A stretch of 64,000 nucleotides of DNA from Selenomonas ruminantium subsp. ruminantium ATCC 12561 (GTDB lineage: Bacteria > Bacillota > Negativicutes > Selenomonadales > Selenomonadaceae), in contig NZ_AUJE01000003.1 in NCBI RefSeq assembly GCF_000424065.1, positions 62,001 to 126,000 of the forward strand. The letters run 5' to 3'. Position numbers and translations under genes: made by a program. This document shows, piece after piece, positions 1 to 64,000 of the stretch. The notes below the pieces were generated by a model. It was not told the DNA's origin. It made no database searches and saw nothing but the letters and a program-made list of their open reading frames with translations. The first letter of the stretch is position 1; each line of letters starts with the position of its first letter.

Positions 1-53
1 CATTTGGATTTAAACATCTCAGCAACCAATTTTAAAGATACTGCCTTATTCAT
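1..53 (-). CDS. Start of an unidentified leftward gene (partial)
   Basis: An ATG at 53 opens a frame that stays open to the window edge (17 codons, beginning MNKAVSLKLVAEM). The only Shine-Dalgarno-like run, GGAG, lies about 13 bases upstream, which is further than usual. It lies directly after a macro-domain remnant, in the same orientation. The product cannot be recognised from so few residues; it may be a real gene or chance. Confidence 0.25.
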   Translation of the reverse strand, partial: MNKAVSLKLVAEMFKSK

Positions 54-63
54 AAACCATTAA

Positions 64-163
64 TAAGGCTCCGTCATACATCAGTTTTGTTGCTCATCGA
101 ACAATACCCACAAGATTTCTTCAAACGCCTGGGGCTGCTCCTTTATTACTTCGCTGTGTAAAG
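64..163 (-). pseudogene. C-terminal remnant of a macro-domain gene
   Basis: On the minus strand this stretch matches, nearly base for base, the 3' end of the macro gene at 8927-9442 ([16 protein letters not shown] against [16 protein letters not shown]). One base is missing after the FDE codons, so the frame breaks and a TGA follows. Homology stops abruptly near 163; no upstream half of the gene is present. It is a leftover of another copy of the module found at 9-10 kb. Confidence 0.6.
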
Positions 164-316
164 AAAACAGATTTTTCAGTAAATGAGAATCTCTTTTGAT
201 AAGCATTCTAAAATATCAGCAGGATTTAATCGCTTCTGCCTCGAAATTAGCTTTTAGTCGTCAAGTTATACCTGTAATGTAGATTTCCCCCCACATATAG
301 AATCGAGGAACAACCA

Positions 317-2125
317 ATGAGCAAATATAATGTAAATCAATATTCTGTAAATACTCTATTGGGCTTCATCGAAGGAGGCAACATCGCCATTCCTGAAATC
401 CAACGTCCTTTTGTCTGGAAGGCCAGCAAAGTGCGTGACCTGATAGATTCTCTATACAACGGCTACCCCACCGGTTACATCATAATCTGGCAAAACGGAA
501 ACGTGAAGCTTAAGGATGGCTCCAGTTCCGTAGGAAAGAAAATCCTCATCGATGGACAGCAACGTATCACAGCACTCATGGCAGCCATAGCCGGACAGAA
601 CATACTAACTGAAAATTACGAAGAAAAACCCATCCGCATTGCCTTCAACCCCATTGCAGGTGAGGATGAAGAACGATTTGCCGTACAGACCCCTGTCCAC
701 ATGAAGAGTCCCATGTGGATTGCAGATATTTCCGAAGTATTCAAGCCAGAATTTGACAGCTATGGCTTTATTGAAGAATTCACGGCGAAGAACCCCTCCG
801 TCTCGAAAAGTGAAGTCAATAAAGCAATCCTGAAACTACTCGGTATACAGAATTGCCAAATCGGAGCTATTGAGCTTATACCACAACTGGATATTAGTGA
901 AGTAACAGAAATCTTCGTGCGCATCAATTCCCAGGGGAAGCGGCTCAATGAAGCTGATTTCGCCATGTCTAAAATTGCTGCTGACGAAGGCTATGGTGGT
1001 AACCTACTCCGCAAAGCCATCGATTATTTCTGCCACCTCGCCGTAGAACCAGCATTCTACAGCAAACTGAAAACCGTGGATGCTGAGTTCATGCAGTCTC
1101 CCTACGGTGCCAAGATGAAATGGCTTAAGGACGATTACGATGACATCTACGACCCGGAATATAATGATATGCTGCGTGTTTCCTTCATGCACCAGTTCAA
1201 TCGTGGCAAACTGGGTGACTTGGTGAGTCTTCTCTCCGGCAGGGATTTCAAGGACCGCTCCTTTAAGGAGGAAATCGCAGAGAACAGCTTTAAGAAGCTG
1301 GCGAACGGCATACTGAATTTCATGAGCGAATACAACTTCAAGCAATTTGTACTAGCCATCAAGTCTGCCGGTTTCATCTCTTCCAAGCTAATAAACTCAA
1401 TGATGACACTAGATTTTGCATATACCCTTTTCCTCATCCTGCAGAACGGTGACGAGGTGGCAAAGACCGAAATCAAGCGATACATTCAGAAATGGTTCGT
1501 ACTCTCAGTCCTGACCGGGCGCTATATTTCCTCTCCAGAATCTCAGATGGACAGGGACTTGCGCGGTATCAAGGACAAGGGCTTTTTAATATTCTTCAAG
1601 GAAAATGAAGAATCTATGCTCTCTGATACCTTCTGGAACGTACGCCTCGTGCAGAGTATGGAGACTTCCTCCATCAGCAGCCCTTATTTCAATACTTACT
1701 TAGCAGCGCAAGTTTTCTTCGGTGATCATTCCTTGTTGTCCACCACCTCCAAAGTGGAGCACCTTATTACTGTAGCCGGGGATGTTCATCACATCTTCCC
1801 CAAGGAGTATCTGAAGCAAAACGGTTATAACGACAAATCACTTTATAACCAAGTGGCGAACTATACATATCTCGATACCACGGTCAACATTGCCGTGGGC
1901 AAAAAGGCCCCAAGCGATTATTTCAATCAAGCACTGTCACAATGTGGTACTGACAAGCTCACCTGCGGTACAATTGCAGAGGAATCCGTTTTCTGGGAAA
2001 ATCTGGATGCCAACTGTATCCCCCATAGAATTACCACAATGACCTCATCTGATTACCCTGAATTTTTGAAGGAACGCCGTGTGTTGATGGCCAAGAAGAT
2101 ACGTGATTATTATGAGAAACTGTGA
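317..2125 (+). CDS. DUF262/DUF1524-type (GmrSD-like) nuclease
   Basis: The N-terminus carries the DUF262 hallmarks: IPEIQRPFVW near residue 25 and IDGQQR at about 78-83, the ParB/sulfiredoxin-like fold thought to use a nucleotide. Near residue 490 is an HNH-type motif, VHHIFPKEY, as in DUF1524. This is the GmrS-GmrD fused architecture known in type IV restriction of modified DNA and in other anti-phage nucleases. The ATG is preceded by GAGGAA at a good distance. It is the only rightward gene in the first 20 kb and ends at a bidirectional terminator. A defence role is family inference; the DNA target cannot be told from sequence. A second, frameshifted family member lies at 14.6-15.8 kb. Confidence 0.85.
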   Translation: MSKYNVNQYSVNTLLGFIEGGNIAIPEIQRPFVWKASKVRDLIDSLYNGYPTGYIIIWQNGNVKLKDGSSSVGKKILIDGQQRITALMAAIAGQNILTENYEEKPIRIAFNPIAGEDEERFAVQTPVHMKSPMWIADISEVFKPEFDSYGFIEEFTAKNPSVSKSEVNKAILKLLGIQNCQIGAIELIPQLDISEVTEIFVRINSQGKRLNEADFAMSKIAADEGYGGNLLRKAIDYFCHLAVEPAFYSKLKTVDAEFMQSPYGAKMKWLKDDYDDIYDPEYNDMLRVSFMHQFNRGKLGDLVSLLSGRDFKDRSFKEEIAENSFKKLANGILNFMSEYNFKQFVLAIKSAGFISSKLINSMMTLDFAYTLFLILQNGDEVAKTEIKRYIQKWFVLSVLTGRYISSPESQMDRDLRGIKDKGFLIFFKENEESMLSDTFWNVRLVQSMETSSISSPYFNTYLAAQVFFGDHSLLSTTSKVEHLITVAGDVHHIFPKEYLKQNGYNDKSLYNQVANYTYLDTTVNIAVGKKAPSDYFNQALSQCGTDKLTCGTIAEESVFWENLDANCIPHRITTMTSSDYPEFLKERRVLMAKKIRDYYEKL

Positions 2126-2184
2126 GTTACCATAAACAGGCTCAGACATACCTGCTCGTCCCCAGCATACCCCATTAATACAAA

Positions 2185-2225
2185 AAGGCCTCGAAGTCGC
2201 TCATTTTATAAGGCTTCGAGGCCTT
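2185..2225. terminator. Bidirectional rho-independent terminator
   Basis: A 12-bp perfect stem (AAGGCCTCGAAG / CTTCGAGGCCTT) with a 17-base loop has A-rich sequence on its left and TTTC on its right. It sits between the convergent DUF262 gene and the leftward deoxyribosyltransferase gene, so it can serve both. Confidence 0.8.
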
Positions 2226-2314
2226 TCTATGCATTGCTCCTCTCCGGAAAACTTCATATTTCATTTGTCTATTCACTTATATCCGTCTGCACCGGCACTT
2301 CCAATCCGCTCTGC

Positions 2315-2740
2315 TTATATACTTTTAACACACGTAAGCGCCTCATCAAGTCCTCTCGCCAATGCCAATATCTCATTTTCATCAGCATATCTGTGGATGT
2401 GGAACCGTTCATTCCCCGATAGTATAGCCGAGAGCTGCGTCTCCTGGGTACGATAGAAAATATGTACTTCCTTGCCATGGGATTCAGCGTAAGCGAGCTC
2501 ATAGCCTACTCCCAAAGACACCTGGGTACATTCTGCCATTACTACATCACATTCCCGCAACCAGGCTGTGTCCTGTTCATAGATGGCCTTATCCCCCTTG
2601 TCCTCAACGGTAGACAGACTCAGGTCGCCCACATGCTCAGTAAGCACCTGGTGTCTCTCCTTTAAGACCGCTATAACCTTGCGGTAGAGCTCTGCGTCCT
2701 GCCGCCCCCCACGGATGGAGCCTGCAAAATACACCTTCAT
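2315..2740 (-). CDS. Nucleoside 2-deoxyribosyltransferase-like protein (copy 1)
   Basis: This 141-residue protein has the Rossmann-like NDT fold signature: MKVYFAGSIRGG at the start, D65 and E70 in ECDVVMAECTQ, and SLGVGYELAYAE with E81 at the position of the family's catalytic glutamate. Family members cleave the N-glycosidic bond of deoxynucleosides or related nucleotides (compare Rcl/DNPH1). It ends a leftward run of nucleotide-handling genes. A close copy lies at 18346-18744, and a 15-codon stub of the same start lies at 3867-3914. The C-terminus (residues 128-141) differs from copy 2. The substrate is not predictable. Confidence 0.8.
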   Translation of the reverse strand: MKVYFAGSIRGGRQDAELYRKVIAVLKERHQVLTEHVGDLSLSTVEDKGDKAIYEQDTAWLRECDVVMAECTQVSLGVGYELAYAESHGKEVHIFYRTQETQLSAILSGNERFHIHRYADENEILALARGLDEALTCVKSI

Positions 2741-2839
2741 ATTATGAGCCTCATTTCTTCTTCAAATCCAGCAGCACCTCATCGACAGATTAACACAGCA
2801 AACACTCCACATTGTAATAACAATGTCACTTTGGCGTAA

Positions 2840-3370
2840 TCAGTGACGCCTTGATGCAAACCTACCACCAGCCTGCATCATAACCCGCTCTATAATTTCT
2901 TTGACGGAAGTGCGGCGTTGATGCTTTAGTGACTGTTCCATCAAAAATAGCACGTGTTCATTAGACACATGACACATGTACTGCTGTTTTCCCATACCCT
3001 TGCGATTGAAGGCACTATTCTGTGTCCAATGCTCTGCTAGCCACGACTTACACGTACGCATATCGAGTGGCACATCGAAGTCAACGTAGTCTACATCCAC
3101 GCGATAGCCATCATTATCCCAATCCACATCCGTCTTAGCATCTTTCAGCGCCCGCGGCTGTTGTGATTCATAACAATCAGAAGTGGCTATTCCTACCGCC
3201 TGAATAGCTGTGCTAGCATGATGGATGATGAAATCACCCTTACGTATCTCCGTCATGATTTTATATCCTTGATTCTCACAACCTCTTTTATCACGTTGTG
3301 GCGACCATACATAGCCACCGTCATGTTCATGCTGGTACGTCTGATTTTGATATACATAAAATATGGACAT
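2840..3370 (-). CDS. EVE-like domain protein
   Basis: The 176-residue protein reads GDFIIHHASTAIQAVGIATSD around residues 45-65, a pattern typical of EVE/PUA-like modules that recognise modified bases and often accompany restriction or toxin genes. The ATG follows GAGGTGATAAC. It lies between the Nudix gene and NDT copy 1, apparently inserted with the Nudix gene into an ancestral ATPase-NDT pair (see the stub at 3867-3914). The C-terminal third has no recognised motif. Function beyond base recognition is unknown. Confidence 0.55.
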   Translation of the reverse strand: MSIFYVYQNQTYQHEHDGGYVWSPQRDKRGCENQGYKIMTEIRKGDFIIHHASTAIQAVGIATSDCYESQQPRALKDAKTDVDWDNDGYRVDVDYVDFDVPLDMRTCKSWLAEHWTQNSAFNRKGMGKQQYMCHVSNEHVLFLMEQSLKHQRRTSVKEIIERVMMQAGGRFASRRH

Positions 3371-3420
3371 TTAGTTATCACCTCTAAAAATATATCGCTG
3401 ACTATAACGCCAGTAATTCG

Positions 3421-3819
3421 TCATGATTGATAATCCAATCTCTTCGCAACTTTCTCCACTAGCTCCACATCTGCTGGCAACCACTGTATAGTTTGGATAC
3501 TCTTCTTATCTAACCACATAACAGCATCATGCTCTAGGAGCTTAAATTTTCCTTCTTTTACCTTTGCCCAGAAGCAGTGCATCTTGAGATGAAAGTTTGG
3601 GTAATCGTACTCAACGGTTCCAATCTTTTCACCGACTTCAATCATCGTTTCCATTTCTTCTTGAATTTCGCGCACAATCGCTTCCTCAAGCGATTCTCCA
3701 GGCTCAACTTTCCCCCCTGGAAATTCCCAACCGCCCTTAAATTCACCATAGCCCCGCTGTGCAGCCAATACCTTGCCATCTTTATATATTGCAGCGGCAA
3801 CGACTTCTATACTTTTCAT
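3421..3819 (-). CDS. Nudix hydrolase, MutT/CTP-pyrophosphohydrolase type
   Basis: A full Nudix box runs from G36 to E55 (GGKVEPGESLEEAIVREIQEE), giving G-x5-E-x7-RE-x2-EE, the Mg-binding loop that hydrolyses nucleoside diphosphates linked to X. The short 132-residue length and WEFPGGKVE context resemble MutT/NudG-like (d)NTP pyrophosphatases rather than ADP-ribose pyrophosphatases. The ATG at 3819 is preceded by GGAG; an in-frame TTG just upstream is a poorer start. It fits the nucleotide-sanitising or NAD-related theme of the locus. Confidence 0.88.
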   Translation of the reverse strand: MKSIEVVAAAIYKDGKVLAAQRGYGEFKGGWEFPGGKVEPGESLEEAIVREIQEEMETMIEVGEKIGTVEYDYPNFHLKMHCFWAKVKEGKFKLLEHDAVMWLDKKSIQTIQWLPADVELVEKVAKRLDYQS

Positions 3820-3866
3820 CAACTCGTATCTCCATCGCCTAAAACTTAAACTTCTAATAAAGGAGC

Positions 3867-3914
3867 TTATTTCAACACCACATCACGGATGGAGCCAGCA
3901 AAATATACCTTCAT
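3867..3914 (-). pseudogene. 15-codon stub of a deoxyribosyltransferase-like gene
   Basis: The frame MKVYFAGSIRDVVLK then stop repeats the first ten residues of both NDT copies exactly. It sits directly downstream of ATPase copy 1, just where an intact NDT gene follows ATPase copy 3. It marks the breakpoint where the Nudix and EVE genes were inserted, or where NDT was duplicated and cut. Confidence 0.75.
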
Positions 3915-3924
3915 TGCCCGCACC

Positions 3925-4437
3925 TCACTTCATCTTCAAGTCCAGCAGTACCTTGTCTGTCTCCCAAGGAGATATGACCGTATAGCTAATCCCAGCCCCC
4001 TCCAGAACTGTCTTGATTTCCTCGTCCTTCACCTTTGCCCGTTCCAGATTGGTCTCCTTGCGCCCATCGATGCTGATAAACTCGTCATTGCGCCGCAGAA
4101 GGTACTCCACGTTGTCAAACTTGGCGTGTTCATGCATCACCAGCTGGTCAAAAAGCTCATCCGGCTTGTTGTTGTAGATGATGTTCAGCGGCAGAGGCGA
4201 GTCGCAAACCGCATACTTTACGCCGTACCGTTCCAGCGTTTTCAGCCGATGTACCTGCTCGGCAAAAAGATACAGTTGGTCTTGCACAATGTCCGTAGCG
4301 TTCTGATACCAGAGCCACTTAGCGTATTCGCCCACCAGTTCCGTCTTATGCCCCTTGCGCTTCAGCTTCGAAAATATGTCAGCGGCGATGGTACTCTTGC
4401 CAATGCCAGCGCCGCCATAAAAATTCAGTACCTTCAA
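3925..4437 (-). CDS. NadR-like P-loop ATPase/kinase (copy 1)
   Basis: The 170-residue protein starts with a Walker A motif at residues 8-15 (GGAGIGKS) and continues with VGEYAKWLWY and CDSPLPLNIIY segments, as in the AAA_28/NadR ribosylnicotinamide-kinase family. The start is taken as TTG at 4437 because GGGAG sits eight bases upstream; the same TTG and spacing recur in all three copies. A nucleoside or NAD-precursor kinase role is plausible from the family and neighbours but unproven. It follows the terminator of the VWA gene and so probably has its own promoter. Confidence 0.7.
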   Translation of the reverse strand: MKVLNFYGGAGIGKSTIAADIFSKLKRKGHKTELVGEYAKWLWYQNATDIVQDQLYLFAEQVHRLKTLERYGVKYAVCDSPLPLNIIYNNKPDELFDQLVMHEHAKFDNVEYLLRRNDEFISIDGRKETNLERAKVKDEEIKTVLEGAGISYTVISPWETDKVLLDLKMK

Positions 4438-4521
4438 TGTAAATCTCCCGTTCGTTCCTATAATTTTCAATATCCATTATACACCAGAGAGGGGCTGTTC
4501 TCTAGCAAAACCGAACAAAAA

Positions 4522-4548
4522 GACTGCCCAGCCATCTGCCGAGCAGCC
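4522..4548 (-). terminator. Terminator after VWA gene copy 1
   Basis: On the minus strand a GGCTGCTCGGC / GGCTGGGCAGTC hairpin (with G-U pairs) is followed by TTTTTG. It lies just downstream of the VWA stop codon and corresponds in position to the cleaner hairpin at 11773-11799. Confidence 0.6.
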
Positions 4549-4560
4549 TCATAGTCGCTT

Positions 4561-5217
4561 TTATTTTCTGCCGCCACGCCGCTTTACATCCTCATCAATC
4601 TTACGCATCCAACAAGGTGCCAGTGGCTCAGAGAAGTTACGCACATGGTGGATAGCTTCCTCTAGTACTTCATAGTTGAGAGCCGTCCCTTCCGCATCAC
4701 ACTGGTAGGTAGCCGCCCTGTCAGCATGGATGCCGATATTCCCTGCAGCTGCTATGGCATCCATATTGGCCCCCAGGAACAGAAACTCCCAACCGTACTT
4801 CTCCTTCTGCCGCTCCACCATCTTCTTGACCTTCTTGTAAGTATACCGCCGACTGGCATTTTCCATGCCATCGGTGGTGATGATGAACAGCGTCTTCTCC
4901 GGCCTATCCTCATCACGAGCATACTTGTGAATGTTACCAATATGGTGAATAGCACCACCTACGGCATCCAGCAGTGCCGTGCAACCACGGACAAAGTAGG
5001 TATCTTCCGTCAGCTTTGCTACCTTTTCCATCGGCACCCTGTCGTGGATGACATCGCAGGTATCATCAAACAACACTGTGGAAACAATAGCCTCTCCCGG
5101 CTCATTCCTCTGCTTCTTGATGAGCGAGTTGAATCCGCCGATGGTATCAGCCTCCAAGCCACTCATGGAGCCACTCCTATCCAGAATGAACACGATTTCT
5201 GTTAAGCCTTTCTTCAT
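4561..5217 (-). CDS. Von Willebrand factor A domain protein (copy 1, intact)
   Basis: The VWA fold is shown by the MIDAS motif DRSGS at residues 13-17 directly after the first strand (IVFIL), by the conserved threonine region RGCTALLDAVGGA, and by the IITTDGMENAS segment that completes the metal site. There is no signal peptide or membrane segment, so the 218-residue protein is cytoplasmic and consists of little more than the VWA domain. Such proteins usually bind a partner through the metal site. Translation starts four bases after a perfect inverted repeat that contains the ribosome binding site. A frameshifted copy lies at 11817-12472. Confidence 0.88.
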   Translation of the reverse strand: MKKGLTEIVFILDRSGSMSGLEADTIGGFNSLIKKQRNEPGEAIVSTVLFDDTCDVIHDRVPMEKVAKLTEDTYFVRGCTALLDAVGGAIHHIGNIHKYARDEDRPEKTLFIITTDGMENASRRYTYKKVKKMVERQKEKYGWEFLFLGANMDAIAAAGNIGIHADRAATYQCDAEGTALNYEVLEEAIHHVRNFSEPLAPCWMRKIDEDVKRRGGRK

Positions 5218-5220
5218 TGA

Positions 5221-5273
5221 AAACGCCCCCTTATCTTTGATAGTTTTATTCTACCTAAGATAAGGGGGCGTTT
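5221..5273 (-). promoter_or_regulatory. Perfect 17-bp inverted repeat covering the VWA ribosome binding site
   Basis: The arms at 5221-5237 and 5257-5273 are exact reverse complements (core CCCCCTTATCTT / AAGATAAGGGGG) around a 19-base loop. The arm nearest the gene contains the GGGGG that serves as Shine-Dalgarno for the ATG at 5217. As RNA the hairpin would hide the site; as DNA it could be an operator. The same element with the same loop precedes VWA copy 2 (12476-12528). There is no U-tract, so a simple terminator is unlikely. Confidence 0.7.
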
Positions 5274-5274
5274 G

Positions 5275-5291
5275 GTCGCCTGTCATGCGAC
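5275..5291. promoter_or_regulatory. GTCGC-N7-GCGAC dyad motif, copy 1
   Basis: A 5-bp dyad separated by seven bases (CTGTCAT). It lies between the ADP-ribosylglycohydrolase stop and the VWA inverted repeat. Two further copies occur at 6288-6304 and 12530-12546, each just downstream of one gene and upstream of the next. It is probably a regulator site or a small RNA stem. Confidence 0.5.
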
Positions 5292-5302
5292 ATTTCGAGA
5301 TG

Positions 5303-6232
5303 TCATGCTTGATGATTGCTGCGGAGATATTCGTTCACACCAGTAAACATTGTGTGGAATGCCTTACGGCCGCCATTCTTTGCCTCAATGTACTGCCTCC
5401 ACCGCCGCAGCACATCCTTTAGCGGATCGTCCAGATAAGAATATGCTTTATCCTTAATCCAGTCTGGAATACCATAGGCTGCTTCCGCAATACTTCCGGT
5501 GATGGCTGCCAGCGTATCGCTGTCACCACCAAGGGATATGGCATTGCGTATAGCATCCTCGAAGTCCGTACTTTCCAAGAATGTGATTATGGCCTGTGGC
5601 ACTGTATCCTGACAGGTTTCATTGAACTTATAGTCAGGGCGAATCTCCTCCAATGTGCGTGACAAATTGTAGCCGTACTCCTTCTCGATATGTTCCTTGA
5701 CACGCCTTTTGCATTCTTCTGTGTCATCATTGATGGGCTTTCCATAATCGATATAATATCCACCAAAGTTAAAGCGGTTCATGAATATTGCATCGGCAGT
5801 TGCCATAGCTCCTTTTATACCCTCCGGATGGTTATGGGTAACCTCCGCAGACAGTCTTGCTACGGCTCTGCCATTTGACGGCCACATTCCCGTCCTGGCA
5901 CAGAAACCGCAATCCATGACCCAGGCACAGGGAGAAACACGCATGGCTGAACCATTGCCAAAGCTGTTATACGGCTCACGTTTTTCTGAAAACAGCCATG
6001 CTCCAAACCTGCCACCATAGCCAGCATCCGGGTACATCCTGCCATATTTCTTCATGGCATCGATAAAGTCATCTTTCTCACCGCCGTTCATGACTGCTTC
6101 AGCTACAGCACAGGTCATAACAGTATCATCGGTAAAGAAACAGTCATCCCGGAACAGTGGAAATTCCTTCGTCTTGATATTGTTCCACTCATAGACAGAA
6201 CCTACGATATCGCCAACAATTGCACCTAACAT
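5303..6232 (-). CDS. ADP-ribosylglycohydrolase (DraG/ARH family)
   Basis: The protein shows the family's di-metal signature: GAIVGDIVGS at residues 3-12, FTDDTVMT with D35-D36-T37, HNHPEGIKGA in the middle and GGDSDTLAAI near residue 236. Enzymes of this family remove ADP-ribose from modified proteins, nucleic acids or small molecules. The start at 6232 is chosen because AAAGGAG lies about ten bases upstream; GTG at 6241 is less well placed. It follows macro-fusion copy 1 in the same direction, with only a dyad motif and about 80 bases between them, suggesting a joint ADP-ribose reversal function. Confidence 0.92.
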   Translation of the reverse strand: MLGAIVGDIVGSVYEWNNIKTKEFPLFRDDCFFTDDTVMTCAVAEAVMNGGEKDDFIDAMKKYGRMYPDAGYGGRFGAWLFSEKREPYNSFGNGSAMRVSPCAWVMDCGFCARTGMWPSNGRAVARLSAEVTHNHPEGIKGAMATADAIFMNRFNFGGYYIDYGKPINDDTEECKRRVKEHIEKEYGYNLSRTLEEIRPDYKFNETCQDTVPQAIITFLESTDFEDAIRNAISLGGDSDTLAAITGSIAEAAYGIPDWIKDKAYSYLDDPLKDVLRRWRQYIEAKNGGRKAFHTMFTGVNEYLRSNHQA

Positions 6233-6287
6233 TTCGACCACTCCTTTCCTTGATGATTCTATTCTAGCAGAAGCATCTGCTGGTGCG

Positions 6288-6304
6288 GTCGCTTGTCATG
6301 CGAC
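6288..6304. promoter_or_regulatory. GTCGC-N7-GCGAC dyad motif, copy 2
   Basis: Same dyad as at 5275-5291 with spacer TTGTCAT. It lies in the short gap between the macro-fusion gene (stop at 6312) and the start of the ADP-ribosylglycohydrolase gene. Confidence 0.5.
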
Positions 6305-6311
6305 AATTTCA

Positions 6312-7382
6312 TCATCCCAAAAGAGGCTGCTGGAATGCAAACAGAGTTTCGTTGATAGTGAAGATGTCATACTTCTGCCGCTGGATAAAATACTCCACGA
6401 TTATATCCGCCTTACTACTGCGGGACAGGGCATAGCCTGCCCGTCCGATAAAGTCTTTAGTTTCATCCAGATTCAACTGCAGCGCTATCGCAAAAGCTAT
6501 AGCCGTGGCCTTGCTTGGCTTGTAGGCAGGGTTGTTGCGGATTTTAGAGAATAGCTTGCGATCAACATTGGCTCGCTTATAGACCTCTGGATCTGTCTTG
6601 CCTTTGGCATCGATAAGCCGCAGTAACGCCTCTGAGAAAGTATCGTCTACTTCCTTCAGCAAATCCTCCAAAGAACGTTCCGTGGGCTTACTCATCCACT
6701 TAGGGATATCGATAAATGCGTCTTCATCCGGGTGCTGCCCTGGTGTCTCAAAAGCCGGAAGTCCATCCCTTATATCATGTGGCGCTTGTCCTGCCGCTTC
6801 AAAATTCCTGCGCCTTTCCCGCAAATCCCCACGATATTCTTCATCCAGTAGCTCTTCGATATATCTCTCATCAATAAAGCTCTGCACGTCCTCGAACAGG
6901 CTGCTGGAAATCTTGAAAGCCTTCTGATCAAACACCACCAGATAGACATCCATATCATGATCAGCCAGGAACTCCCGGATGGCCTGAGTTGCCACAGCTA
7001 TGGCAATCTCAGATGGGCAGCCGAACACACCTGCCGAGATAAGCGGAAAGGCCACGGAGGAGCACTTGTTCTCCGCTGCCAGCTTTAGTGAATTTGCATA
7101 GCAATCAGCCAACAGTTCCCTCTCACCATGTTTCCCGTCCTGCCACACCGGCCCTACCGTATGGATAACAAATCTGGCATGCAGCTTATAAGCCAGAGTG
7201 ATTTCTGCTTTGCCTGTAGCAATGTCACCAATTTTCTCCCGTGCTGCCAGCAACTCTGCTCCGGCGGCCTTGTGTATGGCCCTATCAACACCGCCTCCCA
7301 CTATTGGGCGAGGATTAGCAGTATTGACGATGGCATCCACTTGCATCTTCGTTATATCATTTCTGACAATCTCTAATGGCAT
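6312..7382 (-). CDS. Macro domain fused to a C-terminal helical (HTH-like) domain, copy 1
   Basis: Residues 1-170 form a macro domain: DAIVNTANPRPIVGGGVDRA is the ADP-ribose loop, followed by VIHTVGPVW and the phosphate loop ISAGVFGCPSE. After a polar linker, residues 240-356 are helical (SEALLRLIDAKGKTD, DRKLFSKIRNNPAYKPSK), resembling an XRE-like or regulator domain. The macro fold binds or hydrolyses ADP-ribose derivatives; the second domain may couple this to DNA or a partner. The ATG at 7382 follows GGGGAGTGAGG. A paralogue lies at 13542-14573 with a diverged linker. Confidence 0.85.
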   Translation of the reverse strand: MPLEIVRNDITKMQVDAIVNTANPRPIVGGGVDRAIHKAAGAELLAAREKIGDIATGKAEITLAYKLHARFVIHTVGPVWQDGKHGERELLADCYANSLKLAAENKCSSVAFPLISAGVFGCPSEIAIAVATQAIREFLADHDMDVYLVVFDQKAFKISSSLFEDVQSFIDERYIEELLDEEYRGDLRERRRNFEAAGQAPHDIRDGLPAFETPGQHPDEDAFIDIPKWMSKPTERSLEDLLKEVDDTFSEALLRLIDAKGKTDPEVYKRANVDRKLFSKIRNNPAYKPSKATAIAFAIALQLNLDETKDFIGRAGYALSRSSKADIIVEYFIQRQKYDIFTINETLFAFQQPLLG

Positions 7383-7420
7383 AGCTTGCCTCACTCCCCT
7401 AACTCCACGTATTAATCGTC

Positions 7421-8026
7421 CTAATTGTCAAATGCATTTTCTTCCTTTTGCATGTTCCCAATCAAAAGAATTCCATATATGCAGTTTACCAGCTTCATAC
7501 AATCCAATGCTGTAAAATCTCTGGTAGAACGACCATGCATTACCCAATGTCTATTCAAATTTCGAGGTTCATCTTGTGAAAAATGTATACTTTCAGATAA
7601 GGATTCTATTGTCGCGCCAAAAGTCATATATAAAATCAAAACAGAAAACTCATCATCATTTAAAGGAACATCTTCATTAATACTTTCAAAAATTTGCTTT
7701 GATCTTTCTTTCATTCCTGTTGCTAAATTTCCGCTATATCTGGTTAGCAGACCGTCTATAATGGAAAACATAGCAACAATTGATATGTCGTAATCTTCTC
7801 TATGATAAGCTGAAATCGCCTGTTCAAAAATCCGCTGATGATTATGTAATAGTTTACAACTAATGCACTCTTTTATTGTATTGTTTATCTTGGCATTATC
7901 GTTCGATGTTTCAAAATTATATAAAACTTTATCTATTTCATCATTAATAAGAATGTTGTCTATCTGCTCATTTGTAAGTGGCATCCAATGTACATATTGA
8001 TTTTTCTTAAGTTTATCAATAGCCAT
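7421..8026 (-). CDS. Unknown AT-rich helical protein with Rx4H motif
   Basis: I do not recognise the family. The 201-residue protein is largely helical and ends with LNRHWVMHGRS, an arginine-x4-histidine pattern like that of HEPN RNases, preceded by a conserved-looking helical core (MFSIIDGLLTRYSG). Its base composition is visibly more AT-rich than its neighbours. It follows the small gene at 8038-8277 with 11 bases between, probably in one operon. HEPN nuclease is only a suggestion. Confidence 0.6.
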   Translation of the reverse strand: MAIDKLKKNQYVHWMPLTNEQIDNILINDEIDKVLYNFETSNDNAKINNTIKECISCKLLHNHQRIFEQAISAYHREDYDISIVAMFSIIDGLLTRYSGNLATGMKERSKQIFESINEDVPLNDDEFSVLILYMTFGATIESLSESIHFSQDEPRNLNRHWVMHGRSTRDFTALDCMKLVNCIYGILLIGNMQKEENAFDN

Positions 8027-8037
8027 TAAAGGGCGAG

Positions 8038-8277
8038 TTATCTTGGTGTTAATTGGGTCATGACAGAAAAATACTCTGCATTGATAAAAGCTATAGTTTC
8101 TTGCATTGGCCTAAACATTTCTTGCCATGCATATACCATAGGAGTCATTGCAGTTATTGTGGGTTGTATCGCTTGTTGTATAGCTGCAAATTGTTTTGCT
8201 ACAGGTGCAGCCAATACAGCCATTCCCCGTATTGATTGTGTCGCATTTTCTGCATTGAAATTATTTTTATTAGGCAT
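8038..8277 (-). CDS. Small protein of unknown function
   Basis: A 79-residue protein starting MPNKNNFNAENATQSIRGMA. The start at 8277 is supported by AAAGGTGAT just upstream, while the longer frame has no site. The sequence is rich in Ala, Gln, Met and Pro, with no clear membrane helix. It precedes the Rx4H protein and may act with it. No family is recognised. Confidence 0.5.
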   Translation of the reverse strand: MPNKNNFNAENATQSIRGMAVLAAPVAKQFAAIQQAIQPTITAMTPMVYAWQEMFRPMQETIAFINAEYFSVMTQLTPR

Positions 8278-8512
8278 ACTTATCACCTTTATAAAACATA
8301 TCAAAAACTCATATAATCCCCGTATATTATTCGTTATAAACTACCGTTATTCCTGTTTTAACAAGGATTTTGCACACCCTGCAAACGATGCCCTTTCAAA
8401 CATCTACACCCTACAAACGGGGCACTTTAAGTCATGCACCCCCCTCAGAACAAAATTGTCTCAAAACCGGGAATACCTCTCCACCCCCGTTTTCATGCAG
8501 CTCCCCCACAAT

Positions 8513-8563
8513 GCACAAAGGCCCCGAAGCCCCTTATTTCATAGGGTTTCGAGGCCTTTGTGC
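8513..8563. terminator. Strong bidirectional hairpin
   Basis: A long stem (GCACAAAGGCC.CGAA.CCC pairing with GGG.TTCGAGGCCTTTGTGC) in the gene-free stretch 8278-8627, with the same GGCC-CGAAG core as the terminator at 2185-2225. It separates the first and second gene blocks. No coding sequence is seen in the rest of that stretch. Confidence 0.7.
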
Positions 8564-8627
8564 CTTCGTATGGTTGTATCAAATAAGCTATGATTTTGTC
8601 CATTAATCTTGTAATCACATAACAATC

Positions 8628-8686
8628 ATTTTACCATAAAATAAGAAGGTAAGACAAGAAAATTGGCACGGGACTTTGCCCGTGCC
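8628..8686 (-). repeat. 59-bp direct repeat with terminator, copy 1
   Basis: This 59-bp element (starting ATTTTACCATAAAATAAG) is repeated at 16197-16255 with one mismatch and in the same orientation. Its right half is a GGCACGGG-CCCGTGCC hairpin (8665-8686) that can end leftward transcripts. The two copies bracket the middle gene block of about 7.5 kb. Confidence 0.85.
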
Positions 8687-8691
8687 GCCTG

Positions 8692-8877
8692 TTACCCTAT
8701 ATGAATTTCTGTTCCATCCTTGAATGTTACGCTGATATCTTCCTTGCTGTATATGGTCATGAAGTCCACAATCGTTCCCCACAAACCTTCGTCAAACTCC
8801 GTTACTGATGCGTCTTGGGCAGCCAGTGCTTTGACGAATGCCCCAAGCCGCTCTGCCTTAGCATGCCGGGCCACCAA
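8692..8877 (-). pseudogene. C-terminal remnant of a large serine recombinase
   Basis: The 61-codon frame contains KAERLGAFVKAL, TEFDEGLWGTIVDFMTIYSK and VTFKDGTEIHIG, the typical tail of Clostridia-type large serine recombinases. The catalytic N-terminal and zinc-binding parts are missing. It is joined in a different frame to the first codons of an endonuclease III-like gene. It suggests a past mobile element here. Confidence 0.6.
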
Positions 8878-8933
8878 TCCGGCTGGCCATAGGCGGTTAT
8901 GAGTCTGTCATAAATTTGTTTTGAGGTCAGCAT
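8868..8933 (-). pseudogene. First 22 codons of an endonuclease III-like gene
   Basis: The ATG at 8933 overlaps the macro gene stop (ATGCTGA) and opens [20 protein letters not shown], the usual start of HhH-GPD endonuclease III-domain proteins. After WWP the sequence switches to recombinase remnant. The tight overlap suggests it was once the last gene of the sirtuin-macro operon. Confidence 0.5.
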
Positions 8934-9442
8934 TTCTGCAATGCTCCATCATACACCAGCTTTGTCCGCTCATCAAAAAGCACCCACAATATTTCATCAA
9001 ATGCTTTTGGTTGCTCCTTTATTATTTCTCTGACCGTCCCAATGGCAATCTCCGCTGCCTGTTGCACGGGATAGGAATACACGCCTGTTGAGATTGATGG
9101 AAAAGCCACGCTACGGATACCATACTCCATGGCCAGCTCCAGCGAATGCCGATAGCAACTGGTCAGCAGTTCTGCCTCACTATGAGCACCGCCATGCCAT
9201 ACCGGCCCTACTGTATGAATTACATAGTCACATGGCAACCTGTATGCCTTGGTGATTTTTGCCTGTCCCGTTTTGCAGCCATTGAGCGTCCGGCACTCTG
9301 CTAGAAGCTCCGGGCCTGCCGCCCGGTGGATAGCTCCATCAACACCTCCACCGCCAAGCAGGCTCTCATTGGCAGCATTAACAATGGCATCGGCATAATG
9401 CTTTGCTGTAATGTCTCCTAACTCAGTTCTGATTACGGTCAT
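8927..9442 (-). CDS. Stand-alone macro domain protein (O-acetyl-ADP-ribose deacetylase type)
   Basis: A complete 171-residue macro domain of the YmdB/MacroD class: [20 protein letters not shown] with the catalytic-type Asn-Gly loop, [12 protein letters not shown], and the phosphate loop [12 protein letters not shown]. Members cleave O-acetyl-ADP-ribose and mono-ADP-ribosyl esters. Its start overlaps the sirtuin stop by four bases (ATGA), so the two are translationally coupled: the sirtuin would make O-acetyl-ADP-ribose and this enzyme would remove it. Confidence 0.93.
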
Positions 9443-10185
9443 ACCGCACCTCCGTTTTTCCTAACCGCTGCACTCAGCACCTTGCCTATTGGTTCCCGAA
9501 TGACCAGATTAGCACTCATATCTGCCTTGGTAGCAGTTTTATTGATAACCACCAGATTATCGCCCCGAAAATAATCCAATAGACCTGCCGCTGGATACAC
9601 AGCCAACGAAGTGCCGCCTACAATAAGCGTATCAGCCTTGCGAATTGCCCGCACAGCGGCTTCGATTACCAGTTCATTGAGTGCTTCTTCATATAAAACC
9701 ACATCTGGCCGCACGATGCCGCTGCAGTCTTTACAAATAGGAACCGGTTGGTTTTGCAGGGCATATTCCAGCGCATATTGCTTGCCGCAGTCCATACAAT
9801 GCCAGTGCATAATTGAGCCATGCAGTTCGTACACATTTTCACTGCCAGCGCTTTGATGAAGACCATCTATATTTTGCGTGACCACTGCCAGCAGCTTTCC
9901 TTTGCTTTCCAGCTCAGCCAAAGCATAATGCCCTAAATTGGGCTTGGCATCAAGAAATACCATCTTGGCAAAGAAAAAGTCAAAAAAATCATGTGGGTGG
10001 TCACACAGAAAGGTATGAGATACCATTTCTTCCGGGCTGAACTCCCGGTTAAGTTTTTGGCTGTATATACCGTCAGCACTGCGAAAGTCTGGTATGCCTG
10101 ACTCTGTGGACATACCGGCACCGCCAAAGAATACCATATTGGAACTGGTGTCCATAATTCTCGCCAGTTCATCAATCTTGCTCAT
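9439..10185 (-). CDS. Sirtuin NAD-dependent protein deacylase
   Basis: All sirtuin motifs are present: [15 protein letters not shown] at 21-35, TQNIDGLH at 103-110, the catalytic H122 in ELHGS, and a zinc ribbon at C130, C133, C151 and C154. The catalytic His and QNID argue for genuine deacylation rather than the SirTM ADP-ribosyl-transferase class usually linked to macro genes. GGAGGTG precedes the ATG. It is coupled to the macro gene downstream and follows the YqfO-like/DUF1653 gene. Confidence 0.93.
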
Positions 10186-10211
10186 TGTCTGGCACCTCCA
10201 TCATGGTACAG

Positions 10212-10829
10212 TCATTTTTTCTCAAACCGATACTTCTGCACTGCCTGCGGGTATTTCTCGTGATCAACCTCGCTCATGAACATATCAAGTGGCCGGCAGT
10301 ATATACCGTAGTTACCATAAAGCGCCTGATACACGCAGTAAATCTCCTGCGACTCTGTGTGCATGACAGGGCAGGCCACAATCTTATACTCGTTATTCTT
10401 GAAGTGGTACCACACTTCTCCACTCTGCGGAATAGCCCTGCGATACTTGGCACCGAGCAATCGCCGCTGCTCCTGATTTTCTTTCATTTCTTCCATCAAC
10501 GCTTCCTCCCTAGGCGCACATAGTGGGATGACATTTATGACTGGTTCTTCATAGGGATGGACAGTTCTTATAGCCCGTAAGGTGCTGTTCAGCCTGTCGT
10601 TGCTGACATTGACCTCTACCTTGAGCTCCTCTGCCTCACTCACTGTGCCTTCAGTTCCATTATACGAGCTGGCTCCCTGAAGCGGTCTCCATGTACCCTT
10701 GACACGCGAGTAAGACAAGCAATTGTCGTAATTGCCAATATGCCCGGCCTCCACTGACTGCAGTGCCCTTTGCAGCATTGAGAAATGAGATTCCGGTATG
10801 TATATTTCCAGTTTAAACCAATCCATCAT
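10212..10829 (-). CDS. YqfO-like (NIF3 insert) domain fused to DUF1653
   Basis: Residues 1-100 match the CutA/PII-like insert domain of NIF3/YqfO proteins (KLEIYIPESH, AGHIGNYDNCLSYS, VHPYEEPVINVIPL) without the metal-binding NIF3 halves. Residues 130-200 form a DUF1653 domain (YHFKNNEYKIVACPVMHTES, YQALYGNYGIYCRPLDMF). The start ATGATG at 10829 follows GAGGAATA and overlaps the end of the YaiI gene. The fusion probably senses or binds a small ligand; its activity is not known to me. Confidence 0.75.
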   Translation of the reverse strand: MMDWFKLEIYIPESHFSMLQRALQSVEAGHIGNYDNCLSYSRVKGTWRPLQGASSYNGTEGTVSEAEELKVEVNVSNDRLNSTLRAIRTVHPYEEPVINVIPLCAPREEALMEEMKENQEQRRLLGAKYRRAIPQSGEVWYHFKNNEYKIVACPVMHTESQEIYCVYQALYGNYGIYCRPLDMFMSEVDHEKYPQAVQKYRFEKK

Positions 10830-11274
10830 TATTCCTCGACATCTCCAACAGACGAGCCAGCCCATCTGCGAACTTCTCATTGTCTGCCTCGGTGCGCTTG
10901 GCCGGGCCTTTCAGATGCACCTTCTTCTTTGACCGTCTGGCTTTTTTCGCCATATGGCGCTCCATCAGCAGGCGGTCGATGTTTTCAACAGTATACTGCC
11001 AGCCATTCTGATGTATGGCGTAGGCCCCCTTTCCCAGCGCCATCGCCGCCACGCCGTAGTCCTGTGTTACCACAACATCACCTGTCCGACACAGATTGAC
11101 AAGAGCAATGTCTACTGCATCCACTCCGGCACCGATTACCCTGACTTCGCTATAAGTCGAATGCAGCACATGATTGGTGTCGCATAGGAGCGTAACGGCT
11201 ACGCCATATTTTTTCGCCACCTGCTCCGTTTCTTTCACTACAGGGCAGGCATCGGCATCAACGTAAATACGCAT
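10813..11274 (-). CDS. YaiI/YqxD (UPF0178, DUF188) family protein, copy 1
   Basis: MRIYVDADACPVVKE at the start and VVTQDYGVAAMALGKGA, HMAKKARRSKKKVHLKGPAKR in the body are diagnostic of this PIN/NYN-like family of putative nucleases. The C-terminus is full length here (KFADGLARLLE). The start is set at the conserved MRIYVDADACP. It sits between ATPase copy 2 and the YqfO-DUF1653 gene. A copy with an altered end is at 17852-18349. The biochemical role of the family is not firmly established. Confidence 0.9.
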   Translation of the reverse strand: MRIYVDADACPVVKETEQVAKKYGVAVTLLCDTNHVLHSTYSEVRVIGAGVDAVDIALVNLCRTGDVVVTQDYGVAAMALGKGAYAIHQNGWQYTVENIDRLLMERHMAKKARRSKKKVHLKGPAKRTEADNEKFADGLARLLEMSRNNDGLV

Positions 11275-11306
11275 CAGACAAGATTTCCCTCCAGATGACC
11301 CAGTCC

Positions 11307-11687
11307 TCACTTCATCTTCAAGTCCAGCAACACCTTATCCGTCTCCCACGGGGATATGACCGTATAGCTAATACCAGCCCCATCCAAAACGGCCTTGATT
11401 TCTTCGTCCTTCACCTTGGCCCGCTCCAGATTGGTTTCCTTGCGTCCATCGATGCTGATGAATTCGTCATTCCGGTAGAGTAAATATTCCACATTGTCAA
11501 ACTTGGCATGCTCATGCACCACCAGCTGGTCTTGCACAATGTCCGTGGCATTCTGGTACCAGAGCCACTTAGCGTACTCGCCCACCAACTCCGTTTTATG
11601 CCCCTTGAGCTTCAGCTTCGAAAAAATATCTGCGGCGATGGTGCTCTTACCGATACCTGCACCGCCGTAAAAATTCAGCACCTTCAA
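11307..11687 (-). CDS. NadR-like P-loop ATPase (copy 2), internally deleted
   Basis: Starts at the same TTG context as the other copies and keeps Walker A, but 44 residues are missing between VQDQL and VMHEH/VVHEH. The gap lies exactly between two near-identical short sequences (CAGCTGGTC and CAGTTGGTC in copy 1), and the frame is preserved. The lost part includes the CDSPLPLN segment, so the 126-residue product is likely inactive or altered. The following gene is YaiI copy 1 rather than NDT. Confidence 0.7.
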   Translation of the reverse strand: MKVLNFYGGAGIGKSTIAADIFSKLKLKGHKTELVGEYAKWLWYQNATDIVQDQLVVHEHAKFDNVEYLLYRNDEFISIDGRKETNLERAKVKDEEIKAVLDGAGISYTVISPWETDKVLLDLKMK

Positions 11688-11772
11688 CTTAAAACCCCTG
11701 TTCGTTCTTAGAATTTTACAATAATCATTATACACCACAGAAGGGCTGTTCTCTACCATTACCGAACAAAAA

Positions 11773-11799
11773 GGCTGTCTAGCACATTGCCAGACAGCC
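11773..11799 (-). terminator. Terminator after VWA copy 2
   Basis: A perfect 8-bp stem (GGCTGTCT / AGACAGCC) with an 11-base loop; on the minus strand it is followed by TTTTTG. It ends the VWA copy 2 transcript before ATPase copy 2. Confidence 0.75.
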
Positions 11800-11816
11800 A
11801 ACCACATCCCTAAATT

Positions 11817-12472
11817 TTAATTTCCTCTGCCACCACGCCGCTTTACATCCTCATCAATTTTTCGTTTCCAGCTTGGTGCCAGCATCTTGTCGCTACTACG
11901 TACATGATGGATAGCCTCCCCCAGAACTTCATAGTTGAGCGCCGTCCCTTCCTCATCACACTGATAGGTAACCGCCCTGTCAGCATGGATGCCTATATTC
12001 CCTGCAACTGCAATAGCATCCATATTGGCCCCCAAAAACAAAAACTCCCATCCGTACCTCGCCTTCTGCCGCTCCACCATCTGCTTGACCTTCTTGTAGG
12101 TATACCGCCGACTGGCATTTTCCATTCCGTCTGTGGTGATGATAAACAGCGTCTTCTCCGGCCTGTCCTCATCACGAGCGTACTTGTGAATGTTGCCGAT
12201 GTGGTGAATAGCACCCCCTACAGCATCTAGTAGCGCCGTGCAACCACGGACAAAGTAGGTATCCTCCGTCAGCTTTGCTACCTTTTCCATCGGCACCCTG
12301 TCGTGAATAACATCGCAGGTATCATCAAACAGCACCGTGGAAACCAGCGCCTCTCCTGGCTCCTTACGCTGCTTCTTGATGAGCGAGTTCCACCGATGGT
12401 ATCAGCCTCCAAGCCACTCATGGAGCCACTCCTGTCCAAAATAAACACGATTTCTGTTAAACCTTTCTTCAT
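11817..12472 (-). pseudogene. VWA domain gene copy 2, frameshifted
   Basis: The first 28 codons read exactly as in copy 1, including the DRSGS MIDAS motif. Near 12391 four bases present in copy 1 (GTTGAATCC against GTTCC) are missing, so the frame is lost; the remainder reads in another frame from VSTVLFDDTCDVI to the end. Apart from this the copies are close, so inactivation looks recent. It retains the inverted repeat and dyad motif upstream. Confidence 0.85.
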
Positions 12473-12475
12473 TGA

Positions 12476-12528
12476 AAACGCCCCCTTATCTTTGATAGTT
12501 TTATTCTACCTAAGATAAGGGGGCGTTT
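12476..12528 (-). promoter_or_regulatory. Perfect 17-bp inverted repeat before VWA copy 2
   Basis: Identical in arms and loop to the element at 5221-5273, with the right arm again carrying the GGGGG ribosome binding site of the downstream gene. Confidence 0.7.
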
Positions 12529-12529
12529 G

Positions 12530-12546
12530 GTCGCCTGCCATGCGAC
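12530..12546. promoter_or_regulatory. GTCGC-N7-GCGAC dyad motif, copy 3
   Basis: Dyad with spacer CTGCCAT, immediately next to the inverted repeat as in copy 1 and downstream of the PhzF gene stop. Confidence 0.5.
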
Positions 12547-12566
12547 AAATATATCTAATCGGTTTA

Positions 12567-13475
12567 TCACATTTCTATCTCTGTAGCAAAGACAATAACA
12601 GCCTGTCCAAAAATCTGAATTTTAGTTGGAAGTTGCCCTTTCTTTTCCACACGCACACGCATTGTACCAGGCCGGCCAATAGCTTCTCCCTGGATAATGT
12701 AGAATTCAAAAACATCTGATGCTGCCAATTCCTGACACAAGCCAAAATGAACTAAATAGGCTCCCAACGGGCCATTGGCATTACCTGTAACGGGATCTTC
12801 AGCAATACCAATAGCAGGCGCAAACATACGTCCATGCACCAATACCTTTTCTTCTGGGTGCAAGGTAAATACATAATAACCATTACAGCCAATCTCTCCA
12901 CTAATGGCAGAAAGCTTCACCAAATCAGGCTGCAACCTATCCAAAAGACAACGTTCCTTTATCCCTACCATCACCTTTGAATGGCCTGCTGATGCAATGG
13001 CAACTGGACAGTCCTCCCGTAAATCTGCCAACGTAATCCCCAAAGCTTCAACAATTCGCACAATCAGTTCATGAGCAAAGGGCGCCGTAATCTCCGGTTT
13101 TCCCTGGGTCATGACGATGGTGTAATCTCCTGTCTCATCCTTTTCAATGTCAATTGGTAAAATCCCCGCTTTTGTCTTTTGAACCCAACAGCTTGTAGAT
13201 AGCTTTTCTTCTATCGCTCTCACATAATGTGCCGCAATTGTGGCATGACCACAAATTGGCACCTCTGTCGTGGGAGTAAAATATCGCACTTCTACATCAT
13301 AATCCGGCTTTTTCCCTGTAAAGATAAAGGCCGTTTCCGAATTGTTCAACTCCCGAGCCAATTGCTGCATCTGACGCTTGGTCAGTCCATCAGCATGATA
13401 TACCACCCCGGCGGGATTGCCGGAGAATTTTTCTCTTGTGAATGAATCCACCTGATAAACACGGTACTTTTTCAT
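12567..13475 (-). CDS. PhzF family isomerase/epimerase
   Basis: The two-fold diaminopimelate-epimerase-like PhzF family is shown by YQVDSFTREKFSGNPAGVV at the N-terminus, NNSETAFI with the catalytic glutamate, RYFTPTTEVPICGHATIAA, and EDPVTGNANGPLGAYL in the second half. The ATG at 13475 follows GAGAGGG. It takes the place held by the ADP-ribosylglycohydrolase in the first block, between a macro fusion and a VWA gene. The substrate is unknown; most homologues act on small metabolites. Confidence 0.92.
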   Translation of the reverse strand: MKKYRVYQVDSFTREKFSGNPAGVVYHADGLTKRQMQQLARELNNSETAFIFTGKKPDYDVEVRYFTPTTEVPICGHATIAAHYVRAIEEKLSTSCWVQKTKAGILPIDIEKDETGDYTIVMTQGKPEITAPFAHELIVRIVEALGITLADLREDCPVAIASAGHSKVMVGIKERCLLDRLQPDLVKLSAISGEIGCNGYYVFTLHPEEKVLVHGRMFAPAIGIAEDPVTGNANGPLGAYLVHFGLCQELAASDVFEFYIIQGEAIGRPGTMRVRVEKKGQLPTKIQIFGQAVIVFATEIEM

Positions 13476-13541
13476 CTTAATTCCCTCTCCGGATTGTCTA
13501 CAGCGGTGCTGAACAAAATCAAGCATGTCTTCTGGTATATT

Positions 13542-14573
13542 CTAGCTGCCTAAAAGAGGCTGTTGGAATGCAAACAGTGTTTCATTTATGGCAAAAATAT
13601 CGTACTCCGCCCGCTGAATAAAATACTCCACGATAATATCCGACTTGCTGCTATGGGACAATGCATACCCTGCCCGGCCTATAAAATCCTTTGTTTCATC
13701 AAGATTCAGCTCCAAGGCCACTGCAAATGCCAAGGCCGTAGATTTGCTCGGCTTGTAAGCGGGGTTATTGCGAATTTTCGAGAAGAGCTTGCGGTCTACA
13801 TTAGCTTTCTTGTAAACCTCCGGGTCAGTCTTTCCCTTAACATCGATAAGCCGCAGCAGCGACTCTGAGAAGGTATCATCCACTTCGGCCAACAAATCCT
13901 CCAAGGAGCGCTTTCTCTCAGGCTTGAGAAATTTGGGCAAATCTGATACTTCGGCAGCACAGGCTTCATCGCCTAAATAAGTTGGTGCCTCCGTAAATCT
14001 GCGCCTCTCCCGATAGTCATCCCTATATTCATCTTCCAGTAGTTTCTCTACATATCTCGCATCCAGATAGCTTTGTACATCCTCAAACAGGCTGCTGGAG
14101 ATTTTGAACGCCTTATGGTCAAACACCACAAGGTATACCTCCATCTCATGGTCATAGAGGAAATTACGTATTGCCTGAGTTGCCACCGCTATGGCTATCT
14201 CCGAGGGGCAGCCGAATACTCCTGCCGAAACAAGTGGGAAGGCTATAGAACCGCAACCGTTATCCATCGCCAACTGCAGGGAATTTTCATAGCAGCTGGC
14301 CAATAACTCCCGCTCCCCATGCTCGCCACCCTGCCATACAGGACCTACTGTGTGAATGACGAACTTGGCATGCAGGCCATAGGCTGGTGTAATCTCTGCC
14401 TTACCAGTAGCAATGGCACCGATTTTCTTCCGTGCCGTCAGCAGCTCTGCTCCTGCTGCCTTATGTATTGCCCGGTCAACGCCACCACCTACTATAGGCT
14501 TGGAGTTCGCCGTATTGACGATGGCATCCACCTGCATTTTCGTTATATCGTTGCGTACGATTTCTAATGGCAT
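13542..14573 (-). CDS. Macro domain fused to helical (HTH-like) domain, copy 2
   Basis: A paralogue of 6312-7382: the macro domain (DAIVNTANSKPIVGGGVDRA, VSAGVFGCPSE) and the C-terminal domain (DRKLFSKIRNNPAYKPSK, DETKDFIGRAGYAL) are closely conserved, while the linker near residues 195-235 is shorter and diverged. Conservation of both ends argues that both domains are under selection. It is the first gene of a leftward run with PhzF. Confidence 0.85.
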   Translation of the reverse strand: MPLEIVRNDITKMQVDAIVNTANSKPIVGGGVDRAIHKAAGAELLTARKKIGAIATGKAEITPAYGLHAKFVIHTVGPVWQGGEHGERELLASCYENSLQLAMDNGCGSIAFPLVSAGVFGCPSEIAIAVATQAIRNFLYDHEMEVYLVVFDHKAFKISSSLFEDVQSYLDARYVEKLLEDEYRDDYRERRRFTEAPTYLGDEACAAEVSDLPKFLKPERKRSLEDLLAEVDDTFSESLLRLIDVKGKTDPEVYKKANVDRKLFSKIRNNPAYKPSKSTALAFAVALELNLDETKDFIGRAGYALSHSSKSDIIVEYFIQRAEYDIFAINETLFAFQQPLLGS

Positions 14574-14591
14574 GATTGTCACATCCTGATA

Positions 14592-15828
14592 TCAAATATT
14601 AACACCAAATGTTTTTATAACTTCCTCGCTGTCCCTGCCGGAAATCGGCTTGCCTGTAGCAATAGCAATGGCATCGAGGATTTTACCTGCCCGATGTGCG
14701 ATAAACTGCTCAAAATCATCGGTCATGCAATCGTCCATATCAATCCAATGGCTGGCAAGAAAATCGCGCAAATCTCCCTGTTCCACTTTCTTCTTTTCAA
14801 TTCGTGACAGGTAGATACTGGGAGCCACACCACCAATTTCACGGTTGGTGCTATAGGAGATAGGAGTTTTATTGATAATGGAATCCCATTTGATATTATC
14901 GTATCCCTTGCTCATACAGTAAGCCTTGGGAAAGATGTGGTGTATATCAATGCCAGATGCCTTGTAAAGCGCGATGTCCATTTCCTGTCCGCTGATAAAA
15001 TCACGGCTGTGATTCTTCATTATAAGTGCCATAACCCCCTTATACGCTGCACTCCTTCTGGTCTGAAGCATCAGCAGGCGCATAGGGTTAAAATAGGAAG
15101 AAACTCCACCCTGATTGACATTTTCGAACACTTGACACACTGCTTCCCTAGGCGTTTCTTTGTCCAGGCTTATTACAGGAATTTGGTAACGTGATACCTG
15201 TGCTATGATTTTCTCTATGAACTTTAGGTACTCCTGACATACATCCTGGTCACCTTGGTGATACTGCATATATCCGATTTGCCACTGGGTAGCCTTTACG
15301 CTATCCAAGATAATATTTAGAGGAAACAGTTTTATTTTTATACTCGTTTTCAGCAGTCGATACGTCCAAGTCAATCTTCCTGCCGAAATCAGAAGTAATT
15401 TGTTTTGTCTCTGGTACGGAGACAATAGCATCTACACGGTCCACAGCTGGGTCTATAGCCTTAGTAATATCTATGTAATAAAACCGCCATATCTTTCCAC
15501 CCCTGTCAGTCCTTGTTTCTACAGCATTTGGGCTGCAGAGTGACGAGTAGATTGATGTGAGCCTTTGTTGACCATCCAAAATCAAATACTCCGGCTTAGC
15601 ATTAGTTGTCGGTGCTCCCTCAATTGTACGATATTTAAAACGTACATTCTCATTGCCATACTCTAGAAACATCGCGGCTCCCACTGGAAAGTTCTGCGTA
15701 ATACTAGCAATGAGACCTCGAATGCGGTTATCATCCCAGACCCATCCACGCTGGAAATCAGGGAGTTGAATCTTCCCCCTGCTAATGTCTTTCATCAAAT
15801 CCAGAATTGGCGTGTCATTTGTCTTCAT
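14592..15828 (-). pseudogene. DUF262/HNH nuclease gene with a frameshift
   Basis: The first part has the DUF262 signature (IQLPDFQRGWVWDDNRIRGL, ILDGQQRLTSIY); the second carries the HNH-like IDIHHIFPKAYCMSKGYDN. The two halves are in different frames and join near 15325 at an A-rich run (AAAAATAAAACTG), where one extra A would explain the shift. Rejoined, the protein would be about 410 residues and complete. This could be a true mutation or a sequencing error in the homopolymer. The likely start is the second ATG (15828), with AAGGAG upstream. Confidence 0.8.
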
Positions 15829-15849
15829 GCAGTTCATCTCCTTGATTAT

Positions 15850-16071
15850 CTATTCCACTCCCGGAAACGAATTCACATACTTAATTTTGATATCCGGAAA
15901 GCTGTCTACAAACTGGACGGTGAAGTCTTCGCCGCTTTCCACGAACTTCCACTCACCAATATCATCCGGAAATGACTCCACGACCTTAACTTTAAGGTCA
16001 GGGAAGTGTCCAGTCACCTCCACGAATATCCATTTCGCTAATACTACCGTAATTCCTGCCTTCGTAGCCAT
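15850..16071 (-). CDS. Small repeat-strand protein, possibly septoil-knot-like
   Basis: A 73-residue protein starting MATKAGITVV after AGGTGAAGG. It is made of recurring strand units ending in FPD or FPG (GHFPDLKVKVVESFPDD, VQFVDSFPDIKIKYVNSFPG). Such alternating short beta units resemble the small 7(1) septoil-knot family, which is found in many bacteria without known role. It lies before the frameshifted DUF262 gene in the same direction. Confidence 0.55.
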   Translation of the reverse strand: MATKAGITVVLAKWIFVEVTGHFPDLKVKVVESFPDDIGEWKFVESGEDFTVQFVDSFPDIKIKYVNSFPGVE

Positions 16072-16196
16072 TTTGCCTTCACCTTTAGCATGACTAAAAA
16101 AAATTGGTGCATGAACCAGCTCCATGCACCATCACTTATCAATTCTTGTCTTTTTTGATTACCTTCATTATCTGTTCTTCTGTCCAACCACTAGCA

Positions 16197-16255
16197 ATTT
16201 TACCATAAAATAAGAAGTTAAGACAAGAAAATTGGCACGGGACTTTGCCCGTGCC
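16197..16255 (-). repeat. 59-bp direct repeat with terminator, copy 2
   Basis: Matches 8628-8686 with one mismatch, including the GGCACGGG-CCCGTGCC hairpin (16234-16255), which here terminates the flavodoxin transcript. Directly to its left, minus-strand 16139-16196 encodes an orphan protein tail (SGWTEEQIMKVIKKDKN, stop) with no upstream gene, another sign of a breakpoint. Confidence 0.85.
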
Positions 16256-16307
16256 ATACTTTCCCTATGCGCCATTGCTATTGCAAGCCTTATCCCATCT
16301 GAGTTTC

Positions 16308-16793
16308 TTATTGTATCTTAAGCAACTGCTCGCCCATCCGCTGACCATAGGTTACAAACAAATCCTTGAAACTTTCAATGTCCTGACTCATCCCCACTGG
16401 CCCAAGATGGATTACAGGCTTGCCACAGGAAGAACCACCGGAATAAGTCATCATCCCCATGACCATCATGAATGTCAGTATTTCCTGAATAGCATTTTCA
16501 GCTCCTCCGTGGATATACTGCTCCGTAGCATATGCACCACCGAGCTTGCCTGCCAGTTTCAGCTTGCCAGCATTGCTCTCCAGCCAACTTTTCATTTTTG
16601 CGGTAACAGAAGCCATATAAGTTGGCGAGCCAAAAATCATCAGATGGGACTGCTGGATATATTCAAAGTCAGCCTCATCGATGTTGAAGCACCGTGCCTC
16701 AATATCATCAACGGATTTCAGTCCCTCGGCTATAAAGGTTGCGGCCCTTTCAGTTGTATGTGTCCTCGAATCAAAAACTATTGCTGCTTTCAT
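16308..16793 (-). CDS. Flavodoxin-like protein
   Basis: The FMN phosphate loop is degenerate but recognisable (VFDSRTHTTERAA near residues 6-18), followed by IFGSPTYMASVTAKMKSWL and GAYATEQYIHGGAENAIQEI, as in NAD(P)H:quinone-type flavodoxins (WrbA/FldA-like). The 161-residue length fits. GAGAGGTAG precedes the ATG. It is the last gene of the third block, after the metallo-beta-lactamase-fold gene, and could supply electrons to a neighbouring enzyme. Confidence 0.88.
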   Translation of the reverse strand: MKAAIVFDSRTHTTERAATFIAEGLKSVDDIEARCFNIDEADFEYIQQSHLMIFGSPTYMASVTAKMKSWLESNAGKLKLAGKLGGAYATEQYIHGGAENAIQEILTFMMVMGMMTYSGGSSCGKPVIHLGPVGMSQDIESFKDLFVTYGQRMGEQLLKIQ

Positions 16794-16806
16794 TTGCTAC
16801 CTCTCC

Positions 16807-17604
16807 TCAATCTAATTTAATGACAGTCCCTGCAGAAACTCTGCCCAGTACATTTACGCCAGAACAGTGGCAAAGATTGAAATCACGGACACCTAGCCGC
16901 TTCAGTTCATTCAGCGTCCTGTCCATGCGTTCCTGCCCTTCGCCATTAAGATGAATGCCGCCAATGATGCGCCGAACTGGAAGTCCCGTTCGCTTTTTCA
17001 CGGTAGCGGTAATGTTCAATATACCTTGATGGGAACAGCCCACTACTAAGGCAATTCCATCATCTGCTTTGAGCAGCAAGCATATTTCGTCATCAAAGCA
17101 ATCCGACTCTTTAGCACTGCCGCACACGAATTTTTGGGGAATATGTTCAAAGGAATAATGTCTATCAAAATTTGTGAACAGCTGTGCGTAATCATCAAGT
17201 TTCAAGCTATCTTTGCATTCATGTTCTTCAACTCCCCATGTCACTAAGTCCGACTTTGTAAATCCGCACCCCTTGGGAAGATATTGATTGCTTTCCTTGT
17301 CAAAGGAAAATTTTTCCTGCCAAAAATTTCTGCCGATATATACGGCCTTGGGATGGCAATATTTCAACAAAGAAGGAAATCCTCCGGCATGGTCGTAATG
17401 CGAATGGCTCAGAACGACAAAATCTACGGAAGATAAGTCCACAGAGAGTTTCTCAGCGTTGTTCCAAGCTATTCCTGTATGGCCACAATCAAACAAAAAA
17501 CTTGAGTCTGGTGTTTCCACGAAGATAGCAAGACCATGTTCAGCAGTCAAATCGCTCCCTTTTTTAACGGTATTATCTACAAGAATAGTTAATTTACAAC
17601 TCAT
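16807..17604 (-). CDS. Metallo-beta-lactamase-fold hydrolase
   Basis: The zinc motif HSHYDHAGG lies near residues 68-76, after LDCGHTGIAW-like strands, with further ligands in VVGCSHQGILN and GGIHLNG. The overall layout matches the family annotated as methyl-ribofuranosyl-aminobenzene-phosphate synthase-like MBL proteins. It begins three bases after the TIGR04076 stop, in one operon with the flavodoxin. Its substrate is not predictable. Confidence 0.88.
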   Translation of the reverse strand: MSCKLTILVDNTVKKGSDLTAEHGLAIFVETPDSSFLFDCGHTGIAWNNAEKLSVDLSSVDFVVLSHSHYDHAGGFPSLLKYCHPKAVYIGRNFWQEKFSFDKESNQYLPKGCGFTKSDLVTWGVEEHECKDSLKLDDYAQLFTNFDRHYSFEHIPQKFVCGSAKESDCFDDEICLLLKADDGIALVVGCSHQGILNITATVKKRTGLPVRRIIGGIHLNGEGQERMDRTLNELKRLGVRDFNLCHCSGVNVLGRVSAGTVIKLD

Positions 17605-17607
17605 CAG

Positions 17608-17916
17608 CTAGTCCTCATCTATTGTTTCAAGCAAAAAACTCACCGGGCGAAAGCCGTCATTGCAGGAAATCATGGCTGATCGAGGATTCTTCATCCAGCC
17701 ATCATAGAAGTTCTCCGCGCCATGTGCTAGTCCCATGACAAATGGGGACATGGTCTCCCAGGCACTCTCGCACAGTCCCTCCGGCCTTTGCCAGCCATTG
17801 GCGATGAACATGGCTCCCTCATCAATATCGCAAGCATGCTCGATGGGATTTTCATACTTTTCCATCAAATCTGGGTAACAAGCCTTCCGGACAACAGTTA
17901 TTCGTACCTTTTTCAC
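17608..17916 (-). CDS. TIGR04076 family protein
   Basis: The 102-residue protein has the family pattern: VKKVRITVVRK at the start, CDIDEGAMFIANGWQRPEGLCESAW in the middle and ISCNDGFRPVSFLLE at the end. GTG at 17916 is chosen because AGAAGGAGG precedes it. Its start lies inside the altered 3' end of the YaiI copy 2 frame. The family has no known biochemical activity. Confidence 0.85.
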   Translation of the reverse strand: MKKVRITVVRKACYPDLMEKYENPIEHACDIDEGAMFIANGWQRPEGLCESAWETMSPFVMGLAHGAENFYDGWMKNPRSAMISCNDGFRPVSFLLETIDED

Positions 17917-18349
17917 GCCAGCACCTCCTTCTAAAAACTGCTGCAAATTTATCGTCATCTTCCTCAGTACGTTTGGCAGGTCCTTTCAGATGTACCTTTT
18001 TCTTTGACCGTCTGGCTTTTTTCGCCATATGCCGCTCCATCAACAGCCGGTCGATATTTTCAGCGGTATACCGCCAACCATTCTGATGAATCGCATAGGC
18101 CTTCTTCCCCAAAGCCATCGCCGCTACGCCATAATCCTGAGTCACTACGATATCACCAGCTTGGCAAAGATTTATAAGTGCCAGGTCAACCGCATCTGCT
18201 CCGGCACCAATTACACGTACCTCACTATAAACTGAAGTCAATATATGATTGGTGTCACAGAGTAGCGTTACAGGCAAACCATATTTTCTGGCTACCTGCT
18301 CCGTTATTTTAACTACTGGACAAGCATCTGCATCAACGTAAATCCTCAT
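17852..18349 (-). CDS. YaiI/UPF0178 protein copy 2 with replaced C-terminus
   Basis: Residues 1-135 match copy 1 closely (MRIYVDADACPVVK, QDYGVAAMALGKKA, KKVHLKGPAKRTEED). After KFAA the sequence no longer matches: the frame runs out of register (VFRRRCWREKG) and continues across the start of the TIGR04076 gene. The last helix of the family is therefore lost, and 65 bases overlap the next gene. The start overlaps the NDT copy 2 stop by four bases. The core domain is intact, so activity may remain. Confidence 0.75.
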   Translation of the reverse strand: MRIYVDADACPVVKITEQVARKYGLPVTLLCDTNHILTSVYSEVRVIGAGADAVDLALINLCQAGDIVVTQDYGVAAMALGKKAYAIHQNGWRYTAENIDRLLMERHMAKKARRSKKKVHLKGPAKRTEEDDDKFAAVFRRRCWREKGTNNCCPEGLLPRFDGKV

Positions 18350-18744
18350 CCGATATTTTTCACCTGCGCCAATATCTCGGCTTCATCCGCATAGCGATGT
18401 ATATGGAAGCGTTCATTTCCGGCCAGCATAGCAGAAAGCTGTGTTTCCTTAGGACGGTAGAAAATATGTACTTCCTTGCCACGGGCTTCAGCGTAAGCCA
18501 GCTCATATCCAACGCCCAACGACACCTGCGTGCATTCTGCAACGACAATGTCGCATTCACGCAGCCAGGTCGTATCCTGTTCATAGATAGCTTTGTCACC
18601 TTTATCTTCTACCGTAGACAAACTCAAGTCACCTACATGCTCAGTAAGCACTTGATGTTTTTCCTTCAAGGCAGCTATGACCTTACGGTAGAGTTCCGCA
18701 TCCTGCCTGCCGCCACGAATGGAGCCTGCGAAATATACCTTCAT
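18346..18744 (-). CDS. Nucleoside 2-deoxyribosyltransferase-like protein (copy 2)
   Basis: A 132-residue copy of 2315-2740 with the same FAGSIRGG, ECDIVVAECTQ and SLGVGYELAYAE motifs. AGGATGG precedes the ATG. It lies between ATPase copy 3 (10 bases upstream) and YaiI copy 2 (ATGA overlap), probably showing the ancestral order ATPase-NDT-YaiI. Confidence 0.8.
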   Translation of the reverse strand: MKVYFAGSIRGGRQDAELYRKVIAALKEKHQVLTEHVGDLSLSTVEDKGDKAIYEQDTTWLRECDIVVAECTQVSLGVGYELAYAEARGKEVHIFYRPKETQLSAMLAGNERFHIHRYADEAEILAQVKNIG

Positions 18745-18754
18745 CGTTCCATCC

Positions 18755-19267
18755 TCATTTCATCTTCAAATCTAACAGTACCTTATCGGTTTCCCACGGC
18801 GATATGACCGTATAGTTGATACCTGCCCCCTCCAGAACAGCCTTGATTTCTTCATCCTTTACCTTGGCTCGTTCCAGATTCGTCTCCTTACGGCCATCTA
18901 TGCTGATGAATTCATCATTGCGCCGTAGGAGGTATTCCACATTGTCAAATTTGGCATGCTCATGCATCACCAACTGGTCAAAGAGTTCATCCGGCGTGTT
19001 GTTATAGATGATGTTCAACGGCAGGGGCGAATCGCAGACTGCATACTCTACGCCATACCGCTCCAGCGTCTTCAACCTGTGCACCTGTTCGGCAAATAGA
19101 TACAGCTGATCCTGTACGATGTCCGTAGCATTTTGATACCAAAGCCACTTGGCGTACTCGCCCACCAGTTCCGTCTTATGCCCCTTACGCTTCAGCTTCG
19201 AAAAAATGTCTGCGGCGATAGTGCTCTTGCCAATGCCTGCGCCGCCGTAAAAGTTCAGTACCTTCAA
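18755..19267 (-). CDS. NadR-like P-loop ATPase/kinase (copy 3)
   Basis: A full-length copy (170 residues) nearly identical to copy 1, with GGAGIGKS Walker A and TTG start preceded by AGGAG. It heads the third block. The conservation of copies 1 and 3 at protein level, with many silent changes in the DNA, points to selection for function. Confidence 0.72.
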   Translation of the reverse strand: MKVLNFYGGAGIGKSTIAADIFSKLKRKGHKTELVGEYAKWLWYQNATDIVQDQLYLFAEQVHRLKTLERYGVEYAVCDSPLPLNIIYNNTPDELFDQLVMHEHAKFDNVEYLLRRNDEFISIDGRKETNLERAKVKDEEIKAVLEGAGINYTVISPWETDKVLLDLKMK

Positions 19268-19396
19268 TTACAATGCTCCTGTTCTTTCTTCAAATTTTTC
19301 AATATCTATTATACACCACATAAGGAATGTTCTCTACAATGCACTGCCGCCCGTACCAAACATGTAGCCTACAATGGAAAGTAATAATTGGAAAGG

Positions 19397-19561
19397 CTAG
19401 ATGAGATTAATTGCTGCAAATGCTGTCTTGCCAATATAGTTGGAAACAAAATAGCCGTCAATTGCATCATAAGTAATGGCAATCATCACTGTGCCTATGG
19501 TCGGCGCAGCGAAGAGCAGTAACTTCCTATAGGTAAAATGGTCGGATAACTTGATATTCAT
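19397..19561 (-). pseudogene. N-terminal stub of a MATE family transporter
   Basis: The 54-codon frame (NIKLSDHFTYRKLLLF, then DAIDGYFVSNYIGKTAFAAI, stop) matches the first transmembrane helix region of MATE efflux proteins, normally about 450 residues. A stop follows and the rest of the gene is absent. It fills most of the gap between ATPase copy 3 and the next remnant; 19268-19396 holds nothing else that I can identify. Confidence 0.65.
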
Positions 19562-19575
19562 AAGCCATACATCCT

Positions 19576-19824
19576 TTAACCAAACACAAGGTCAATAAAC
19601 TTTTCGATATACAATTGCTGGAATGCTGCCATCTTTTGCTGGGAGAAGAAATTTCCCGCCCATTCGAATTCCGATTCGAAGCAGCCTGAATTGTTGTCGT
19701 TCTCCAAAAACTCCAGTTCTAGTCTTGCTCCGGGGGTAGAATAAGGATTGGGCAAAGGCAGATAGAACGGACGAAGCTCCCCAAGCTCATCTGCGTTGAT
19801 ATTCAGCTGATAGTTGACTTCCAT
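19576..19824 (-). pseudogene. C-terminal remnant of an NRPS condensation domain
   Basis: The frame reads EVNYQLNINADELGELRPF and FEWAGNFFSQQKMAAFQQLY, like the last strands and helix of condensation domains. The start has no ribosome binding site and the frame is open further upstream. It lies 12 bases before the MATE stub. Assignment rests on general resemblance and on the partner fragment at 19850-19975. Confidence 0.4.
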
Positions 19825-19849
19825 CGGGTCATCCAGGAAAGGTTGGTCG

Positions 19850-19975
19850 TTAATTAACCGCCCGCTGCAGTTTCTGCGAGTCTATGTTCTTGGAAAAGTG
19901 GAAGAAATAGGACATATTGTTGAACATGGTAGACTTCGGCATCATCAATTGATTATCCACCATCTCTACCTGCAT
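19850..19975 (-). pseudogene. N-terminal remnant of an NRPS condensation domain
   Basis: In another frame from the previous entry, RPHKLSPMQVEMVDNQLM and MFNNMSYFFHFSKNIDSQKL resemble the opening of a condensation domain; TAA follows. The bulk of the domain, including the HHxxxDG motif, is missing. Together with 19576-19824 and the MATE stub it suggests a largely deleted peptide-synthesis and export cluster. Confidence 0.4.
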
Positions 19976-20012
19976 GGGAGAAAGTTTGTGTGGCCGCTGA
20001 ATAACAAAAGAC

Positions 20013-20051
20013 CGGTTGACAAGTTAATAGCTCATGCCTGCTTGTCAACCG
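20013..20051 (-). terminator. dnaE terminator
   Basis: An 11-bp perfect stem (CGGTTGACAAG / CTTGTCAACCG) with a 17-base loop, 24 bases beyond the dnaE stop and followed on the minus strand by TCTTTTG. Confidence 0.85.
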
Positions 20052-20074
20052 ATCATCCTTATACGTTTATATGG

Positions 20075-23000
20075 TCAACGTTTTTTAACACCTTTGGGTC
20101 CTAAAAGAGCTTCCAGCTCGGCCAGGGTTTCCGGCGCATTGTCCAGCCAATAGCTTTCTCCCAGCTTTTGCCAGCTGCCACGATAGAGATAGACAACGTG
20201 GCTGCCGTGATGCTTGGCCATGAGTTCCTTCAAGTCCTTGATGAGCTGCTCGCCGCCCTCCGTCGCGGGCAGCAGATAATATTCCGGCTGATATTCGTCC
20301 ATAGACCATATCTTATCCACGAGCAATTTGACCTCAGCATCCCGCAGGTCAACCTTCCCTTGTAAAACGATTGGTGTATCCGGTGTCAGCAGATTCACAT
20401 ACTGATAAAAGGCGCGCGGGAAAATCGTTGCTTCCAGCTGTTCTGTGTAATCTTCCACTTTGATAAAGCACATGGTGTCACCCTTTTTCGTGGTGATGCG
20501 CCTGCTTTCCGCAACCAAACCGGCAATGCGGACAACCTGCTTGTCCTTGACGCTCCCACTCAGGGTTTCAATGCTGGGCAGATGGCCGATTTTATCCTTG
20601 TACTCGTCCAAAGGATGACCCGTGATGTAAAAACCGGTGTTTTCCTTTTCCCATCCTAACATGGTGCGTTTAGGAACTTCATCCATATCCGGCAGTTTCA
20701 TATCCGCCGCATCATCCTGCATCACATCGCCAAACAGACCTAATTGGCCATGGGCAAAGTCCTTCTGGCGTCGTTGTGCCTCGCCTACTGTCGGTTCGAG
20801 TACATGGAGCAATTGACTGCGCTTGGCGCCCAAAGAGTCAAAGGCACCGCATTTTATCAGACTTTCCAATACCCGCTTATTGACCGTAGTCATATCAATC
20901 CGTGTGCAAAAATCCAATAGCGAGGTAAACGGCCCATCCTGTTTCCGCGCTGCCATAATGGCCTTGATGGCGTTTTCGCCCACATTGCGCACAGCCGCCA
21001 GCCCAAAGCGGATATCTTTTTTATCCACACCAAACATGATATCGCTGGCATTGATATCCGGGGGTAGAATCTTAATGCCCATACGATGTGCCAATTCGAT
21101 ATAAACTGGGACTTTGTTGGCGTTATCCATAACACTGGTGAGCATAGCCGCCATAAATTCAGCCGGATAATGGGCTTTGAGATACGCGGTCTGCCACGCT
21201 ACCAGCGCATAGGCGGCACTATGCGACTTGTTGAAGCCGTAGTCGGCAAAATGAGTCAGGAGGTCAAAGATGGTATTGGCAAGCTCGGCATCAATGTTGT
21301 TGCCTGCACAACCTTTGAGGAAGTTTTCCTTCTGTGCCATCAGGATTTCATGCTTTTTCTTCCCCATGGCACGGCGCAATAAATCTGCCTGTCCCAAGGA
21401 GAATCCAGCCAAAACTTGCACAATCTGCATAACCTGCTCCTGATAGAGCACCACACCAAAGGTTTCTTTGAGAATCGGCTCCAAAAGTGGGTGCATATAG
21501 GTGACTTCTTTGCGCCCATGGCGCCCGCCGATAAAATCATCCACCATGCCGCTGCCCAAGGGGCCGGGACGGTAAAGAGCTACAGTCGGAATCAGGTCGG
21601 CAAAGTTTTTCGGCGCCAAATCCTTCACGAGATTGGTCATGCCAGACGATTCCATCTGGAACACCGCCCCTGTACGTCCCTCACAGAGCATTTTTGCCGT
21701 TAACTCGTCCTCTAAGGGAATGGCATTGATATCCACCTTTTCCCCGCGGGTCTGCTCGATATTATTCAGCGTATCACTGATTACCGTCAAGGTTCGCAGG
21801 CCCAAAAAGTCCATTTTCAGCAGGCCAAGTTCCTCCACATGGTCTTTGTCAAACTCCGTAACCAGCGTACCTTCCGAAACGGACACCGGCAGATAATCGG
21901 TCAGCGGGTGTTTAGCAATAACCACGCCTGCCGCATGGGTAGACGAATGACGGGGCAGTCCCTCGACCTTGCGGGCAAAGTCGATAAGCCGCTTGGCTTC
22001 TTCCGATGACTCATAGATATTACGGAATTCCGTGGAGGCTTTCATGGCCTTGTCCAGGGTCATTTTCAGTTCGTTGGGAATCAGCTTGGCAATGGCATCC
22101 ACCTGGGCATAAGTCATGCCCAGTGCCCGGCCAACGTCACGCACAGCACCCTTGGCCGCCATTGTACCAAAGGTGACAATCTGCGCTACATGGTCATAGC
22201 CATAGCGTTCCTTTACATAGTCGATAACTTCTTCGCGGCGGATATAGCAGAAGTCAATATCAATATCCGGCATGGTCACGCGCTCCGGATTGAGGAAACG
22301 TTCAAAGAGCAGATCGTATTTGAGCGGGTCAAGGTTGGTAATGCCCAACAGATAAGCTACGATACTACCTGCCGCCGAGCCACGCCCTGGTCCAACGGAA
22401 ATGCCCTGCTCGCGGGAATGGTTGATGAAATCCCATACAATCAAAAAGTAACTGTCATAACCCATACGGTGGATAATGGAAAGCTCGTAATCCAAGCGTT
22501 CCCGCACTTCCTGCGTGATTTCCGGATAGCGGGAAGGCAATGCCTTTTCGCAGAGAGCCCGCAAATAAGCTTCATCATCTTTATAGGCTTCAGGAATGGG
22601 GTAATACGGCAGCTGAATATGGCCAAACTCAAAATCAACCTGACAGCGCTTGGCAATTTTTACGGTATTGCTAAGGGCTTCCGGATAGGCGGAAAACAGC
22701 CCCGCCATTTCTTCGGGGGATTTCAAGTAATAATCATCGCTGTTAAAGCGCATCCTATCCGGGTCATCCACGGTCTTACTCATCTGAATACAGAGCAGGA
22801 TATCGTGGAATTCGCTGTCTTCCCGGCGCACATAATGGCTATCGTTGGTCGCAACCAAACCGACGCCGTATTTATTCGCTAATTCAATAAGACCTTCATT
22901 GGCAACGCGTTCTTCCGGCAGACCATGATTCTGAATTTCCAAGAAGTAATTGTCCTTGCCGAAGATGTCAATATACTCCTGTACCAGCCGGTCAGCCTTA

Positions 23001-23473
23001 TCCTTGTTGTCTTGAATCAATGCCCGCGGCACATCACCAGCAATACAGGCAGACAGACAGATAATTCCTTCATGGTATTGCCGTAGAAGTTCCTTATCCA
23101 CGCGCGGCTTATAGTACATGCCTTCGATATTGGCCAGCGACACCAGCTTTACCAGATTCTTATAGCCGGTCTGATTTTCAGCCAGCAAAATCAAATGGTA
23201 ATACTTGATTCCATTGACTTCCTGACGTTCCTTGCGGGAACCGGGAGCAAGGTACACCTCGCAGCCAATAATGGGCTTAATGCCCTGCTTCTTGCATTCT
23301 TTATAAAAATCAATCGTGCCATACATGACGCCATGGTCGGTAATGGCCAGATGTTTCATGCCCAATTCTTTGGCACGGGCCACCAAATCCTTGATGCGGG
23401 CGGCACCATCCAACAAACTGAACTCCGTATGACAATGGAGGTGGGCAAATTCGATATTGCTTGCTGCTTCCAT
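20075..23473 (-). CDS. dnaE: DNA polymerase III alpha subunit
   Basis: The 1132-residue protein begins with a PHP domain (FAHLHCHTEFSLLDGAARI, HLAITDHGVMYGTIDFY) and contains the polymerase catalytic signature PDIDIDF near residue 400, GPGRGSAAGSIVAYLLGI, the helix-hairpin-helix region and a C-terminal OB fold (VRIAGLVAESRRITTKKG). This is the replicative-type polymerase subunit. AGGAAGGA precedes the ATG. It is the only clear housekeeping gene here and anchors the chromosomal context. Confidence 0.98.
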   Translation of the reverse strand: MEAASNIEFAHLHCHTEFSLLDGAARIKDLVARAKELGMKHLAITDHGVMYGTIDFYKECKKQGIKPIIGCEVYLAPGSRKERQEVNGIKYYHLILLAENQTGYKNLVKLVSLANIEGMYYKPRVDKELLRQYHEGIICLSACIAGDVPRALIQDNKDKADRLVQEYIDIFGKDNYFLEIQNHGLPEERVANEGLIELANKYGVGLVATNDSHYVRREDSEFHDILLCIQMSKTVDDPDRMRFNSDDYYLKSPEEMAGLFSAYPEALSNTVKIAKRCQVDFEFGHIQLPYYPIPEAYKDDEAYLRALCEKALPSRYPEITQEVRERLDYELSIIHRMGYDSYFLIVWDFINHSREQGISVGPGRGSAAGSIVAYLLGITNLDPLKYDLLFERFLNPERVTMPDIDIDFCYIRREEVIDYVKERYGYDHVAQIVTFGTMAAKGAVRDVGRALGMTYAQVDAIAKLIPNELKMTLDKAMKASTEFRNIYESSEEAKRLIDFARKVEGLPRHSSTHAAGVVIAKHPLTDYLPVSVSEGTLVTEFDKDHVEELGLLKMDFLGLRTLTVISDTLNNIEQTRGEKVDINAIPLEDELTAKMLCEGRTGAVFQMESSGMTNLVKDLAPKNFADLIPTVALYRPGPLGSGMVDDFIGGRHGRKEVTYMHPLLEPILKETFGVVLYQEQVMQIVQVLAGFSLGQADLLRRAMGKKKHEILMAQKENFLKGCAGNNIDAELANTIFDLLTHFADYGFNKSHSAAYALVAWQTAYLKAHYPAEFMAAMLTSVMDNANKVPVYIELAHRMGIKILPPDINASDIMFGVDKKDIRFGLAAVRNVGENAIKAIMAARKQDGPFTSLLDFCTRIDMTTVNKRVLESLIKCGAFDSLGAKRSQLLHVLEPTVGEAQRRQKDFAHGQLGLFGDVMQDDAADMKLPDMDEVPKRTMLGWEKENTGFYITGHPLDEYKDKIGHLPSIETLSGSVKDKQVVRIAGLVAESRRITTKKGDTMCFIKVEDYTEQLEATIFPRAFYQYVNLLTPDTPIVLQGKVDLRDAEVKLLVDKIWSMDEYQPEYYLLPATEGGEQLIKDLKELMAKHHGSHVVYLYRGSWQKLGESYWLDNAPETLAELEALLGPKGVKKR

Positions 23474-23586
23474 AAATAAATTCCTTCCTAATGCAAAACG
23501 ATTATCCTTTAGTATAACATAAACCTTGCCCGCGTGCAGGCTCTCTGCTAAAATATTAGCAAAGAAAGATGTTAGAGGTGTTTGCC

Positions 23587-23847
23587 ATGACCATACACGG
23601 AGCAGTCATTATTGAGCAGGGAGTTACCTTCGCTATTATTGCGGTGAAACAGTCCGTCACCATGTATACCGCCAGAATGGTACAGACCCGCCATGAACTG
23701 GCACAGTTCTTTCCCAATATGCCCATTATCCTCATGAGTCAGGATAACAGCGGCACGCCCCACTACTATGGCCGCAAGGATATCGTGGAATTTTTGAAAA
23801 CCGTGCGGCTTGACCAGATACCGTGGAAAGAATACCATATTTATTAA
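23587..23847 (+). CDS. Small conserved host protein whose 3' end is the phage attachment site
   Basis: An 86-residue protein starting MTIHGAVIIEQGVTFAIIAV after GAGGTG; family not recognised. It is divergent from dnaE with a short shared upstream region that contains the palindrome TGCTAA-AATA-TTAGCA. Its last seven codons (KEYHIY, stop) lie inside the 23-bp attL core, so integration leaves the gene intact, as is usual for sites in gene ends. Confidence 0.75.
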   Translation: MTIHGAVIIEQGVTFAIIAVKQSVTMYTARMVQTRHELAQFFPNMPIILMSQDNSGTPHYYGRKDIVEFLKTVRLDQIPWKEYHIY

Positions 23848-23850
23848 CGG
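23828..23850 (+). other. attL core
   Basis: AAGAATACCATATTTATTAACGG (23 bases; key parts AATACCATATTTATTAA) is repeated exactly at 61815-61837. The left copy covers the last codons and TAA of the host gene at 23587-23847. Confidence 0.9.
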
Positions 23851-23948
23851 TACTATTCAGCCGAAATAATTACGCCTCACAATGCCTTATTTTATGCGGG
23901 TTTCCAATAGTTGGCAAAAGGCCGAAAAATCGCTTTTTGAACATTTTT

Positions 23949-23966
23949 GTGGTCAAAACGTGGTCA
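23949..23966 (+). other. Putative integrase arm-type sites, left side
   Basis: Two GTGGTCA direct repeats with an 11-base period (23949-23955 and 23960-23966), about 100 bases inside attL. The same pair with the same spacing lies inside attR at 61740-61757. Together they would flank the core on the excised circle. Confidence 0.6.
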
Positions 23967-23990
23967 CGGAACAAGTATATAACGATAAAA

Positions 23991-24031
23991 GCCCCGGAAC
24001 TCAACGACAATTCGTCGCCAAGTTCCGGGGC
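23991..24031. terminator. Hairpin at left prophage end
   Basis: An 11-bp stem (GCCCCGGAACT / AGTTCCGGGGC) with a 19-base loop, TTGCTTGTTT to the right and AAAA to the left. It ends leftward phage transcripts before they reach the host gene. The rest of 23851-24098 shows no convincing gene. Confidence 0.75.
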
Positions 24032-24098
24032 TTGCTTGTTTGGCACTTCTGGCAGTCAGCCGAACGTAATAAATTCGAAAGCACCTATACCTATTATA

Positions 24099-24281
24099 TC
24101 ACACTTCAGCGGCTGCCTTCTCCAGTACAACCTTCAAAATGTAGATACCGATATTCAGGGCAGCAGGTACCACGAACGCATCGCGAATTTTACACCAGCC
24201 CGTTTCGTTCGGGGCGTCGGCTTTGCACTCCTCGATGATGCGGTCGGCTGCGGCCTCCAGCAGGGCAATTCCTCCAATCAT
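24099..24281 (-). CDS. Small phage protein of unknown function
   Basis: A 60-residue protein (starting MIGGIALLEAAADRIIEECK) with a helical start and a hydrophobic stretch near the end (PAALNIGIYILKVV). The ATG at 24281 is preferred to longer frames because the residues before it look non-coding, although its ribosome binding site is weak. It lies between lysin and attL, a common spot for lysogenic-conversion genes. Confidence 0.4.
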   Translation of the reverse strand: MIGGIALLEAAADRIIEECKADAPNETGWCKIRDAFVVPAALNIGIYILKVVLEKAAAEV

Positions 24282-24470
24282 GTTTACCCGCAGAAAATAT
24301 TCCACAAATCCGGAAAAAAATATTCCACCGAAATCGTTTGAAATCGTTCGAAGATATCGCGCAATGTCCACCGCAGGCAATACGTTTTCTCATGGGCATG
24401 AAGAAACTGTGTTTGATTGGTGGACAATATGCGGTTAAATCGTTCGACAATCGTTTGTTAATTCGTTTTT

Positions 24471-24497
24471 AACTCAATAACGAAATGTTATCGAGTT
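24471..24497. other. Stem-loop overlapping the lysin stop codon
   Basis: AACTCAATAAC pairs with GTTATCGAGTT around a five-base loop. There is no T-tract in the direction of lysin transcription, so it is more likely an mRNA 3'-end stabiliser than a true terminator. The surrounding gap (24282-24495) also holds several repeats of AAATCGTT of unknown meaning. Confidence 0.45.
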
Positions 24498-25107
24498 ACT
24501 CATCATAGTAGATATTGGCATCATACCCGAACCCCGCCAGCTTGTCCGTGAACTGGTGCATCCGGATAACATTGTTCGGATATTCCTCTTTGAGATAATC
24601 CCGGCATGCCGTTTCAAAGGTATTGCCGCTCCCGTAGTTGGCCACCCAGTACGGCACGTAATCGGGCAAATCCTCAATCCGGATGTAATGGCTCTCTTCA
24701 GCGCTCAGCCAGTTCCAGCTGGCGTAGATTCCATTGTACTGATGGCCATAATCGGTCAACCGATTGATGAACGCCCGGCAGCATTCCGTTACATCGCCGT
24801 TGAGCATCCGCTTGCTTTCAGCATCGTACCAGATTCCCAGAGGCGGAGTCTCCCCGCGCAGATATTCTTCCAGCCATGCCGCCACCTGGTCAGCCTCGTC
24901 CACACCTTCATCGTAGGTACATGCATGGGCAAAGTAGTACACACCATACTGCAGGCCGTATTCCACGGCCTTATTGATATGATCGATAAACATATCATCA
25001 AGATGGGCATGTTCGCCAATCTTCAAGATAACGCCCCCGATGCCAGCCTCCTTGACTGCTTGCCAGTCTACATTTTCCTGCCATGCACTGATATCAATTA
25101 CCTTCAT
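24496..25107 (-). CDS. Phage endolysin, GH25 muramidase
   Basis: The 203-residue protein is a single GH25 domain: IDISAWQENVDW at residues 4-15, IWYDAE with catalytic D95 and E97, and GYDANIYYDE at the end. It hydrolyses the N-acetylmuramyl-glucosaminyl bond of peptidoglycan. No signal peptide and no cell-wall-binding domain are present, so it depends on the adjacent holin for export. Confidence 0.95.
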   Translation of the reverse strand: MKVIDISAWQENVDWQAVKEAGIGGVILKIGEHAHLDDMFIDHINKAVEYGLQYGVYYFAHACTYDEGVDEADQVAAWLEEYLRGETPPLGIWYDAESKRMLNGDVTECCRAFINRLTDYGHQYNGIYASWNWLSAEESHYIRIEDLPDYVPYWVANYGSGNTFETACRDYLKEEYPNNVIRMHQFTDKLAGFGYDANIYYDE

Positions 25108-25157
25108 TTGTGTTTGCTCCTTTCATTTGCGAGGTTGAATTACTTGGCTGCGAGGTT

Positions 25158-25331
25158 TTATTGTTTCTTCTTTCCACACCTGTCCGGTCTGTAATTTCTC
25201 GGAAATGGGCACATCTCAAACAGGCTGTACTCCATCTCCTGCACCTGCCCCACATAAAAGCCTTGCCGCCTTGCTACATAAGCAAAGGCGGCAAATTTGT
25301 TGTATAGTTCTGTCCAGGCCAAGCCATTCAT
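25158..25331 (-). CDS. Small phage protein in the lysis cassette
   Basis: A 57-residue protein starting MNGLAWTELYNKFAAFAYVA, its ATG overlapping the holin stop (ATGA). It is basic and Cys-containing at the C-terminus, with no clear transmembrane helix. The coupling with holin suggests a lysis accessory role, but I do not recognise it. Confidence 0.55.
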   Translation of the reverse strand: MNGLAWTELYNKFAAFAYVARRQGFYVGQVQEMEYSLFEMCPFPRNYRPDRCGKKKQ

Positions 25332-25519
25332 TTCTCCCCCTTGTTCTCCCGCGCAATCTCATGCGGATTTTCAAAATGATTAACAGCGGTCTTAGACAGA
25401 TAGCCGCTAAGGCCGCCTGCAATGCCTGTTAAGAGTTCGGCGGGTGCGCCCATGACTACGCCAACTATCAGCGCAATGGCCAGCCCTCCTACCGCAACCA
25501 AATCTGTCGTTATCTTCAC
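25328..25519 (-). CDS. Holin
   Basis: A 63-residue protein with two hydrophobic segments (LVAVGGLAIALIVGVVMG and LLTGIAGGLSGYL) and a charged C-terminal tail. Its position between the XhlA-like gene and lysin and its start overlapping the preceding stop support a holin that permeabilises the membrane for the endolysin. Confidence 0.8.
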   Translation of the reverse strand: MKITTDLVAVGGLAIALIVGVVMGAPAELLTGIAGGLSGYLSKTAVNHFENPHEIARENKGEK

Positions 25520-25779
25520 TGGTGCACGCCTCCTAAAACATCATCAATCCGATCAAGTCTGTGATGAGCACTTGCCGCACTAGCTTCAACTTTAGCAACG
25601 CGCTCCTGTAATTCATGCCTGCGCTGTTCGCTGTAGCGCAATTCGTCTTTTAGTTCCTGCACGATTGTTCTTAGGCCCTCGATTGATTTGTTCAATGGAG
25701 TTAAGACAATGTACGAAAAAGCACCTGTGAGGAATCCTGCTATTACTACGGACTGCGCTACCGTATTTATGATTTCCAT
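25516..25779 (-). CDS. XhlA-like membrane/coiled-coil lysis protein
   Basis: From the ATG at 25779 the protein has one N-terminal hydrophobic segment (QSVVIAGFLTGAFSYIVL) followed by a long charged coiled coil (TIVQELKDELRYSEQRRHEL). This resembles haemolysin XhlA-type partners of phage holins, which bridge membrane and lysis proteins. Confidence 0.6.
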   Translation of the reverse strand: MEIINTVAQSVVIAGFLTGAFSYIVLTPLNKSIEGLRTIVQELKDELRYSEQRRHELQERVAKVEASAASAHHRLDRIDDVLGGVHQ

Positions 25780-25951
25780 TTTGACCACCACCTTATTATC
25801 ATATAGCGACAACAAAATCGCTAAAACAGGCTGATAATGCGCTGAAATAGCAATTTCGTTATCGTATTTTGATAGTTACAATAGAGCAGGGCATTAACTC
25901 AATTAACACCTGCTATGTTCATTTTTTATACAGAGAATGTATAGTTGTGCT

Positions 25952-27880
25952 TTATATTGATTTTAATTTATTCTCAAAAATCCACGACACATATTCATCT
26001 CCTAATGCATTAAGATGATTGTTCCCTAACGCATTATTTGCTCCGTATACTGTTATCCATGCTTCATTAAAGAAATGGACTCCACTTTCATGGTAATTGT
26101 CAATACACGGAACGCCTTTCAATCTACATACTTCAAGCATAGCATTAGCATATGCTTCATCAGCCTTGTTGGATGTTCTTTGATAAGTAGTGGCAAAAAC
26201 CAACTTAGCACGCGGATAATTAGTGATAATGTAATCAATCATATAATTGATTGCACCCTTAAACGTAGTTTTTTCTGTATCAGTATTGTTACCAATAGGG
26301 ATAGAATAATTATAATCGTTAGCTCCACCCATGACCATGATATAGTTTGATTCCGCTGGAATGGTATTCACTCTGTCACACATAGGCGAATTTTCTGTAT
26401 AACTGCTTATTTCCGCCAAAGGGTTTCCACTGATTCCCAAATTGGTGTACTTAGAACGGTTTCTTTTAGCGATTAAATACGGCCATGATTCTTCTTCCGT
26501 TTTATAATACACTGCTGTCAGCGAATCGCCCATAAAGGTCAGGCTTTTCGATTCCAAAGGATTGTCAATTGTAACATTATCAGGAGTACAATGCATTACA
26601 TATGAATAATTCTTTTGAGTAATGTTTAAAATTTCATTATACGTCTTTACTAAACATCCATTTTGCCCGTTAATCGTAAAATCATCAAAAATGTCGATAA
26701 ATTTACTCTTTCCTCTCCCAGACGCATCTTTTTCGTAAGTTGCTGTTTGTACTCGCAAGATAATGCCGAAATGCGTATAGCTTGATGTATCTATCTGTGC
26801 ATACTGATTAGATGATATATGATAAACGCAACTTGTTGTATTTTCTGGCTGATAACTAAAGTCATCAACTATGCTTCTATTGGTGAAATTATTATTATAG
26901 CCCACAACATAGATTTCCATTCCGTTTGTAGCAGGTTCACTTGTGCGAATATAGCCATCAAAATAAATCTGATTATTTTGCGGAGTAAATTGCCTTGTAA
27001 CAACTGCGCAATATCCATATATATTATTTTCTACATCTCGCACTGGTTCTACTACGCGAGAAAACGCTGTGCCTCTTTCGTGAGCTACTATAGGTGCTAC
27101 ATCTGCATAATCGCTGCCATATTTTGTGAAGAATGTAGGTCTTTTAGCCCGGATACTTTCAGAATTTGCTGCTGTACATTTGACAAACTTAGCTTCTACC
27201 GGAATAAGTTCATTAACTTCAACCATAGCATTAGAACTACTGGTATTTATATTAGGCTTGCATGAAATAAAATCACCGTTTTCATCATAGTACGCGATAA
27301 CAGCATAATTAGAAGCTATACCAGCTACAGCAGCGCTCCACTTTATACCATAAGCATTATCTGGTATGGTAAACTCCAAAAAATAATAATTGGTGTTAGT
27401 TCTGTTTAAAGTACCATTTACAGCAATGAAACCAACATTGTAAGTATCAGGTTTTATTGCTACTTTATCGGTAATGTTTGATAATCCAGCAAAAGAGCGT
27501 TTAAAACTTTCCCCAGTTATAGCGGCATCAGCGGCAGCTCCGCTAACAGTCAAGGTTTTATCGGTTTCCAAAGCAGTAGAATTATACACACCGCCGCTTA
27601 CCCATGCTGTGCCGTTATAGTAGTACCAGTTGCCGTTGGTGTAACCTGTTTCCGAACCAGTATAGACGTAGATTTTTGTCGTATCGGCCATCGCCACAGC
27701 GGTTGCTGCAGTAAAAGGATAACCATAACCATTCTTTATCTGATTTAGACTGGCATTAACCAAAGCCTTAGCGTTTTCAACTAGAGCTGCATCATACTTA
27801 TATGCGGCCGGAACTCCCAGAGGCACAATCCCCTGATTGATTTCCTTTTTGAGCACGTTTTCATTAATCTCAATCGACAT
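25952..27880 (-). CDS. Tail fibre/receptor-binding protein with SGNH hydrolase domain
   Basis: The N-terminal 110 residues include a collar-like segment (IYVYTGSETGYTNGNWYYYN) common in Firmicutes phage fibres. Residues 460-640 are an SGNH/GDSL esterase: FMGDSLTAV with the nucleophile Ser, MVMGGANDYNY (block III Asn), and NNHLNALGDEYV with the catalytic His. It probably deacetylates surface polysaccharide during adsorption. The coding sequence is more AT-rich than other tail genes, as expected for host-range genes under exchange. Confidence 0.85.
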   Translation of the reverse strand: MSIEINENVLKKEINQGIVPLGVPAAYKYDAALVENAKALVNASLNQIKNGYGYPFTAATAVAMADTTKIYVYTGSETGYTNGNWYYYNGTAWVSGGVYNSTALETDKTLTVSGAAADAAITGESFKRSFAGLSNITDKVAIKPDTYNVGFIAVNGTLNRTNTNYYFLEFTIPDNAYGIKWSAAVAGIASNYAVIAYYDENGDFISCKPNINTSSSNAMVEVNELIPVEAKFVKCTAANSESIRAKRPTFFTKYGSDYADVAPIVAHERGTAFSRVVEPVRDVENNIYGYCAVVTRQFTPQNNQIYFDGYIRTSEPATNGMEIYVVGYNNNFTNRSIVDDFSYQPENTTSCVYHISSNQYAQIDTSSYTHFGIILRVQTATYEKDASGRGKSKFIDIFDDFTINGQNGCLVKTYNEILNITQKNYSYVMHCTPDNVTIDNPLESKSLTFMGDSLTAVYYKTEEESWPYLIAKRNRSKYTNLGISGNPLAEISSYTENSPMCDRVNTIPAESNYIMVMGGANDYNYSIPIGNNTDTEKTTFKGAINYMIDYIITNYPRAKLVFATTYQRTSNKADEAYANAMLEVCRLKGVPCIDNYHESGVHFFNEAWITVYGANNALGNNHLNALGDEYVSWIFENKLKSI

Positions 27881-28208
27881 GTGAAATCCCCCTCACAATA
27901 AATTTTGACGAATAAAGAAGCGTCATATGGAAACCACTTCTGGTAGTCATGGAAATGTCGTACCAATAGATACCTTCTCTGAGGCTCCGCATTTCAGCTG
28001 CAGTGCCATACACGGAAATAACATTATTCAATGTATCAATGCCGCATATAAGTACTAACACAGAATTTGTATCTGATACCTTTTCTTTGATACTGAATTT
28101 TATGGTTTCTGTGCCGTCCAGCACATAGCCATCTTTATCCAGGTAAAACAGCGTAGTGAAGGTATCACCCTGATTCACCATGATGGTCTTGTCCTTGATT
28201 GTTATCAT
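27870..28208 (-). CDS. Baseplate protein with BppU-like N-terminal fold
   Basis: The 112-residue protein has the pattern VNQGDTFTTLFYLDKDGYVLDG and EGIYWYDISMTTRSGFHMTLL, typical of the phage baseplate/upper-protein domain (BppU_N) that attaches fibres to the tip. It overlaps the fibre start by 11 bases. Confidence 0.65.
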   Translation of the reverse strand: MITIKDKTIMVNQGDTFTTLFYLDKDGYVLDGTETIKFSIKEKVSDTNSVLVLICGIDTLNNVISVYGTAAEMRSLREGIYWYDISMTTRSGFHMTLLYSSKFIVRGISHVD

Positions 28209-28219
28209 ATAACCGCCCC

Positions 28220-31200
28220 CTACGGAATGGTAATGGTTGTTGTTGCCGCAATGCCGGAGATACCCGCCTTATTTACCGCTGTTACATCGATAACATGTCT
28301 CCCGGCTTTAAGCCCGGACAACTCAAATGTTGCATTAAGCACACGGTATTCAGACGAATCATCAACCAGGATTCGATAATACTGCAGGTTGGTATTGGTA
28401 ATCTCGCGCCACGTCAGTTTTACGCTTGTCCCTGATACTGTAGCGGTTAAATCCGCAATTTCCAGTCCAGCAATCATACTGATCATGTTCGTGATGGTCA
28501 TACTGACACCGGGGCTTCGCATAATGCTGTTGACGGTTACCACTTTGACATAGGCCGTATCTTCCGGCACATCCCCTGTATACTGGGTACCATCTATACT
28601 GACCAGCATATCCCAGTTCACATTATCGTTTGAGGTAAATATCTGATATGTGCCCAGGCTTTCACGTTCCCAGGAAATATCCAGCCTGTAATGGATTGTA
28701 CCGTCGGCTGCCATATACTGATATTTCATTGCCGATAGCCCGCTGGCGTTTTTAATCGTTGCGCCCTCTGAGCTGTACTGCGGTTCCGGAATATCGTATT
28801 CCTCATTGTAGATGCGCTCATCATATTCAATGCACTCGATGGTACGCGTGAAATCCTGTGCCCGGGAAATGCTTTTTACGACAAAAGGTTTGGCGCCTAC
28901 CGTGGCCTGCGCCAAATCGAAAATATCCTGCTCCTGTGGCGGGTCTGCCTCATTGATTGAAGCCAGCTGTACTTTACACCAGCCGTCTTCATTTTTGAGG
29001 ATGGTCACTGCCGAAGTGTAGATATTATCGTTAAGGGTTCGGTACTGGATACGATAATCGCCCTCCGTGCTGTCCAGTTCTACCGGCAACAGTAAGGTGT
29101 TGCCATCTACGCGGTGGATACGGCCAGACTTCGCCCATCTGGGCACATCATGGGCCACAAGGATAACATCGCCCACAGTACAGGCTATGGCATCGATATT
29201 TGCTTCAAAGCGGATGGTGCGGCGCAAGTACAGATTGCTATACAGCTGATACATACCTTCGCGGTACGCCTGCTCATAGCTGGTGATGCCGTCGAAGGTT
29301 GCCTGCGCGGTTTTCTCCTCTGCCTCGGTATCGTAGGTATCCGAATAGATGGTGATGGTTTCCCGGTTGTAGTCGTTTGCAGCATCCATATAGGTCAGCT
29401 CGACACAGTTTGCACGGTCCGAGGTCTGCATAAATTCTTCCTGAAAAGAGCCCGCAATGATATTGCCCATGCCAAACATCTGCACTGGCTGTTGGACATG
29501 GTCATAGATACAGCCGTATCGGGTACCGAAGCGAATGACCTTTCCGTGACCGACAGCGGCAATGTTATTGTTTATGGTGGCCAACATTTCCCCGACGGTA
29601 TTCAGTTCAATGTTGACCTTATAGTTTTTCTCCTGGCAAAAATCCGCCCATGCCTTGAACTGGTCATAAAGCATATACTTAGCGGGAATCCCCCGCACAT
29701 CATACTCCCATGCCCCCGTATTGGCGTTCTGCAGGTAACTGCATTGGTGCAGTACATCATAACAGGCCCATGCCGGGTTATCGCTGGCCGCCTGCTCATA
29801 GCTTTCTGTAGTGGGATTCCAGACGAGCACATAGGGCCGCGTCTTGAGGAATTTCAGCGTAGGTGTGCCGCTCAGCTGGTCCGTGGCCAACGCCTTGATG
29901 CCGATAAGCGCGATATTGGGATAGCTGAAATCATCATGAACAATGGAGGTCAGCGATGACCACCAACACCGAACTGCTGCCCGGGAACTGTCCACATCAT
30001 GACTGCGGGCTGTGACCTGCATCCGAACCTCATATGCAGCTGACTCTAACGGGTCAATGCGGAATTCCTTGCGCAATGCGCTGGATTGATGTGCGGTAAT
30101 CCGGGCACCTTTACGAACTACAGAGAATGTCCCCGTTGTTGCCCTGTCACTGACCACGAAATCACCAACCTCAGCCTGTTCTTCGCCGATCCAGATAATT
30201 CCACTCATCTGAGAGCCATCCGGATAGGTGATTGTTATCGTCTTGCTAAGCAGCTCCTCTGGATTCTGTGGATTAAGGTTACGAACAACAGTAACGCTAT
30301 ACTGCCCTACAGGCGGCATTCTGCCGTTAATGACCGATATCCCCACCGTCCCAGACGCCACATCTACACCATATGCGAATGGTATCCAGTTTTCGTTCCC
30401 TGCCTTCCGATACTCGCCCAGTATTTCCACCCAGGCATCATCAAGGCCGCCGCTGTCATTGGCATAGTACAGGCCATTGGAGAATTCCACCTTGGTGATA
30501 ATCCCCTCCGAGGCATTGCCGGGAACGGTATCCACTCGTTCCTCTGCCAGCAACTGATAGCCCAGCTGTTTGGTACTGTATGTATCGTTGAAGTTGGGAA
30601 TAACGGTCTGCGTATTCGTGCCCTCGCGGGTTTCCACCGTCAAATCCTTGTAATAGCTGGCGGCATTGTCATTCAGCTGGATATTGCTGATTGTTAACGG
30701 CCCTTCACCGGCAGCCACCAGCCAATTGAGATATTCCTTGTTATCCAGGACATCCACAAACTTGCCAATGGTCTGGCCACCGCTCTGCACCGTTCCATAG
30801 GTCAGGGCAATGGAATTATTCTGACCTTCCATCGTCTGAATGCCGTCCCAGGAATAGGTGGCATCATTCTTAAAGTCACCGAAGTTTCCGGTATCGACTT
30901 TTTGCCCAAACAATCGGTTAATCAGCGTGCCACCGACAAACATGACGGCTGCAGATGCCATTACCGCCCCCAAGGCACCTTTGGCAAAGAACGAGCCACC
31001 TTTTGCCCATAAACCTCCGGCTATACCACCTGCGTATACCGACAGGGCAATCATGGCAATGGTGCCCAAAATTTTACGCCCCGTCCCACCCATAACTTTC
31101 GGATAGATGACCACCAAGGCATCATCCGGAATCATCGTCTCCAGCTCTATCGGCTTACTATTGACCAGAATATCTACATTGGCACATGCTGGCATATACT

Positions 31201-31300
31201 GCCGTAACACTTCATCCGCGGTCTTGCCAGCTTCCACAGTATGCAGTTCCCTTCCGTTCCAAGGCTCGAACGGATTTTTGATTATCACCAGTTTAATCAT
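28220..31300 (-). CDS. Tail tip attachment protein J-like
   Basis: The 1026-residue protein has a small N-terminal ubiquitin-like part (PFEPWNGRELHTVEAG), a hydrophobic region (TIAMIALSVYAGGIAGGLW), a long J-like body and fibronectin-like repeats at the C-terminus (ADLTATVSGTSVKLTWREI). It is the distal tip through which the fibre attaches. The ATG at 31300 is preceded by AGGTGG inside the NlpC/P60 gene end. A very long complementary frame lies over it and is a shadow. Confidence 0.85.
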   Translation of the reverse strand: MIKLVIIKNPFEPWNGRELHTVEAGKTADEVLRQYMPACANVDILVNSKPIELETMIPDDALVVIYPKVMGGTGRKILGTIAMIALSVYAGGIAGGLWAKGGSFFAKGALGAVMASAAVMFVGGTLINRLFGQKVDTGNFGDFKNDATYSWDGIQTMEGQNNSIALTYGTVQSGGQTIGKFVDVLDNKEYLNWLVAAGEGPLTISNIQLNDNAASYYKDLTVETREGTNTQTVIPNFNDTYSTKQLGYQLLAEERVDTVPGNASEGIITKVEFSNGLYYANDSGGLDDAWVEILGEYRKAGNENWIPFAYGVDVASGTVGISVINGRMPPVGQYSVTVVRNLNPQNPEELLSKTITITYPDGSQMSGIIWIGEEQAEVGDFVVSDRATTGTFSVVRKGARITAHQSSALRKEFRIDPLESAAYEVRMQVTARSHDVDSSRAAVRCWWSSLTSIVHDDFSYPNIALIGIKALATDQLSGTPTLKFLKTRPYVLVWNPTTESYEQAASDNPAWACYDVLHQCSYLQNANTGAWEYDVRGIPAKYMLYDQFKAWADFCQEKNYKVNIELNTVGEMLATINNNIAAVGHGKVIRFGTRYGCIYDHVQQPVQMFGMGNIIAGSFQEEFMQTSDRANCVELTYMDAANDYNRETITIYSDTYDTEAEEKTAQATFDGITSYEQAYREGMYQLYSNLYLRRTIRFEANIDAIACTVGDVILVAHDVPRWAKSGRIHRVDGNTLLLPVELDSTEGDYRIQYRTLNDNIYTSAVTILKNEDGWCKVQLASINEADPPQEQDIFDLAQATVGAKPFVVKSISRAQDFTRTIECIEYDERIYNEEYDIPEPQYSSEGATIKNASGLSAMKYQYMAADGTIHYRLDISWERESLGTYQIFTSNDNVNWDMLVSIDGTQYTGDVPEDTAYVKVVTVNSIMRSPGVSMTITNMISMIAGLEIADLTATVSGTSVKLTWREITNTNLQYYRILVDDSSEYRVLNATFELSGLKAGRHVIDVTAVNKAGISGIAATTTITIP

Positions 31301-31715
31301 CAGAACCACCTACATACTCATAAAACCCTTCGATTACCAACCGCCATGCCGGCGAATCGATGCGGTCAACACATACGCCGATATTCGAGCGTATATGGAT
31401 AAACTGACCATTGCCGATATAGCAGCCGGTATGATTGACAATACTGCTGGGCGTACCAAAACGGATGGCCATCAAACAGGGCACCGGCAGTTCTTCGCCT
31501 TTCCCAATTCTGCGCCAGTTTGAAGTGATTGCCGTTTTACTGGTAATCAGCGCATTGACCTTTTCGAGGTCATCAAAATCTGCCGTATAGTCCGGAATGG
31601 TCATGCCATATCTTCGATATATCTCCTGCACCAAACCATAGCAGTCAAAACCTTCTTCCATGCTTCTGCCCCGGTTGGTGAACTTAACGCCAATCAGGTC
31701 TCTATACTGAATCAA
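31293..31715 (-). CDS. NlpC/P60 tail peptidase (K-like)
   Basis: The catalytic cysteine lies in FDCYGLVQEIYRRYGM and the histidine in NHTGCYIGNGQFIHI, as in lambda K-type tail proteins that cut peptidoglycan during entry. A TTG at 31715, overlapping the preceding stop and following GGGGTG, gives a 140-residue protein. The longer frame would overlap the previous gene by 150 bases. Confidence 0.8.
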   Translation of the reverse strand: MIQYRDLIGVKFTNRGRSMEEGFDCYGLVQEIYRRYGMTIPDYTADFDDLEKVNALITSKTAITSNWRRIGKGEELPVPCLMAIRFGTPSSIVNHTGCYIGNGQFIHIRSNIGVCVDRIDSPAWRLVIEGFYEYVGGSDD

Positions 31716-32320
31716 TGGACATACACCCCTTTCTGATCTATCCCCTGAAAGCCGCCAAAGCGGGCGGAATTGTTCCTTGCCCGGCAATCCGTCAGCGTGT
31801 GATTGCAGGTACTTTCCGCTGACTGGCACCCGCAGCGAATGCCCTTGTACTTGAACGGGCAATTGTTCTTCATATACCGATTCAGCGGGCGGCGAGTTCT
31901 GCTGCTGTACTCATTTCCCAGCGTAAAGGTGATACTCTGCTGATTGACCGTGGTCTTGGTCACCACAAAATATTCCTCCAGCTCCGGTTCCGGTGCGAAA
32001 AGATTCTCTGTATTGACCACCCGGATAATGACCTGGAAACCGTTTGCTCCTTCAGCCTGTTCCACCATATACTGCAAAGCCTGTGAGGTGTTGTCGATGG
32101 TCAGCGCCACATTCGGGTCACTGTCATCCGTCTGTTCACGAATTTCGCCCAGCTCAAAAGGGAATGCCTGCCAAAGCTCACCATTCCAGATAATGTCTTC
32201 TGTGTTGTAACAAATCCTTGCCGAGTCCTCCGGCAGCTTGATTTCCAGCAGAGGGATAAAACTGGAATCTGTGCTGAGCTTGTTTTTCTCCCGCTTGGCT
32301 ACTGCTGATAACGAAATCAT
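31712..32320 (-). CDS. Minor tail protein L-like
   Basis: The 202-residue protein is beta-rich and ends in a cysteine-rich segment (NNCPFKYKGIRCGC, STCNHTLTDC) similar to the Fe-S-binding C-terminus of lambda gpL. It lies just before the NlpC/P60 and J-like genes, in the standard lambda order L-K-J. Confidence 0.75.
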   Translation of the reverse strand: MISLSAVAKREKNKLSTDSSFIPLLEIKLPEDSARICYNTEDIIWNGELWQAFPFELGEIREQTDDSDPNVALTIDNTSQALQYMVEQAEGANGFQVIIRVVNTENLFAPEPELEEYFVVTKTTVNQQSITFTLGNEYSSRTRRPLNRYMKNNCPFKYKGIRCGCQSAESTCNHTLTDCRARNNSARFGGFQGIDQKGVYVH

Positions 32321-32321
32321 C

Positions 32322-32708
32322 TCATACCTCCGTCAGTTCAATCTTGCCGCTCCAATACGATAAAGCCTTGTTGCTCCATTTCTCCACATTTGTGATGCGA
32401 ACTTCAACCAGTTCTTCATCCGGGTTCATGTAGTCGTAAGCGATATCGATGGAATCCGGGTCTGTCCACATAAAGGAATTGGCTGAGAACTTCGCCTTAT
32501 GGACAACGAAGTCCATCAGCCTCAAATAATCCTTGCGGGTAATAGCATTCCATGTAAGTGTCCACTTTCTGCGCGACCGGGTGAATTTTGAACGGGACTG
32601 CATAGAGCCATCTTCAAACTTGGAGGTAATTGATGTATTTTCAAATTCTTCCTCAAACGGCCACGCCGGAGCTGGCAGATTATCAGGCCAGTATAATTTT
32701 GTACTCAT
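32322..32708 (-). CDS. Minor tail protein (M-like position)
   Basis: The 128-residue protein (YWPDNLPAPAWPFEEEF, SRRKWTLTWNAITRKD) resembles distal tail or tail-completion proteins annotated after the tape measure. Its assignment is mainly by gene order. Confidence 0.65.
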   Translation of the reverse strand: MSTKLYWPDNLPAPAWPFEEEFENTSITSKFEDGSMQSRSKFTRSRRKWTLTWNAITRKDYLRLMDFVVHKAKFSANSFMWTDPDSIDIAYDYMNPDEELVEVRITNVEKWSNKALSYWSGKIELTEV

Positions 32709-35700
32709 GTTGCTGCCACTCCCTTAATCATATTGCGAATGCCGTTCCGATTGGTTGCCACTGCGTTTAGGACAACACCGACTACCCACTGCTCACCATC
32801 CCATTGGGACGAGGTCTGTTCGGCTTTGATTTCCGAGCCCGTGTTATTGGTCACATTGACCACTACGTTGCTGCCCTTATTATTGGTATAGGAAGCCGGG
32901 GCCTCAATACCACTCACCCGTGGAGTTTTAGGCGCAGCCAAACCGCCTGCTGCAAACTTACCAGCATTCATCGCTTCCAGAATCGGCGCGTACATCTTGG
33001 TGGCCTGAGCCGTCATAACATATTCACCATTGGACAACCATGCTGGAATGGAATCGGATTTGCCGGTACCAGGCCCGGAAATATAACCGCCAGATGCATG
33101 GCCTTCTACTTTGCCGCCACCGGAAAAATGAAGCCAACCGGATAGGCCTTCCATCCACGATGCCGCCAGTTTTTGTGCGGCAATCTTGGCCATCATATTC
33201 AGGATATTGCCGGCAAAATCAGAAAATGCCTCCGATGCGCTTTTGGTACCTGTGATGAAATCCGAAATCATATTTCCCATTTCATTTTGTACCTCATCCA
33301 AGGAATCAATGATATTGTCCTGCCAGCTCTTAGACAGCATCTGCAGATTCTTTTGGGTAAAATCGGCCAGGCTCTGCAAGGACGCCTTTTGCTGTTCAGC
33401 TGCCCATTTATCCTTATTGGCGCGGTAATCTGCAAGGATACCGGCGACATTGCCCTCTTTTTGCATGTCACTAATAATTTTGCTGTGCACTTTTTCATGT
33501 GCTTTCAATCGTTCATTTTCGGCCTGCTGCAATTTGGCATAATATTCAGCAGCAATCGCTTCTTTGGTCGCGGTGTCATTTTCATCGAGCATCAGCTCTT
33601 TTTCCTTTTCCTCCCGCTCCCTGGCCAGCTGATTTTTGGTAATGGCATATTTAATATCCGCTTGTGCCGCATAGTCTTTTGTCGATTTGGCAAAAGCTTC
33701 CTGCGCCAGCAGATTAAATTCTGTCATCGCTTCCTTATGCTTTTTGACCACATCCGTCGATAGCAGTTGCTGGTACTCGGTTACCTGCTGACGCAGTTTT
33801 TGAATCAGGTCATCATTGGCACCGGCTGCAGCCAGTTCATCTATCTTTTGGTTTTTATCTTTAACTTTACCCGCAATCTCGGCCTGTTTTTTTTGATATT
33901 CCGTGCCCTTATGCGTGGCAAAGAACTTTTGCATATCCTCGTAGAGGTCTTCAGCTTTCTTCTGTGCCTTTTCCTGGGCTTTTGCGGCTTTTTCTGCGGC
34001 ATTATCAGCAGATGACCTGCCACCACCAGAACCGCCGCCACCTTTGGAACCAGCACCACCACCGGAAGGCGTACTCTTAAAGCGATAGCGTTTTCCTTCG
34101 GAGGCTTTGTTTTGTGATGGATTGACCGGTCCGCTGTTCCCGCTGGTAATGCTGAAATCACCGTTCATACCCGGCAGAGAATTCCACATTTCCTTGATGG
34201 GATTTACCACATTATCCGCAAACCAGCTGGCAAGGCCGCCAAAGACACCAACAATATAGTCATAGGCGCTTTGGAAGAATTCCTTGATGCTGTTACAGCA
34301 ATCATCAGCAAAATCAGCGACCGGGCTCCAAACCGTCGATTCGAACCAATCTGCAACACCTTGCCATAATCCTTCCAGGTAATCCAAGGCCTCCGAAGCC
34401 AGTTCTGAGATATAATTCCATGCTGCCAAAACAACATCCGATACACTGGCCCATACCGATTGGAAATAGTCGATAATCGGACTCCATACAGCCGTCACAA
34501 CATCGAAATAATCGCTGATAATTTCACCAATTGCGTCCCAAGCTTCGCTGACAATATCGGTAACCGAATCCCATAAATCCGAAAACCAATCCGCCAAAGC
34601 CGACCAAACAGATTCAACTGACTCCACCACAGAAGTCCATGCTTCCTCTAAACCGGCAACAAAATCGGAAACTGTCTGGCTGACCGAATCAAAGGCAGCG
34701 CTGGCCGCTTCCTTGATGGAATCCCAATTCGTCACCACCAGTGCAATACCGGCGACAATAGCGGCAAACAAGGCTGTGTACGGATTGACCAGAGCCAACG
34801 CATTAACCAGCCGCTGCGCTGCCCCAAAAGCATACATTCCTGCAGTTGCCAAAGCTTCGCCCGATGTTACAGCGGCCCATGCACCTGACACTGCCGTCAG
34901 AATCGTATACGAGGCGTACATGGTGCCAGCGAACACAGCAATATTTCCCAGCAGAGTGGCGTTTTCCTGAATTGTCGTCTTCAGGTCATCGAATATCTGT
35001 TTGACCGAAGTGAACGCGGCTACCACCGTATTGGCCACACTGCCCGCCAATGGGCTGATATTGGTTATTTCATCCAGTATGGCCGTTATGGGATTACCGC
35101 CATTGGCAATCGTGGTATTGATGCTTTCGACATAACCGCGAAAAATCTGCACCATGTCCCCCAGCTTGCTGACCGTCCCACGAACATCAAATACGGAATC
35201 CAAAATATTGCCGATACCGATCAGGGAATTTCCTGCCATCTCTTCAAGATTGGCAAACGCGGCTTTCAACGTGCCGTTCATATTTTCCGTGGCGCCCTTG
35301 GTTCGCTTTTCAATGCCATCGTATAAGGAATTTATTGCATCCTGTGCCAGTTTCCCTTCGGAGCTCAATTTACGCAGTTCTGCTACAGGTTTCCCCATCG
35401 CTTCACTTAACAGCTGCCAGGCAGGAATGCCATCATCATTTAAGGCGTTCATATCTTCGGCATTGATGCGCCCCTCATAAGCCATCTTGGTCAATGCATC
35501 GGTACAAAGACCAATCTGATTCTCAGTCAGACCAAAAGCCGAGGCGGCGTCAACAATCATCCGCATCTGTCCGATTGCTTCATCCGCTGAAGCTCCCACA
35601 TTTATCCACTTGCGAGCCATGGGAATCAGGGCGGAACCACTGAAAGCGGATTCCTCCCCCAATTTCTGCATGGAAGCAACCAGTTTCTGCATTTCCTGAT

Positions 35701-35980
35701 TGCCCACTTGGAAGGTCAGGCCTTTTTGAAGGACTTCCATATCCGCTGCGGCCTTCAATGCGGATTTACCGATTTCAGCAATGGTTCCCACCGCAAATGC
35801 CCCAGCAAGCGCCGCTTTAACACTGCCGATAGCGGATGTGAGTTTCTCCATTCCCTTGGCTGCCCGCTGGGGGCCGTCATTGTTGCCCAAATCCTGCAGC
35901 TCCCTTTGGAGCTCTTCCAGCCGCCGGATTGCTTCGGCATTATCGGCTGTAATGTTAATCTGTATTCTGTGCTGTGCCAT
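32705..35980 (-). CDS. Tape measure protein
   Basis: The 1091-residue protein starts at MAQHRIQINITADNAEA after GGAAAGGAGG. It has an N-terminal tape-measure segment, hydrophobic membrane-insertion stretches, Trp-rich repeated helices (SDLWDSVTDIVSEAWDAIGE) and a Gly/Ser-rich linker. Length sets the tail length, predicting a tail of ordinary siphovirus size. The last 25 bases of the chaperone frame overlap it. Confidence 0.92.
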   Translation of the reverse strand: MAQHRIQINITADNAEAIRRLEELQRELQDLGNNDGPQRAAKGMEKLTSAIGSVKAALAGAFAVGTIAEIGKSALKAAADMEVLQKGLTFQVGNQEMQKLVASMQKLGEESAFSGSALIPMARKWINVGASADEAIGQMRMIVDAASAFGLTENQIGLCTDALTKMAYEGRINAEDMNALNDDGIPAWQLLSEAMGKPVAELRKLSSEGKLAQDAINSLYDGIEKRTKGATENMNGTLKAAFANLEEMAGNSLIGIGNILDSVFDVRGTVSKLGDMVQIFRGYVESINTTIANGGNPITAILDEITNISPLAGSVANTVVAAFTSVKQIFDDLKTTIQENATLLGNIAVFAGTMYASYTILTAVSGAWAAVTSGEALATAGMYAFGAAQRLVNALALVNPYTALFAAIVAGIALVVTNWDSIKEAASAAFDSVSQTVSDFVAGLEEAWTSVVESVESVWSALADWFSDLWDSVTDIVSEAWDAIGEIISDYFDVVTAVWSPIIDYFQSVWASVSDVVLAAWNYISELASEALDYLEGLWQGVADWFESTVWSPVADFADDCCNSIKEFFQSAYDYIVGVFGGLASWFADNVVNPIKEMWNSLPGMNGDFSITSGNSGPVNPSQNKASEGKRYRFKSTPSGGGAGSKGGGGSGGGRSSADNAAEKAAKAQEKAQKKAEDLYEDMQKFFATHKGTEYQKKQAEIAGKVKDKNQKIDELAAAGANDDLIQKLRQQVTEYQQLLSTDVVKKHKEAMTEFNLLAQEAFAKSTKDYAAQADIKYAITKNQLAREREEKEKELMLDENDTATKEAIAAEYYAKLQQAENERLKAHEKVHSKIISDMQKEGNVAGILADYRANKDKWAAEQQKASLQSLADFTQKNLQMLSKSWQDNIIDSLDEVQNEMGNMISDFITGTKSASEAFSDFAGNILNMMAKIAAQKLAASWMEGLSGWLHFSGGGKVEGHASGGYISGPGTGKSDSIPAWLSNGEYVMTAQATKMYAPILEAMNAGKFAAGGLAAPKTPRVSGIEAPASYTNNKGSNVVVNVTNNTGSEIKAEQTSSQWDGEQWVVGVVLNAVATNRNGIRNMIKGVAAT

Positions 35981-36275
35981 TTTGTCGCCTCCTTTCCTGC
36001 TCTTCCGCAAATTTTCTCAAGCTGTCGGCCTGTTCCTGGCTGACCTTGACCGGGGAGCCATTACCAAAATCATCCGGCAACAGCTTTTTGACCGTAACCG
36101 GATGTTTGGGATGTCCTGCAGCATTGATGATGGGCGCCGTTACGAAGTTCGCGTAAAAGATACGCTGGTGCTTCATCCGTTCCTCATAACCGCCTATTCT
36201 CATATTCAACTCATAGGGAGTAAGACGGCCAATCTCATCCCCGGTCAAATTCAACACACCATAGCAGATAGGCAA
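35955..36275 (-). CDS. Tail assembly chaperone, T part (expressed by -1 frameshift)
   Basis: The frame is open through 36338 and has no ATG or ribosome binding site of its own near 36275. It is in the -1 frame relative to the upstream chaperone and joined to it by a classical slippery heptamer. The fused product would have 133 residues of the first frame plus 127 of this one. In lambda-like phages the G and GT proteins coat the tape measure during tail assembly; the tape measure is the next gene. Confidence 0.8.
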   Translation of the reverse strand: MPICYGVLNLTGDEIGRLTPYELNMRIGGYEERMKHQRIFYANFVTAPIINAAGHPKHPVTVKKLLPDDFGNGSPVKVSQEQADSLRKFAEEQERRRQNGTAQNTD

Positions 36276-36304
36276 AACATAAGTCAGATAGTCATTGAAT
36301 GACG

Positions 36305-36736
36305 TTATTTCGTGACCTTGCGTTTTGCCTGTTTCACGTTTTTTGGTATGCTCACCGGGTCGCCATCTTTATCCACCAAGCCTGCCTTCTCGCACATCTT
36401 ATGCGAAAATTCGTTTCCGAGGAAACCGGACAAACCAATCAAGGCCATGAATAATAAGGTGAAATCGGCAATGCCATTTTCCATTTCATCAATCGCCTGC
36501 TCGGCCAGCGCTTTGGCTTCTTCGCGTTCCATCCGCTCGCCACCGCCCTGCAGGGCAATCTGGAACCCGTCCACCAAAAGGCTGATTTTCGGTATTTTAT
36601 TGCCGGTTACCACAGAGACAAGAGATTCACCCGCACGGGCTTCCAATTGTTCGAGTCCGGAAAGAGTAAAGGCGAGAAGATGCTCCTTCTCGCCAATCTC
36701 TAAATGGACCCGACGCGAAATACGGTCGTAATACAT
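36305..36736 (-). CDS. Tail assembly chaperone, G part
   Basis: The 143-residue protein (REVH-like start, FTLSGLEQLEARAGESLV, FTLLFMALIGLSGFLG) has the size and place of G-type chaperones between the tail tube and tape measure genes. The slippery site lies at codons 132-133, eleven codons before its stop. Confidence 0.78.
   Translation of the reverse strand: MYYDRISRRVHLEIGEKEHLLAFTLSGLEQLEARAGESLVSVVTGNKIPKISLLVDGFQIALQGGGERMEREEAKALAEQAIDEMENGIADFTLLFMALIGLSGFLGNEFSHKMCEKAGLVDKDGDPVSIPKNVKQAKRKVTK
36338..36344 (-). other. Programmed -1 frameshift heptamer A AAA AAC
   Basis: On the minus strand the codons CCA AAA AAC (codons 131-133 of the G gene) contain A AAA AAC in the zero frame. A -1 slip continues CGT GAA ACA into the open frame ending at 35955 with no stop between. 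Confidence 0.85.
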
Positions 36737-36756
36737 TTAGATACCTCCACTATTCA

Positions 36757-37260
36757 TTAAAGCGTTGCTGCACCGGCCCGAACATCATCAATGCTGGAAA
36801 GACCGGTATAAAAAGTCGGTGCGCCGATGCCTGCCAAGGTGACCGAGAACGTTGCCATATCATCATGCGGCGTGCTGTCGGAAAGTTCCGTGATGTTGTA
36901 CCAGTTGCGGTCTGCGGTGCCATTGGCTGCATAGCGGCAAAGGTCTACAGCCTCGCCCTTAATAAAGGCATCCTTCAAGGCCGTATAGCCTTCATCCGAC
37001 TTACAGATAATCCCTTCCAACGAAAGCTCCGTGCTCTTGATGCCGGCATAGGTTTCGCCCCAGCCATTCGAGCTCTTATTCGAAGCGTCAATGGAATCTG
37101 CACTCATATCAAAATCCGCCGTTGTCTGTCCACCAATAAGCGTCCAGGACGGCGCATCGTAAGTAGCCGTTGTGGTATCGCCATAATTGATATACAGCAG
37201 AACTTCTTTGCCCTGCAGCTTATCCGCTGTCGCTTCACGTTTTACACGTCCATTCGACAT
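36757..37260 (-). CDS. Major tail (tube) protein
   Basis: The 167-residue protein (LQGKEVLLYINYGDTTTA, DMSADSIDASNKSSNGW, TELSLEGIICKSDEGYTAL) is typical of the TP901-1-like tail tube family. The ATG at 37260 is preferred because GAGGAGTG lies seven bases upstream. It sits directly before the chaperone genes. Confidence 0.88.
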   Translation of the reverse strand: MSNGRVKREATADKLQGKEVLLYINYGDTTTATYDAPSWTLIGGQTTADFDMSADSIDASNKSSNGWGETYAGIKSTELSLEGIICKSDEGYTALKDAFIKGEAVDLCRYAANGTADRNWYNITELSDSTPHDDMATFSVTLAGIGAPTFYTGLSSIDDVRAGAATL

Positions 37261-37265
37261 TTGTT

Positions 37266-37679
37266 TCACTCCTCTTCATATTTCACAATATAAGTTATCA
37301 CTGCGGTACCAATATTGGTCACGCCCTTAGCTGTGCCAAACACAATGGATTCCACATAAGAATCCTGCGCCCAGTCATCGAGCCGATATTCTTCGGCCAA
37401 AACCTTCCGCACAGCCATAGCGTAATCCTCAACCAATGTCGTATTGGTATCGCCTTTTGCATTCGGACAAATAATCTGCAGGCCAAAAGTGGCTTCCGCA
37501 ATCCGTTCGTCCTTGTCATAGGGACTGTATCGGACCTCATCACAGATGATGAAGCCCGTCAGCTCTTTGGGGAACGTCGCCCCCATAATCGATACTTTCC
37601 ATGGAATATCCGGAACCCTGTCTTCCAGTATCGCCAACAGGGCATCCGTAATCCTTCTAAGCGATGCTGGTTCCATCAT
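37266..37679 (-). CDS. Tail terminator-like protein
   Basis: The 137-residue protein (RRITDALLAILEDRVPDIPW, FGLQIICPNAKGDTNT) has the size and order of tail terminators that cap the tail and join it to the head completion proteins. It begins inside the end of the upstream connector gene. Confidence 0.65.
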   Translation of the reverse strand: MMEPASLRRITDALLAILEDRVPDIPWKVSIMGATFPKELTGFIICDEVRYSPYDKDERIAEATFGLQIICPNAKGDTNTTLVEDYAMAVRKVLAEEYRLDDWAQDSYVESIVFGTAKGVTNIGTAVITYIVKYEEE

Positions 37680-38071
37680 GCACGGGACAGGCGAATTATC
37701 CCGACACCACCTTTTCCTGCGCCACTTGTGTTCTCCACGGCAAAAGAAGCATAGTCAAGCTTTGCCTCAAGTTTATCGGCCAGCTCATTATAGAGCTTGT
37801 ATTTTTGCAGATAGATATCATCGGAACGATTTCCATCCACCATGACCGTAGAGTCCGAGCCGACCATAGCCAGCGCCCTGGTTCTGTACGCAACGACCAC
37901 GCCGAAACGCTTAATGATTTCAGAGCAGGGAATGGCAATTTCATCTTCTGCCAGCCCAAAGCCAAGTGCCAGCGTTTCCAGATAGCTGTTGGCATAGGTA
38001 ATATCCGACTCCTCACAGGTCAGGATATTGTCCGTGGAGCAGTCCTCCACTGTGATAAACTCTAATGCCAT
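37676..38071 (-). CDS. Head-tail connector-type protein
   Basis: From MALEFITVEDCS (after GAGGAGTGAGG) the 131-residue protein contains YANSYLETLALGFGLAEDEI and helical segments like gp6/gp16-type adaptors. Assignment is by size and synteny between the gp10-like and tail terminator genes. Confidence 0.55.
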   Translation of the reverse strand: MALEFITVEDCSTDNILTCEESDITYANSYLETLALGFGLAEDEIAIPCSEIIKRFGVVVAYRTRALAMVGSDSTVMVDGNRSDDIYLQKYKLYNELADKLEAKLDYASFAVENTSGAGKGGVGIIRLSRA

Positions 38072-38082
38072 ATCCTCACTCC

Positions 38083-38535
38083 TCACCAGTTCCTTATCAC
38101 ATGGTTAAATCTCGACACAATGGCAGTTTCTTCCGCCTCCAGCGCATCATAAATAAATGGGTCTTCCGCTGTCCCCGGATGTTGTACACGCCGGGCAAAA
38201 GCAAAGCCGGAACCTGTCGGCCAGCGCAAAGCAAGCTTTCGCCTTGGCACGATGGTATGCGGCCTGGTGCCCTCATGCAGATAAATCGTTATCAGGCGGG
38301 TAGTTCCGACCTCACCGCTGACACCTGTTGCGGTAACCTGTACAGGAGAAGCTTCAATCGACCGTTCCGCTTCTCCCGTACGTGTCGTAAACCGATGATG
38401 AGCCCTTGCACGCTCCTGCACATCCCGTAAAGAAATCTGCATGGCCTGCTTCAGGTCTTTTTTCATCTGGTCATTGAGGTTCCGCAGCTGGCCAGCGACT
38501 ATTCGTGCCTGCCTTGTGTCAATATGGAGTGACAT
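38083..38535 (-). CDS. HK97 gp10-like/minor capsid or tail-joining protein
   Basis: The 150-residue protein has an N-terminal helix (QARIVAGQLRNLNDQM), HHRFTTRTGEAERSI and IYLHEGTRPHTIVPRRK, the signature of the gp10-like family involved in head-tail joining. Confidence 0.75.
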   Translation of the reverse strand: MSLHIDTRQARIVAGQLRNLNDQMKKDLKQAMQISLRDVQERARAHHRFTTRTGEAERSIEASPVQVTATGVSGEVGTTRLITIYLHEGTRPHTIVPRRKLALRWPTGSGFAFARRVQHPGTAEDPFIYDALEAEETAIVSRFNHVIRNW

Positions 38536-38539
38536 GGCC

Positions 38540-39379
38540 TTATCTCAGGTTACAGGTCAGCACAGCCAAGGCATTCGGCTGCACCGTCACCGAACCATAG
38601 ACCAGCTGGCCACGTACAGCATCCGAGAAGGTGCCTTCCAAGCGAAGTGCTTCTGTGCTGAGAATCTGCTGCGCGTAGGAAATGCCCTGTCGCGTGCCGG
38701 CCATTACCTTATACAGCGTGCCCTCGGTATTCGGTACGTTGTTGGACTGGTAAATGTCAAAACCTGCCGCCTGACCAATGAAACCATTCGCCAGTACGCT
38801 GTCGGTCTTGCTGGTGCCTGCTGCCACAAAGCGGGAATCCTTCAGCATGTAGGCATAGAAAGCCGGCGGCACCACGACAAAACGGCCCGTGCTCTGAACA
38901 TTCTTTTCATCCAAGGCCGTACGCAGGTCAACCAAAGCCTCATAGGCCTTATTGGCAGACGTGATGCTCTCAGGCGTGGTATCATCGCCAATCGTATTAG
39001 TAACATCGGTGTAATGGGCAGCGATATGCTTATCTACCACATCGCGCAGTGCATAGGAGGCACGCGCCATGGCGCCATCGACCAAATTCACATTGGCCTG
39101 TACCTGGTCGATATCCTCCACCTTGAAGGCAAAATACTTCGCCTGGTCGATGGTCAGCGTCGTCGGCGTACCATCTACGCTTTCATACGTGATATTGGAG
39201 CCCTTAGTGTAGTTATTCACCGTGATATCGCCAATCTGATTGATTTTCACCGTATCGCCCTGATTGCGGATATCCCCTTCGTAGTCACGGTTTACGAGAT
39301 TGCCATAAACCAAGGCTTTATCCAAGTGTTCGAGAAGGCGTGCTTCCCAAATCTGAGGTACAAAAGTAGAAATAGCCAT
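38540..39379 (-). CDS. Major capsid protein
   Basis: The 279-residue protein starts AISTFVPQIWEARLLEHLDK and contains NQGDTVKINQIGDITVNNYT and FAFKVEDIDQVQANV, the P22-coat-like major capsid pattern found in many Firmicutes siphoviruses. It directly follows the scaffold gene. Confidence 0.92.
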   Translation of the reverse strand: MAISTFVPQIWEARLLEHLDKALVYGNLVNRDYEGDIRNQGDTVKINQIGDITVNNYTKGSNITYESVDGTPTTLTIDQAKYFAFKVEDIDQVQANVNLVDGAMARASYALRDVVDKHIAAHYTDVTNTIGDDTTPESITSANKAYEALVDLRTALDEKNVQSTGRFVVVPPAFYAYMLKDSRFVAAGTSKTDSVLANGFIGQAAGFDIYQSNNVPNTEGTLYKVMAGTRQGISYAQQILSTEALRLEGTFSDAVRGQLVYGSVTVQPNALAVLTCNLR

Positions 39380-40059
39380 TATTTGTCAACTCCTTTACTA
39401 ATCTCGTCCCAATGAGCATTGATTTCCTCACGGGACATTCCCTTCAAATCCTCCATTGAATACTGCTTTTTGCCGCCAGTATTCATATTGGAGCCTGTCC
39501 CTGTCTGCATGTCGTTTTTGACCGCCCAGGGATTATCCTTCAGCCAACCGGCCACACCATCCTCCAAGGAAAGCTCTGTGTCACCATTGCGGTAAACAAC
39601 CGTATCATCATCCTTCATGGAGATGTTATCGGCAATGACCTTCAGCATCGCCTCCGGATTGATGGCCTTTCCATTCGTAAGGGCTGCCATGGCCTTGGAA
39701 CGGATTGCCGTCTGGACACGCCGGTCATGTTCTTCCTTGGCTTTCTTCTCAGACGCAGCATATTTGTCGGTCAGTTCCTTGACCTGTGCCTGCAGACTCT
39801 GCATCTGCGAACCGAGCTGTGCCGGGTCGCCGCCCTGCTGCTGAACAACCGCCAGCAATGCGGCAAGGTTCTTCAAGGACTCATCCACATTGCCTCCGTC
39901 ACGGAGGTTCAGGGAATCCAGTACCTTGTTGCGCTCAATGCGGTTCTTGGCCGCTTCATCCCTGGTCTTGCTGATTGCTTCCTGCAAATCTGCAACCATG
40001 GCGCCGCCGTTTTCCGTCTTGCTGAGCGCTTCATAAATCTGTGCTAATGTGTATGCCAT
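39379..40059 (-). CDS. Capsid scaffolding protein
   Basis: The 226-residue, strongly helical and acidic protein (MVADLQEAISKTRDEAAKN, QSLQAQVKELTDKYAASEKK) has the coiled-coil composition of scaffolds and ends in a basic region that would contact the capsid protein. Its stop overlaps the capsid start region by one base. Confidence 0.82.
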   Translation of the reverse strand: MAYTLAQIYEALSKTENGGAMVADLQEAISKTRDEAAKNRIERNKVLDSLNLRDGGNVDESLKNLAALLAVVQQQGGDPAQLGSQMQSLQAQVKELTDKYAASEKKAKEEHDRRVQTAIRSKAMAALTNGKAINPEAMLKVIADNISMKDDDTVVYRNGDTELSLEDGVAGWLKDNPWAVKNDMQTGTGSNMNTGGKKQYSMEDLKGMSREEINAHWDEISKGVDK

Positions 40060-40096
40060 ATTTATTCTCCTTTGCATTCAAAGCTTAGTTGATATC

Positions 40097-40327
40097 GCCG
40101 TTCTTTAACGCCTGCGGCCAGCACCTGGCTGAAAAAAGGCATGAAAAAAGCGAACAGAATCATTCTGCCCGCCTATATTTTGCTGTATATCAAAGTGCCG
40201 ATTACGGCTACAATCACAAAAACCGCACATTTGATTAACAAAAACTGCATAAGCCCCATTGCTATATCGTTCACGAAATCACCTCGCAAAAGGTATGAAA
40301 AAAGCACCTACCTTCAAGATAAGTGCT
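40097..40327 (-). repeat. About 230-bp repeat shared with the right flank, prophage copy
   Basis: This segment matches 61868-62097 at nearly every base. It covers the whole small membrane gene (40173-40274), its GAGGTGA ribosome binding site and the hairpin behind the immunity gene. Both copies lie directly downstream of a member of the same small acidic gene family. Confidence 0.9.
40173..40274 (-). CDS. 33-residue single-helix membrane protein
   Basis: GTG at 40274 after GAGGTGATTTC opens VNDIAMGLMQFLLIKC followed by a hydrophobic helix (AVFVIVAVIGTLIYSKI) and stop. The flank copy (61943-62044) differs by one residue, Leu12 to Trp, while silent changes have accumulated, so it is probably translated. 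Function unknown; a small toxin, holin-like or accessory peptide are options. Confidence 0.55.
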   Translation of the reverse strand: MNDIAMGLMQFLLIKCAVFVIVAVIGTLIYSKI

Positions 40328-40328
40328 T
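40299..40328 (-). terminator. Hairpin between immunity gene and small membrane gene
   Basis: On the minus strand AGCACTTATC pairs loosely with TAGGTGCT and is followed by TTTTTTC. It lies 18 bases beyond the immunity stop. The flank copy at 62070-62098 has the same sequence. It may cap the toxin-immunity messenger while allowing partial read-through. Confidence 0.6.
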
Positions 40329-40345
40329 TGTGTATGTAAATTTAA

Positions 40346-40579
40346 TCAGTCGAGGAGCTCAATGGACTCAATTTGTGATTCACGAAACACATAATATAAT
40401 ACATGACCATCGGATTTTGTCACATCTAAATCCAAGGAATTATACCCTGGCTCATCATCTTCTTCGTTATCGTAGTCCGGAGTAAATCCTGAAGCGTAAC
40501 CAATCCATTTTTTCCCATTGGTATCAACCAGTTGGATGTGATGCCCCATCGCCTTATACATTTCATCATCCATTGCCAT
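40346..40579 (-). CDS. Putative immunity protein for the MuF-fused toxin
   Basis: A 77-residue acidic protein starting MAMDDEMYKAMGHHIQLVDT, with an acidic core (PDYDNEEDDEPGYNSLDLDV) and RESQIESIELLD at the end; the pattern suggests a small Sm-like beta barrel. Its ATG lies 14 bases inside the toxin gene end, so the two are co-translated. Two homologues (62109-62342, 62941-63186) lie outside the prophage. Small acidic proteins encoded just behind a toxin domain are typically its inhibitors; this is inference. Confidence 0.65.
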   Translation of the reverse strand: MAMDDEMYKAMGHHIQLVDTNGKKWIGYASGFTPDYDNEEDDEPGYNSLDLDVTKSDGHVLYYVFRESQIESIELLD

Positions 40580-42128
40580 CAGTCTCCACCCCTTTCGGTA
40601 CTAAATGAATTCCCTTATCACCAATATGCACAAAGCTATACTCAGATGATACTTCTCCACCATCTTTGTGAACCACTATACCCATAACCCCCGAATGATG
40701 GATTAGAATTTTTTTATCCCAATCACCTGCATTAGTTAATTTGATCTTACCATCTAGTAAAAGTTTTTGTATATTTAATGCAAACATAGCCTCTGGATCT
40801 GGGTAGTAACTCTTACCAGGAGCATAAATATCTGTGCCTTTTATATGAATTCGCTGACGGTCGGTAAAATCCTTTGTACAATAATCAGATTTAATGTAAT
40901 CGCGAATTCTCTTCTCAAACACTCCGTCTTCTTCCCCAGCAATGCGCTTAGCAACATCCTCTATCTTTATTTTACCGTTTTTAAGATACGGCTTCAAGGA
41001 TTCTGGCAAATCTTTTACACGACTTTGGAGCTTTTCACCAGAATAGCATCTTGCCCAGCGCGTCCATGAATCCTGATTCATCACAGCCTTATTACCCTGA
41101 ACACCTAATATCTGCTGCCGATGATGAGCTGACTGCTGAAACAGCCATTGCCTGCCACCACCTTCGATGCGGTTCTTTGCTGTTTTCCCTTCCAGCTCAC
41201 TGCTGAATACTGGCGCCAGATGACACAGACAATGCGGATGCACCGGTAGTTTAGGCGTTTCATCCTTGGGATAGATGCCATTCCCCAGCCCCCAAAGATT
41301 GGCATCTGCATACAGATTGCAAATATCAAACTTCGGATGCCGGGAAGACAGTTTCCACTGGTAGGCCACCACGCTTTCATCATGGCCATAGCGCTCGACA
41401 AAACCATCTGCCCATGCTCTCGCCGCCTCTGTCCGGGCAATGCGCTCGGCAATGTAGCGGCTTTTCTCTTCGATGGCCGTATGCACAGCACGCTGCATGG
41501 CTTTCTCTGAGCGTTCTGACACGGCAGTGAGCAGTTCACTATAGGCTGACTTCAAAGCCCGATTAGGAGCACCATCAGCGGCCAATTTGTCCACCTGCCG
41601 CTGCGCCCTGCGAACCATGCGCAAAAGGTAGGCTTCGTCTTCCTTGGTCAAATCCGACCGTCTGGCAAAATCAATGACCTTCTGCAAATACTTCGGTATG
41701 CTCTGCCTGCGTGTAACGGACTTGCCGCTATTGTAGCCATCGTAAAGTTCGCGGGCGGCAGTCATGGCATGATGATTGAGTTTTAACTGCTCCCTGATTG
41801 TCTGGACAATCCTATCCCGCATTTCCTTATCGGCACCATGCAGTTTCTCCGAAAGCGTCATGCCGGATTCATCCCAGGCCTGCTCCAAGGCAGATGGCAA
41901 CAGGCTGATACTCTTTTTTGTACCCTTCTCATAAGCAGACAGCATTGAATTTCTTACCGCATCACCGACATAAGCCCCCACGCCCATAGCTTTCCACATG
42001 GCATCGACCTTGCCTTCCACATCATCATCGCCATGAAGGTTTGCCATCATCCATGCAGACATACCAGCGGCAAAGGTGCCAAAGTTCTTGGAGAAGGATT
42101 TCAGTATCTTAGAGATTGGACTTGCCAT
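40566..42128 (-). CDS. MuF head morphogenesis protein fused to a C-terminal nuclease toxin domain
   Basis: Residues 1-310 are a phage Mu F-like minor head protein (ARTEAARAWADGFVERYG, KFDICNLYADANLWG, LPVHPHCLCHLAPVF with the usual His/Cys motif). Residues 340-520 are an added domain with RQRIHIKGTDIYAPGKSYYP and HSGVMGIVVHKDGGE, resembling polymorphic toxin type 50 (Ntox50) RNases of the BECR class. MuF-toxin fusions are known in Firmicutes temperate phages and may be carried in virions. The start of the immunity gene overlaps its end. Confidence 0.82.
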   Translation of the reverse strand: MASPISKILKSFSKNFGTFAAGMSAWMMANLHGDDDVEGKVDAMWKAMGVGAYVGDAVRNSMLSAYEKGTKKSISLLPSALEQAWDESGMTLSEKLHGADKEMRDRIVQTIREQLKLNHHAMTAARELYDGYNSGKSVTRRQSIPKYLQKVIDFARRSDLTKEDEAYLLRMVRRAQRQVDKLAADGAPNRALKSAYSELLTAVSERSEKAMQRAVHTAIEEKSRYIAERIARTEAARAWADGFVERYGHDESVVAYQWKLSSRHPKFDICNLYADANLWGLGNGIYPKDETPKLPVHPHCLCHLAPVFSSELEGKTAKNRIEGGGRQWLFQQSAHHRQQILGVQGNKAVMNQDSWTRWARCYSGEKLQSRVKDLPESLKPYLKNGKIKIEDVAKRIAGEEDGVFEKRIRDYIKSDYCTKDFTDRQRIHIKGTDIYAPGKSYYPDPEAMFALNIQKLLLDGKIKLTNAGDWDKKILIHHSGVMGIVVHKDGGEVSSEYSFVHIGDKGIHLVPKGVETDGNG

Positions 42129-42134
42129 ACCTCA

Positions 42135-43454
42135 TCACTCCTGCGGTTCAGGTGGCTCAGCATGGAGCTCATCTTCATCCTGCTGCTGAAGTTCACCCAC
42201 CAGCTCATCAAAACGTTCATCCGATATTCCCGGACAATATGCTGTGATAACCTGCTTCAGAACTTCTTCCCGAATGCCATTTGTAAGGCCAAGGTCCAGA
42301 ACTGCCTGCGCCTGTTCAATCTGCGCAGCCACATCTACAACACCAAAATCGTTGGGGTAAATCACCGTATATTCTATGTCGCTATTCAGCCATGCTGCAA
42401 ATAAATCCAGCACGGCTTTTTCCGCATCTTCACATTGGTGAGCAAAATTTGCCAACTGCTGATTGGTTCGCTCAAACTCCCACTGTCTTGCCACACCGCT
42501 GACATTGGACGGTGTCGAGCCAAGGACATAAGACAGATTGACCATGCGGTACATTTCCTGCACCAGCAGTGTAATCTGCTCCTGCAATGTCTTAGCCGGA
42601 TCCGAAGACGGCGCAATGAAATCAGGCGTATGACTGCTGTCCGGAGAATAGCCCAGGGCATTGTTGTTGCCAATGGTCAGCTCCGTAGCGTCAAGGCTGG
42701 GAATCGTCAGCAATGGAAATGTCTGATTCCGCAGGATTTCCCCAAGCCATGAGCAATGGTTATACAAGGATACAGCCGTCTTGGCAATAGGCATAAGCTC
42801 CGGCACAGGTTTCATGGTTTTCTGCTCCAGCACCCTTGAAAACAAGGGAACCACAGGCACCCTGCCCAGATTATATGTCCCACTGGTAACCGGCAGGTCA
42901 TCACCTTCAATCTTCCACGAATCCCTGCCATAGGTCGTATAGCGATAACTGGTCGCGCCATTGTCAATCTTGTTGATTTCCCGGAACTTGATGTAATTGA
43001 GATTGCCCATACGGTCCATGCCGTATTCCTGCACATCCTCAGGGGCCATGACATACACATAAGGGAATTTCCGCATAGCCAGCTGTTCGGCCTTGTTTCG
43101 TGCGGCACTATCCCCGAAATTATCCACCACGATAAACGACACACCATAGGTCTTGGCCATGATGGCTGCCCTTTTCATAAAGGCGCCAATATCCGTGCCA
43201 TTGCCGTCCACATCATCCAGGAACGCTTCCACAAAAGACGATGCCGCACCTGTGTAATCCCGCAAAGGTTCTTTCTTAAATATCGGGTCCACCAGCGCAT
43301 TGACGATTGGTGCAAAGTAATTAAGGTAATACGCATTTTTCCTGCGGAAGGTGTAATCGTCCTCACTTTCGCGTTTATGCTTGGTCAGATAACCACCGGT
43401 CTCAAAACCGCCAGTACCGAAATAGGCATCTTTCAGCAATGTATAGTTTTCCAT
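42135..43454 (-). CDS. Portal protein (DUF4055-like)
   Basis: The 439-residue protein has the portal-type N-terminus (DAYFGTGGFETGGYLTKHKR, RRKNAYYLNYFAPIVNALVD) and LSYVLGSTPSNVSGVARQWE near residue 310, as in DUF4055 portals. It lies between TerL and the MuF gene, the standard packaging order. Confidence 0.88.
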   Translation of the reverse strand: MENYTLLKDAYFGTGGFETGGYLTKHKRESEDDYTFRRKNAYYLNYFAPIVNALVDPIFKKEPLRDYTGAASSFVEAFLDDVDGNGTDIGAFMKRAAIMAKTYGVSFIVVDNFGDSAARNKAEQLAMRKFPYVYVMAPEDVQEYGMDRMGNLNYIKFREINKIDNGATSYRYTTYGRDSWKIEGDDLPVTSGTYNLGRVPVVPLFSRVLEQKTMKPVPELMPIAKTAVSLYNHCSWLGEILRNQTFPLLTIPSLDATELTIGNNNALGYSPDSSHTPDFIAPSSDPAKTLQEQITLLVQEMYRMVNLSYVLGSTPSNVSGVARQWEFERTNQQLANFAHQCEDAEKAVLDLFAAWLNSDIEYTVIYPNDFGVVDVAAQIEQAQAVLDLGLTNGIREEVLKQVITAYCPGISDERFDELVGELQQQDEDELHAEPPEPQE

Positions 43455-43466
43455 TCTCTCACCCCC

Positions 43467-44720
43467 TTAGTAGTTAATCCGTTTAGCGATAATCTTATCC
43501 CGTTCCATCACGCTGTCCAAAGCATAGCGGCAGGCGTCAATGGAATGGTTATTCACGTCCGGATAGGCACTGATAAACTGTCCCTGCCGGTTCTGTTCAT
43601 ACTCATAGCTTACAAATTCCCGATAGGTATTCGGGCACCGGCGTTTGTCGATGTAGATTTTCGACCTGTCCTGCAGCCACTTCATACCAAAAGCAATGGA
43701 ATCAGGCCCCTTCTTAGCGCCCTTTATTTTCATGCCAAGGTCTTGCAGCTCCTTGATGGATTTCGGCTCAGCACTATCTGCAGTTACCCAGTCACAGAGT
43801 TTGGGCTTTATCTTCTGATAGGCTGCCCGGTTCGTCAGCTTCTGCTGGTAAACCTCATCATAGATATATACGATTTCATGCTTTGCGTCGTAGTGCATGG
43901 AGACAAAAGCCAGCGGGTCAACAGCAAAGCCGAAGTCTAAGCCTTGATAAATATGGTCAAACTGCGCTATTTGCTTATCCGTCATGCGCATATCTTCCAC
44001 ATTATCGAACACAGCACCACCTGTACCGGTTACGTGCCCCAAGTATTCGTGCTCATAACTTCGCAGGTTCTTCACCTTGAGTTTTTCAGCTTCTGCAAAG
44101 AATTGCTCCCCCAGCCATTCCCTCGGTACACCTCTAAAGTCTGAGTGATGAACCAGCCGGTCGGCATCTTCCAGCAGCTTTTCCTCATTCACCCAGTTAT
44201 TCTGCGACTTGGGCGGGTTAAATGAGCCAAACCACCAGTATGTATCGCCGCCACGCAAAAGCGACTGATTGAGGTTTCGGATTTCCTCCATACCGTCGAA
44301 CTGGTCAAGCTCTTCAAACCAAGCTATCCCGATATAGCCAAAAGGCAGTTTTATCGACTTGATTTTCTGCGGATCGTCCACACCCATGAACAGGATTTTT
44401 TGGCCTGTCCTTTTGTATGTGATTTCATGCGGGGAAGTTTTAAATTTGAACTTTCTGGTCAGTCCCAGCCGGTCAATGGCCCATTGCATCTGGGGATAGA
44501 CACTGTTTTTGATGGTGTTGCCCACCTTACGAAGGACGATCGCATGACACTGAGGATTTTTTTTCAACAACAGGGGAATTTCGATGCTTATGTGGGATGA
44601 CTTGGTGGAGCCGCGTCCGCCTTCCTCCCAATAGTAGGTGTGTCCATGTCTCATAATGTCCTGGTGAACATCCTTGAAGTGTAGTGCCACTATATCAGGA
44701 AGATGTATTTTCGTTGTCAT
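43467..44720 (-). CDS. Terminase large subunit (PBSX family)
   Basis: Walker A GGRGSTKS at residues 34-41, Walker B IAWFEELDQF, and the RNase H-like nuclease motif QGLDFGFAVDPLAF with DSAEPKSI are all present in 417 residues. This is the packaging motor and headful or cos nuclease. The start MTTKIHLPD at 44720 overlaps the TerS end. Confidence 0.95.
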   Translation of the reverse strand: MTTKIHLPDIVALHFKDVHQDIMRHGHTYYWEEGGRGSTKSSHISIEIPLLLKKNPQCHAIVLRKVGNTIKNSVYPQMQWAIDRLGLTRKFKFKTSPHEITYKRTGQKILFMGVDDPQKIKSIKLPFGYIGIAWFEELDQFDGMEEIRNLNQSLLRGGDTYWWFGSFNPPKSQNNWVNEEKLLEDADRLVHHSDFRGVPREWLGEQFFAEAEKLKVKNLRSYEHEYLGHVTGTGGAVFDNVEDMRMTDKQIAQFDHIYQGLDFGFAVDPLAFVSMHYDAKHEIVYIYDEVYQQKLTNRAAYQKIKPKLCDWVTADSAEPKSIKELQDLGMKIKGAKKGPDSIAFGMKWLQDRSKIYIDKRRCPNTYREFVSYEYEQNRQGQFISAYPDVNNHSIDACRYALDSVMERDKIIAKRINY

Positions 44721-45225
44721 TCTCACACATCCAATCATCAATAATTACCACATCATCATTAGCAGCCGCCTGCTCATCCTCCATAGCTTTGAGGTCAGCT
44801 TCCAGCTTCTTGATACGGGCTTCCTGTTCTGCCACATCCATCTGACGCGGGAAACGCTTGAGGAGTTGCTGGGCGGCATTGAGTCGGTCTCTCGAAGAAA
44901 TCCGTGTTTCAATGATACGAGCCTCACTTATACCATCGCCTGCACCTTCAACAACAACATTTTCGTCTGTGAGTTCTCCTCTCATTGCCGAGGTTAAGAA
45001 CTCCATTATCTCGGCCATATCGGCAGTTCTCTCTGAATGGATTTCAGCCTGCCGGGCTTCGATTGCCTGTTTAATTTTAGGTTTTTTAAGGTTCTCAGCT
45101 CCAACAGCTCCTGCTGTTTTTTCGCTATACCCTGCCCGCTTTGCCGCCTCTGTGGCATTTCCAGTCTCAATATAGGCATCTACAAAGGCCTCTTGCTTTG
45201 GTGTCAGCTTGCCTTCTTTTTTCAC
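44695..45225 (-). CDS. Terminase small subunit
   Basis: The helix-turn-helix terminase_2 signature is near the start (LTPKQEAFVDAYIETGNATE, AAKRAGYSEKTAGAVG). The GTG at 45225 is preferred because AAGGAGGTGG lies just upstream, giving 176 residues; longer frames lack such a site. It recognises the packaging site and overlaps TerL. Confidence 0.88.
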   Translation of the reverse strand: MKKEGKLTPKQEAFVDAYIETGNATEAAKRAGYSEKTAGAVGAENLKKPKIKQAIEARQAEIHSERTADMAEIMEFLTSAMRGELTDENVVVEGAGDGISEARIIETRISSRDRLNAAQQLLKRFPRQMDVAEQEARIKKLEADLKAMEDEQAAANDDVVIIDDWMCENDNENTSS

Positions 45226-45439
45226 ATCGTCCGCCACCTCCTTCCAGTGCCTGCACATAAGAAAAAGGCCTTGGCTTTCGCCTTGACCTTTCGCCTCTGT
45301 CCTTCGTTTTTCGATGTTACTATTATCGCACATAAAGCAGGCAAAAACCGCACCAGATAGCCCACGTTTTTATCCCAAAAAATCAATTAAAAATAAACGG
45401 CTTATTACCACAGAAATGCCATGATTTTATTCTTTTGAG

Positions 45440-45469
45440 TTTTCCACAGAATTACCCACATTATCCACA
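45440..45469 (+). other. Three DnaA-box-like 9-mers
   Basis: TTTTCCACA (45440), TTACCCACA (45452) and TTATCCACA (45461) follow each other in the gap between the late regulator and TerS. The third fits the DnaA consensus perfectly. They could be DnaA sites, part of the packaging site, or binding sites of the late activator. Confidence 0.35.
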
Positions 45470-45475
45470 TAAAAA

Positions 45476-45499
45476 AGGCAGGGTGCAAAGTCCCTGCCT
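45476..45499 (-). terminator. Terminator after the ArpU-like gene
   Basis: A perfect AGGCAGGG / CCCTGCCT stem with an 8-base loop begins at the regulator stop and is followed on the minus strand by TTTTTT. Confidence 0.85.
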
Positions 45500-45999
45500 C
45501 ATTCGTAAAATATGAATAAATTTTGTTGTCTTGGGAGTGCCTTATCCCCGAACATCATGAAAGCCATTTTCTTGATTGCTTTCCGTGACCTTTCGCGGGC
45601 CCATTTTTCAGTAAAGAACTTTTCAGTGCTCAGCTCTCCCCAGCTTTTATGTTCGATGAAATGGCCCTTTATCAAGAATCTATCATCCGGCTTTAATTCC
45701 TCGATGGCTCTATCCACCTTGCGAATTATCCGCTCAATGTTTCGGATGCTCTCCTTGTTCTTGATAATCATATCCGTGACTTTTTCCCTGCGGGCGGCTG
45801 CTGCTTCCACAGTGCTCAGCTCGGATGTTCCGCCCCCTGGCTGGCTGTCATACTTTGCGATGGGTGCCACAATTTCAGAATCTATAATCTGCTGCCATGT
45901 ATCAATATCATCTTTGAGATTGGTGACTGTCACCTTGAACTGGCCATATTGTTTTAAGTATCTGCGTGTCGTTTCGATGTAATCGCTATACTCTCTCAA
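45499..45999 (-). CDS. ArpU/RinA-like late transcription regulator
   Basis: The 166-residue protein has a helical N-terminal part and a sigma-region-4-like end (RFLIKGHFIEHKSWGELSTE, ERSRKAIKKMAFMMFGD), as in DUF1492/ArpU proteins that switch on late genes. A TTG at 45999 is the only good start, preceded by AAAGGAG at a rather long spacing. It is the last early gene before the terminases, the classic place for this regulator. Confidence 0.7.
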   Translation of the reverse strand: MREYSDYIETTRRYLKQYGQFKVTVTNLKDDIDTWQQIIDSEIVAPIAKYDSQPGGGTSELSTVEAAAARREKVTDMIIKNKESIRNIERIIRKVDRAIEELKPDDRFLIKGHFIEHKSWGELSTEKFFTEKWARERSRKAIKKMAFMMFGDKALPRQQNLFIFYE

Positions 46000-46078
46000 A
46001 CTGTGTCACTCTCCTTTTCCGATAGAATGAAAACTTCACCTATATATTTTACTACTTTTCCCCCAATAAAGCCACACA

Positions 46079-46096
46079 GCAGGGCTTTCGCCCTGC
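46079..46096 (-). terminator. Hairpin after small early genes
   Basis: GCAGGGC / GCCCTGC with a four-base loop, just beyond the stop at 46106. The flanking T-run in the leftward direction is weak (TTTATTG), so it may attenuate rather than stop transcription into the regulator gene. Confidence 0.55.
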
Positions 46097-46105
46097 CGCT
46101 TTTCA

Positions 46106-46258
46106 TCATTTATTTTTACGAGCCGCCAGCTTTTTCTTTTCTTTGGCAAGCAGTTCTTCAAACTCCTTTTCCCTCTGCTTCATTTCCCTGTGTCTTTGCC
46201 TTCTTTTCAGAATATGCCCGATGGGCTGAATTCTTGAAGTAAGCCTTTTAATATCCAT
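46106..46258 (-). CDS. 50-residue basic phage protein
   Basis: MDIKRLTSRIQPIGHILKRR continues as a Lys/Glu-rich helix (EKEFEELLAKEKKKLAARK). Its ATG overlaps the preceding stop by one base. No family is recognised. Confidence 0.5.
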   Translation of the reverse strand: MDIKRLTSRIQPIGHILKRRQRHREMKQREKEFEELLAKEKKKLAARKNK

Positions 46259-46398
46259 CAATCTTTCCTTTCCTTGCCTTTCATCAGCCGCCTTGCCTTA
46301 CGTTCCTGCTGGTGGCGTTCGTGATATTCATATTCCCAGTCTCCCCATGCGGGAGAAGTTCTAATGATTTTATGGTGCTCTCTATCAATCTTAATCAA
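46258..46398 (-). CDS. 46-residue phage protein
   Basis: TTG at 46398 after GGAGG opens IKIDREHHKIIRTSPAWGDW and a charged tail (HQQERKARRLMKGKERKD). Coupled to the next gene by a TGATG junction. Function unknown. Confidence 0.5.
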   Translation of the reverse strand: MIKIDREHHKIIRTSPAWGDWEYEYHERHQQERKARRLMKGKERKD

Positions 46399-46421
46399 TC
46401 TTCGGCCTCCAATTATCCTAA

Positions 46422-46769
46422 TCACTCATTCGAAACAATGACTGCATCACCGGTCAGAATTTCTTTCAAAAATCCATCGGTCGGGTACCAGCGCTGGCAA
46501 CTTTCGTCGAAGTATTCCATGCCTCTTTCGGTGAATCTCACCTGTTTTGCTACTTTATGAACATTCGACTCGACCATAAACGGCTCATTTAGCTCTTTTC
46601 CTTTAAGGGCTGCCACTTCATCCATGATGTTTACAGATATGTTTTTCCATTTTATTGATTGATCATTATTTGCAAAAGTCAATAATTTATCTCTCAAATA
46701 TTCTCTATTGAACCCTCCGTATTTTGCCAATAAATCGATTACTATTTCCAGCTTTTTATTTTCAGTCAT
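46422..46769 (-). CDS. 115-residue phage early protein
   Basis: A helical N-terminus (KKLEIVIDLLAKYGGFNREY) and a mixed C-terminus (FDESCQRWYPTDGFLKEI). It overlaps the start region of the gene at 46762 by eight bases. No family is recognised. Confidence 0.55.
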   Translation of the reverse strand: MTENKKLEIVIDLLAKYGGFNREYLRDKLLTFANNDQSIKWKNISVNIMDEVAALKGKELNEPFMVESNVHKVAKQVRFTERGMEYFDESCQRWYPTDGFLKEILTGDAVIVSNE

Positions 46770-47004
46770 CCGAAATGCGCCTCCATTGTCTCGACTCCTT
46801 AATATCGGCTTCGTCAGCTGAATTAAGCATTGCTATGGCCATGCTTTGCACAGTCGTCTTTTTCAAAGCCTCCACATCGGCACCGGCCAGGCCGGCAATA
46901 TGTTCCAAATATTTCCCCAGTGCCAGCCCCAACTCATACGAATCAAATTCCGTGCACTGCAGCTTTACATTTTCGCTGTCAGTAGTATCAATGACTAATT
47001 TCAT
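46762..47004 (-). CDS. 80-residue phage early protein
   Basis: Starts MKLVIDTTDSENVKLQCTEF; acidic, with an Ala/Leu-rich middle helix. It overlaps its upstream neighbour by four bases (ATGA), showing translational coupling. Unknown function. Confidence 0.5.
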   Translation of the reverse strand: MKLVIDTTDSENVKLQCTEFDSYELGLALGKYLEHIAGLAGADVEALKKTTVQSMAIAMLNSADEADIKESRQWRRISDD

Positions 47005-47201
47005 TTTTCACCACTCCTATGTAATACCTCATAAATTCCATCCACGCCATCAGCTGGAGCCTGTCTCAGTTCTCTGTGCTTCCGTCCTGCTGAGCAATAA
47101 GGGCAGCTCCCATGGTTCCGGCAGGTCTTGTCGACTGCCTTTGCCCCATGATAGGGCTTGCGATGCTCTTTGCCGCTCTCAATGGCCTTATCCATGCTCA
47201 T
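47001..47201 (-). CDS. 66-residue His/Cys-rich phage protein
   Basis: Contains HRKPYHGAKAVDKTCRNHGS and CPYCSAGRKH, a possible zinc site. ATGA overlaps at both ends place it firmly in the operon. Unknown function. Confidence 0.5.
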   Translation of the reverse strand: MSMDKAIESGKEHRKPYHGAKAVDKTCRNHGSCPYCSAGRKHRELRQAPADGVDGIYEVLHRSGEK

Positions 47202-47473
47202 TCAAACAACGCCTCCTGTTTCACCGTCCGCCTTATCCAGCACCGCCGACCTCTCAGCAGTGGGCCCATAATATAATCAGCCTGGCACCAATCGCCTTTA
47301 ATGCCTTTCAGAGTCACAAAGCCTCTTATGTCTGGGGAGAAATGCTGTGCTCCGTCTATCGTCAGGCGAAAATGCTCGATGGTATCATCGGAACTGTTTT
47401 CAACGATGAACACTTCGCCCAGCTCAACGCCTAAAATCTCCGCAACTTTGTCCATTACATTTTCGCCGCCCAT
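47198..47473 (-). CDS. 91-residue phage early protein
   Basis: Starts MGGENVMDKVAEILGVELGE after GGAGGATAAG. The part FIVENSSDDTIEHFRLTIDG resembles small phage proteins of unknown fold seen in other Firmicutes early regions. No function assigned. Confidence 0.5.
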   Translation of the reverse strand: MGGENVMDKVAEILGVELGEVFIVENSSDDTIEHFRLTIDGAQHFSPDIRGFVTLKGIKGDWCQADYIMGPLLRGRRCWIRRTVKQEALFE

Positions 47474-47476
47474 GTC

Positions 47477-47665
47477 TTATCCTCCAATCTTCTTGCCTAG
47501 CCATTTATTGCAGGCCTTCGACTCATCCCGCTTCGTTTGGTTGCAATACTGGCACACGCCCATATCGGCATCCTCAATCTCCAGCTTTTGGTAAAAATAG
47601 CAGTTCCCGCAATAATCATCGACCTGCATCTTTGAGCCTTTCATGCTCCTGTGGTATCTCCCCAT
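47477..47665 (-). CDS. Small zinc-ribbon-like phage protein
   Basis: From the ATG at 47665 (GAAGGGATG upstream) the 62-residue protein carries YCGNCYFYQKL and GVCQYCNQTKRDESKACNKW, four or more cysteines in two pairs that probably bind zinc. Confidence 0.55.
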   Translation of the reverse strand: MGRYHRSMKGSKMQVDDYCGNCYFYQKLEIEDADMGVCQYCNQTKRDESKACNKWLGKKIGG

Positions 47666-47669
47666 CAAA

Positions 47670-47885
47670 TCATCCCTTCTTGATAACCTCAAAAACCTTG
47701 TAGAATTTTTGCACCGTTACCTCCAGATGGATGTCCTCCCCGAATTCAAGCCCCAACATATTAGCGCCGGTGGTCGATGGGCGGAATCTCCACAATTCGC
47801 CCTGGTGGTAATCAATCACTGCCGAACCAGTCGCACCATCGATAACAAACCGCCCATCTTCTTTTACCTTCGCAATTCCGCTCAT
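47670..47885 (-). CDS. 71-residue phage protein
   Basis: A beta-rich protein (MSGIAKVKEDGRFVIDGATG, HLEVTVQKFYKVFEVIKKG). Start overlaps the upstream membrane gene stop (ATGA). Unknown function. Confidence 0.5.
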   Translation of the reverse strand: MSGIAKVKEDGRFVIDGATGSAVIDYHQGELWRFRPSTTGANMLGLEFGEDIHLEVTVQKFYKVFEVIKKG

Positions 47886-48010
47886 TTATCTTTCCTCCTG
47901 TCCTCTTTTGCCGATACCACACACAAGCTCCACACGAAAATCATTGTTAAGAGTGAAAGGCCGTAACCTATCAGCCCGCCAACGATGATACCAATATAAT
48001 AATCAGTCAC
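47882..48010 (-). CDS. 42-residue phage membrane protein
   Basis: GTG at 48010 opens a single hydrophobic helix (IGIIVGGLIGYGLSLLTMIF) with a basic tail (KEDRRKDK). It overlaps both neighbours. Unknown function. Confidence 0.45.
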   Translation of the reverse strand: MTDYYIGIIVGGLIGYGLSLLTMIFVWSLCVVSAKEDRRKDK

Positions 48011-48167
48011 GTTTTCTCAGCTCCTTTAGCAGCTTTTCTCTAAACTCGCGTTTTGTCATTCCCCTTTTGCGCTTCCCTTTCAGCCGGTTCAATGTATCGA
48101 AATATGCAATCTTGCTATATCCCAAATGGGTGGCGCTTTTATAAAGCTTTCTTTCGTTATCCTTCAT
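48003..48167 (-). CDS. 54-residue basic phage protein
   Basis: MKDNERKLYKSATHLGYSKI followed by a Lys/Arg-rich helix (RLKGKRKRGMTKREFREKLL). The ATG lies two bases after the previous stop. It may bind nucleic acid; no family is recognised. Confidence 0.5.
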   Translation of the reverse strand: MKDNERKLYKSATHLGYSKIAYFDTLNRLKGKRKRGMTKREFREKLLKELRKRD

Positions 48168-48169
48168 GC

Positions 48170-48865
48170 TCAAGCACCTACCATAAACCGCCTCAGATAC
48201 GATGGCATTATCGGTGAGTATGGGAGCGGCCCGAATTCTTCGGATAATCTTATTCCATGGTCATTGACAAACTGCCGAATTCCTGCCTCAGTTTTCCAGC
48301 CCAAATCTTTGATTATCTGGTCGAGGTTTTTCCGCTTGCCAATGTCCTTGATGATGATTTTCCATCGCTCATTCTGAACCAGTACACGCTTGTCAACCTT
48401 CGGCTTTTCCCTGGGCGGCTTGCGCATATACTTTGCATATAGGCCGTTCACGCCTTTCTTGTATGGGAGCATTCCATATTTTTTCATCATCTGGGGGCCA
48501 TGTGCCTTGGTGAATCTTCGCATCGTATCTGAGCAGGACATTCCTGCCATGTTGGCAATCTCTACCATCGTATAGTTTTCCGGGCTGCCAAAGAGCGCCT
48601 GCATCATCTGCCATCGTTCTTTCATGGCCTCATCGCTTACGCAATTCCCGGCTTTTTCTTCTTTCCTAGCTTCGTCCTTTGGCTCCTTTATGGTTTCCAC
48701 CCATCCACGAACATTGTAGGCAAAAAATATGGAGTTATCCTGCCTCGTAAATTCCACAGGCTTGCCGTCGTAGATGGCCACAGTCCCGGCCTTTCGGATG
48801 TTCTTTCTATGCGGGAACTTTGCCCTATAATCTTCCTCCGCCTTTCGGGTCCATACGACTAACAT
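48170..48865 (-). CDS. Phage DNA-binding-like protein of unknown function
   Basis: The 231-residue protein contains an HTH-like part (YTMVEIANMAGMSCSDTMRR) and a second similar region (LDQIIKDLGWKTEAGIRQFV), so it may bind DNA with two modules. It sits in the early operon between the MazG-like gene and small genes. Confidence 0.5.
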   Translation of the reverse strand: MLVVWTRKAEEDYRAKFPHRKNIRKAGTVAIYDGKPVEFTRQDNSIFFAYNVRGWVETIKEPKDEARKEEKAGNCVSDEAMKERWQMMQALFGSPENYTMVEIANMAGMSCSDTMRRFTKAHGPQMMKKYGMLPYKKGVNGLYAKYMRKPPREKPKVDKRVLVQNERWKIIIKDIGKRKNLDQIIKDLGWKTEAGIRQFVNDHGIRLSEEFGPLPYSPIMPSYLRRFMVGA

Positions 48866-48870
48866 TTTGC

Positions 48871-49374
48871 TCAGGCCTCCTTCTTGAATCTCCTTCCTCC
48901 ATCCCTTACAGCGTTCGACTTGTTGACCTCTACCATGATTTTTTGGCGCTCTGCCAGGTCTGCGCCGGCTTTGTTCATTGCACTGGTGATGGCAATAATA
49001 ACATCCGTAGCCTCCCGAAGAAATCTCAGCCTATCTTCTTCCTTATGAGTGGCCTGCCATTTATTGGCTGCCTCCATCATTTCGGTCATTTCTTCCCATG
49101 GTTTGCTCATGAAATCCATGAAACTCCAATCGGCGTATAAATCCCCATCGCAGGGTTTCGGGAGTGCACACATAAGCAGGTGATTTCCACCGTTTTCATG
49201 CTTGTGCATGGATTTTTTAAGGCCCTTTTGTGCCTTATTGATGCGGTTCACTTTTCCCTCGATTTCCCCGCACCATTCGGAAATTGCATTGAAAGCAAGC
49301 CCTAAATAATAAACCTTATCGTCCAGATAATCAAACTCACGTTTCGCATCGAATTTATGCTGCTTTTTCCCCAT
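48871..49374 (-). CDS. MazG-like all-alpha nucleotide pyrophosphohydrolase
   Basis: The C-terminal half (EEDRLRFLREATDVIIAITS, KIMVEVNKSNAVRDGGRRFK) shows the E-x-x-D arrangement and end motif of phage MazG-like proteins, which hydrolyse NTPs. The N-terminal part is helical and includes the metal-binding candidate glutamates. It overlaps the preceding gene by 20 bases. Confidence 0.55.
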   Translation of the reverse strand: MGKKQHKFDAKREFDYLDDKVYYLGLAFNAISEWCGEIEGKVNRINKAQKGLKKSMHKHENGGNHLLMCALPKPCDGDLYADWSFMDFMSKPWEEMTEMMEAANKWQATHKEEDRLRFLREATDVIIAITSAMNKAGADLAERQKIMVEVNKSNAVRDGGRRFKKEA

Positions 49375-49954
49375 TGTTTTTCGCTCCTTTTCCCTTGTTA
49401 ATCACTGCATCCACCTTGGCGCAAAGCTCCGGAAAATCCATTACTTTTTCATCAAGCCTATTGCTCAATCCAATAACATAACCATAAGCATTCTCAAGGT
49501 GCTTTTTCTTAAAGCCGAATTCATCAAGCAATGCCATTAAAAACGATGAACTCATTTGCTGAATCACCTTAAATTCAATCTGCCGATAATGTCCGGCGTT
49601 CGGGTCTTTTTCCAGAATGTCTATGTCTAAATCCAGCTCGCTTTTAAGATACCCGGCTATTTCTTCAACACTCACATTTCCGGCAACAATGGCATCAAAT
49701 TCGCTCTGCATCTTGTCCCGTAAGCGAAGGAGTCTGTCCCTGCCAAATCCATAACTCTCGTGCATCGTCATCAGAAAGCACGCCATGAGGTTGTGAATCG
49801 ACTCCCTCCGGCACTTGTGGTCACGCTTTAGCTGGTTGACCATGCTCTCCTTGACCGCCTGCCGGGCCTGTCTGTACTCGCGAACTGCCTTCTTGTCACC
49901 AGTGTGGGCCTTCTTTTTGAGGTCCCTGCCTCTTTTCCTGGCAAAACTGCCCAT
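49355..49954 (-). CDS. Helical phage protein of unknown function
   Basis: From MGSFARKRGRDLKKK (GGAAGGTGG upstream) the protein has a basic N-terminus and long helices (FLMTMHESYGFGRDRLLRLR, SSFLMALLDEFGFKKKHLEN). It contains two similar halves, each with an F-G-F/Y-G-F-x-(R/K) turn. Unknown function. Confidence 0.5.
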   Translation of the reverse strand: MGSFARKRGRDLKKKAHTGDKKAVREYRQARQAVKESMVNQLKRDHKCRRESIHNLMACFLMTMHESYGFGRDRLLRLRDKMQSEFDAIVAGNVSVEEIAGYLKSELDLDIDILEKDPNAGHYRQIEFKVIQQMSSSFLMALLDEFGFKKKHLENAYGYVIGLSNRLDEKVMDFPELCAKVDAVINKGKGAKNNGEKAA

Positions 49955-50121
49955 TTTTTCCACCTTCCTGTTTTTGCCGTAGTCGGTTTATGTCTAAATA
50001 TGCCCTCATTCTATCCAGAATCGTTTCTGAGGGGTGTCTGATACGTTTTAGGTATAACTATATACCCTGCCCTTTTTCTCCCCTCATTTTCCCACTCACA
50101 GATAGAGAAAATCGAAAAATA

Positions 50122-50310
50122 TCACAAAATCCGCTTGCCCGTCTTGAGGTCTATGAGGGCTATCCTGCCCATCACGTCAAAACCTTCGTGTCGAAGAACT
50201 GCCCTCGCCTTAGCGCAAGCCCTTCTCACTCGTGCCCTGCGCTCATCTCGGTTGATGTTGGCTATCGCTTTTTGGGCTGTGGGGTCATTGTAGTGCTCGC
50301 CATTGTCCAT
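50122..50310 (-). CDS. 62-residue basic phage protein
   Basis: MDNGEHYNDPTAQKAIANIN then a basic helix (RDERRARVRRACAKARAVLR). CAGGAGGGGAG precedes the ATG. It may bind nucleic acid. The gap 49955-50121 upstream of the next gene shows no convincing coding sequence. Confidence 0.5.
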   Translation of the reverse strand: MDNGEHYNDPTAQKAIANINRDERRARVRRACAKARAVLRHEGFDVMGRIALIDLKTGKRIL

Positions 50311-50327
50311 GTCTGTCTCCCCTCCTG

Positions 50328-50843
50328 TCAGAGTTTTAAGCCTGTCTGCATGGTTTCCTTGACCTTGCGGATGATATAGGGGTCTGTTTCCTTCGCCGGG
50401 TCAATCTCTAAAGGCGTGATGGTGATTTCTGCCCTCGGATTGGCCTTGTCTATACCAGCTATCCGGCACCCATCTAGCGACTTAACAAGCCTGTCATCCT
50501 CGAGTATCCATTCCCGTTTGAGTGTCTTGGTGTGGTTCTTATGGCTGTACTCATCCGCGAGAATGTCCTGCGTGGCTTGGATAAGGCCGTTCAGGTCGGG
50601 ATAGGCCCTGCGGTCTTGCAGGTAATACTTGACCTCCAGCGAAACAGGCCCTTCGAAATGCGGTAATGCTCCCCATTTCGCCCTCAGCAGTTCCAGATGC
50701 TTGTGGAACTGCTTTTCATAGGCCTTGTATGCCTTGCTGGGAAGGACCACCGCCCTCCCCATTACCAGTACAGGGCTGTTTTTCTTGGTGGCAGGCTGTC
50801 CCGGCACCTCAAAAGTAAACTCTCCATGCTTGTCTAACTTCAC
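50328..50843 (-). CDS. RusA-like Holliday junction endonuclease
   Basis: The 171-residue protein has GQPATKKNSPVLVMGRAVVL near the start and the acidic core YPDLNGLIQATQDIL, ILEDDRLVKSL with the Asp residues that bind metal in RusA. It resolves recombination intermediates made with RecT/YqaJ, encoded upstream. Confidence 0.85.
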   Translation of the reverse strand: MKLDKHGEFTFEVPGQPATKKNSPVLVMGRAVVLPSKAYKAYEKQFHKHLELLRAKWGALPHFEGPVSLEVKYYLQDRRAYPDLNGLIQATQDILADEYSHKNHTKTLKREWILEDDRLVKSLDGCRIAGIDKANPRAEITITPLEIDPAKETDPYIIRKVKETMQTGLKL

Positions 50844-50860
50844 GCCTCTGCTCCTTTTTC

Positions 50861-51607
50861 TTAGCTTGCCAAAGTTCTACGCTGTGACTCGGAATTAAAA
50901 ACCAGATACTGCGATATATTCCGCAGTCTGTCCATAATCCGCCCGGAATAAGTTCCTTCCAGTTCGCCCTTGCTCAAATTCGTTGTCACGATTATCGGCA
51001 ACATTTTATTGTATCGCTCGGTGATGATGGAATTGACTTTTGACAGCACCCAGCTTTGGTCTGTGTTTTCGCTGCCTAAATCGTCGATAATCAGCAGTGG
51101 TGTGGAACGTATGCGCATTTCGTATTTCGCCCATTCTTCCCGGTTAAGTGACCGCATGGTGTAAAGATTATCAATCAGCGAGCACATGGGAACCAATAAG
51201 CCACTGTGGCCGTCTTTAATCCACTGTTGGAGAACTGCCACCGCCATTGTGGTTTTCATCGTTCCGTAATTCCCTGCAAGGATAAGCCCAAAGCCGTGCT
51301 CTAAGTTCCATTCAAGGTTTCTTGTCGCATATTCTTTCACGACTTCGTAATTTTTGCGGATATCTTCGTTATCCGGCAGGCCTCGTTTTTCGATATTCTC
51401 GAAGGTCACATTACGGTATCTTTTCATAATCCCGGCATTTTCCAGTTCCCTGATACGCTCCTGCTTTTCACGCCGCTTATACCAGTCATCTTCACCGCTG
51501 TCCTGCTCAGTCCCATCCGCTGGTTTCATTTGCCCATTTTGCTCTCTCTGCTTCTGCAGTGCTTTGTTTTTTATTTCTTCGAGCATTGCTCTGAGGTCGT
51601 CCGCCAT
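50861..51607 (-). CDS. DnaC-like helicase loader ATPase
   Basis: The AAA+ core has a Walker A of unusual form, GNYGTMKT, where the glycine before lysine is Met, and a Walker B LLIIDDLGSE, followed by sensor region NSIITERYNKMLPIIVTTNL. The protein loads the host replicative helicase at the phage origin. It overlaps the DnaD-like gene by about 100 bases. Confidence 0.85.
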   Translation of the reverse strand: MADDLRAMLEEIKNKALQKQREQNGQMKPADGTEQDSGEDDWYKRREKQERIRELENAGIMKRYRNVTFENIEKRGLPDNEDIRKNYEVVKEYATRNLEWNLEHGFGLILAGNYGTMKTTMAVAVLQQWIKDGHSGLLVPMCSLIDNLYTMRSLNREEWAKYEMRIRSTPLLIIDDLGSENTDQSWVLSKVNSIITERYNKMLPIIVTTNLSKGELEGTYSGRIMDRLRNISQYLVFNSESQRRTLAS

Positions 51608-52466
51608 TGTCTTTACTCCTTTCCGGTTTCTCTGCCTTGAATCCGTTTCGTTCCCAGGCTTCGAGAATGCTCTTGATGTACTTCACAGAATGGCCGTTAT
51701 TCAGGGCCGTTTCTCTGATAGCCTCTGTCAGCCATTGCTCCCCATAGTGGTCAAGCAGGTCTGTGAGGGTGTCTGTCTCTATCTGCCCTGTGATGGGGTG
51801 GATGTTATCTTGAAAGAGGTCAAACACTCTGGCAGTGGCATCGTCTTTCTCAGCCAATTCCGTTTCTTCGTCCGGCTGATTTTCTTCTGGGGGACTATAG
51901 GGGGAACTACAACAACTACTAATACTTTTCTTTACTTTACTTTGTGGTGTTTTTGTATGCAGTAACTCCTTTTCGGCGGGGTTATTGTCTACAAAAACTA
52001 CCGTTGAGTGGGGGTTATTGTATGCAGAAACCTGTTTAGGGGCTGAAATAAGTTTGACTTTTTTACTTTTGACGATTTTTTCCTTGTCCAGCAGGCAAAA
52101 TTCATCAATCATTTTGATGCTCGACCTGCGTTCAAGCGCCATCAGATAACGGCTCTGGATACCATGAGAGGTTAAAATCTGATATTTTTCAAACAGTTTT
52201 TTGTCGAATAAGCCGATGTTTTTGCATACAGAAACTACCGTTGAAAGGGTGTTTTTGTCTACAAAAAACCTCCTTGAGTAGATACTGAGTTGAGTTTCTG
52301 TCCACATCATGTAGTAACTATTGCGGTAAATGGTGGATAAAAGCTTCACATATATCGCAAAGCCTTCCAGCCCTGTCTCGGCCTCCAGGTATAGAATCTT
52401 TTCATCCTCCGCAATGTCGGTGTCCAGTGGGAAATAATCAAGCCCCTCTTTTTGCGGTCTAGCCAT
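51507..52466 (-). CDS. DnaD-like replication initiation protein
   Basis: The N-terminal 110 residues match the Lin1244/DUF4373 winged-helix domain (GLDYFPLDTDIAEDEKILYL, GLEGFAIYVKLLSTIYRN). The C-terminal part has the DnaD motif (DLLDHYGEQWLTEAIRETAL, YIKSILEAWERNGF). Such proteins bind phage origins, which often lie within their own coding sequence; the AT-rich middle, with repeated TTTTTGTCTACAAAA-like strings, is a candidate. Confidence 0.85.
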   Translation of the reverse strand: MARPQKEGLDYFPLDTDIAEDEKILYLEAETGLEGFAIYVKLLSTIYRNSYYMMWTETQLSIYSRRFFVDKNTLSTVVSVCKNIGLFDKKLFEKYQILTSHGIQSRYLMALERRSSIKMIDEFCLLDKEKIVKSKKVKLISAPKQVSAYNNPHSTVVFVDNNPAEKELLHTKTPQSKVKKSISSCCSSPYSPPEENQPDEETELAEKDDATARVFDLFQDNIHPITGQIETDTLTDLLDHYGEQWLTEAIRETALNNGHSVKYIKSILEAWERNGFKAEKPERSKDNGGRPQSNARRNKKQSTAEAERAKWANETSGWD

Positions 52467-52518
52467 GTATTTTCCTTTCCAGCAAGCAGGGCAAATGCCC
52501 CGCCCGCTTATTCTGTGT

Positions 52519-53403
52519 TTACATCAGGCTGGTTTGTCCATCGGTGCCCTGCTCTTTAATCTCCCCTGTTTCCGGGTCAACGTTGGCAGGTGGTACATCA
52601 GCCGGAACTTCCTCGGCATCCACAGTGATGACCGTTTCATCCGGTTCATCCGTCATGCTTTCGGAAATGTTGGTCTTGATGGTTTCATCACTGGCTACTG
52701 CCCGAACAAACTCGGTTTTGATGGGTGCATATTTGAGCGCCTGCTTGATGACTGTTTTCTTGGCCATGGCATCGAAATTCGTTGACCAGGGGCTGTAACT
52801 GGAGCCTGCCGCCTTGCTGTACTTCTTGGAGTGGTTCTTGATATCTTCCACGCTCATTACTGCAAAGCCGCTGCCGCCTGCCTTGGTACGGAACACCGCA
52901 TAATAGAGAATCACTGCGCCTCTGTCTTTCAGGGCCGGTTTATGTTTCAGCTTTTCTTCAAGGCCCAATTCATACTCGAAATCATCATTCTCGCAAACTT
53001 CGTGAGCAGAAATGCTCGTGATTTCTCCGCTGCGGTAAGCAAGGTCGATTAAACCTTTGTAGCCTAATTGGAACTGACATTCAAGCTGGCCATGGTTTCG
53101 ATAAGGAATGAGATAAGCCTGTCCTAACGGCGTATTCGGTTCCACGCCTAACTGAGCCGCCTGCATCATAGCGCCTAGGAAAGAATTCGGGGAACATTCC
53201 GCAAGCTGGGGATTGGTGCTCATGGCCGTTAAAACCATGCGGGAAAAACGCTCACCAGTAAGCACCGAAGGCAGTGCTTTTTCAATCTGCGGTTTCATCT
53301 GCATGACGAGCTGTTTAATGCTCGATGCCCCACCATTTGCAGTGGCTACTTTCCCCGCCTGTGCCTTCTGAATCATGCCGCCTTTTACTGTACCGTTTGC
53401 CAT
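52519..53403 (-). CDS. recT: RecT single-strand annealing protein
   Basis: The 294-residue protein shows RecT motifs: FSRMVLTAMSTNPQLAECSP, MMQAAQLGVEPNTPLGQAYL, FQLGYKGLIDLAYRSGEI. It anneals DNA during phage recombination and pairs with the YqaJ exonuclease gene 18 bases upstream. Confidence 0.95.
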   Translation of the reverse strand: MANGTVKGGMIQKAQAGKVATANGGASSIKQLVMQMKPQIEKALPSVLTGERFSRMVLTAMSTNPQLAECSPNSFLGAMMQAAQLGVEPNTPLGQAYLIPYRNHGQLECQFQLGYKGLIDLAYRSGEITSISAHEVCENDDFEYELGLEEKLKHKPALKDRGAVILYYAVFRTKAGGSGFAVMSVEDIKNHSKKYSKAAGSSYSPWSTNFDAMAKKTVIKQALKYAPIKTEFVRAVASDETIKTNISESMTDEPDETVITVDAEEVPADVPPANVDPETGEIKEQGTDGQTSLM

Positions 53404-53421
53404 TTTATTTTCCTCCTCGTT

Positions 53422-54381
53422 TTATGCACTAAATCTGCGACTATCAGCAGATTTTTTACTGTATTTTTCAAACACATCCGGCAGGTCTTTTTTCAGCTTT
53501 TTGCTGTCAATCGTTACTCTGCCGTTGACGGTTTTCCATGTGACTTTACGCTCATTATCGCCCTCACCAATAATGCCGATTTCGTTATCGCCGAGCATAG
53601 CGCAGAGCTTGTTTTGAATATCCTTGGTTTGGAAATCAATATCGGATTTCAGCGCCTTCAATTCATCGAGGCGTTTCAGCAAATCCATGCTTTCCTGGGG
53701 GAGAACAATAGGCTCATTATTCCCGCCCTTATACATCTTTTTCAGTGAGTCAGTGGAGCTTTCGGAGCCATCAACCTCCGGCATGATGTGGTGTTGCACC
53801 TTATCCCAAAATGCAAATTCCATCTGTTCTAAAGCGGCAATATCATCGTCGTTTCGTTCTACCACCCACGAAACGAAATGATTACCACCGATAAGGCAAG
53901 CAATGTACCAGCGGGGAAAGCCACTCACCAACATATAATGCTGGCACTGCACATAGTAGTTGGGTGGGATGTCCCCTTCATCCCATGGTCCGCGCATGAA
54001 TGCGTTAGAAGTCTTGCATTCAAGCCCTGCATCCTCACCGACAAGGAGCCGGTCAAAAGAGGCTGTCATAAATGGGTATTTGTTACTGCGGAACAGGCCA
54101 CACTTGCGGACCTTCTTGCCTTCCCTGCGGCAGAATTCGTCTGCCACCACCTGCTCCAGAATGGTGCCGAAGTGGACACATTCGTTTTCGGAAATATCTT
54201 CCTGCTGAGATTGGCCGGTCTTTTCCAGCCAAAGCGTGTATTCGGATTTCCACGGGTTCACCCCGACGATGGCAGCGGCTTCACTGCCACCAATGCTGTC
54301 ATTACGAACTTTGAGCCATGCCTCGCGGTTTTCGATTTCCGCAGCGGTCATAATCATGGTGCAATGGTCTTTTAAGCTCAT
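53422..54381 (-). CDS. YqaJ-type viral recombinase/exonuclease
   Basis: The PD-(D/E)xK fold is seen in WLKVRNDSIGGSEAAAIVGV, HFGTILEQVVADEFCRREGK and GLECKTSNAFMRGPWD. It resects DNA ends for RecT. The start overlaps a small upstream gene (ATGA). Confidence 0.93.
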   Translation of the reverse strand: MSLKDHCTMIMTAAEIENREAWLKVRNDSIGGSEAAAIVGVNPWKSEYTLWLEKTGQSQQEDISENECVHFGTILEQVVADEFCRREGKKVRKCGLFRSNKYPFMTASFDRLLVGEDAGLECKTSNAFMRGPWDEGDIPPNYYVQCQHYMLVSGFPRWYIACLIGGNHFVSWVVERNDDDIAALEQMEFAFWDKVQHHIMPEVDGSESSTDSLKKMYKGGNNEPIVLPQESMDLLKRLDELKALKSDIDFQTKDIQNKLCAMLGDNEIGIIGEGDNERKVTWKTVNGRVTIDSKKLKKDLPDVFEKYSKKSADSRRFSA

Positions 54382-54515
54382 CTTCTTTCATCCCTCTCTG
54401 CATCCATAAGCCAATCCATTGCCTCGCAATAAGCTTCTTCGTCTTTTTCCTGCTCGGCTTTCTCGGCCAAATAATCGTAAAGCCGGGAATCTTGAATATC
54501 ATCATTTATCGTCAT
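54378..54515 (-). CDS. 45-residue acidic phage protein
   Basis: MTINDDIQDSRLYDYLAEKA followed by a Glu-rich helix. Its stop overlaps the recombinase start. The 155 bases upstream (54516-54670) hold promoter-like sequence but no gene that I can support. Confidence 0.5.
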   Translation of the reverse strand: MTINDDIQDSRLYDYLAEKAEQEKDEEAYCEAMDWLMDAERDERR

Positions 54516-54670
54516 CAGCCTTTGCCTCCTTTCCGAAAATATGCTATAATGAGCTTGCGTTTCAAAGAGAATATAGCTCTACACAATGTTTGCTTGAGGA
54601 TTTTGCGACTGTCATTCAAGCTCATGTGGAAAAGGTTCGGTTTTACCGAGCCTTTTTTGTTGTCCCAAAA

Positions 54671-54868
54671 TCAGTGAAAGCGGCTTGCATTGCTGTGAAC
54701 CACCTTTATTTTGGGGTACCTGTGGGGCCTGGGAATGTAGTTATCCTCGCATAGCTTGTCATCGTGACAAACTGGGGCCATACCGGAGCCTACCCAAATC
54801 AAATCGTAGGTTTCGCCAGCCTCGAATTCTCGGCCACATCTGAAACAGGTCGGCTTTCGCTTCCTCAT
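54671..54868 (-). CDS. Small zinc-finger-like phage protein
   Basis: From the ATG at 54868, which overlaps the LysM gene stop, the protein reads KPTCFRCGREFEAGETYDLI and CHDDKLCEDNY, a probable two-Cys-pair zinc site. Confidence 0.5.
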   Translation of the reverse strand: MRKRKPTCFRCGREFEAGETYDLIWVGSGMAPVCHDDKLCEDNYIPRPHRYPKIKVVHSNASRFH

Positions 54869-55236
54869 TTGCCAGCATCGCCTTTCTTTACCCAATAGGT
54901 GATTTTGATTTCCTGGCCGGGGTGAATGTTCCCGGAGTTGCCATGCTGGAGCGCAGGGTTATTTTCGATGATGCCTTCCTCAAATTCGAGGATGTATCTG
55001 CGGCCCCCGGTGTTCTTTGGCAGATATTCCTCAGCAATGTGCCGCAGGGTATCGCCCTTTTTAACGACATATGTTTCCTCAATGAGTTGTTGGTCGCCCT
55101 CGTAGAAACCAGTCAAGAGAACTGCCGCCCCAATCAGCGCCGCCCCGCCGACAAACTTCTTTATCAACGACTCAAGCCGCTTTTTCCTGTCCTGCTGCTC
55201 CTTGATAAGCTCGTCCCATTCCCTATCTATAATCAT
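54865..55236 (-). CDS. Membrane-anchored LysM-like protein
   Basis: A charged N-terminus precedes one membrane helix (FVGGAALIGAAVLLTGFY) and then a LysM-type motif (TYVVKKGDTLRHIAEEYLPK, NIHPGQEIKITYWVKKGD). The LysM part would lie outside the cell in contact with peptidoglycan. Such genes are frequent in Negativicute phages; a role in superinfection exclusion is possible but not shown. Confidence 0.65.
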   Translation of the reverse strand: MIIDREWDELIKEQQDRKKRLESLIKKFVGGAALIGAAVLLTGFYEGDQQLIEETYVVKKGDTLRHIAEEYLPKNTGGRRYILEFEEGIIENNPALQHGNSGNIHPGQEIKITYWVKKGDAGK

Positions 55237-55460
55237 TCGGTAACCTCCTCCCTATTTAATGCCTCCAAAATCTCCGGCTTGCTAAGCCCGGTCAGCTTGG
55301 CAAAGGCTTTCAAGTAGCAGCACCCGCGCCGGGGAGTTATGAACCCCTGCTTTTCGGTGTAGGCGTTGACCTTGGCCACAATACTGCCTGCCCGGGACCG
55401 CTTATAGCCGGTGACCGTCATCACATCTGCTATGCTTAGCAGGACTGTGCTTTTGAACAT
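55233..55460 (-). CDS. Excisionase-like small HTH protein
   Basis: From MFKSTVLLSIADVMTVTGYK (AAGGAGGTGG upstream) the 75-residue protein resembles small winged-helix proteins with the site-choice motif seen in excisionases and repressors. Its function is inferred from size and position. Confidence 0.45.
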   Translation of the reverse strand: MFKSTVLLSIADVMTVTGYKRSRAGSIVAKVNAYTEKQGFITPRRGCCYLKAFAKLTGLSKPEILEALNREEVTE

Positions 55461-55481
55461 GCTGACCACCTCCTTCCATAG

Positions 55482-55757
55482 CTACTTATCTTTAAGTTCC
55501 TGACATTTGCTGCCCACCGGACAAATCTCCCGGCAGTAAGCCTGCAAAAGCTCGGGCGCATCATATTCTTTGGCCATGATAAGCAATTCATCACGATGCG
55601 GCTGGCGAAGACCTCGTTCAATCTGATAAAGCCTTGTGGAACTGATCCCCACAATATTCTCTGCGCTGGCCCGTGATTCAAAATCTGTGTCACGGGCGGC
55701 TGCCCGCATCCTGGCTTGGTAAAAAATGTTTTCGGAATCTCCGACAATTCTTGGCAC
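55482..55757 (-). CDS. XRE family regulator
   Basis: The helix-turn-helix (SRASAENIVGISSTRLYQIE) spans residues 28-47 of 91, with a Cys-containing tail (CREICPVGSKCQEL). GTG at 55757 is preceded by AAGGAGG. A 22-bp palindrome lies just upstream and recurs before the integrase gene, suggesting that this protein controls itself and int. Confidence 0.75.
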   Translation of the reverse strand: MPRIVGDSENIFYQARMRAAARDTDFESRASAENIVGISSTRLYQIERGLRQPHRDELLIMAKEYDAPELLQAYCREICPVGSKCQELKDK

Positions 55758-55778
55758 GATTGAAAAACCTCCTTATAA

Positions 55779-55800
55779 TTCCTGCGTATCGGCGCAGGAA
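55779..55800. promoter_or_regulatory. Palindromic operator upstream of the XRE gene
   Basis: TTCCTGCG-TATCGG-CGCAGGAA, a perfect 8-bp dyad with a 6-base centre. A near copy lies at 60614-60635 before the integrase. Confidence 0.6.
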
Positions 55801-55849
55801 TAAATCTGTCCCTCCATGCTATAATCGCCTTGAAGGGAGATGCCTAGAC

Positions 55850-56611
55850 TTATGCCGCAATCTCACCATTCAGCAACTTATCTGCAATCCGCAGCGCATC
55901 GTCCAGCAACCCTTTCTTTTCTAAGAACTCCGGCACGCTGGGCTTTTTCTTTAAGCCGTTTTCCTTCACATAGTAGGAAATGGAATTGCCGATACTGGTG
56001 CGGTATGCGGTATTGTATGCCGCCTTGAAGCGATGCCAACCTTCGCGGTAGGTCAAGCCGTTCTTTGCTGCATAAGCTTGAACCATAGCCACCAGCTTCT
56101 GCCGTTTCGTGCCCTCGGTACATACGCCATTGAGCGTGTCAATTCGGGAAGATTGGATTTTCTGCTCCTTGCGGATTTCCTCGGTGTCAAGTCGCAGGCG
56201 GGCAAGTTCGCGCTCCTGTCTCTGCAGGGCTTTGGCGCTTTCTACGAGAATATCAATCTGGGATTTCGGTTGCTCTTTCAGCTGCCGCTCCATTTCGTTG
56301 AAGGCCTCGATGTATTTGATTTTCCACTGCATCGCCTTGGCTCCAGTAAAGCCCATCACCAGCAGGCTGAATCCGTCGCGGTTCATTAGGTACATTTTGT
56401 AATGTTTACCAGTCCCCGCCGTATAGTCGGTTTCGTAAAACATGGAGCTCACAGCTGAATTTTCAGCTTTGATATTTTCAATAGACTGAATAACATTTTT
56501 GTGTTCCTTCCCGAACACTTCCGCTACTTTACGGGAATCCGTAACCACCTGCTCATTGTTGACTTGAACCAACTCATCAATATTGCTATTTGCTACTGTC
56601 ATAAGTTTCAT
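55850..56611 (-). CDS. Rha family antirepressor with ORF6C-like C-terminus
   Basis: The N-terminal pRha domain (VTDSRKVAEVFGKEHKNVIQ, YLMNRDGFSLLVMGFTGAKA) is followed by a coiled coil and a C-terminal ORF6C-like domain (KNGLTYREGWHRFKAAYN). Such proteins counter repressors during induction. GAGGTTTAACAA precedes the ATG. It follows the Cro-like gene with three bases between. Confidence 0.88.
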   Translation of the reverse strand: MKLMTVANSNIDELVQVNNEQVVTDSRKVAEVFGKEHKNVIQSIENIKAENSAVSSMFYETDYTAGTGKHYKMYLMNRDGFSLLVMGFTGAKAMQWKIKYIEAFNEMERQLKEQPKSQIDILVESAKALQRQERELARLRLDTEEIRKEQKIQSSRIDTLNGVCTEGTKRQKLVAMVQAYAAKNGLTYREGWHRFKAAYNTAYRTSIGNSISYYVKENGLKKKPSVPEFLEKKGLLDDALRIADKLLNGEIAA

Positions 56612-56614
56612 TTG

Positions 56615-56845
56615 TTAAACCTCACTTTCTGTTTTAGCAAGTTCAAAGGTATAAAAATGACTAATATGGCATTTTAACACCTGAGCTAGCATCGGAAGCT
56701 TATCAGCATTGAATTTATAGACTCCATGCTCGTACTTCCAATATACTGAACCATTGCTGAATCCTAATAATTTAGCCATATCCTTATAGGAAAGCCCTAG
56801 TTCTTTCCTACGTTCAGCAATATAGCTTAGATTAAAGCAACTCAT
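56615..56845 (-). CDS. Cro-like XRE regulator
   Basis: The HTH (LSYKDMAKLLGFSNGSVYWK) sits at residues 18-37 of 76. It is the first gene of the leftward lytic operon, divergent from the repressor, with operators between them. AAGGAGG precedes the ATG. Confidence 0.85.
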   Translation of the reverse strand: MSCFNLSYIAERRKELGLSYKDMAKLLGFSNGSVYWKYEHGVYKFNADKLPMLAQVLKCHISHFYTFELAKTESEV

Positions 56846-56868
56846 ATAATTACAAACCTCCTTTCTCG

Positions 56869-56970
56869 CTTTCTGTTTTAGAAAGTTTATGCTTACACTA
56901 TATACTTTCTAAAATAGAAAGTCAAGTATTATTTTTCTATTTTAGAAAGAAAATGTTTCTAAGATAGAAA
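56869..56970. promoter_or_regulatory. Lysogeny switch operator array
   Basis: Four copies of a dyad with consensus TTTCTAAAATAGAAA: 56869-56885, 56905-56921 (perfect 17-bp palindrome), 56934-56948 and 56956-56970. Centres are 22 to 36 bp apart. They fill the space between the divergent Cro-like and repressor genes, where both promoters must lie; TATAAT at 56977-56982 is a likely -10 for the repressor. Confidence 0.8.
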
Positions 56971-57014
56971 TTTCCTTATAATAAAAGTTGACATAACAGA
57001 AAGAGGTGACTGCC

Positions 57015-57464
57015 ATGATTATCGGTGAGCGAATTCGTAATATAAGGGAAGATGAGGATATACTTCAGCAGGAACTTGCTGACGCCGTAGGCATAAATGT
57101 GAGTGTTTTAAGTCGTATAGAGAAAGGTACTAGACAATTACGAGATGACGAACTAATAAAAATTGCTGATAAGCTAAACGTCTCAGTAGACTACCTCCTC
57201 GGCCGCACCGACGAGCCGCAGGGCACAGGCTTCCAGAAGGGCCTGCTGGGGGATATCAACGGAGACTCGCCCCTGGCGCAGAAGGCAAGGGAAGCAACGA
57301 CCAATGGATGGTTACCCATGTCTAAAGCAGAAAACCCGGAAGCCGAAAAAGCCCTGGAATGGCTTGAAAAATATAATAAGCTCGATATCAACGACAAAAA
57401 TACCATCAATAGCATGATTGACATTGCATTAAGAAGTAAGGAGAATAAACAATCTAATGAATGA
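57015..57464 (+). CDS. CI-like phage repressor (XRE)
   Basis: The N-terminal HTH (LQQELADAVGINVSVLSRIE) is followed by DYLLGRTDEP and a short C-terminal helical part; no LexA-type peptidase domain is present. The ATG at 57015 has GAAAGAGGTG upstream. It heads the rightward lysogeny operon and overlaps the protease gene by eight bases, so the downstream genes are expressed in the lysogen. Confidence 0.88.
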   Translation: MIIGERIRNIREDEDILQQELADAVGINVSVLSRIEKGTRQLRDDELIKIADKLNVSVDYLLGRTDEPQGTGFQKGLLGDINGDSPLAQKAREATTNGWLPMSKAENPEAEKALEWLEKYNKLDINDKNTINSMIDIALRSKENKQSNE

Positions 57465-58293
57465 TAATACACGTGCTGATGATATAACCTTGACTACTGT
57501 GCGACTTGATGTGACGTACAAAGATGGCCATAAGGGGGCTGCCACTGCGTTCTTCTATGAATTCGATTTAACAAAAGGCAAAACAACGTGTTTGATTACT
57601 AATCGTCATGTACTCAAAGATGCAAGTACGATAGTTTCTAATGCACACCCCGCCATAGATTCTGAAGGCTATTTCCCTAATTTGGAATACTCTTGTGAAT
57701 GGAAAGTTGATATCACTGAAAAGGGGCTCCTTTTCCATCCAGATAAATCGGTTGATTTGGCAATCATGATTGTAGGTCCAGCTATGGAGGAGCATTATAA
57801 AAAGGATGGTATAGTTTATTGTTATCGTGCTTTTTGCAAATCATCTTGCCCCACAAATGAAGAAATCCTACAAATTACAGTCATGCATGATATTGTTATG
57901 GTTGGCTATCCTAATGGATTGAGCGATGAAGCTCACATGATGCCTATTTGCAGACGAGGTATGATTGCCACATCTCCATTACTGAATTTCAACGGTGAGC
58001 GAGTTTTCCTTATCGATATTGCCTGCACACCTGGATCTAGTGGTTCCCCTGTCATTGCATATGATTCCATTTGGGAGAAACTTGAAAACGGGCAGTTACG
58101 AAAAATAGATCAAGCTAGACTTATTGGGATTTTCTCTGAAGGGAACACCACTATTGTACAAGGCGGAACAATTCCGCAAGATTCAAAAACACCTCAACCA
58201 GTGGCGGTTAGAGTTCCTTATGGTATTGGAAAAGTTATAAATTTTGAATGCCTTGATGATTTTGTTCCTCTGCTGGAAAAATTTTGTAAATAG
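57457..58293 (+). CDS. Cytoplasmic trypsin-like serine protease
   Basis: The 278-residue protein has a complete triad: H51 in ITNRHVLKDAS, D100 in SVDLAIMIVG and S195 in TPGSSGSPVIAY. No signal peptide is seen, so it acts inside the cell. It is translationally coupled to the repressor. Protease domains of this kind occur in several bacterial anti-phage systems as activated effectors. Its place in a prophage lysogeny operon suggests superinfection exclusion, but this is inference. Confidence 0.85.
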   Translation: MNDNTRADDITLTTVRLDVTYKDGHKGAATAFFYEFDLTKGKTTCLITNRHVLKDASTIVSNAHPAIDSEGYFPNLEYSCEWKVDITEKGLLFHPDKSVDLAIMIVGPAMEEHYKKDGIVYCYRAFCKSSCPTNEEILQITVMHDIVMVGYPNGLSDEAHMMPICRRGMIATSPLLNFNGERVFLIDIACTPGSSGSPVIAYDSIWEKLENGQLRKIDQARLIGIFSEGNTTIVQGGTIPQDSKTPQPVAVRVPYGIGKVINFECLDDFVPLLEKFCK

Positions 58294-58316
58294 ATAAACT
58301 AATGGAGATGTTTAAT

Positions 58317-59258
58317 ATGGAATTAAAAAAGAGAACTGTTGAATTGGCAAATTTCAACTGTGTATTTGGCGATGAAAACGAACCTTTATTAGCCCACTTT
58401 TCAGATGTATTCTATCCTGCTATTACATCAGGCTATGATATAAAGTATAATGGAAATCATTATACTTTCGATAATATAAACATTTTTAATCATCCTGCTT
58501 TAGGGTATGTTTTGACTGGATTATTCATCAAGCAAACCGAACTTGAAATTCTATCACAAAAAGATCCTATCTCAGGAAAACTAATCAGCACAAACAAATC
58601 TATTCCTAGTGCGCCTTTTTCTATATTTGTTTTACTTTTAAGAAACCACCGTTTATTGTTTTTTAAAAATCAAAACGGAAGTCCTAGAACTACCACCCTA
58701 AAAACAATTTGCGAAAAAATGATTAGCAGATATTTAAGGAAAGTGAATTTAGGTGTTGACTATAATTCAAAATTGCCTGCTGCACACATCACCATAATCC
58801 CTTTGCCTTCACATTCGAGTTTAAAAGAACAGTTCAAGAATTTGAAACAAATAAATTCTATAGTCTATAAAATAACTCCATTGAACGGAGATGAGAATTT
58901 TAAATCTGATATGACTGATTTATTAAACCAAGTCAATAAATTAAAAGCAAGAGATGGCTCATGGAAGATAAACAAGCCTGAAGATAAAAATAAAGTTATT
59001 GAACAAATCGAAGATACGCGTGATTTAGCTCTAGCAACAGTCAGAGGCACTACACATAACGGGAATCCAATAATTTTAACTCCAGATAATTATTCTGAAA
59101 AAGTTCTTGTAAAACTCCCCGTTGAGTCAAGTCAAGAAAGCATTATTGAATCAATGTATAAAATAGCAACAGAACATACAGCACTGCTTGAAACTAGCGA
59201 AAACAATAAAAACATTTACTTTGAATCACAGGATATGATACAATCATTAATGAGGTGA
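58317..59258 (+). CDS. Unknown soluble protein in the lysogeny operon
   Basis: A 313-residue protein (MELKKRTVELANFNCVFGDE) with a mixed alpha/beta N-terminal half including GYVLTGLFIKQTELEI and ITIIPLPSHSSLKEQFKNL, and a C-terminal part ending YFESQDMIQSLMR. GGAG lies nine bases before the ATG at 58317. It is AT-rich relative to the phage, like a moron acquired separately. It is followed immediately by a four-helix membrane protein, a layout that recalls the RexA sensor and RexB channel of lambda. No sequence relation to Rex can be claimed. Confidence 0.6.
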   Translation: MELKKRTVELANFNCVFGDENEPLLAHFSDVFYPAITSGYDIKYNGNHYTFDNINIFNHPALGYVLTGLFIKQTELEILSQKDPISGKLISTNKSIPSAPFSIFVLLLRNHRLLFFKNQNGSPRTTTLKTICEKMISRYLRKVNLGVDYNSKLPAAHITIIPLPSHSSLKEQFKNLKQINSIVYKITPLNGDENFKSDMTDLLNQVNKLKARDGSWKINKPEDKNKVIEQIEDTRDLALATVRGTTHNGNPIILTPDNYSEKVLVKLPVESSQESIIESMYKIATEHTALLETSENNKNIYFESQDMIQSLMR

Positions 59259-59260
59259 TT

Positions 59261-59890
59261 ATGGTGTTTTTTGACAGTAAAAAAAGAAAAACTGCACTTG
59301 ATTCGCTAAGTATAATTTTAAAAGAAAATACTTTTAATCGAGTCTTTATCGGATCTATAAAAACTTTTTCTTTTTCTTGGAGAAGATTTGTAATATTAGG
59401 CTCCATTAACTTTTTAATATTTTTCTCATCATCTTTTATATCTATAATAAATTTAGATAAGATATATAAATTTATAGACCGTTCAAATTCCATACTTTTA
59501 GCTCTTCTAGCCATAATCATAACTGGATATGCTTTATTTCAAGCAATGATTTCCAAAGAAGCATTGGCTATTTTAGCAGGTAATAAAGATGATGTCACCA
59601 ACCAAAACAGCTTAAATAAAATGCAGCATTCTACTTTCATTACAATAATCAGTTATATTACCTTTATCACATTTAATTATATGCTATTATTATTTTTAGA
59701 TCTCTTTAATATTAAATTTTTTAACGACATCACCATTTATTTACTACTTTCTCTTTATGGAACTGTTGCTACTTACTTGATTTTAGAAATGAAATCTTTT
59801 ATTTACAATCTGTATCAAATTTTCACCATATCTTCATCCGCTCAGATTGTTGAACTACTAGACGAATTGGATAAAAGAGGGAATACATAA
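59261..59890 (+). CDS. Four-helix membrane protein in the lysogeny operon
   Basis: Hydrophobic segments lie at about residues 45-65 (VILGSINFLIFFSSSFISI), 80-100 (SILLALLAIIITGYALF), 128-150 (FITIISYITFITFNYMLLL) and 160-180 (IYLLLSLYGTVATYLIL). GAGGTG precedes the ATG, which overlaps the previous gene end region. AT-rich. It is probably a membrane effector or ion channel partner of the upstream protein; family not recognised. Confidence 0.65.
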   Translation: MVFFDSKKRKTALDSLSIILKENTFNRVFIGSIKTFSFSWRRFVILGSINFLIFFSSSFISIINLDKIYKFIDRSNSILLALLAIIITGYALFQAMISKEALAILAGNKDDVTNQNSLNKMQHSTFITIISYITFITFNYMLLLFLDLFNIKFFNDITIYLLLSLYGTVATYLILEMKSFIYNLYQIFTISSSAQIVELLDELDKRGNT

Positions 59891-59891
59891 T

Positions 59892-59960
59892 ATGGACAAT
59901 GTAATAATTTACAATGCTTGTGATGGGCAGACTAAAGTCAAGCTATATGGCAGAACTTGA
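59892..59960 (+). pseudogene. Stub resembling the start of a RhuM/Fic-type virulence protein
   Basis: The 22-codon frame MDNVIIYNACDGQTKVKLYG resembles the usual opening of RhuM family proteins (IYxxxDGQTxxxV). It then stops. The next bases (MAELEKETPLIKGRKK in another frame) look like a further deletion scar. Low certainty. Confidence 0.3.
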
Positions 59961-60030
59961 AAAAGAAACGCCCTTAATCAAAGGTCGCAAGAAACCATAA
60001 AAATAAGCCGCCCCGAAGGGTGGCCATCTA

Positions 60031-60285
60031 TCAATAATGCCCTTTGCATTGGGCAATCTCTATGGTGTTTTCTTTTACGCGGTATACGAGCCTGTTTTCA
60101 TCATCAATCCGCCGGCTGAACCAACCCTGCAAATTATGCTTGAGCGGCTCGGGCTTGCCTATTCCTTCCAGTACACCATCGCGCTCTACGCTTTTTATCA
60201 GAGCATTTATCCGTTTTACAGTCTTCTTGTCTTCCAACTGCCAGTCAAGATATTCCTGCCATGCACGACCAGACCATTTTTTACA
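60031..60285 (-). CDS. YoeB family mRNA interferase toxin
   Basis: From the ATG at 60285 (84 residues) the protein reads WSGRAWQEYLDWQLEDKKTV, GIGKPEPLKHNLQGWFSRRI and ENRLVYRV, closely following YoeB including the catalytic Glu/Arg/His region and C-terminal CKGHY. YoeB cuts mRNA at the ribosome when freed from its antitoxin. It overlaps the antitoxin gene by five bases. Confidence 0.92.
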   Translation of the reverse strand, partial: CKKWSGRAWQEYLDWQLEDKKTVKRINALIKSVERDGVLEGIGKPEPLKHNLQGWFSRRIDDENRLVYRVKENTIEIAQCKGHY

Positions 60286-60535
60286 CATCAATGAGCTCGT
60301 GCTCCTCTCCGCCGCCTGCTTCCAGTTCTGCGATTGATTCAGCAAGATATGCCTGGTTCTTTTTGCTATAGAACGGGTCAGCGGTTATCGGAAATGGAAT
60401 CGAGCGTGTCCGTACCATTGCTTTCAGGAACATAGTGTAAGCGGTTGAAAGAGTCAGCCCCATTTCGGCGCATAATGCTTCTGCCTGTTCTTTAAGCATG
60501 GGGTCAACCCGCATTGTAAGTGTAGTTGCCTTCAT
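60281..60535 (-). CDS. RelB/DinJ family antitoxin
   Basis: The ribbon-helix-helix start (TLTMRVDPMLKEQAEALCAE) and the RelB/DinJ motif (GLTLSTAYTMFLKAMVRTRS, IPFPITADPFYSKKN) identify the antitoxin, which neutralises the toxin and represses the operon. AAGGAGGGG precedes the ATG. The pair helps to keep the prophage. Confidence 0.92.
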   Translation of the reverse strand: MKATTLTMRVDPMLKEQAEALCAEMGLTLSTAYTMFLKAMVRTRSIPFPITADPFYSKKNQAYLAESIAELEAGGGEEHELIDV

Positions 60536-60613
60536 AGTGAACCCCTCCTTTTAAGTTAATTATACTACATAAGCACTCACAATGTAAATACATATTATCA
60601 CCTCTAAAAATAA

Positions 60614-60635
60614 TTCCGGTGTATCGGCACAGGAA
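60614..60635. promoter_or_regulatory. Palindromic operator upstream of the integrase
   Basis: TTCCGGTG-TATCGG-CACAGGAA matches the perfect palindrome at 55779-55800 in centre and most arm positions. It precedes a likely -10 (TATACT near 60653) of the integrase promoter. Confidence 0.55.
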
Positions 60636-60685
60636 TAAAATACTTGCACTCTGCTATACTTAATCACAAAGGAGCGTGATATAGC

Positions 60686-61771
60686 ATGAGTGCATATAAA
60701 GATATGGAGCGTGGCACCTGGTATTGCCGTTTCCGCTATACCGATTATACCGGAGAGAAACACGAAACCACCAAACGAGGCTTTAAGACCAAAAAGGCCG
60801 CCCTCCAGTATGAGGCTGAATTCAAGGCACAATCCGGTGATACTGCCAAGCTGACCATGAATGCCCTGTGCGATGCCTATCTGAAGGACAGGAAGGTCAA
60901 TCAAAAAGCCAGCACTTACAGGGGAACGGAAAAAATCATCAATTCGCACATCCGTACGGCTTTCGGCCGGCGCCCGGTCAATGAGATAAGCAAGCTGGAT
61001 ATCCGGCAGTGGCAAAATGACCTGCTCCAAAAGCAGGCGTATAACAACCGGCCCTATGCCCCCAGCACGCTGCGGCAGATAAATATTCAGCTAAATGCGG
61101 TCTTTAACTATGCCGTAAAATATTATGACCTTGCCAAGAATCCCACCAAGGTCGTGGATACCATTGGCAAAAGACAAAAGCGGCAGGCTTTTTGGTCCTT
61201 GGAAGAATTTTCCCAGGTTATCGCTCAGGTTGACAAGACGGAGCTGAAACTTGCCTATCTGCTGCTCTTTTACAGTGGAATGCGTATCGGCGAACTACTG
61301 GCGCTCTCCCCTGCCGATTTCGATTTTACAGCCAACACCATCCATATCAGCAAAAGCGTTATGCTTTCAACAGGTAAGGTGACCACGCCCAAAACGCCGT
61401 ACAGCGTCCGTATGGTACCTATGCCACCCGCCCTGATGAAAGAGGTGCAGGACTTTATAAATCGCTTTATGGAGCCGCCTGAACGGATTTTCATATACTC
61501 GCAGAGAGTATATCGTGACTATCTGAAACGATATGCCATCAAAGCAGGCGTGCCGCCCATCTACGTTCATGACTTGCGGCATTCCCATGCCAGCTACCTC
61601 ATCCATAACAATGTTCCCGTTACCACCATAAGCCGCCGTCTGGGACATGCCAATGCCAGTGTTACCTTGTCGGTTTACTCCCATATGTATGAGGAATCTG
61701 CGGGCAATGTTGCGGTCATGCTCGAAAAAGCATTTATTTGTGGTCAAAATGTGGTCATAGACGAGAAATAA
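60686..61771 (+). CDS. int: Tyrosine-family phage integrase
   Basis: The 361-residue protein has an N-terminal arm-binding domain (MERGTWYCRFRYTDYTGEKH), a core-binding SAM-like domain and a catalytic domain with R200 (FYSGMRIGEL), H295 and R298 (VHDLRHSHAS), H321 (LGHANAS) and the nucleophile Y331 (TLSVYSHMY). AAAGGAG precedes the ATG. It lies 43 bases from attR, and its last codons contain the right-side arm-type repeats. Confidence 0.97.
   Translation: MSAYKDMERGTWYCRFRYTDYTGEKHETTKRGFKTKKAALQYEAEFKAQSGDTAKLTMNALCDAYLKDRKVNQKASTYRGTEKIINSHIRTAFGRRPVNEISKLDIRQWQNDLLQKQAYNNRPYAPSTLRQINIQLNAVFNYAVKYYDLAKNPTKVVDTIGKRQKRQAFWSLEEFSQVIAQVDKTELKLAYLLLFYSGMRIGELLALSPADFDFTANTIHISKSVMLSTGKVTTPKTPYSVRMVPMPPALMKEVQDFINRFMEPPERIFIYSQRVYRDYLKRYAIKAGVPPIYVHDLRHSHASYLIHNNVPVTTISRRLGHANASVTLSVYSHMYEESAGNVAVMLEKAFICGQNVVIDEK
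61740..61757 (+). other. Putative integrase arm-type sites, right side
   Basis: Two GTGGTCA repeats with an 11-base period inside the last codons of int, 58 bases before the attR core. They match the pair at 23949-23966 in sequence and spacing. Confidence 0.6.
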
Positions 61772-61814
61772 AAATCAGAAACCCTTGTAAATAAAGGGCT
61801 GACGAGAAAAATAC

Positions 61815-61837
61815 AAGAATACCATATTTATTAACGG
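61815..61837 (+). other. attR core
   Basis: Exact copy of the 23-bp attL core, followed by a partly similar TTATTCAG at 61839-61846 (TATTCAG at attL). It marks the right end of the prophage. Confidence 0.9.
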
Positions 61838-61867
61838 CGTTATTCAGGCGATATCCCCCACAACACT

Positions 61868-62097
61868 GCCGTTCTTTAACTCCTGCGGCCAGCACCTGGC
61901 TAAAAAAGGCATGAAAAAAGCGACCAGAATCATTCTGCCCGCCTATATTTTGCTGTATATCAAAGTACCGATTACGGCTACAATCACGAAAACCGCACAT
62001 TTGATTAACCAAAACTGCATAAGCCCCATTGCTATATCGTTCACGAAATCACCTCGCAAAAGGTATGAAAAAAGCACCTACCTTCAAGATAAGTGCT
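61868..62097 (-). repeat. About 230-bp repeat shared with the prophage, flank copy
   Basis: Matches 40097-40327 nearly throughout, yet lies outside attR. It starts 31 bases beyond the attR core and ends at the hairpin behind the immunity homologue. This is the strongest sign that the flank descends from a related phage. Confidence 0.9.
61943..62044 (-). CDS. 33-residue membrane protein, flank copy
   Basis: Same GTG start, ribosome binding site and protein as 40173-40274 except Trp for Leu at residue 12. Silent substitutions separate the copies. Unknown function. Confidence 0.5.
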   Translation of the reverse strand: MNDIAMGLMQFWLIKCAVFVIVAVIGTLIYSKI

Positions 62098-62108
62098 CAA
62101 ATATTCGA

Positions 62109-62342
62109 TTAGTCAATTATTTCAATGGATTTTATTTCTGATTCACGAAATGCGTAATGTACAATGTGCCCATCGGGCTCTATTACATCCAAATCCAATT
62201 CATTGTACCCAGGTTCGTCATCTTCTTCATTATCGTAGTCCGGGACGAAGCCAACAGCTCGACCTTTCCACACTTTACCCTCATCATCAGTCAATTGAAT
62301 TTGATGCCTAAAAGCCCCACGCATTTCATCGACCATTGCCAT
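62109..62342 (-). CDS. Orphan immunity-like protein 1
   Basis: A 77-residue homologue of the prophage immunity protein, identical in the acidic core (PDYDNEEDDEPGYN) and similar at both ends (MAMVDEM; RESEIKSIEIID). GGAGGTG precedes the ATG. No toxin gene is adjacent upstream; instead it follows a 79-residue gene. It may protect the cell from toxins carried by related phages. Confidence 0.65.
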   Translation of the reverse strand: MAMVDEMRGAFRHQIQLTDDEGKVWKGRAVGFVPDYDNEEDDEPGYNELDLDVIEPDGHIVHYAFRESEIKSIEIID

Positions 62343-62376
62343 TAGACTACACCTCCCTCGGAACCATATATAGTTC

Positions 62377-62616
62377 TTAGTTAGCTATTTCTGTAATGGT
62401 TGTTTTTAATTTCCCCATCATAAGGCAAACACCAACAATTCCCATGAAATATTTCGACTGTTTTTCCGTACAAGACGATGAGAACTTCATTATGGACATA
62501 ATGTCCTTAATTTTGTCGTATACGACTATACCATCTAGATTTTGCTCCTGGCCTGTGCAATATGCAATTCTACAGACTTTTTCATCTTCAAATATGATTT
62601 TTGCCCAGCCCCACAT
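62377..62616 (-). CDS. 79-residue protein, copy 1 of tandem pair
   Basis: Starts MWGWAKIIFEDEKVCRIAYC with NLDGIVVYDKIKDIMSI and a hydrophobic MGIVGVCLMMGKL near the end. The ATG lies one base beyond the stop of a 27-codon frame (TAAAATG). Nearly identical to 63219-63458, including a clean reading frame in both. Possibly a second immunity family; not recognised. Confidence 0.5.
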   Translation of the reverse strand: MWGWAKIIFEDEKVCRIAYCTGQEQNLDGIVVYDKIKDIMSIMKFSSSCTEKQSKYFMGIVGVCLMMGKLKTTITEIAN

Positions 62617-62617
62617 T

Positions 62618-62701
62618 TTAATCGTCCTCCATCACAGCTGAATAATCATATCCCCCTTGAGCAACCTCGTGAGCCTCCCAAGATTTCATGCCTTGTTCCA
62701 T
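62618..62701 (-). CDS. 27-residue frame coupled to the 79-residue gene
   Basis: MEQGMKSWEAHEVAQGGYDY then SAVMEDD and stop. It may be a small gene or the tail of a lost larger protein. The duplicate at 63460-63543 has a nonsense codon at Trp8. Confidence 0.35.
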   Translation of the reverse strand: MEQGMKSWEAHEVAQGGYDYSAVMEDD

Positions 62702-62718
62702 AAGCGTGTATTATTTGA

Positions 62719-62892
62719 TTACTCCTTGTGATTTGGGCAATTAATACACCTCTCATGAAAATCAGGTGCATCCTTAATTTCCTTGATTCCTACTGAAGCT
62801 GTTACATTAACGATGCGCTCTGCTACAGTTCCAGTCTCAAAACAATCATACTCATCAATTTCTCTATCAATTATTGGACATCTTATCAGCAT
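62719..62892 (-). CDS. 57-residue Cys-containing protein
   Basis: MLIRCPIIDREIDEYDCFET continues to an end with CINCPNHKE, two Cys pairs that may bind zinc. It resembles small proteins of unknown function next to toxin-immunity genes. No strong ribosome binding site. Confidence 0.45.
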   Translation of the reverse strand: MLIRCPIIDREIDEYDCFETGTVAERIVNVTASVGIKEIKDAPDFHERCINCPNHKE

Positions 62893-62940
62893 ATCGTTTT
62901 AACACCGCCATTTAACTTTTTGTAAAAAAATAACCTGTAG

Positions 62941-63186
62941 CTATAGAATTTTTCCATCAATCACCTCAATGGATTTAATTTCTGATTCACGAATTGCATA
63001 ATGCGTAATATTCCCATCAGGCTCTGTTACATCTAGATCCAATTCATTGTACCCTGGTTCATCATCTTCTTCATTATCATAATCTGGGACGAAGCCTGAA
63101 ACATACCCTGTCCATAATTTCCCATTTTCATCAATCAGTCTGATTCGATGTCCAAAAGCTTTAAACATTTCATCTGCCATTGCCAT
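62941..63186 (-). CDS. Orphan immunity-like protein 2
   Basis: An 81-residue homologue of the same family with the identical acidic core and MAMADEMFKAFGHRIRLIDE at the start. AAAGGAGGTG precedes the ATG. It lies directly after the second 79-residue gene, repeating the order seen at 62.1-62.6 kb. Confidence 0.65.
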   Translation of the reverse strand: MAMADEMFKAFGHRIRLIDENGKLWTGYVSGFVPDYDNEEDDEPGYNELDLDVTEPDGNITHYAIRESEIKSIEVIDGKIL

Positions 63187-63218
63187 TAGCCTTCACCTCC
63201 TTTGGAATTATATAGTTC

Positions 63219-63458
63219 TTAGTTAGCTATTTCTGTAATGGTTGTTTTCAATTTCCCCATCATAAGGCAAACACCAACAACCCCCATGAAATATTTCGAC
63301 TGTTTTTCCGTACAAGACGATGAGAACTTCATTATGGACATAGTGTCCTTAATTTTGTCGTATACGATTATACCATCTAGATTTTGTTTTAGACCAGTAC
63401 AATATGCAATTCTACAGACTTTTTCATCTTCAAATATTATTCTTGCCCAGCCCCACAT
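63219..63458 (-). CDS. 79-residue protein, copy 2 of tandem pair
   Basis: Differs from 62377-62616 at only a few residues (for example KQNLDGIIVYDKIKDTMSIM). The duplicated unit also includes the 27-codon frame upstream; the copies lie 842 bases apart. Confidence 0.5.
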   Translation of the reverse strand: MWGWARIIFEDEKVCRIAYCTGLKQNLDGIIVYDKIKDTMSIMKFSSSCTEKQSKYFMGVVGVCLMMGKLKTTITEIAN

Positions 63459-63459
63459 T

Positions 63460-63543
63460 TTAATCGTCCTCCATCACAGTTGAATAATCGTATACGCATT
63501 GAGCCGCATCGTGAGCCTCTCAAGACTTCATGCCTTGCTTCAT
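63460..63543 (-). pseudogene. 27-codon frame, duplicate with nonsense codon
   Basis: Aligns codon for codon with 62618-62701, but TGG (Trp8) is TGA here; the remaining codons are preserved up to EDD and stop. This suggests recent decay of a dispensable copy. Confidence 0.45.
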
Positions 63544-63562
63544 AAGCGTGCATTCAAGAAAT

Positions 63563-63640
63563 TCATGATTTAACATTATCACATCTTGGCTGGCATTCTA
63601 GGCAAATGTCAGCATATTTAGGTATTTTGATAATATTCAT
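63563..63640 (-). pseudogene. 25-codon Cys-rich stub
   Basis: MNIIKIPKYADICLECQPRC then a few codons and stop. The ending resembles the tail of the 57-residue Cys protein at 62719-62892, and it overlaps the toxin-like fragment. Confidence 0.3.
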
Positions 63641-63860
63641 CAGAAGTGAATGCTGTCGTTATCATTCCAAATTTTCCTAAATTAGGACGAACAAACGTTC
63701 CTCCGCACTTACCATAATAGTTATAGCTATAATCATAGTCTGTTATTTTTCGTGTAATAACAAAATACGCATCAGCTATAAACTTTCGGACATCATTTTC
63801 GGTTACATTATGAGGATGCTTACCACCTTGTACATGCTCAACACGAGTTCCGGAGCTTTT
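63618..63860 (-). pseudogene. C-terminal fragment of a toxin-like protein
   Basis: An open frame of 80 codons without start: SSGTRVEHVQGGKHPHNVTE, then DVRKFIADAYFVITRKI, and GGTFVRPNLGKFGMITTAFT before the stop. An in-frame TAA lies directly upstream. Size, position before immunity-like genes and the pattern of a compact C-terminal domain suggest a detached polymorphic toxin tip. Domain family not identified. Confidence 0.45.
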
Positions 63861-63892
63861 TTAGTTTGCTAAAAATACAATTGCTTTATGCC

Positions 63893-64000
63893 TTACTGCG
63901 CATGTACAGATAATGCTTCTGACATTATCTTTTTCCAGCACCTCCCCATAACCACCACAACCAGGCTTACTCCTAAGCCAACAAAAATCGGTGATATAGC
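63893..64000 (-). CDS. C-terminal end of a membrane protein (partial)
   Basis: The frame entering from the window edge encodes a hydrophobic helix (ISPIFVGLGVSLVVVVMG) and a short basic tail ending SEALSVHAQ. Too little is visible to name it. Confidence 0.35.
   Translation of the reverse strand, partial: AISPIFVGLGVSLVVVVMGRCWKKIMSEALSVHAQ

Follow-up and report, generated by a model that had tools for sequence, protein, structure and literature searches.

The window, the whole 64,000-nucleotide stretch of Selenomonas ruminantium DNA that we analyzed, carries two identical 53-mers (5221–5273 and 12476–12528), each a perfect inverted repeat with 17-bp arms and a 19-nt loop placed before a VWA gene. 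No inverted repeat with such arms appeared in 100 shuffles. On the − strand, the order at the first copy is GTCGCATGACAGGCGACC (the operator), the 17-nt 5′ arm, an unpaired A, a stretch beginning GGTAGAAT, the 17-nt 3′ arm containing the Shine-Dalgarno sequence (SD) AAGGGGG (5232–5226), TCA, and the VWA ATG at 5217–5215, four bases on. An earlier note on this DNA had reported the same arms and loop at both loci, with the SD inside the 3′ arm and the ATG four bases later, and its description proved exact on both points. The features considered below are as follows.

5275–5291, − strand: operator palindrome GTCGCATGACAGGCGAC, its center near −42 of the predicted start
5257–5273, − strand: 5′ arm (anti-SD), in the spacer between the operator and the −10
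5248–5253, − strand: −10-like hexamer TAGAAT, in the hairpin loop, 20 nt from the operator
5241, − strand: predicted transcription start (A), in the loop, with a pyrimidine-purine context in relatives
5221–5237, − strand: 3′ arm with SD AAGGGGG (5226–5232)
4561–5217, − strand: VWA gene, 218 aa, with a match to Pfam VWA_CoxE below the cut-off
5303–6232, − strand: DraG-like ADP-ribosylglycohydrolase gene, co-directional with the VWA gene, ending 29 nt before the 5′ arm
6288–6304, − strand: same operator before the DraG-like gene, with a −10 at 6261–6266, a predicted start at 6254, and no significant SD hairpin
6312–7385, − strand: protein with a macro domain and a Cro/C1-like HTH (macro-HTH), candidate operator binder
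11817–12472, − strand: second VWA gene, frameshifted after residue 28, likely a pseudogene
12476–12528, − strand: second hairpin, with a −10 at 12503–12508 and a predicted start at 12496
12530–12546, − strand: operator, second copy
13542–14573, − strand: second macro-HTH gene

These features lie within a larger − strand region (2315–19300) in which a gene set of AAA kinase-like, VWA, macro-HTH, DUF188, and nucleoside deoxyribosyltransferase genes is repeated, with two or three copies of each. The VWA protein itself matched no NCBIfam model (E up to 0.1) and no PADLOC model (E up to 0.01). Elsewhere in the window, SIR2 and macro-domain genes with overlapping ends adjoin one another at 8927–10185 as a sirtuin-macrodomain pair, a 602-aa protein encoded at 317–2125 matches the PADLOC models HEC-05 and relatives, and a 59-nt repeat with 98% identity, containing a terminator-like stem, occurs at 8628–8686 and 16197–16255.

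The 113-nt stretch around the hairpin folds at −40.7 kcal/mol, compared to −20.7 on average for 200 shuffles, none of which was as good (z −6.2), and in this fold of the leader RNA the SD is fully paired; the hairpin loop contains an extra 5-bp stem. From the predicted start onward the RNA folds at −5.8 kcal/mol, and the 17-bp stem is gone. The earlier note took the conservation of arms and loop between the two copies as a sign of function. Both copies are part of a single recent duplication (159 nt, 96% identical), and the second VWA gene is broken, its frame shifting after residue 28 and reaching a stop at residue 65; the identity of the copies is thus weak evidence of function. The VWA arrangement is also present on the S. 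ruminantium plasmid pSRC2, with a single mismatch and a single G-U pair in the 5′ arm.

The promoter element and its occurrence

The promoter element consists of the palindrome GTCGC-N7-GCGACC followed by 20 nt, TANNNT, and a predicted start 7 nt on. The genome of the strain contains five exact palindromes, four of them of the promoter-element kind; a further DraG-like copy on another contig has the operator upstream and TAGAAT at 20 nt, as at 6288–6304. Among 85 distinct contexts (116 loci searched), 77 had a −10-like hexamer exactly 20 nt from the palindrome, compared to 11 at the next commonest distance. In the 76 non-redundant VWA elements, position −1 was C or T in 75 and position +1 was A or G in all 76. 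The −10 pattern had played no part in choosing 46 of the elements (that of the window and 45 found through protein similarity); in all 46 the predicted start was a pyrimidine-purine step, compared to 0 of 46 one base to either side, so the predicted start position, 5241 in the loop in the window, is independently marked.

No conserved −35 box was found in the VWA promoter. A simple promoter scan of the same strand gave another weak candidate, ATGACA-18-TATCTT at 5286–5257, and did not list TAGAAT, because the latter lacks a −35 hexamer; we prefer TAGAAT because it is conserved. With the −10 and predicted start lying inside the hairpin, the VWA mRNA from its own promoter is expected to be without the 5′ arm, leaving read-through RNA as the only form in which the SD would be hidden, an arrangement that we refer to as a lock.

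VWA homologues were collected as 80 loci from named genomes; in the family, 87 of 151 genomes had a match and 30 loci were fetched. When 299 genomes of the phylum were scanned with the pattern, it occurred at 47 places distributed over 40 genomes (four of the places in the genome of the strain), compared to 3 for the reversed pattern. Thirty of these loci were fetched, 17 places being outside the fetched set; 25 of the 30 lead into VWA genes (two sharing the context of a third) and five (L290, L291, L292, L298, and L313) lead elsewhere, so that the element is for the most part specific to VWA and DraG-like genes. From L298:1501 onward, the promoter pattern, with a good −10 and SD, stands before a gene that is neither VWA nor DraG and could be a further target or a chance occurrence. 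Scanning IMG/VR with the pattern gave at least 120 loci, at least nine of which have a VWA or DraG element; among the matches listed, the viral-collection contigs with such an element are L143, L145, L150, L153, L162, L169, L170, L186, and L243. No similar DNA was found in the phage collection.

Pairing between promoter spacer and leader

The spacer from −31 to −13 has almost no conserved sequence (0.02–0.48 bits). To measure its complementarity to the leader, we calculated spacer-leader duplex energies for 84 elements. The mean was −18.7 kcal/mol for native pairs, compared to −11.1 for swapped pairs and −12.8 for the best of 5000 permutations, whereas ordinary genes of the same loci gave −10.7 native and −10.5 swapped; L037, L094, and L301, in which the assigned start is far from the element, were dropped from both tests. 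A z below −2 was reached by 57 of the 84 elements compared to 24 of 262 ordinary genes. At loci without an exact palindrome, 16 of 24 gave a variant site and eight gave none, one site (L040) being spurious by eye; z fell below −2 at 8 of the 16 variant sites, and the start was a pyrimidine-purine step at all 16.

The earlier note had asked whether orthologous VWA genes occur without the repeat, and here the outcome was divided: 20 of 76 related VWA elements with the same promoter did not reach z < −2, and the other 56 did. As a significant hairpin was missing from these 20 and from seven of eight DraG elements, the lock is not essential to the promoter. We rejected the idea that the hairpin belongs to every gene with the operator, only one of the eight DraG elements having one.

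Of 532 SD bases in folded read-through RNA, 433 have their partner upstream of the start and 2 downstream of it, and 97 are unpaired. Across 76 elements, SD pairing rose from 0.38 in the own transcript to 0.82 in read-through RNA, compared to 0.43 and 0.55 for ordinary genes (n = 259). When upstream parts were swapped, SD pairing was still 0.55, compared to 0.77 for native parts, and only 28 of 86 elements lay in the top 5% (L037, with its −10 at 19 nt, was dropped from this test). Two layouts recur. In Selenomonadaceae and several Clostridia, the 5′ arm lies between the operator and the −10; in the Gemmiger/Flavonifractor type (genes with a TATCCT −10), it covers the −10 and discriminator, and the −10 itself can thus act as the anti-SD.

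Compensatory change was assessed in alignments whose rows were hand-picked by leader layout. The Selenomonadaceae alignment had 21 cells changed on both sides, compared to 6.7 in shuffles (0 of 500 as high), and a second group had 6 compared to 2.4 (2 of 500 as high). A stricter count of pairs changed on both sides was matched by 40 of 500 shuffles for the Selenomonadaceae and by 70 of 500 for the second group, and covariation in a third group was uninformative. Two loci whose layout differed from that of their group were excluded, L072 from the second group and L108 from the third; the first alignment also omits Selenomonadaceae leaders that differ in length, L035 and L130 among them. The elements are related by descent, and p-values thus overstate their independence.

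In a Faecalibacterium-type group (L044:3900–4003, L087:2627–2724, and L271), the hairpin extends over the −10 and start, and a T-run stands between it and the SD; this hairpin is perhaps a read-through-specific terminator that takes the place of SD masking.

A candidate regulator of the operator

Of the 80 loci, 65 encode a protein that joins a macro domain to an all-helical C-terminal domain, and in 36 of these its gene ends no more than 260 nt ahead of the VWA start. Of 56 palindrome-bearing loci, six showed no macro-HTH domain, some of these six being short of flank. The N-terminal part is YmdB/MacroD-like. The last 122 residues were modeled with a mean pLDDT of 94.7, and the C-terminal model aligned with the Cro/C1 regulators SinR, DdrO, C.Esp1396I, and 434 Cro at Z 6.7–7.2 (1.9–3.3 Å over 63–69 residues), values for which Z under 8 may mean a common arrangement only. 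Sequence and structure searches gave weak or null results: HTH_26 matched two of four proteins scanned, below its cut-off (E 0.007 and 0.055); Foldseek with the C-terminal domain gave no hit under E 0.001, solved regulators being above E 0.05; and a sequence search of solved structures with the HTH profile gave no match. Unlike Cro/C1-type (XRE) regulators, the macro-HTH protein has its HTH fused behind a YmdB/MacroD-like macro domain.

The triplet at the start of model helix 41–49, by our reading of the model the place of the recognition helix, is of the DRK class in 51 of 61 rows and SKQ in seven (L037, L050, L094, and L105, in which triplet or operator is unreadable, are not in the table). 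All seven SKQ rows (L042, L055, L066, L075, L080, L088, and L095) have the variant operator GTC[CT]C-N7-TTGACC, compared to none of the 54 others, and the three TKQ rows have a G before the palindrome. L075 falls within a supported DRK group, apart from the other six SKQ proteins, L075 and L088 being long branches, and a single SKQ clade was rejected (AU p 0.004). HTH triplet and operator have switched jointly at least twice. This joint change suggests that the macro-HTH protein is the likely operator binder.

The operator near −42 and the lack of a conserved −35 box suggest activation, and the macro-HTH protein is probably an activator. In length and in its −42 position, the operator resembles that of lambda cI at OR2/PRM. 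The ligand of the regulator is perhaps ADP-ribose or a derivative. Searches of the open PMC literature turned up no paper whose title and abstract deal with this operator or with a macro-HTH regulator of VWA genes.

Proposed mechanism and its alternatives

Taken together, we consider it probable that the inverted repeat is a read-through lock around a regulated promoter, in which RNA from the own promoter would have a free SD, read-through RNA would have a hidden SD, and the macro-HTH protein is the probable reader of the operator. The VWA promoter would comprise the operator GTCGC-N7-GCGAC near −42, no conserved −35 box, and a −10 and start inside the hairpin. The mRNA made by polymerase starting there would have its 5′ end in the loop, no 5′ arm, and a free SD, whereas RNA entering from a co-directional upstream gene would contain both arms and hide the SD; VWA protein would thus be made only with its own promoter on. 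The operator would be read by the nearby-encoded macro-domain/Cro-C1-HTH protein, probably as an activator. A mechanical comparison of ORFs showed that 65 of 78 elements have a co-directional frame ending near the palindrome, at most 60 nt before it in 57; the median stop lies 8 nt before the operator, and such frames give a reason for a lock. In the window, the DraG-like gene at 5303–6232 is a possible source of read-through into the VWA leader.

The earlier note proposed an RNA switch or operator rather than a terminator. Its sense that the element is functional, its SD-hiding RNA structure, and its dismissal of a terminator in the window stand, but it missed the apparent promoter inside the hairpin and the separate palindromic operator at 5275–5291. 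A hairpin present in the normal VWA mRNA that a ligand, a protein, an sRNA, or temperature opens, as in a riboswitch, thermosensor, or protein-controlled switch, would account for the very stable fold that hides the SD. We think this unlikely: in relatives as in the window, the two arms stand on either side of the −10 and pyrimidine-purine start; spacer sequence is unconserved; and from one lineage to another the position of the arm with respect to the −10 changes by ~10 nt. Moreover, Rfam gave no match above the gathering score in the window, and in 18 related loci gave three known riboswitches, none at the element. As the promoter appears to lie inside the hairpin, the switch is most likely a choice of start site, between own and read-through transcripts, rather than ligand sensing. 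The flanking of the −10 by the two arms in the window would suit an operator in the DNA at which a bound repressor covers the −10. We regard this as quite unlikely, however, given that complementarity is kept across lineages and spacer sequence is not, that the second arm overlaps the SD in most strong-stem elements, that DraG promoters with the same operator mostly lack the inverted repeat, and that the conserved palindrome is a separate site at 5275–5291.

An intrinsic terminator or attenuator of the upstream gene strikes us as very improbable, despite a G+C-rich stem between co-directional genes and the T-run after the hairpin over the −10 in the Faecalibacterium-type group (L044, L087, and L271). 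The stem in the window is followed by TCAATG, with no T-run; a terminator scan with a loop limit of 8 nt, which could miss a 19-nt loop, listed none at this hairpin; and in most strong-stem elements the 3′ arm overlaps the SD. The 159 nt at 96% identity between the copies is what would be expected if the repeat were a chance feature that looks conserved only through recent duplication, but the same layout with kept pairing occurs in other genera and families, and the swapped and ordinary-gene controls kept the signal distinct, leaving chance with hardly any probability.

The read-through lock has likenesses in known systems. In IS10/Tn10, fold-back protects against outside promoters: read-through RNA folds and hides the transposase start, with the arm supplied by the terminal repeat of the element. 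Here, in contrast, the arm is part of the regulated promoter of a non-transposon gene. Portions of two papers (PMC3014915, PMC2988022) describe a similar arrangement for phage T4 gene e (lysozyme), soc, and I-TevI, in which the SD is hidden in long read-through RNA and the short RNA, owing to the position of a late promoter of the gene, lacks the 5′ strand of the inhibitory hairpin. The VWA element resembles these genes as there described, in that an SD hidden in read-through RNA is combined with an own promoter that would give a short RNA without the 5′ strand. This promoter placement is seen in sequence (the −10 at a fixed 20 nt and the start in 46 of 46 elements), and the hiding of the SD in upstream-started RNA is predicted by folding alone. 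The differences from T4 are that the VWA genes are a bacterial family, that their −10 is of the housekeeping type and their palindromic operator lies at −42, and that the spacer or the −10 itself is the anti-SD.

Part of PMC9503650 describes ADP-ribosylglycohydrolase/vWA systems with Nudix- or WYL-HTH factors, presented there as negative, and proposes that they counter viral ADP-ribosylation; section 3.8 of that paper does not include a macro-domain regulator among those it names. As far as that description goes, the systems are alike in that an ADP-ribosylglycohydrolase and a vWA protein occur with an HTH factor, the sensor domain of which may handle ADP-ribose, but the candidate sensor here is a macro domain and the position of the site suggests activation.

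A broader reading, which we judge about evenly balanced, is that these elements represent a widespread promoter class whose core (spacer or −10) is complementary to the SD, acting as a promoter in DNA and as a translation lock in read-through RNA. Control would come from a new one-component regulator joining a macro-domain ADP-ribose sensor to a Cro/C1 HTH, giving a doubly leak-proof ADP-ribose response. If correct, a phage-like anti-leak device would operate in a bacterial gene family and would have been kept by compensatory change over wide distances, and an operator, together with a candidate transcription factor of the macro-domain type, could be assigned to a poorly understood ADP-ribose-linked gene cluster. 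Searching for promoters with a core complementary to the SD downstream might then offer a general route to leak-proof genes.
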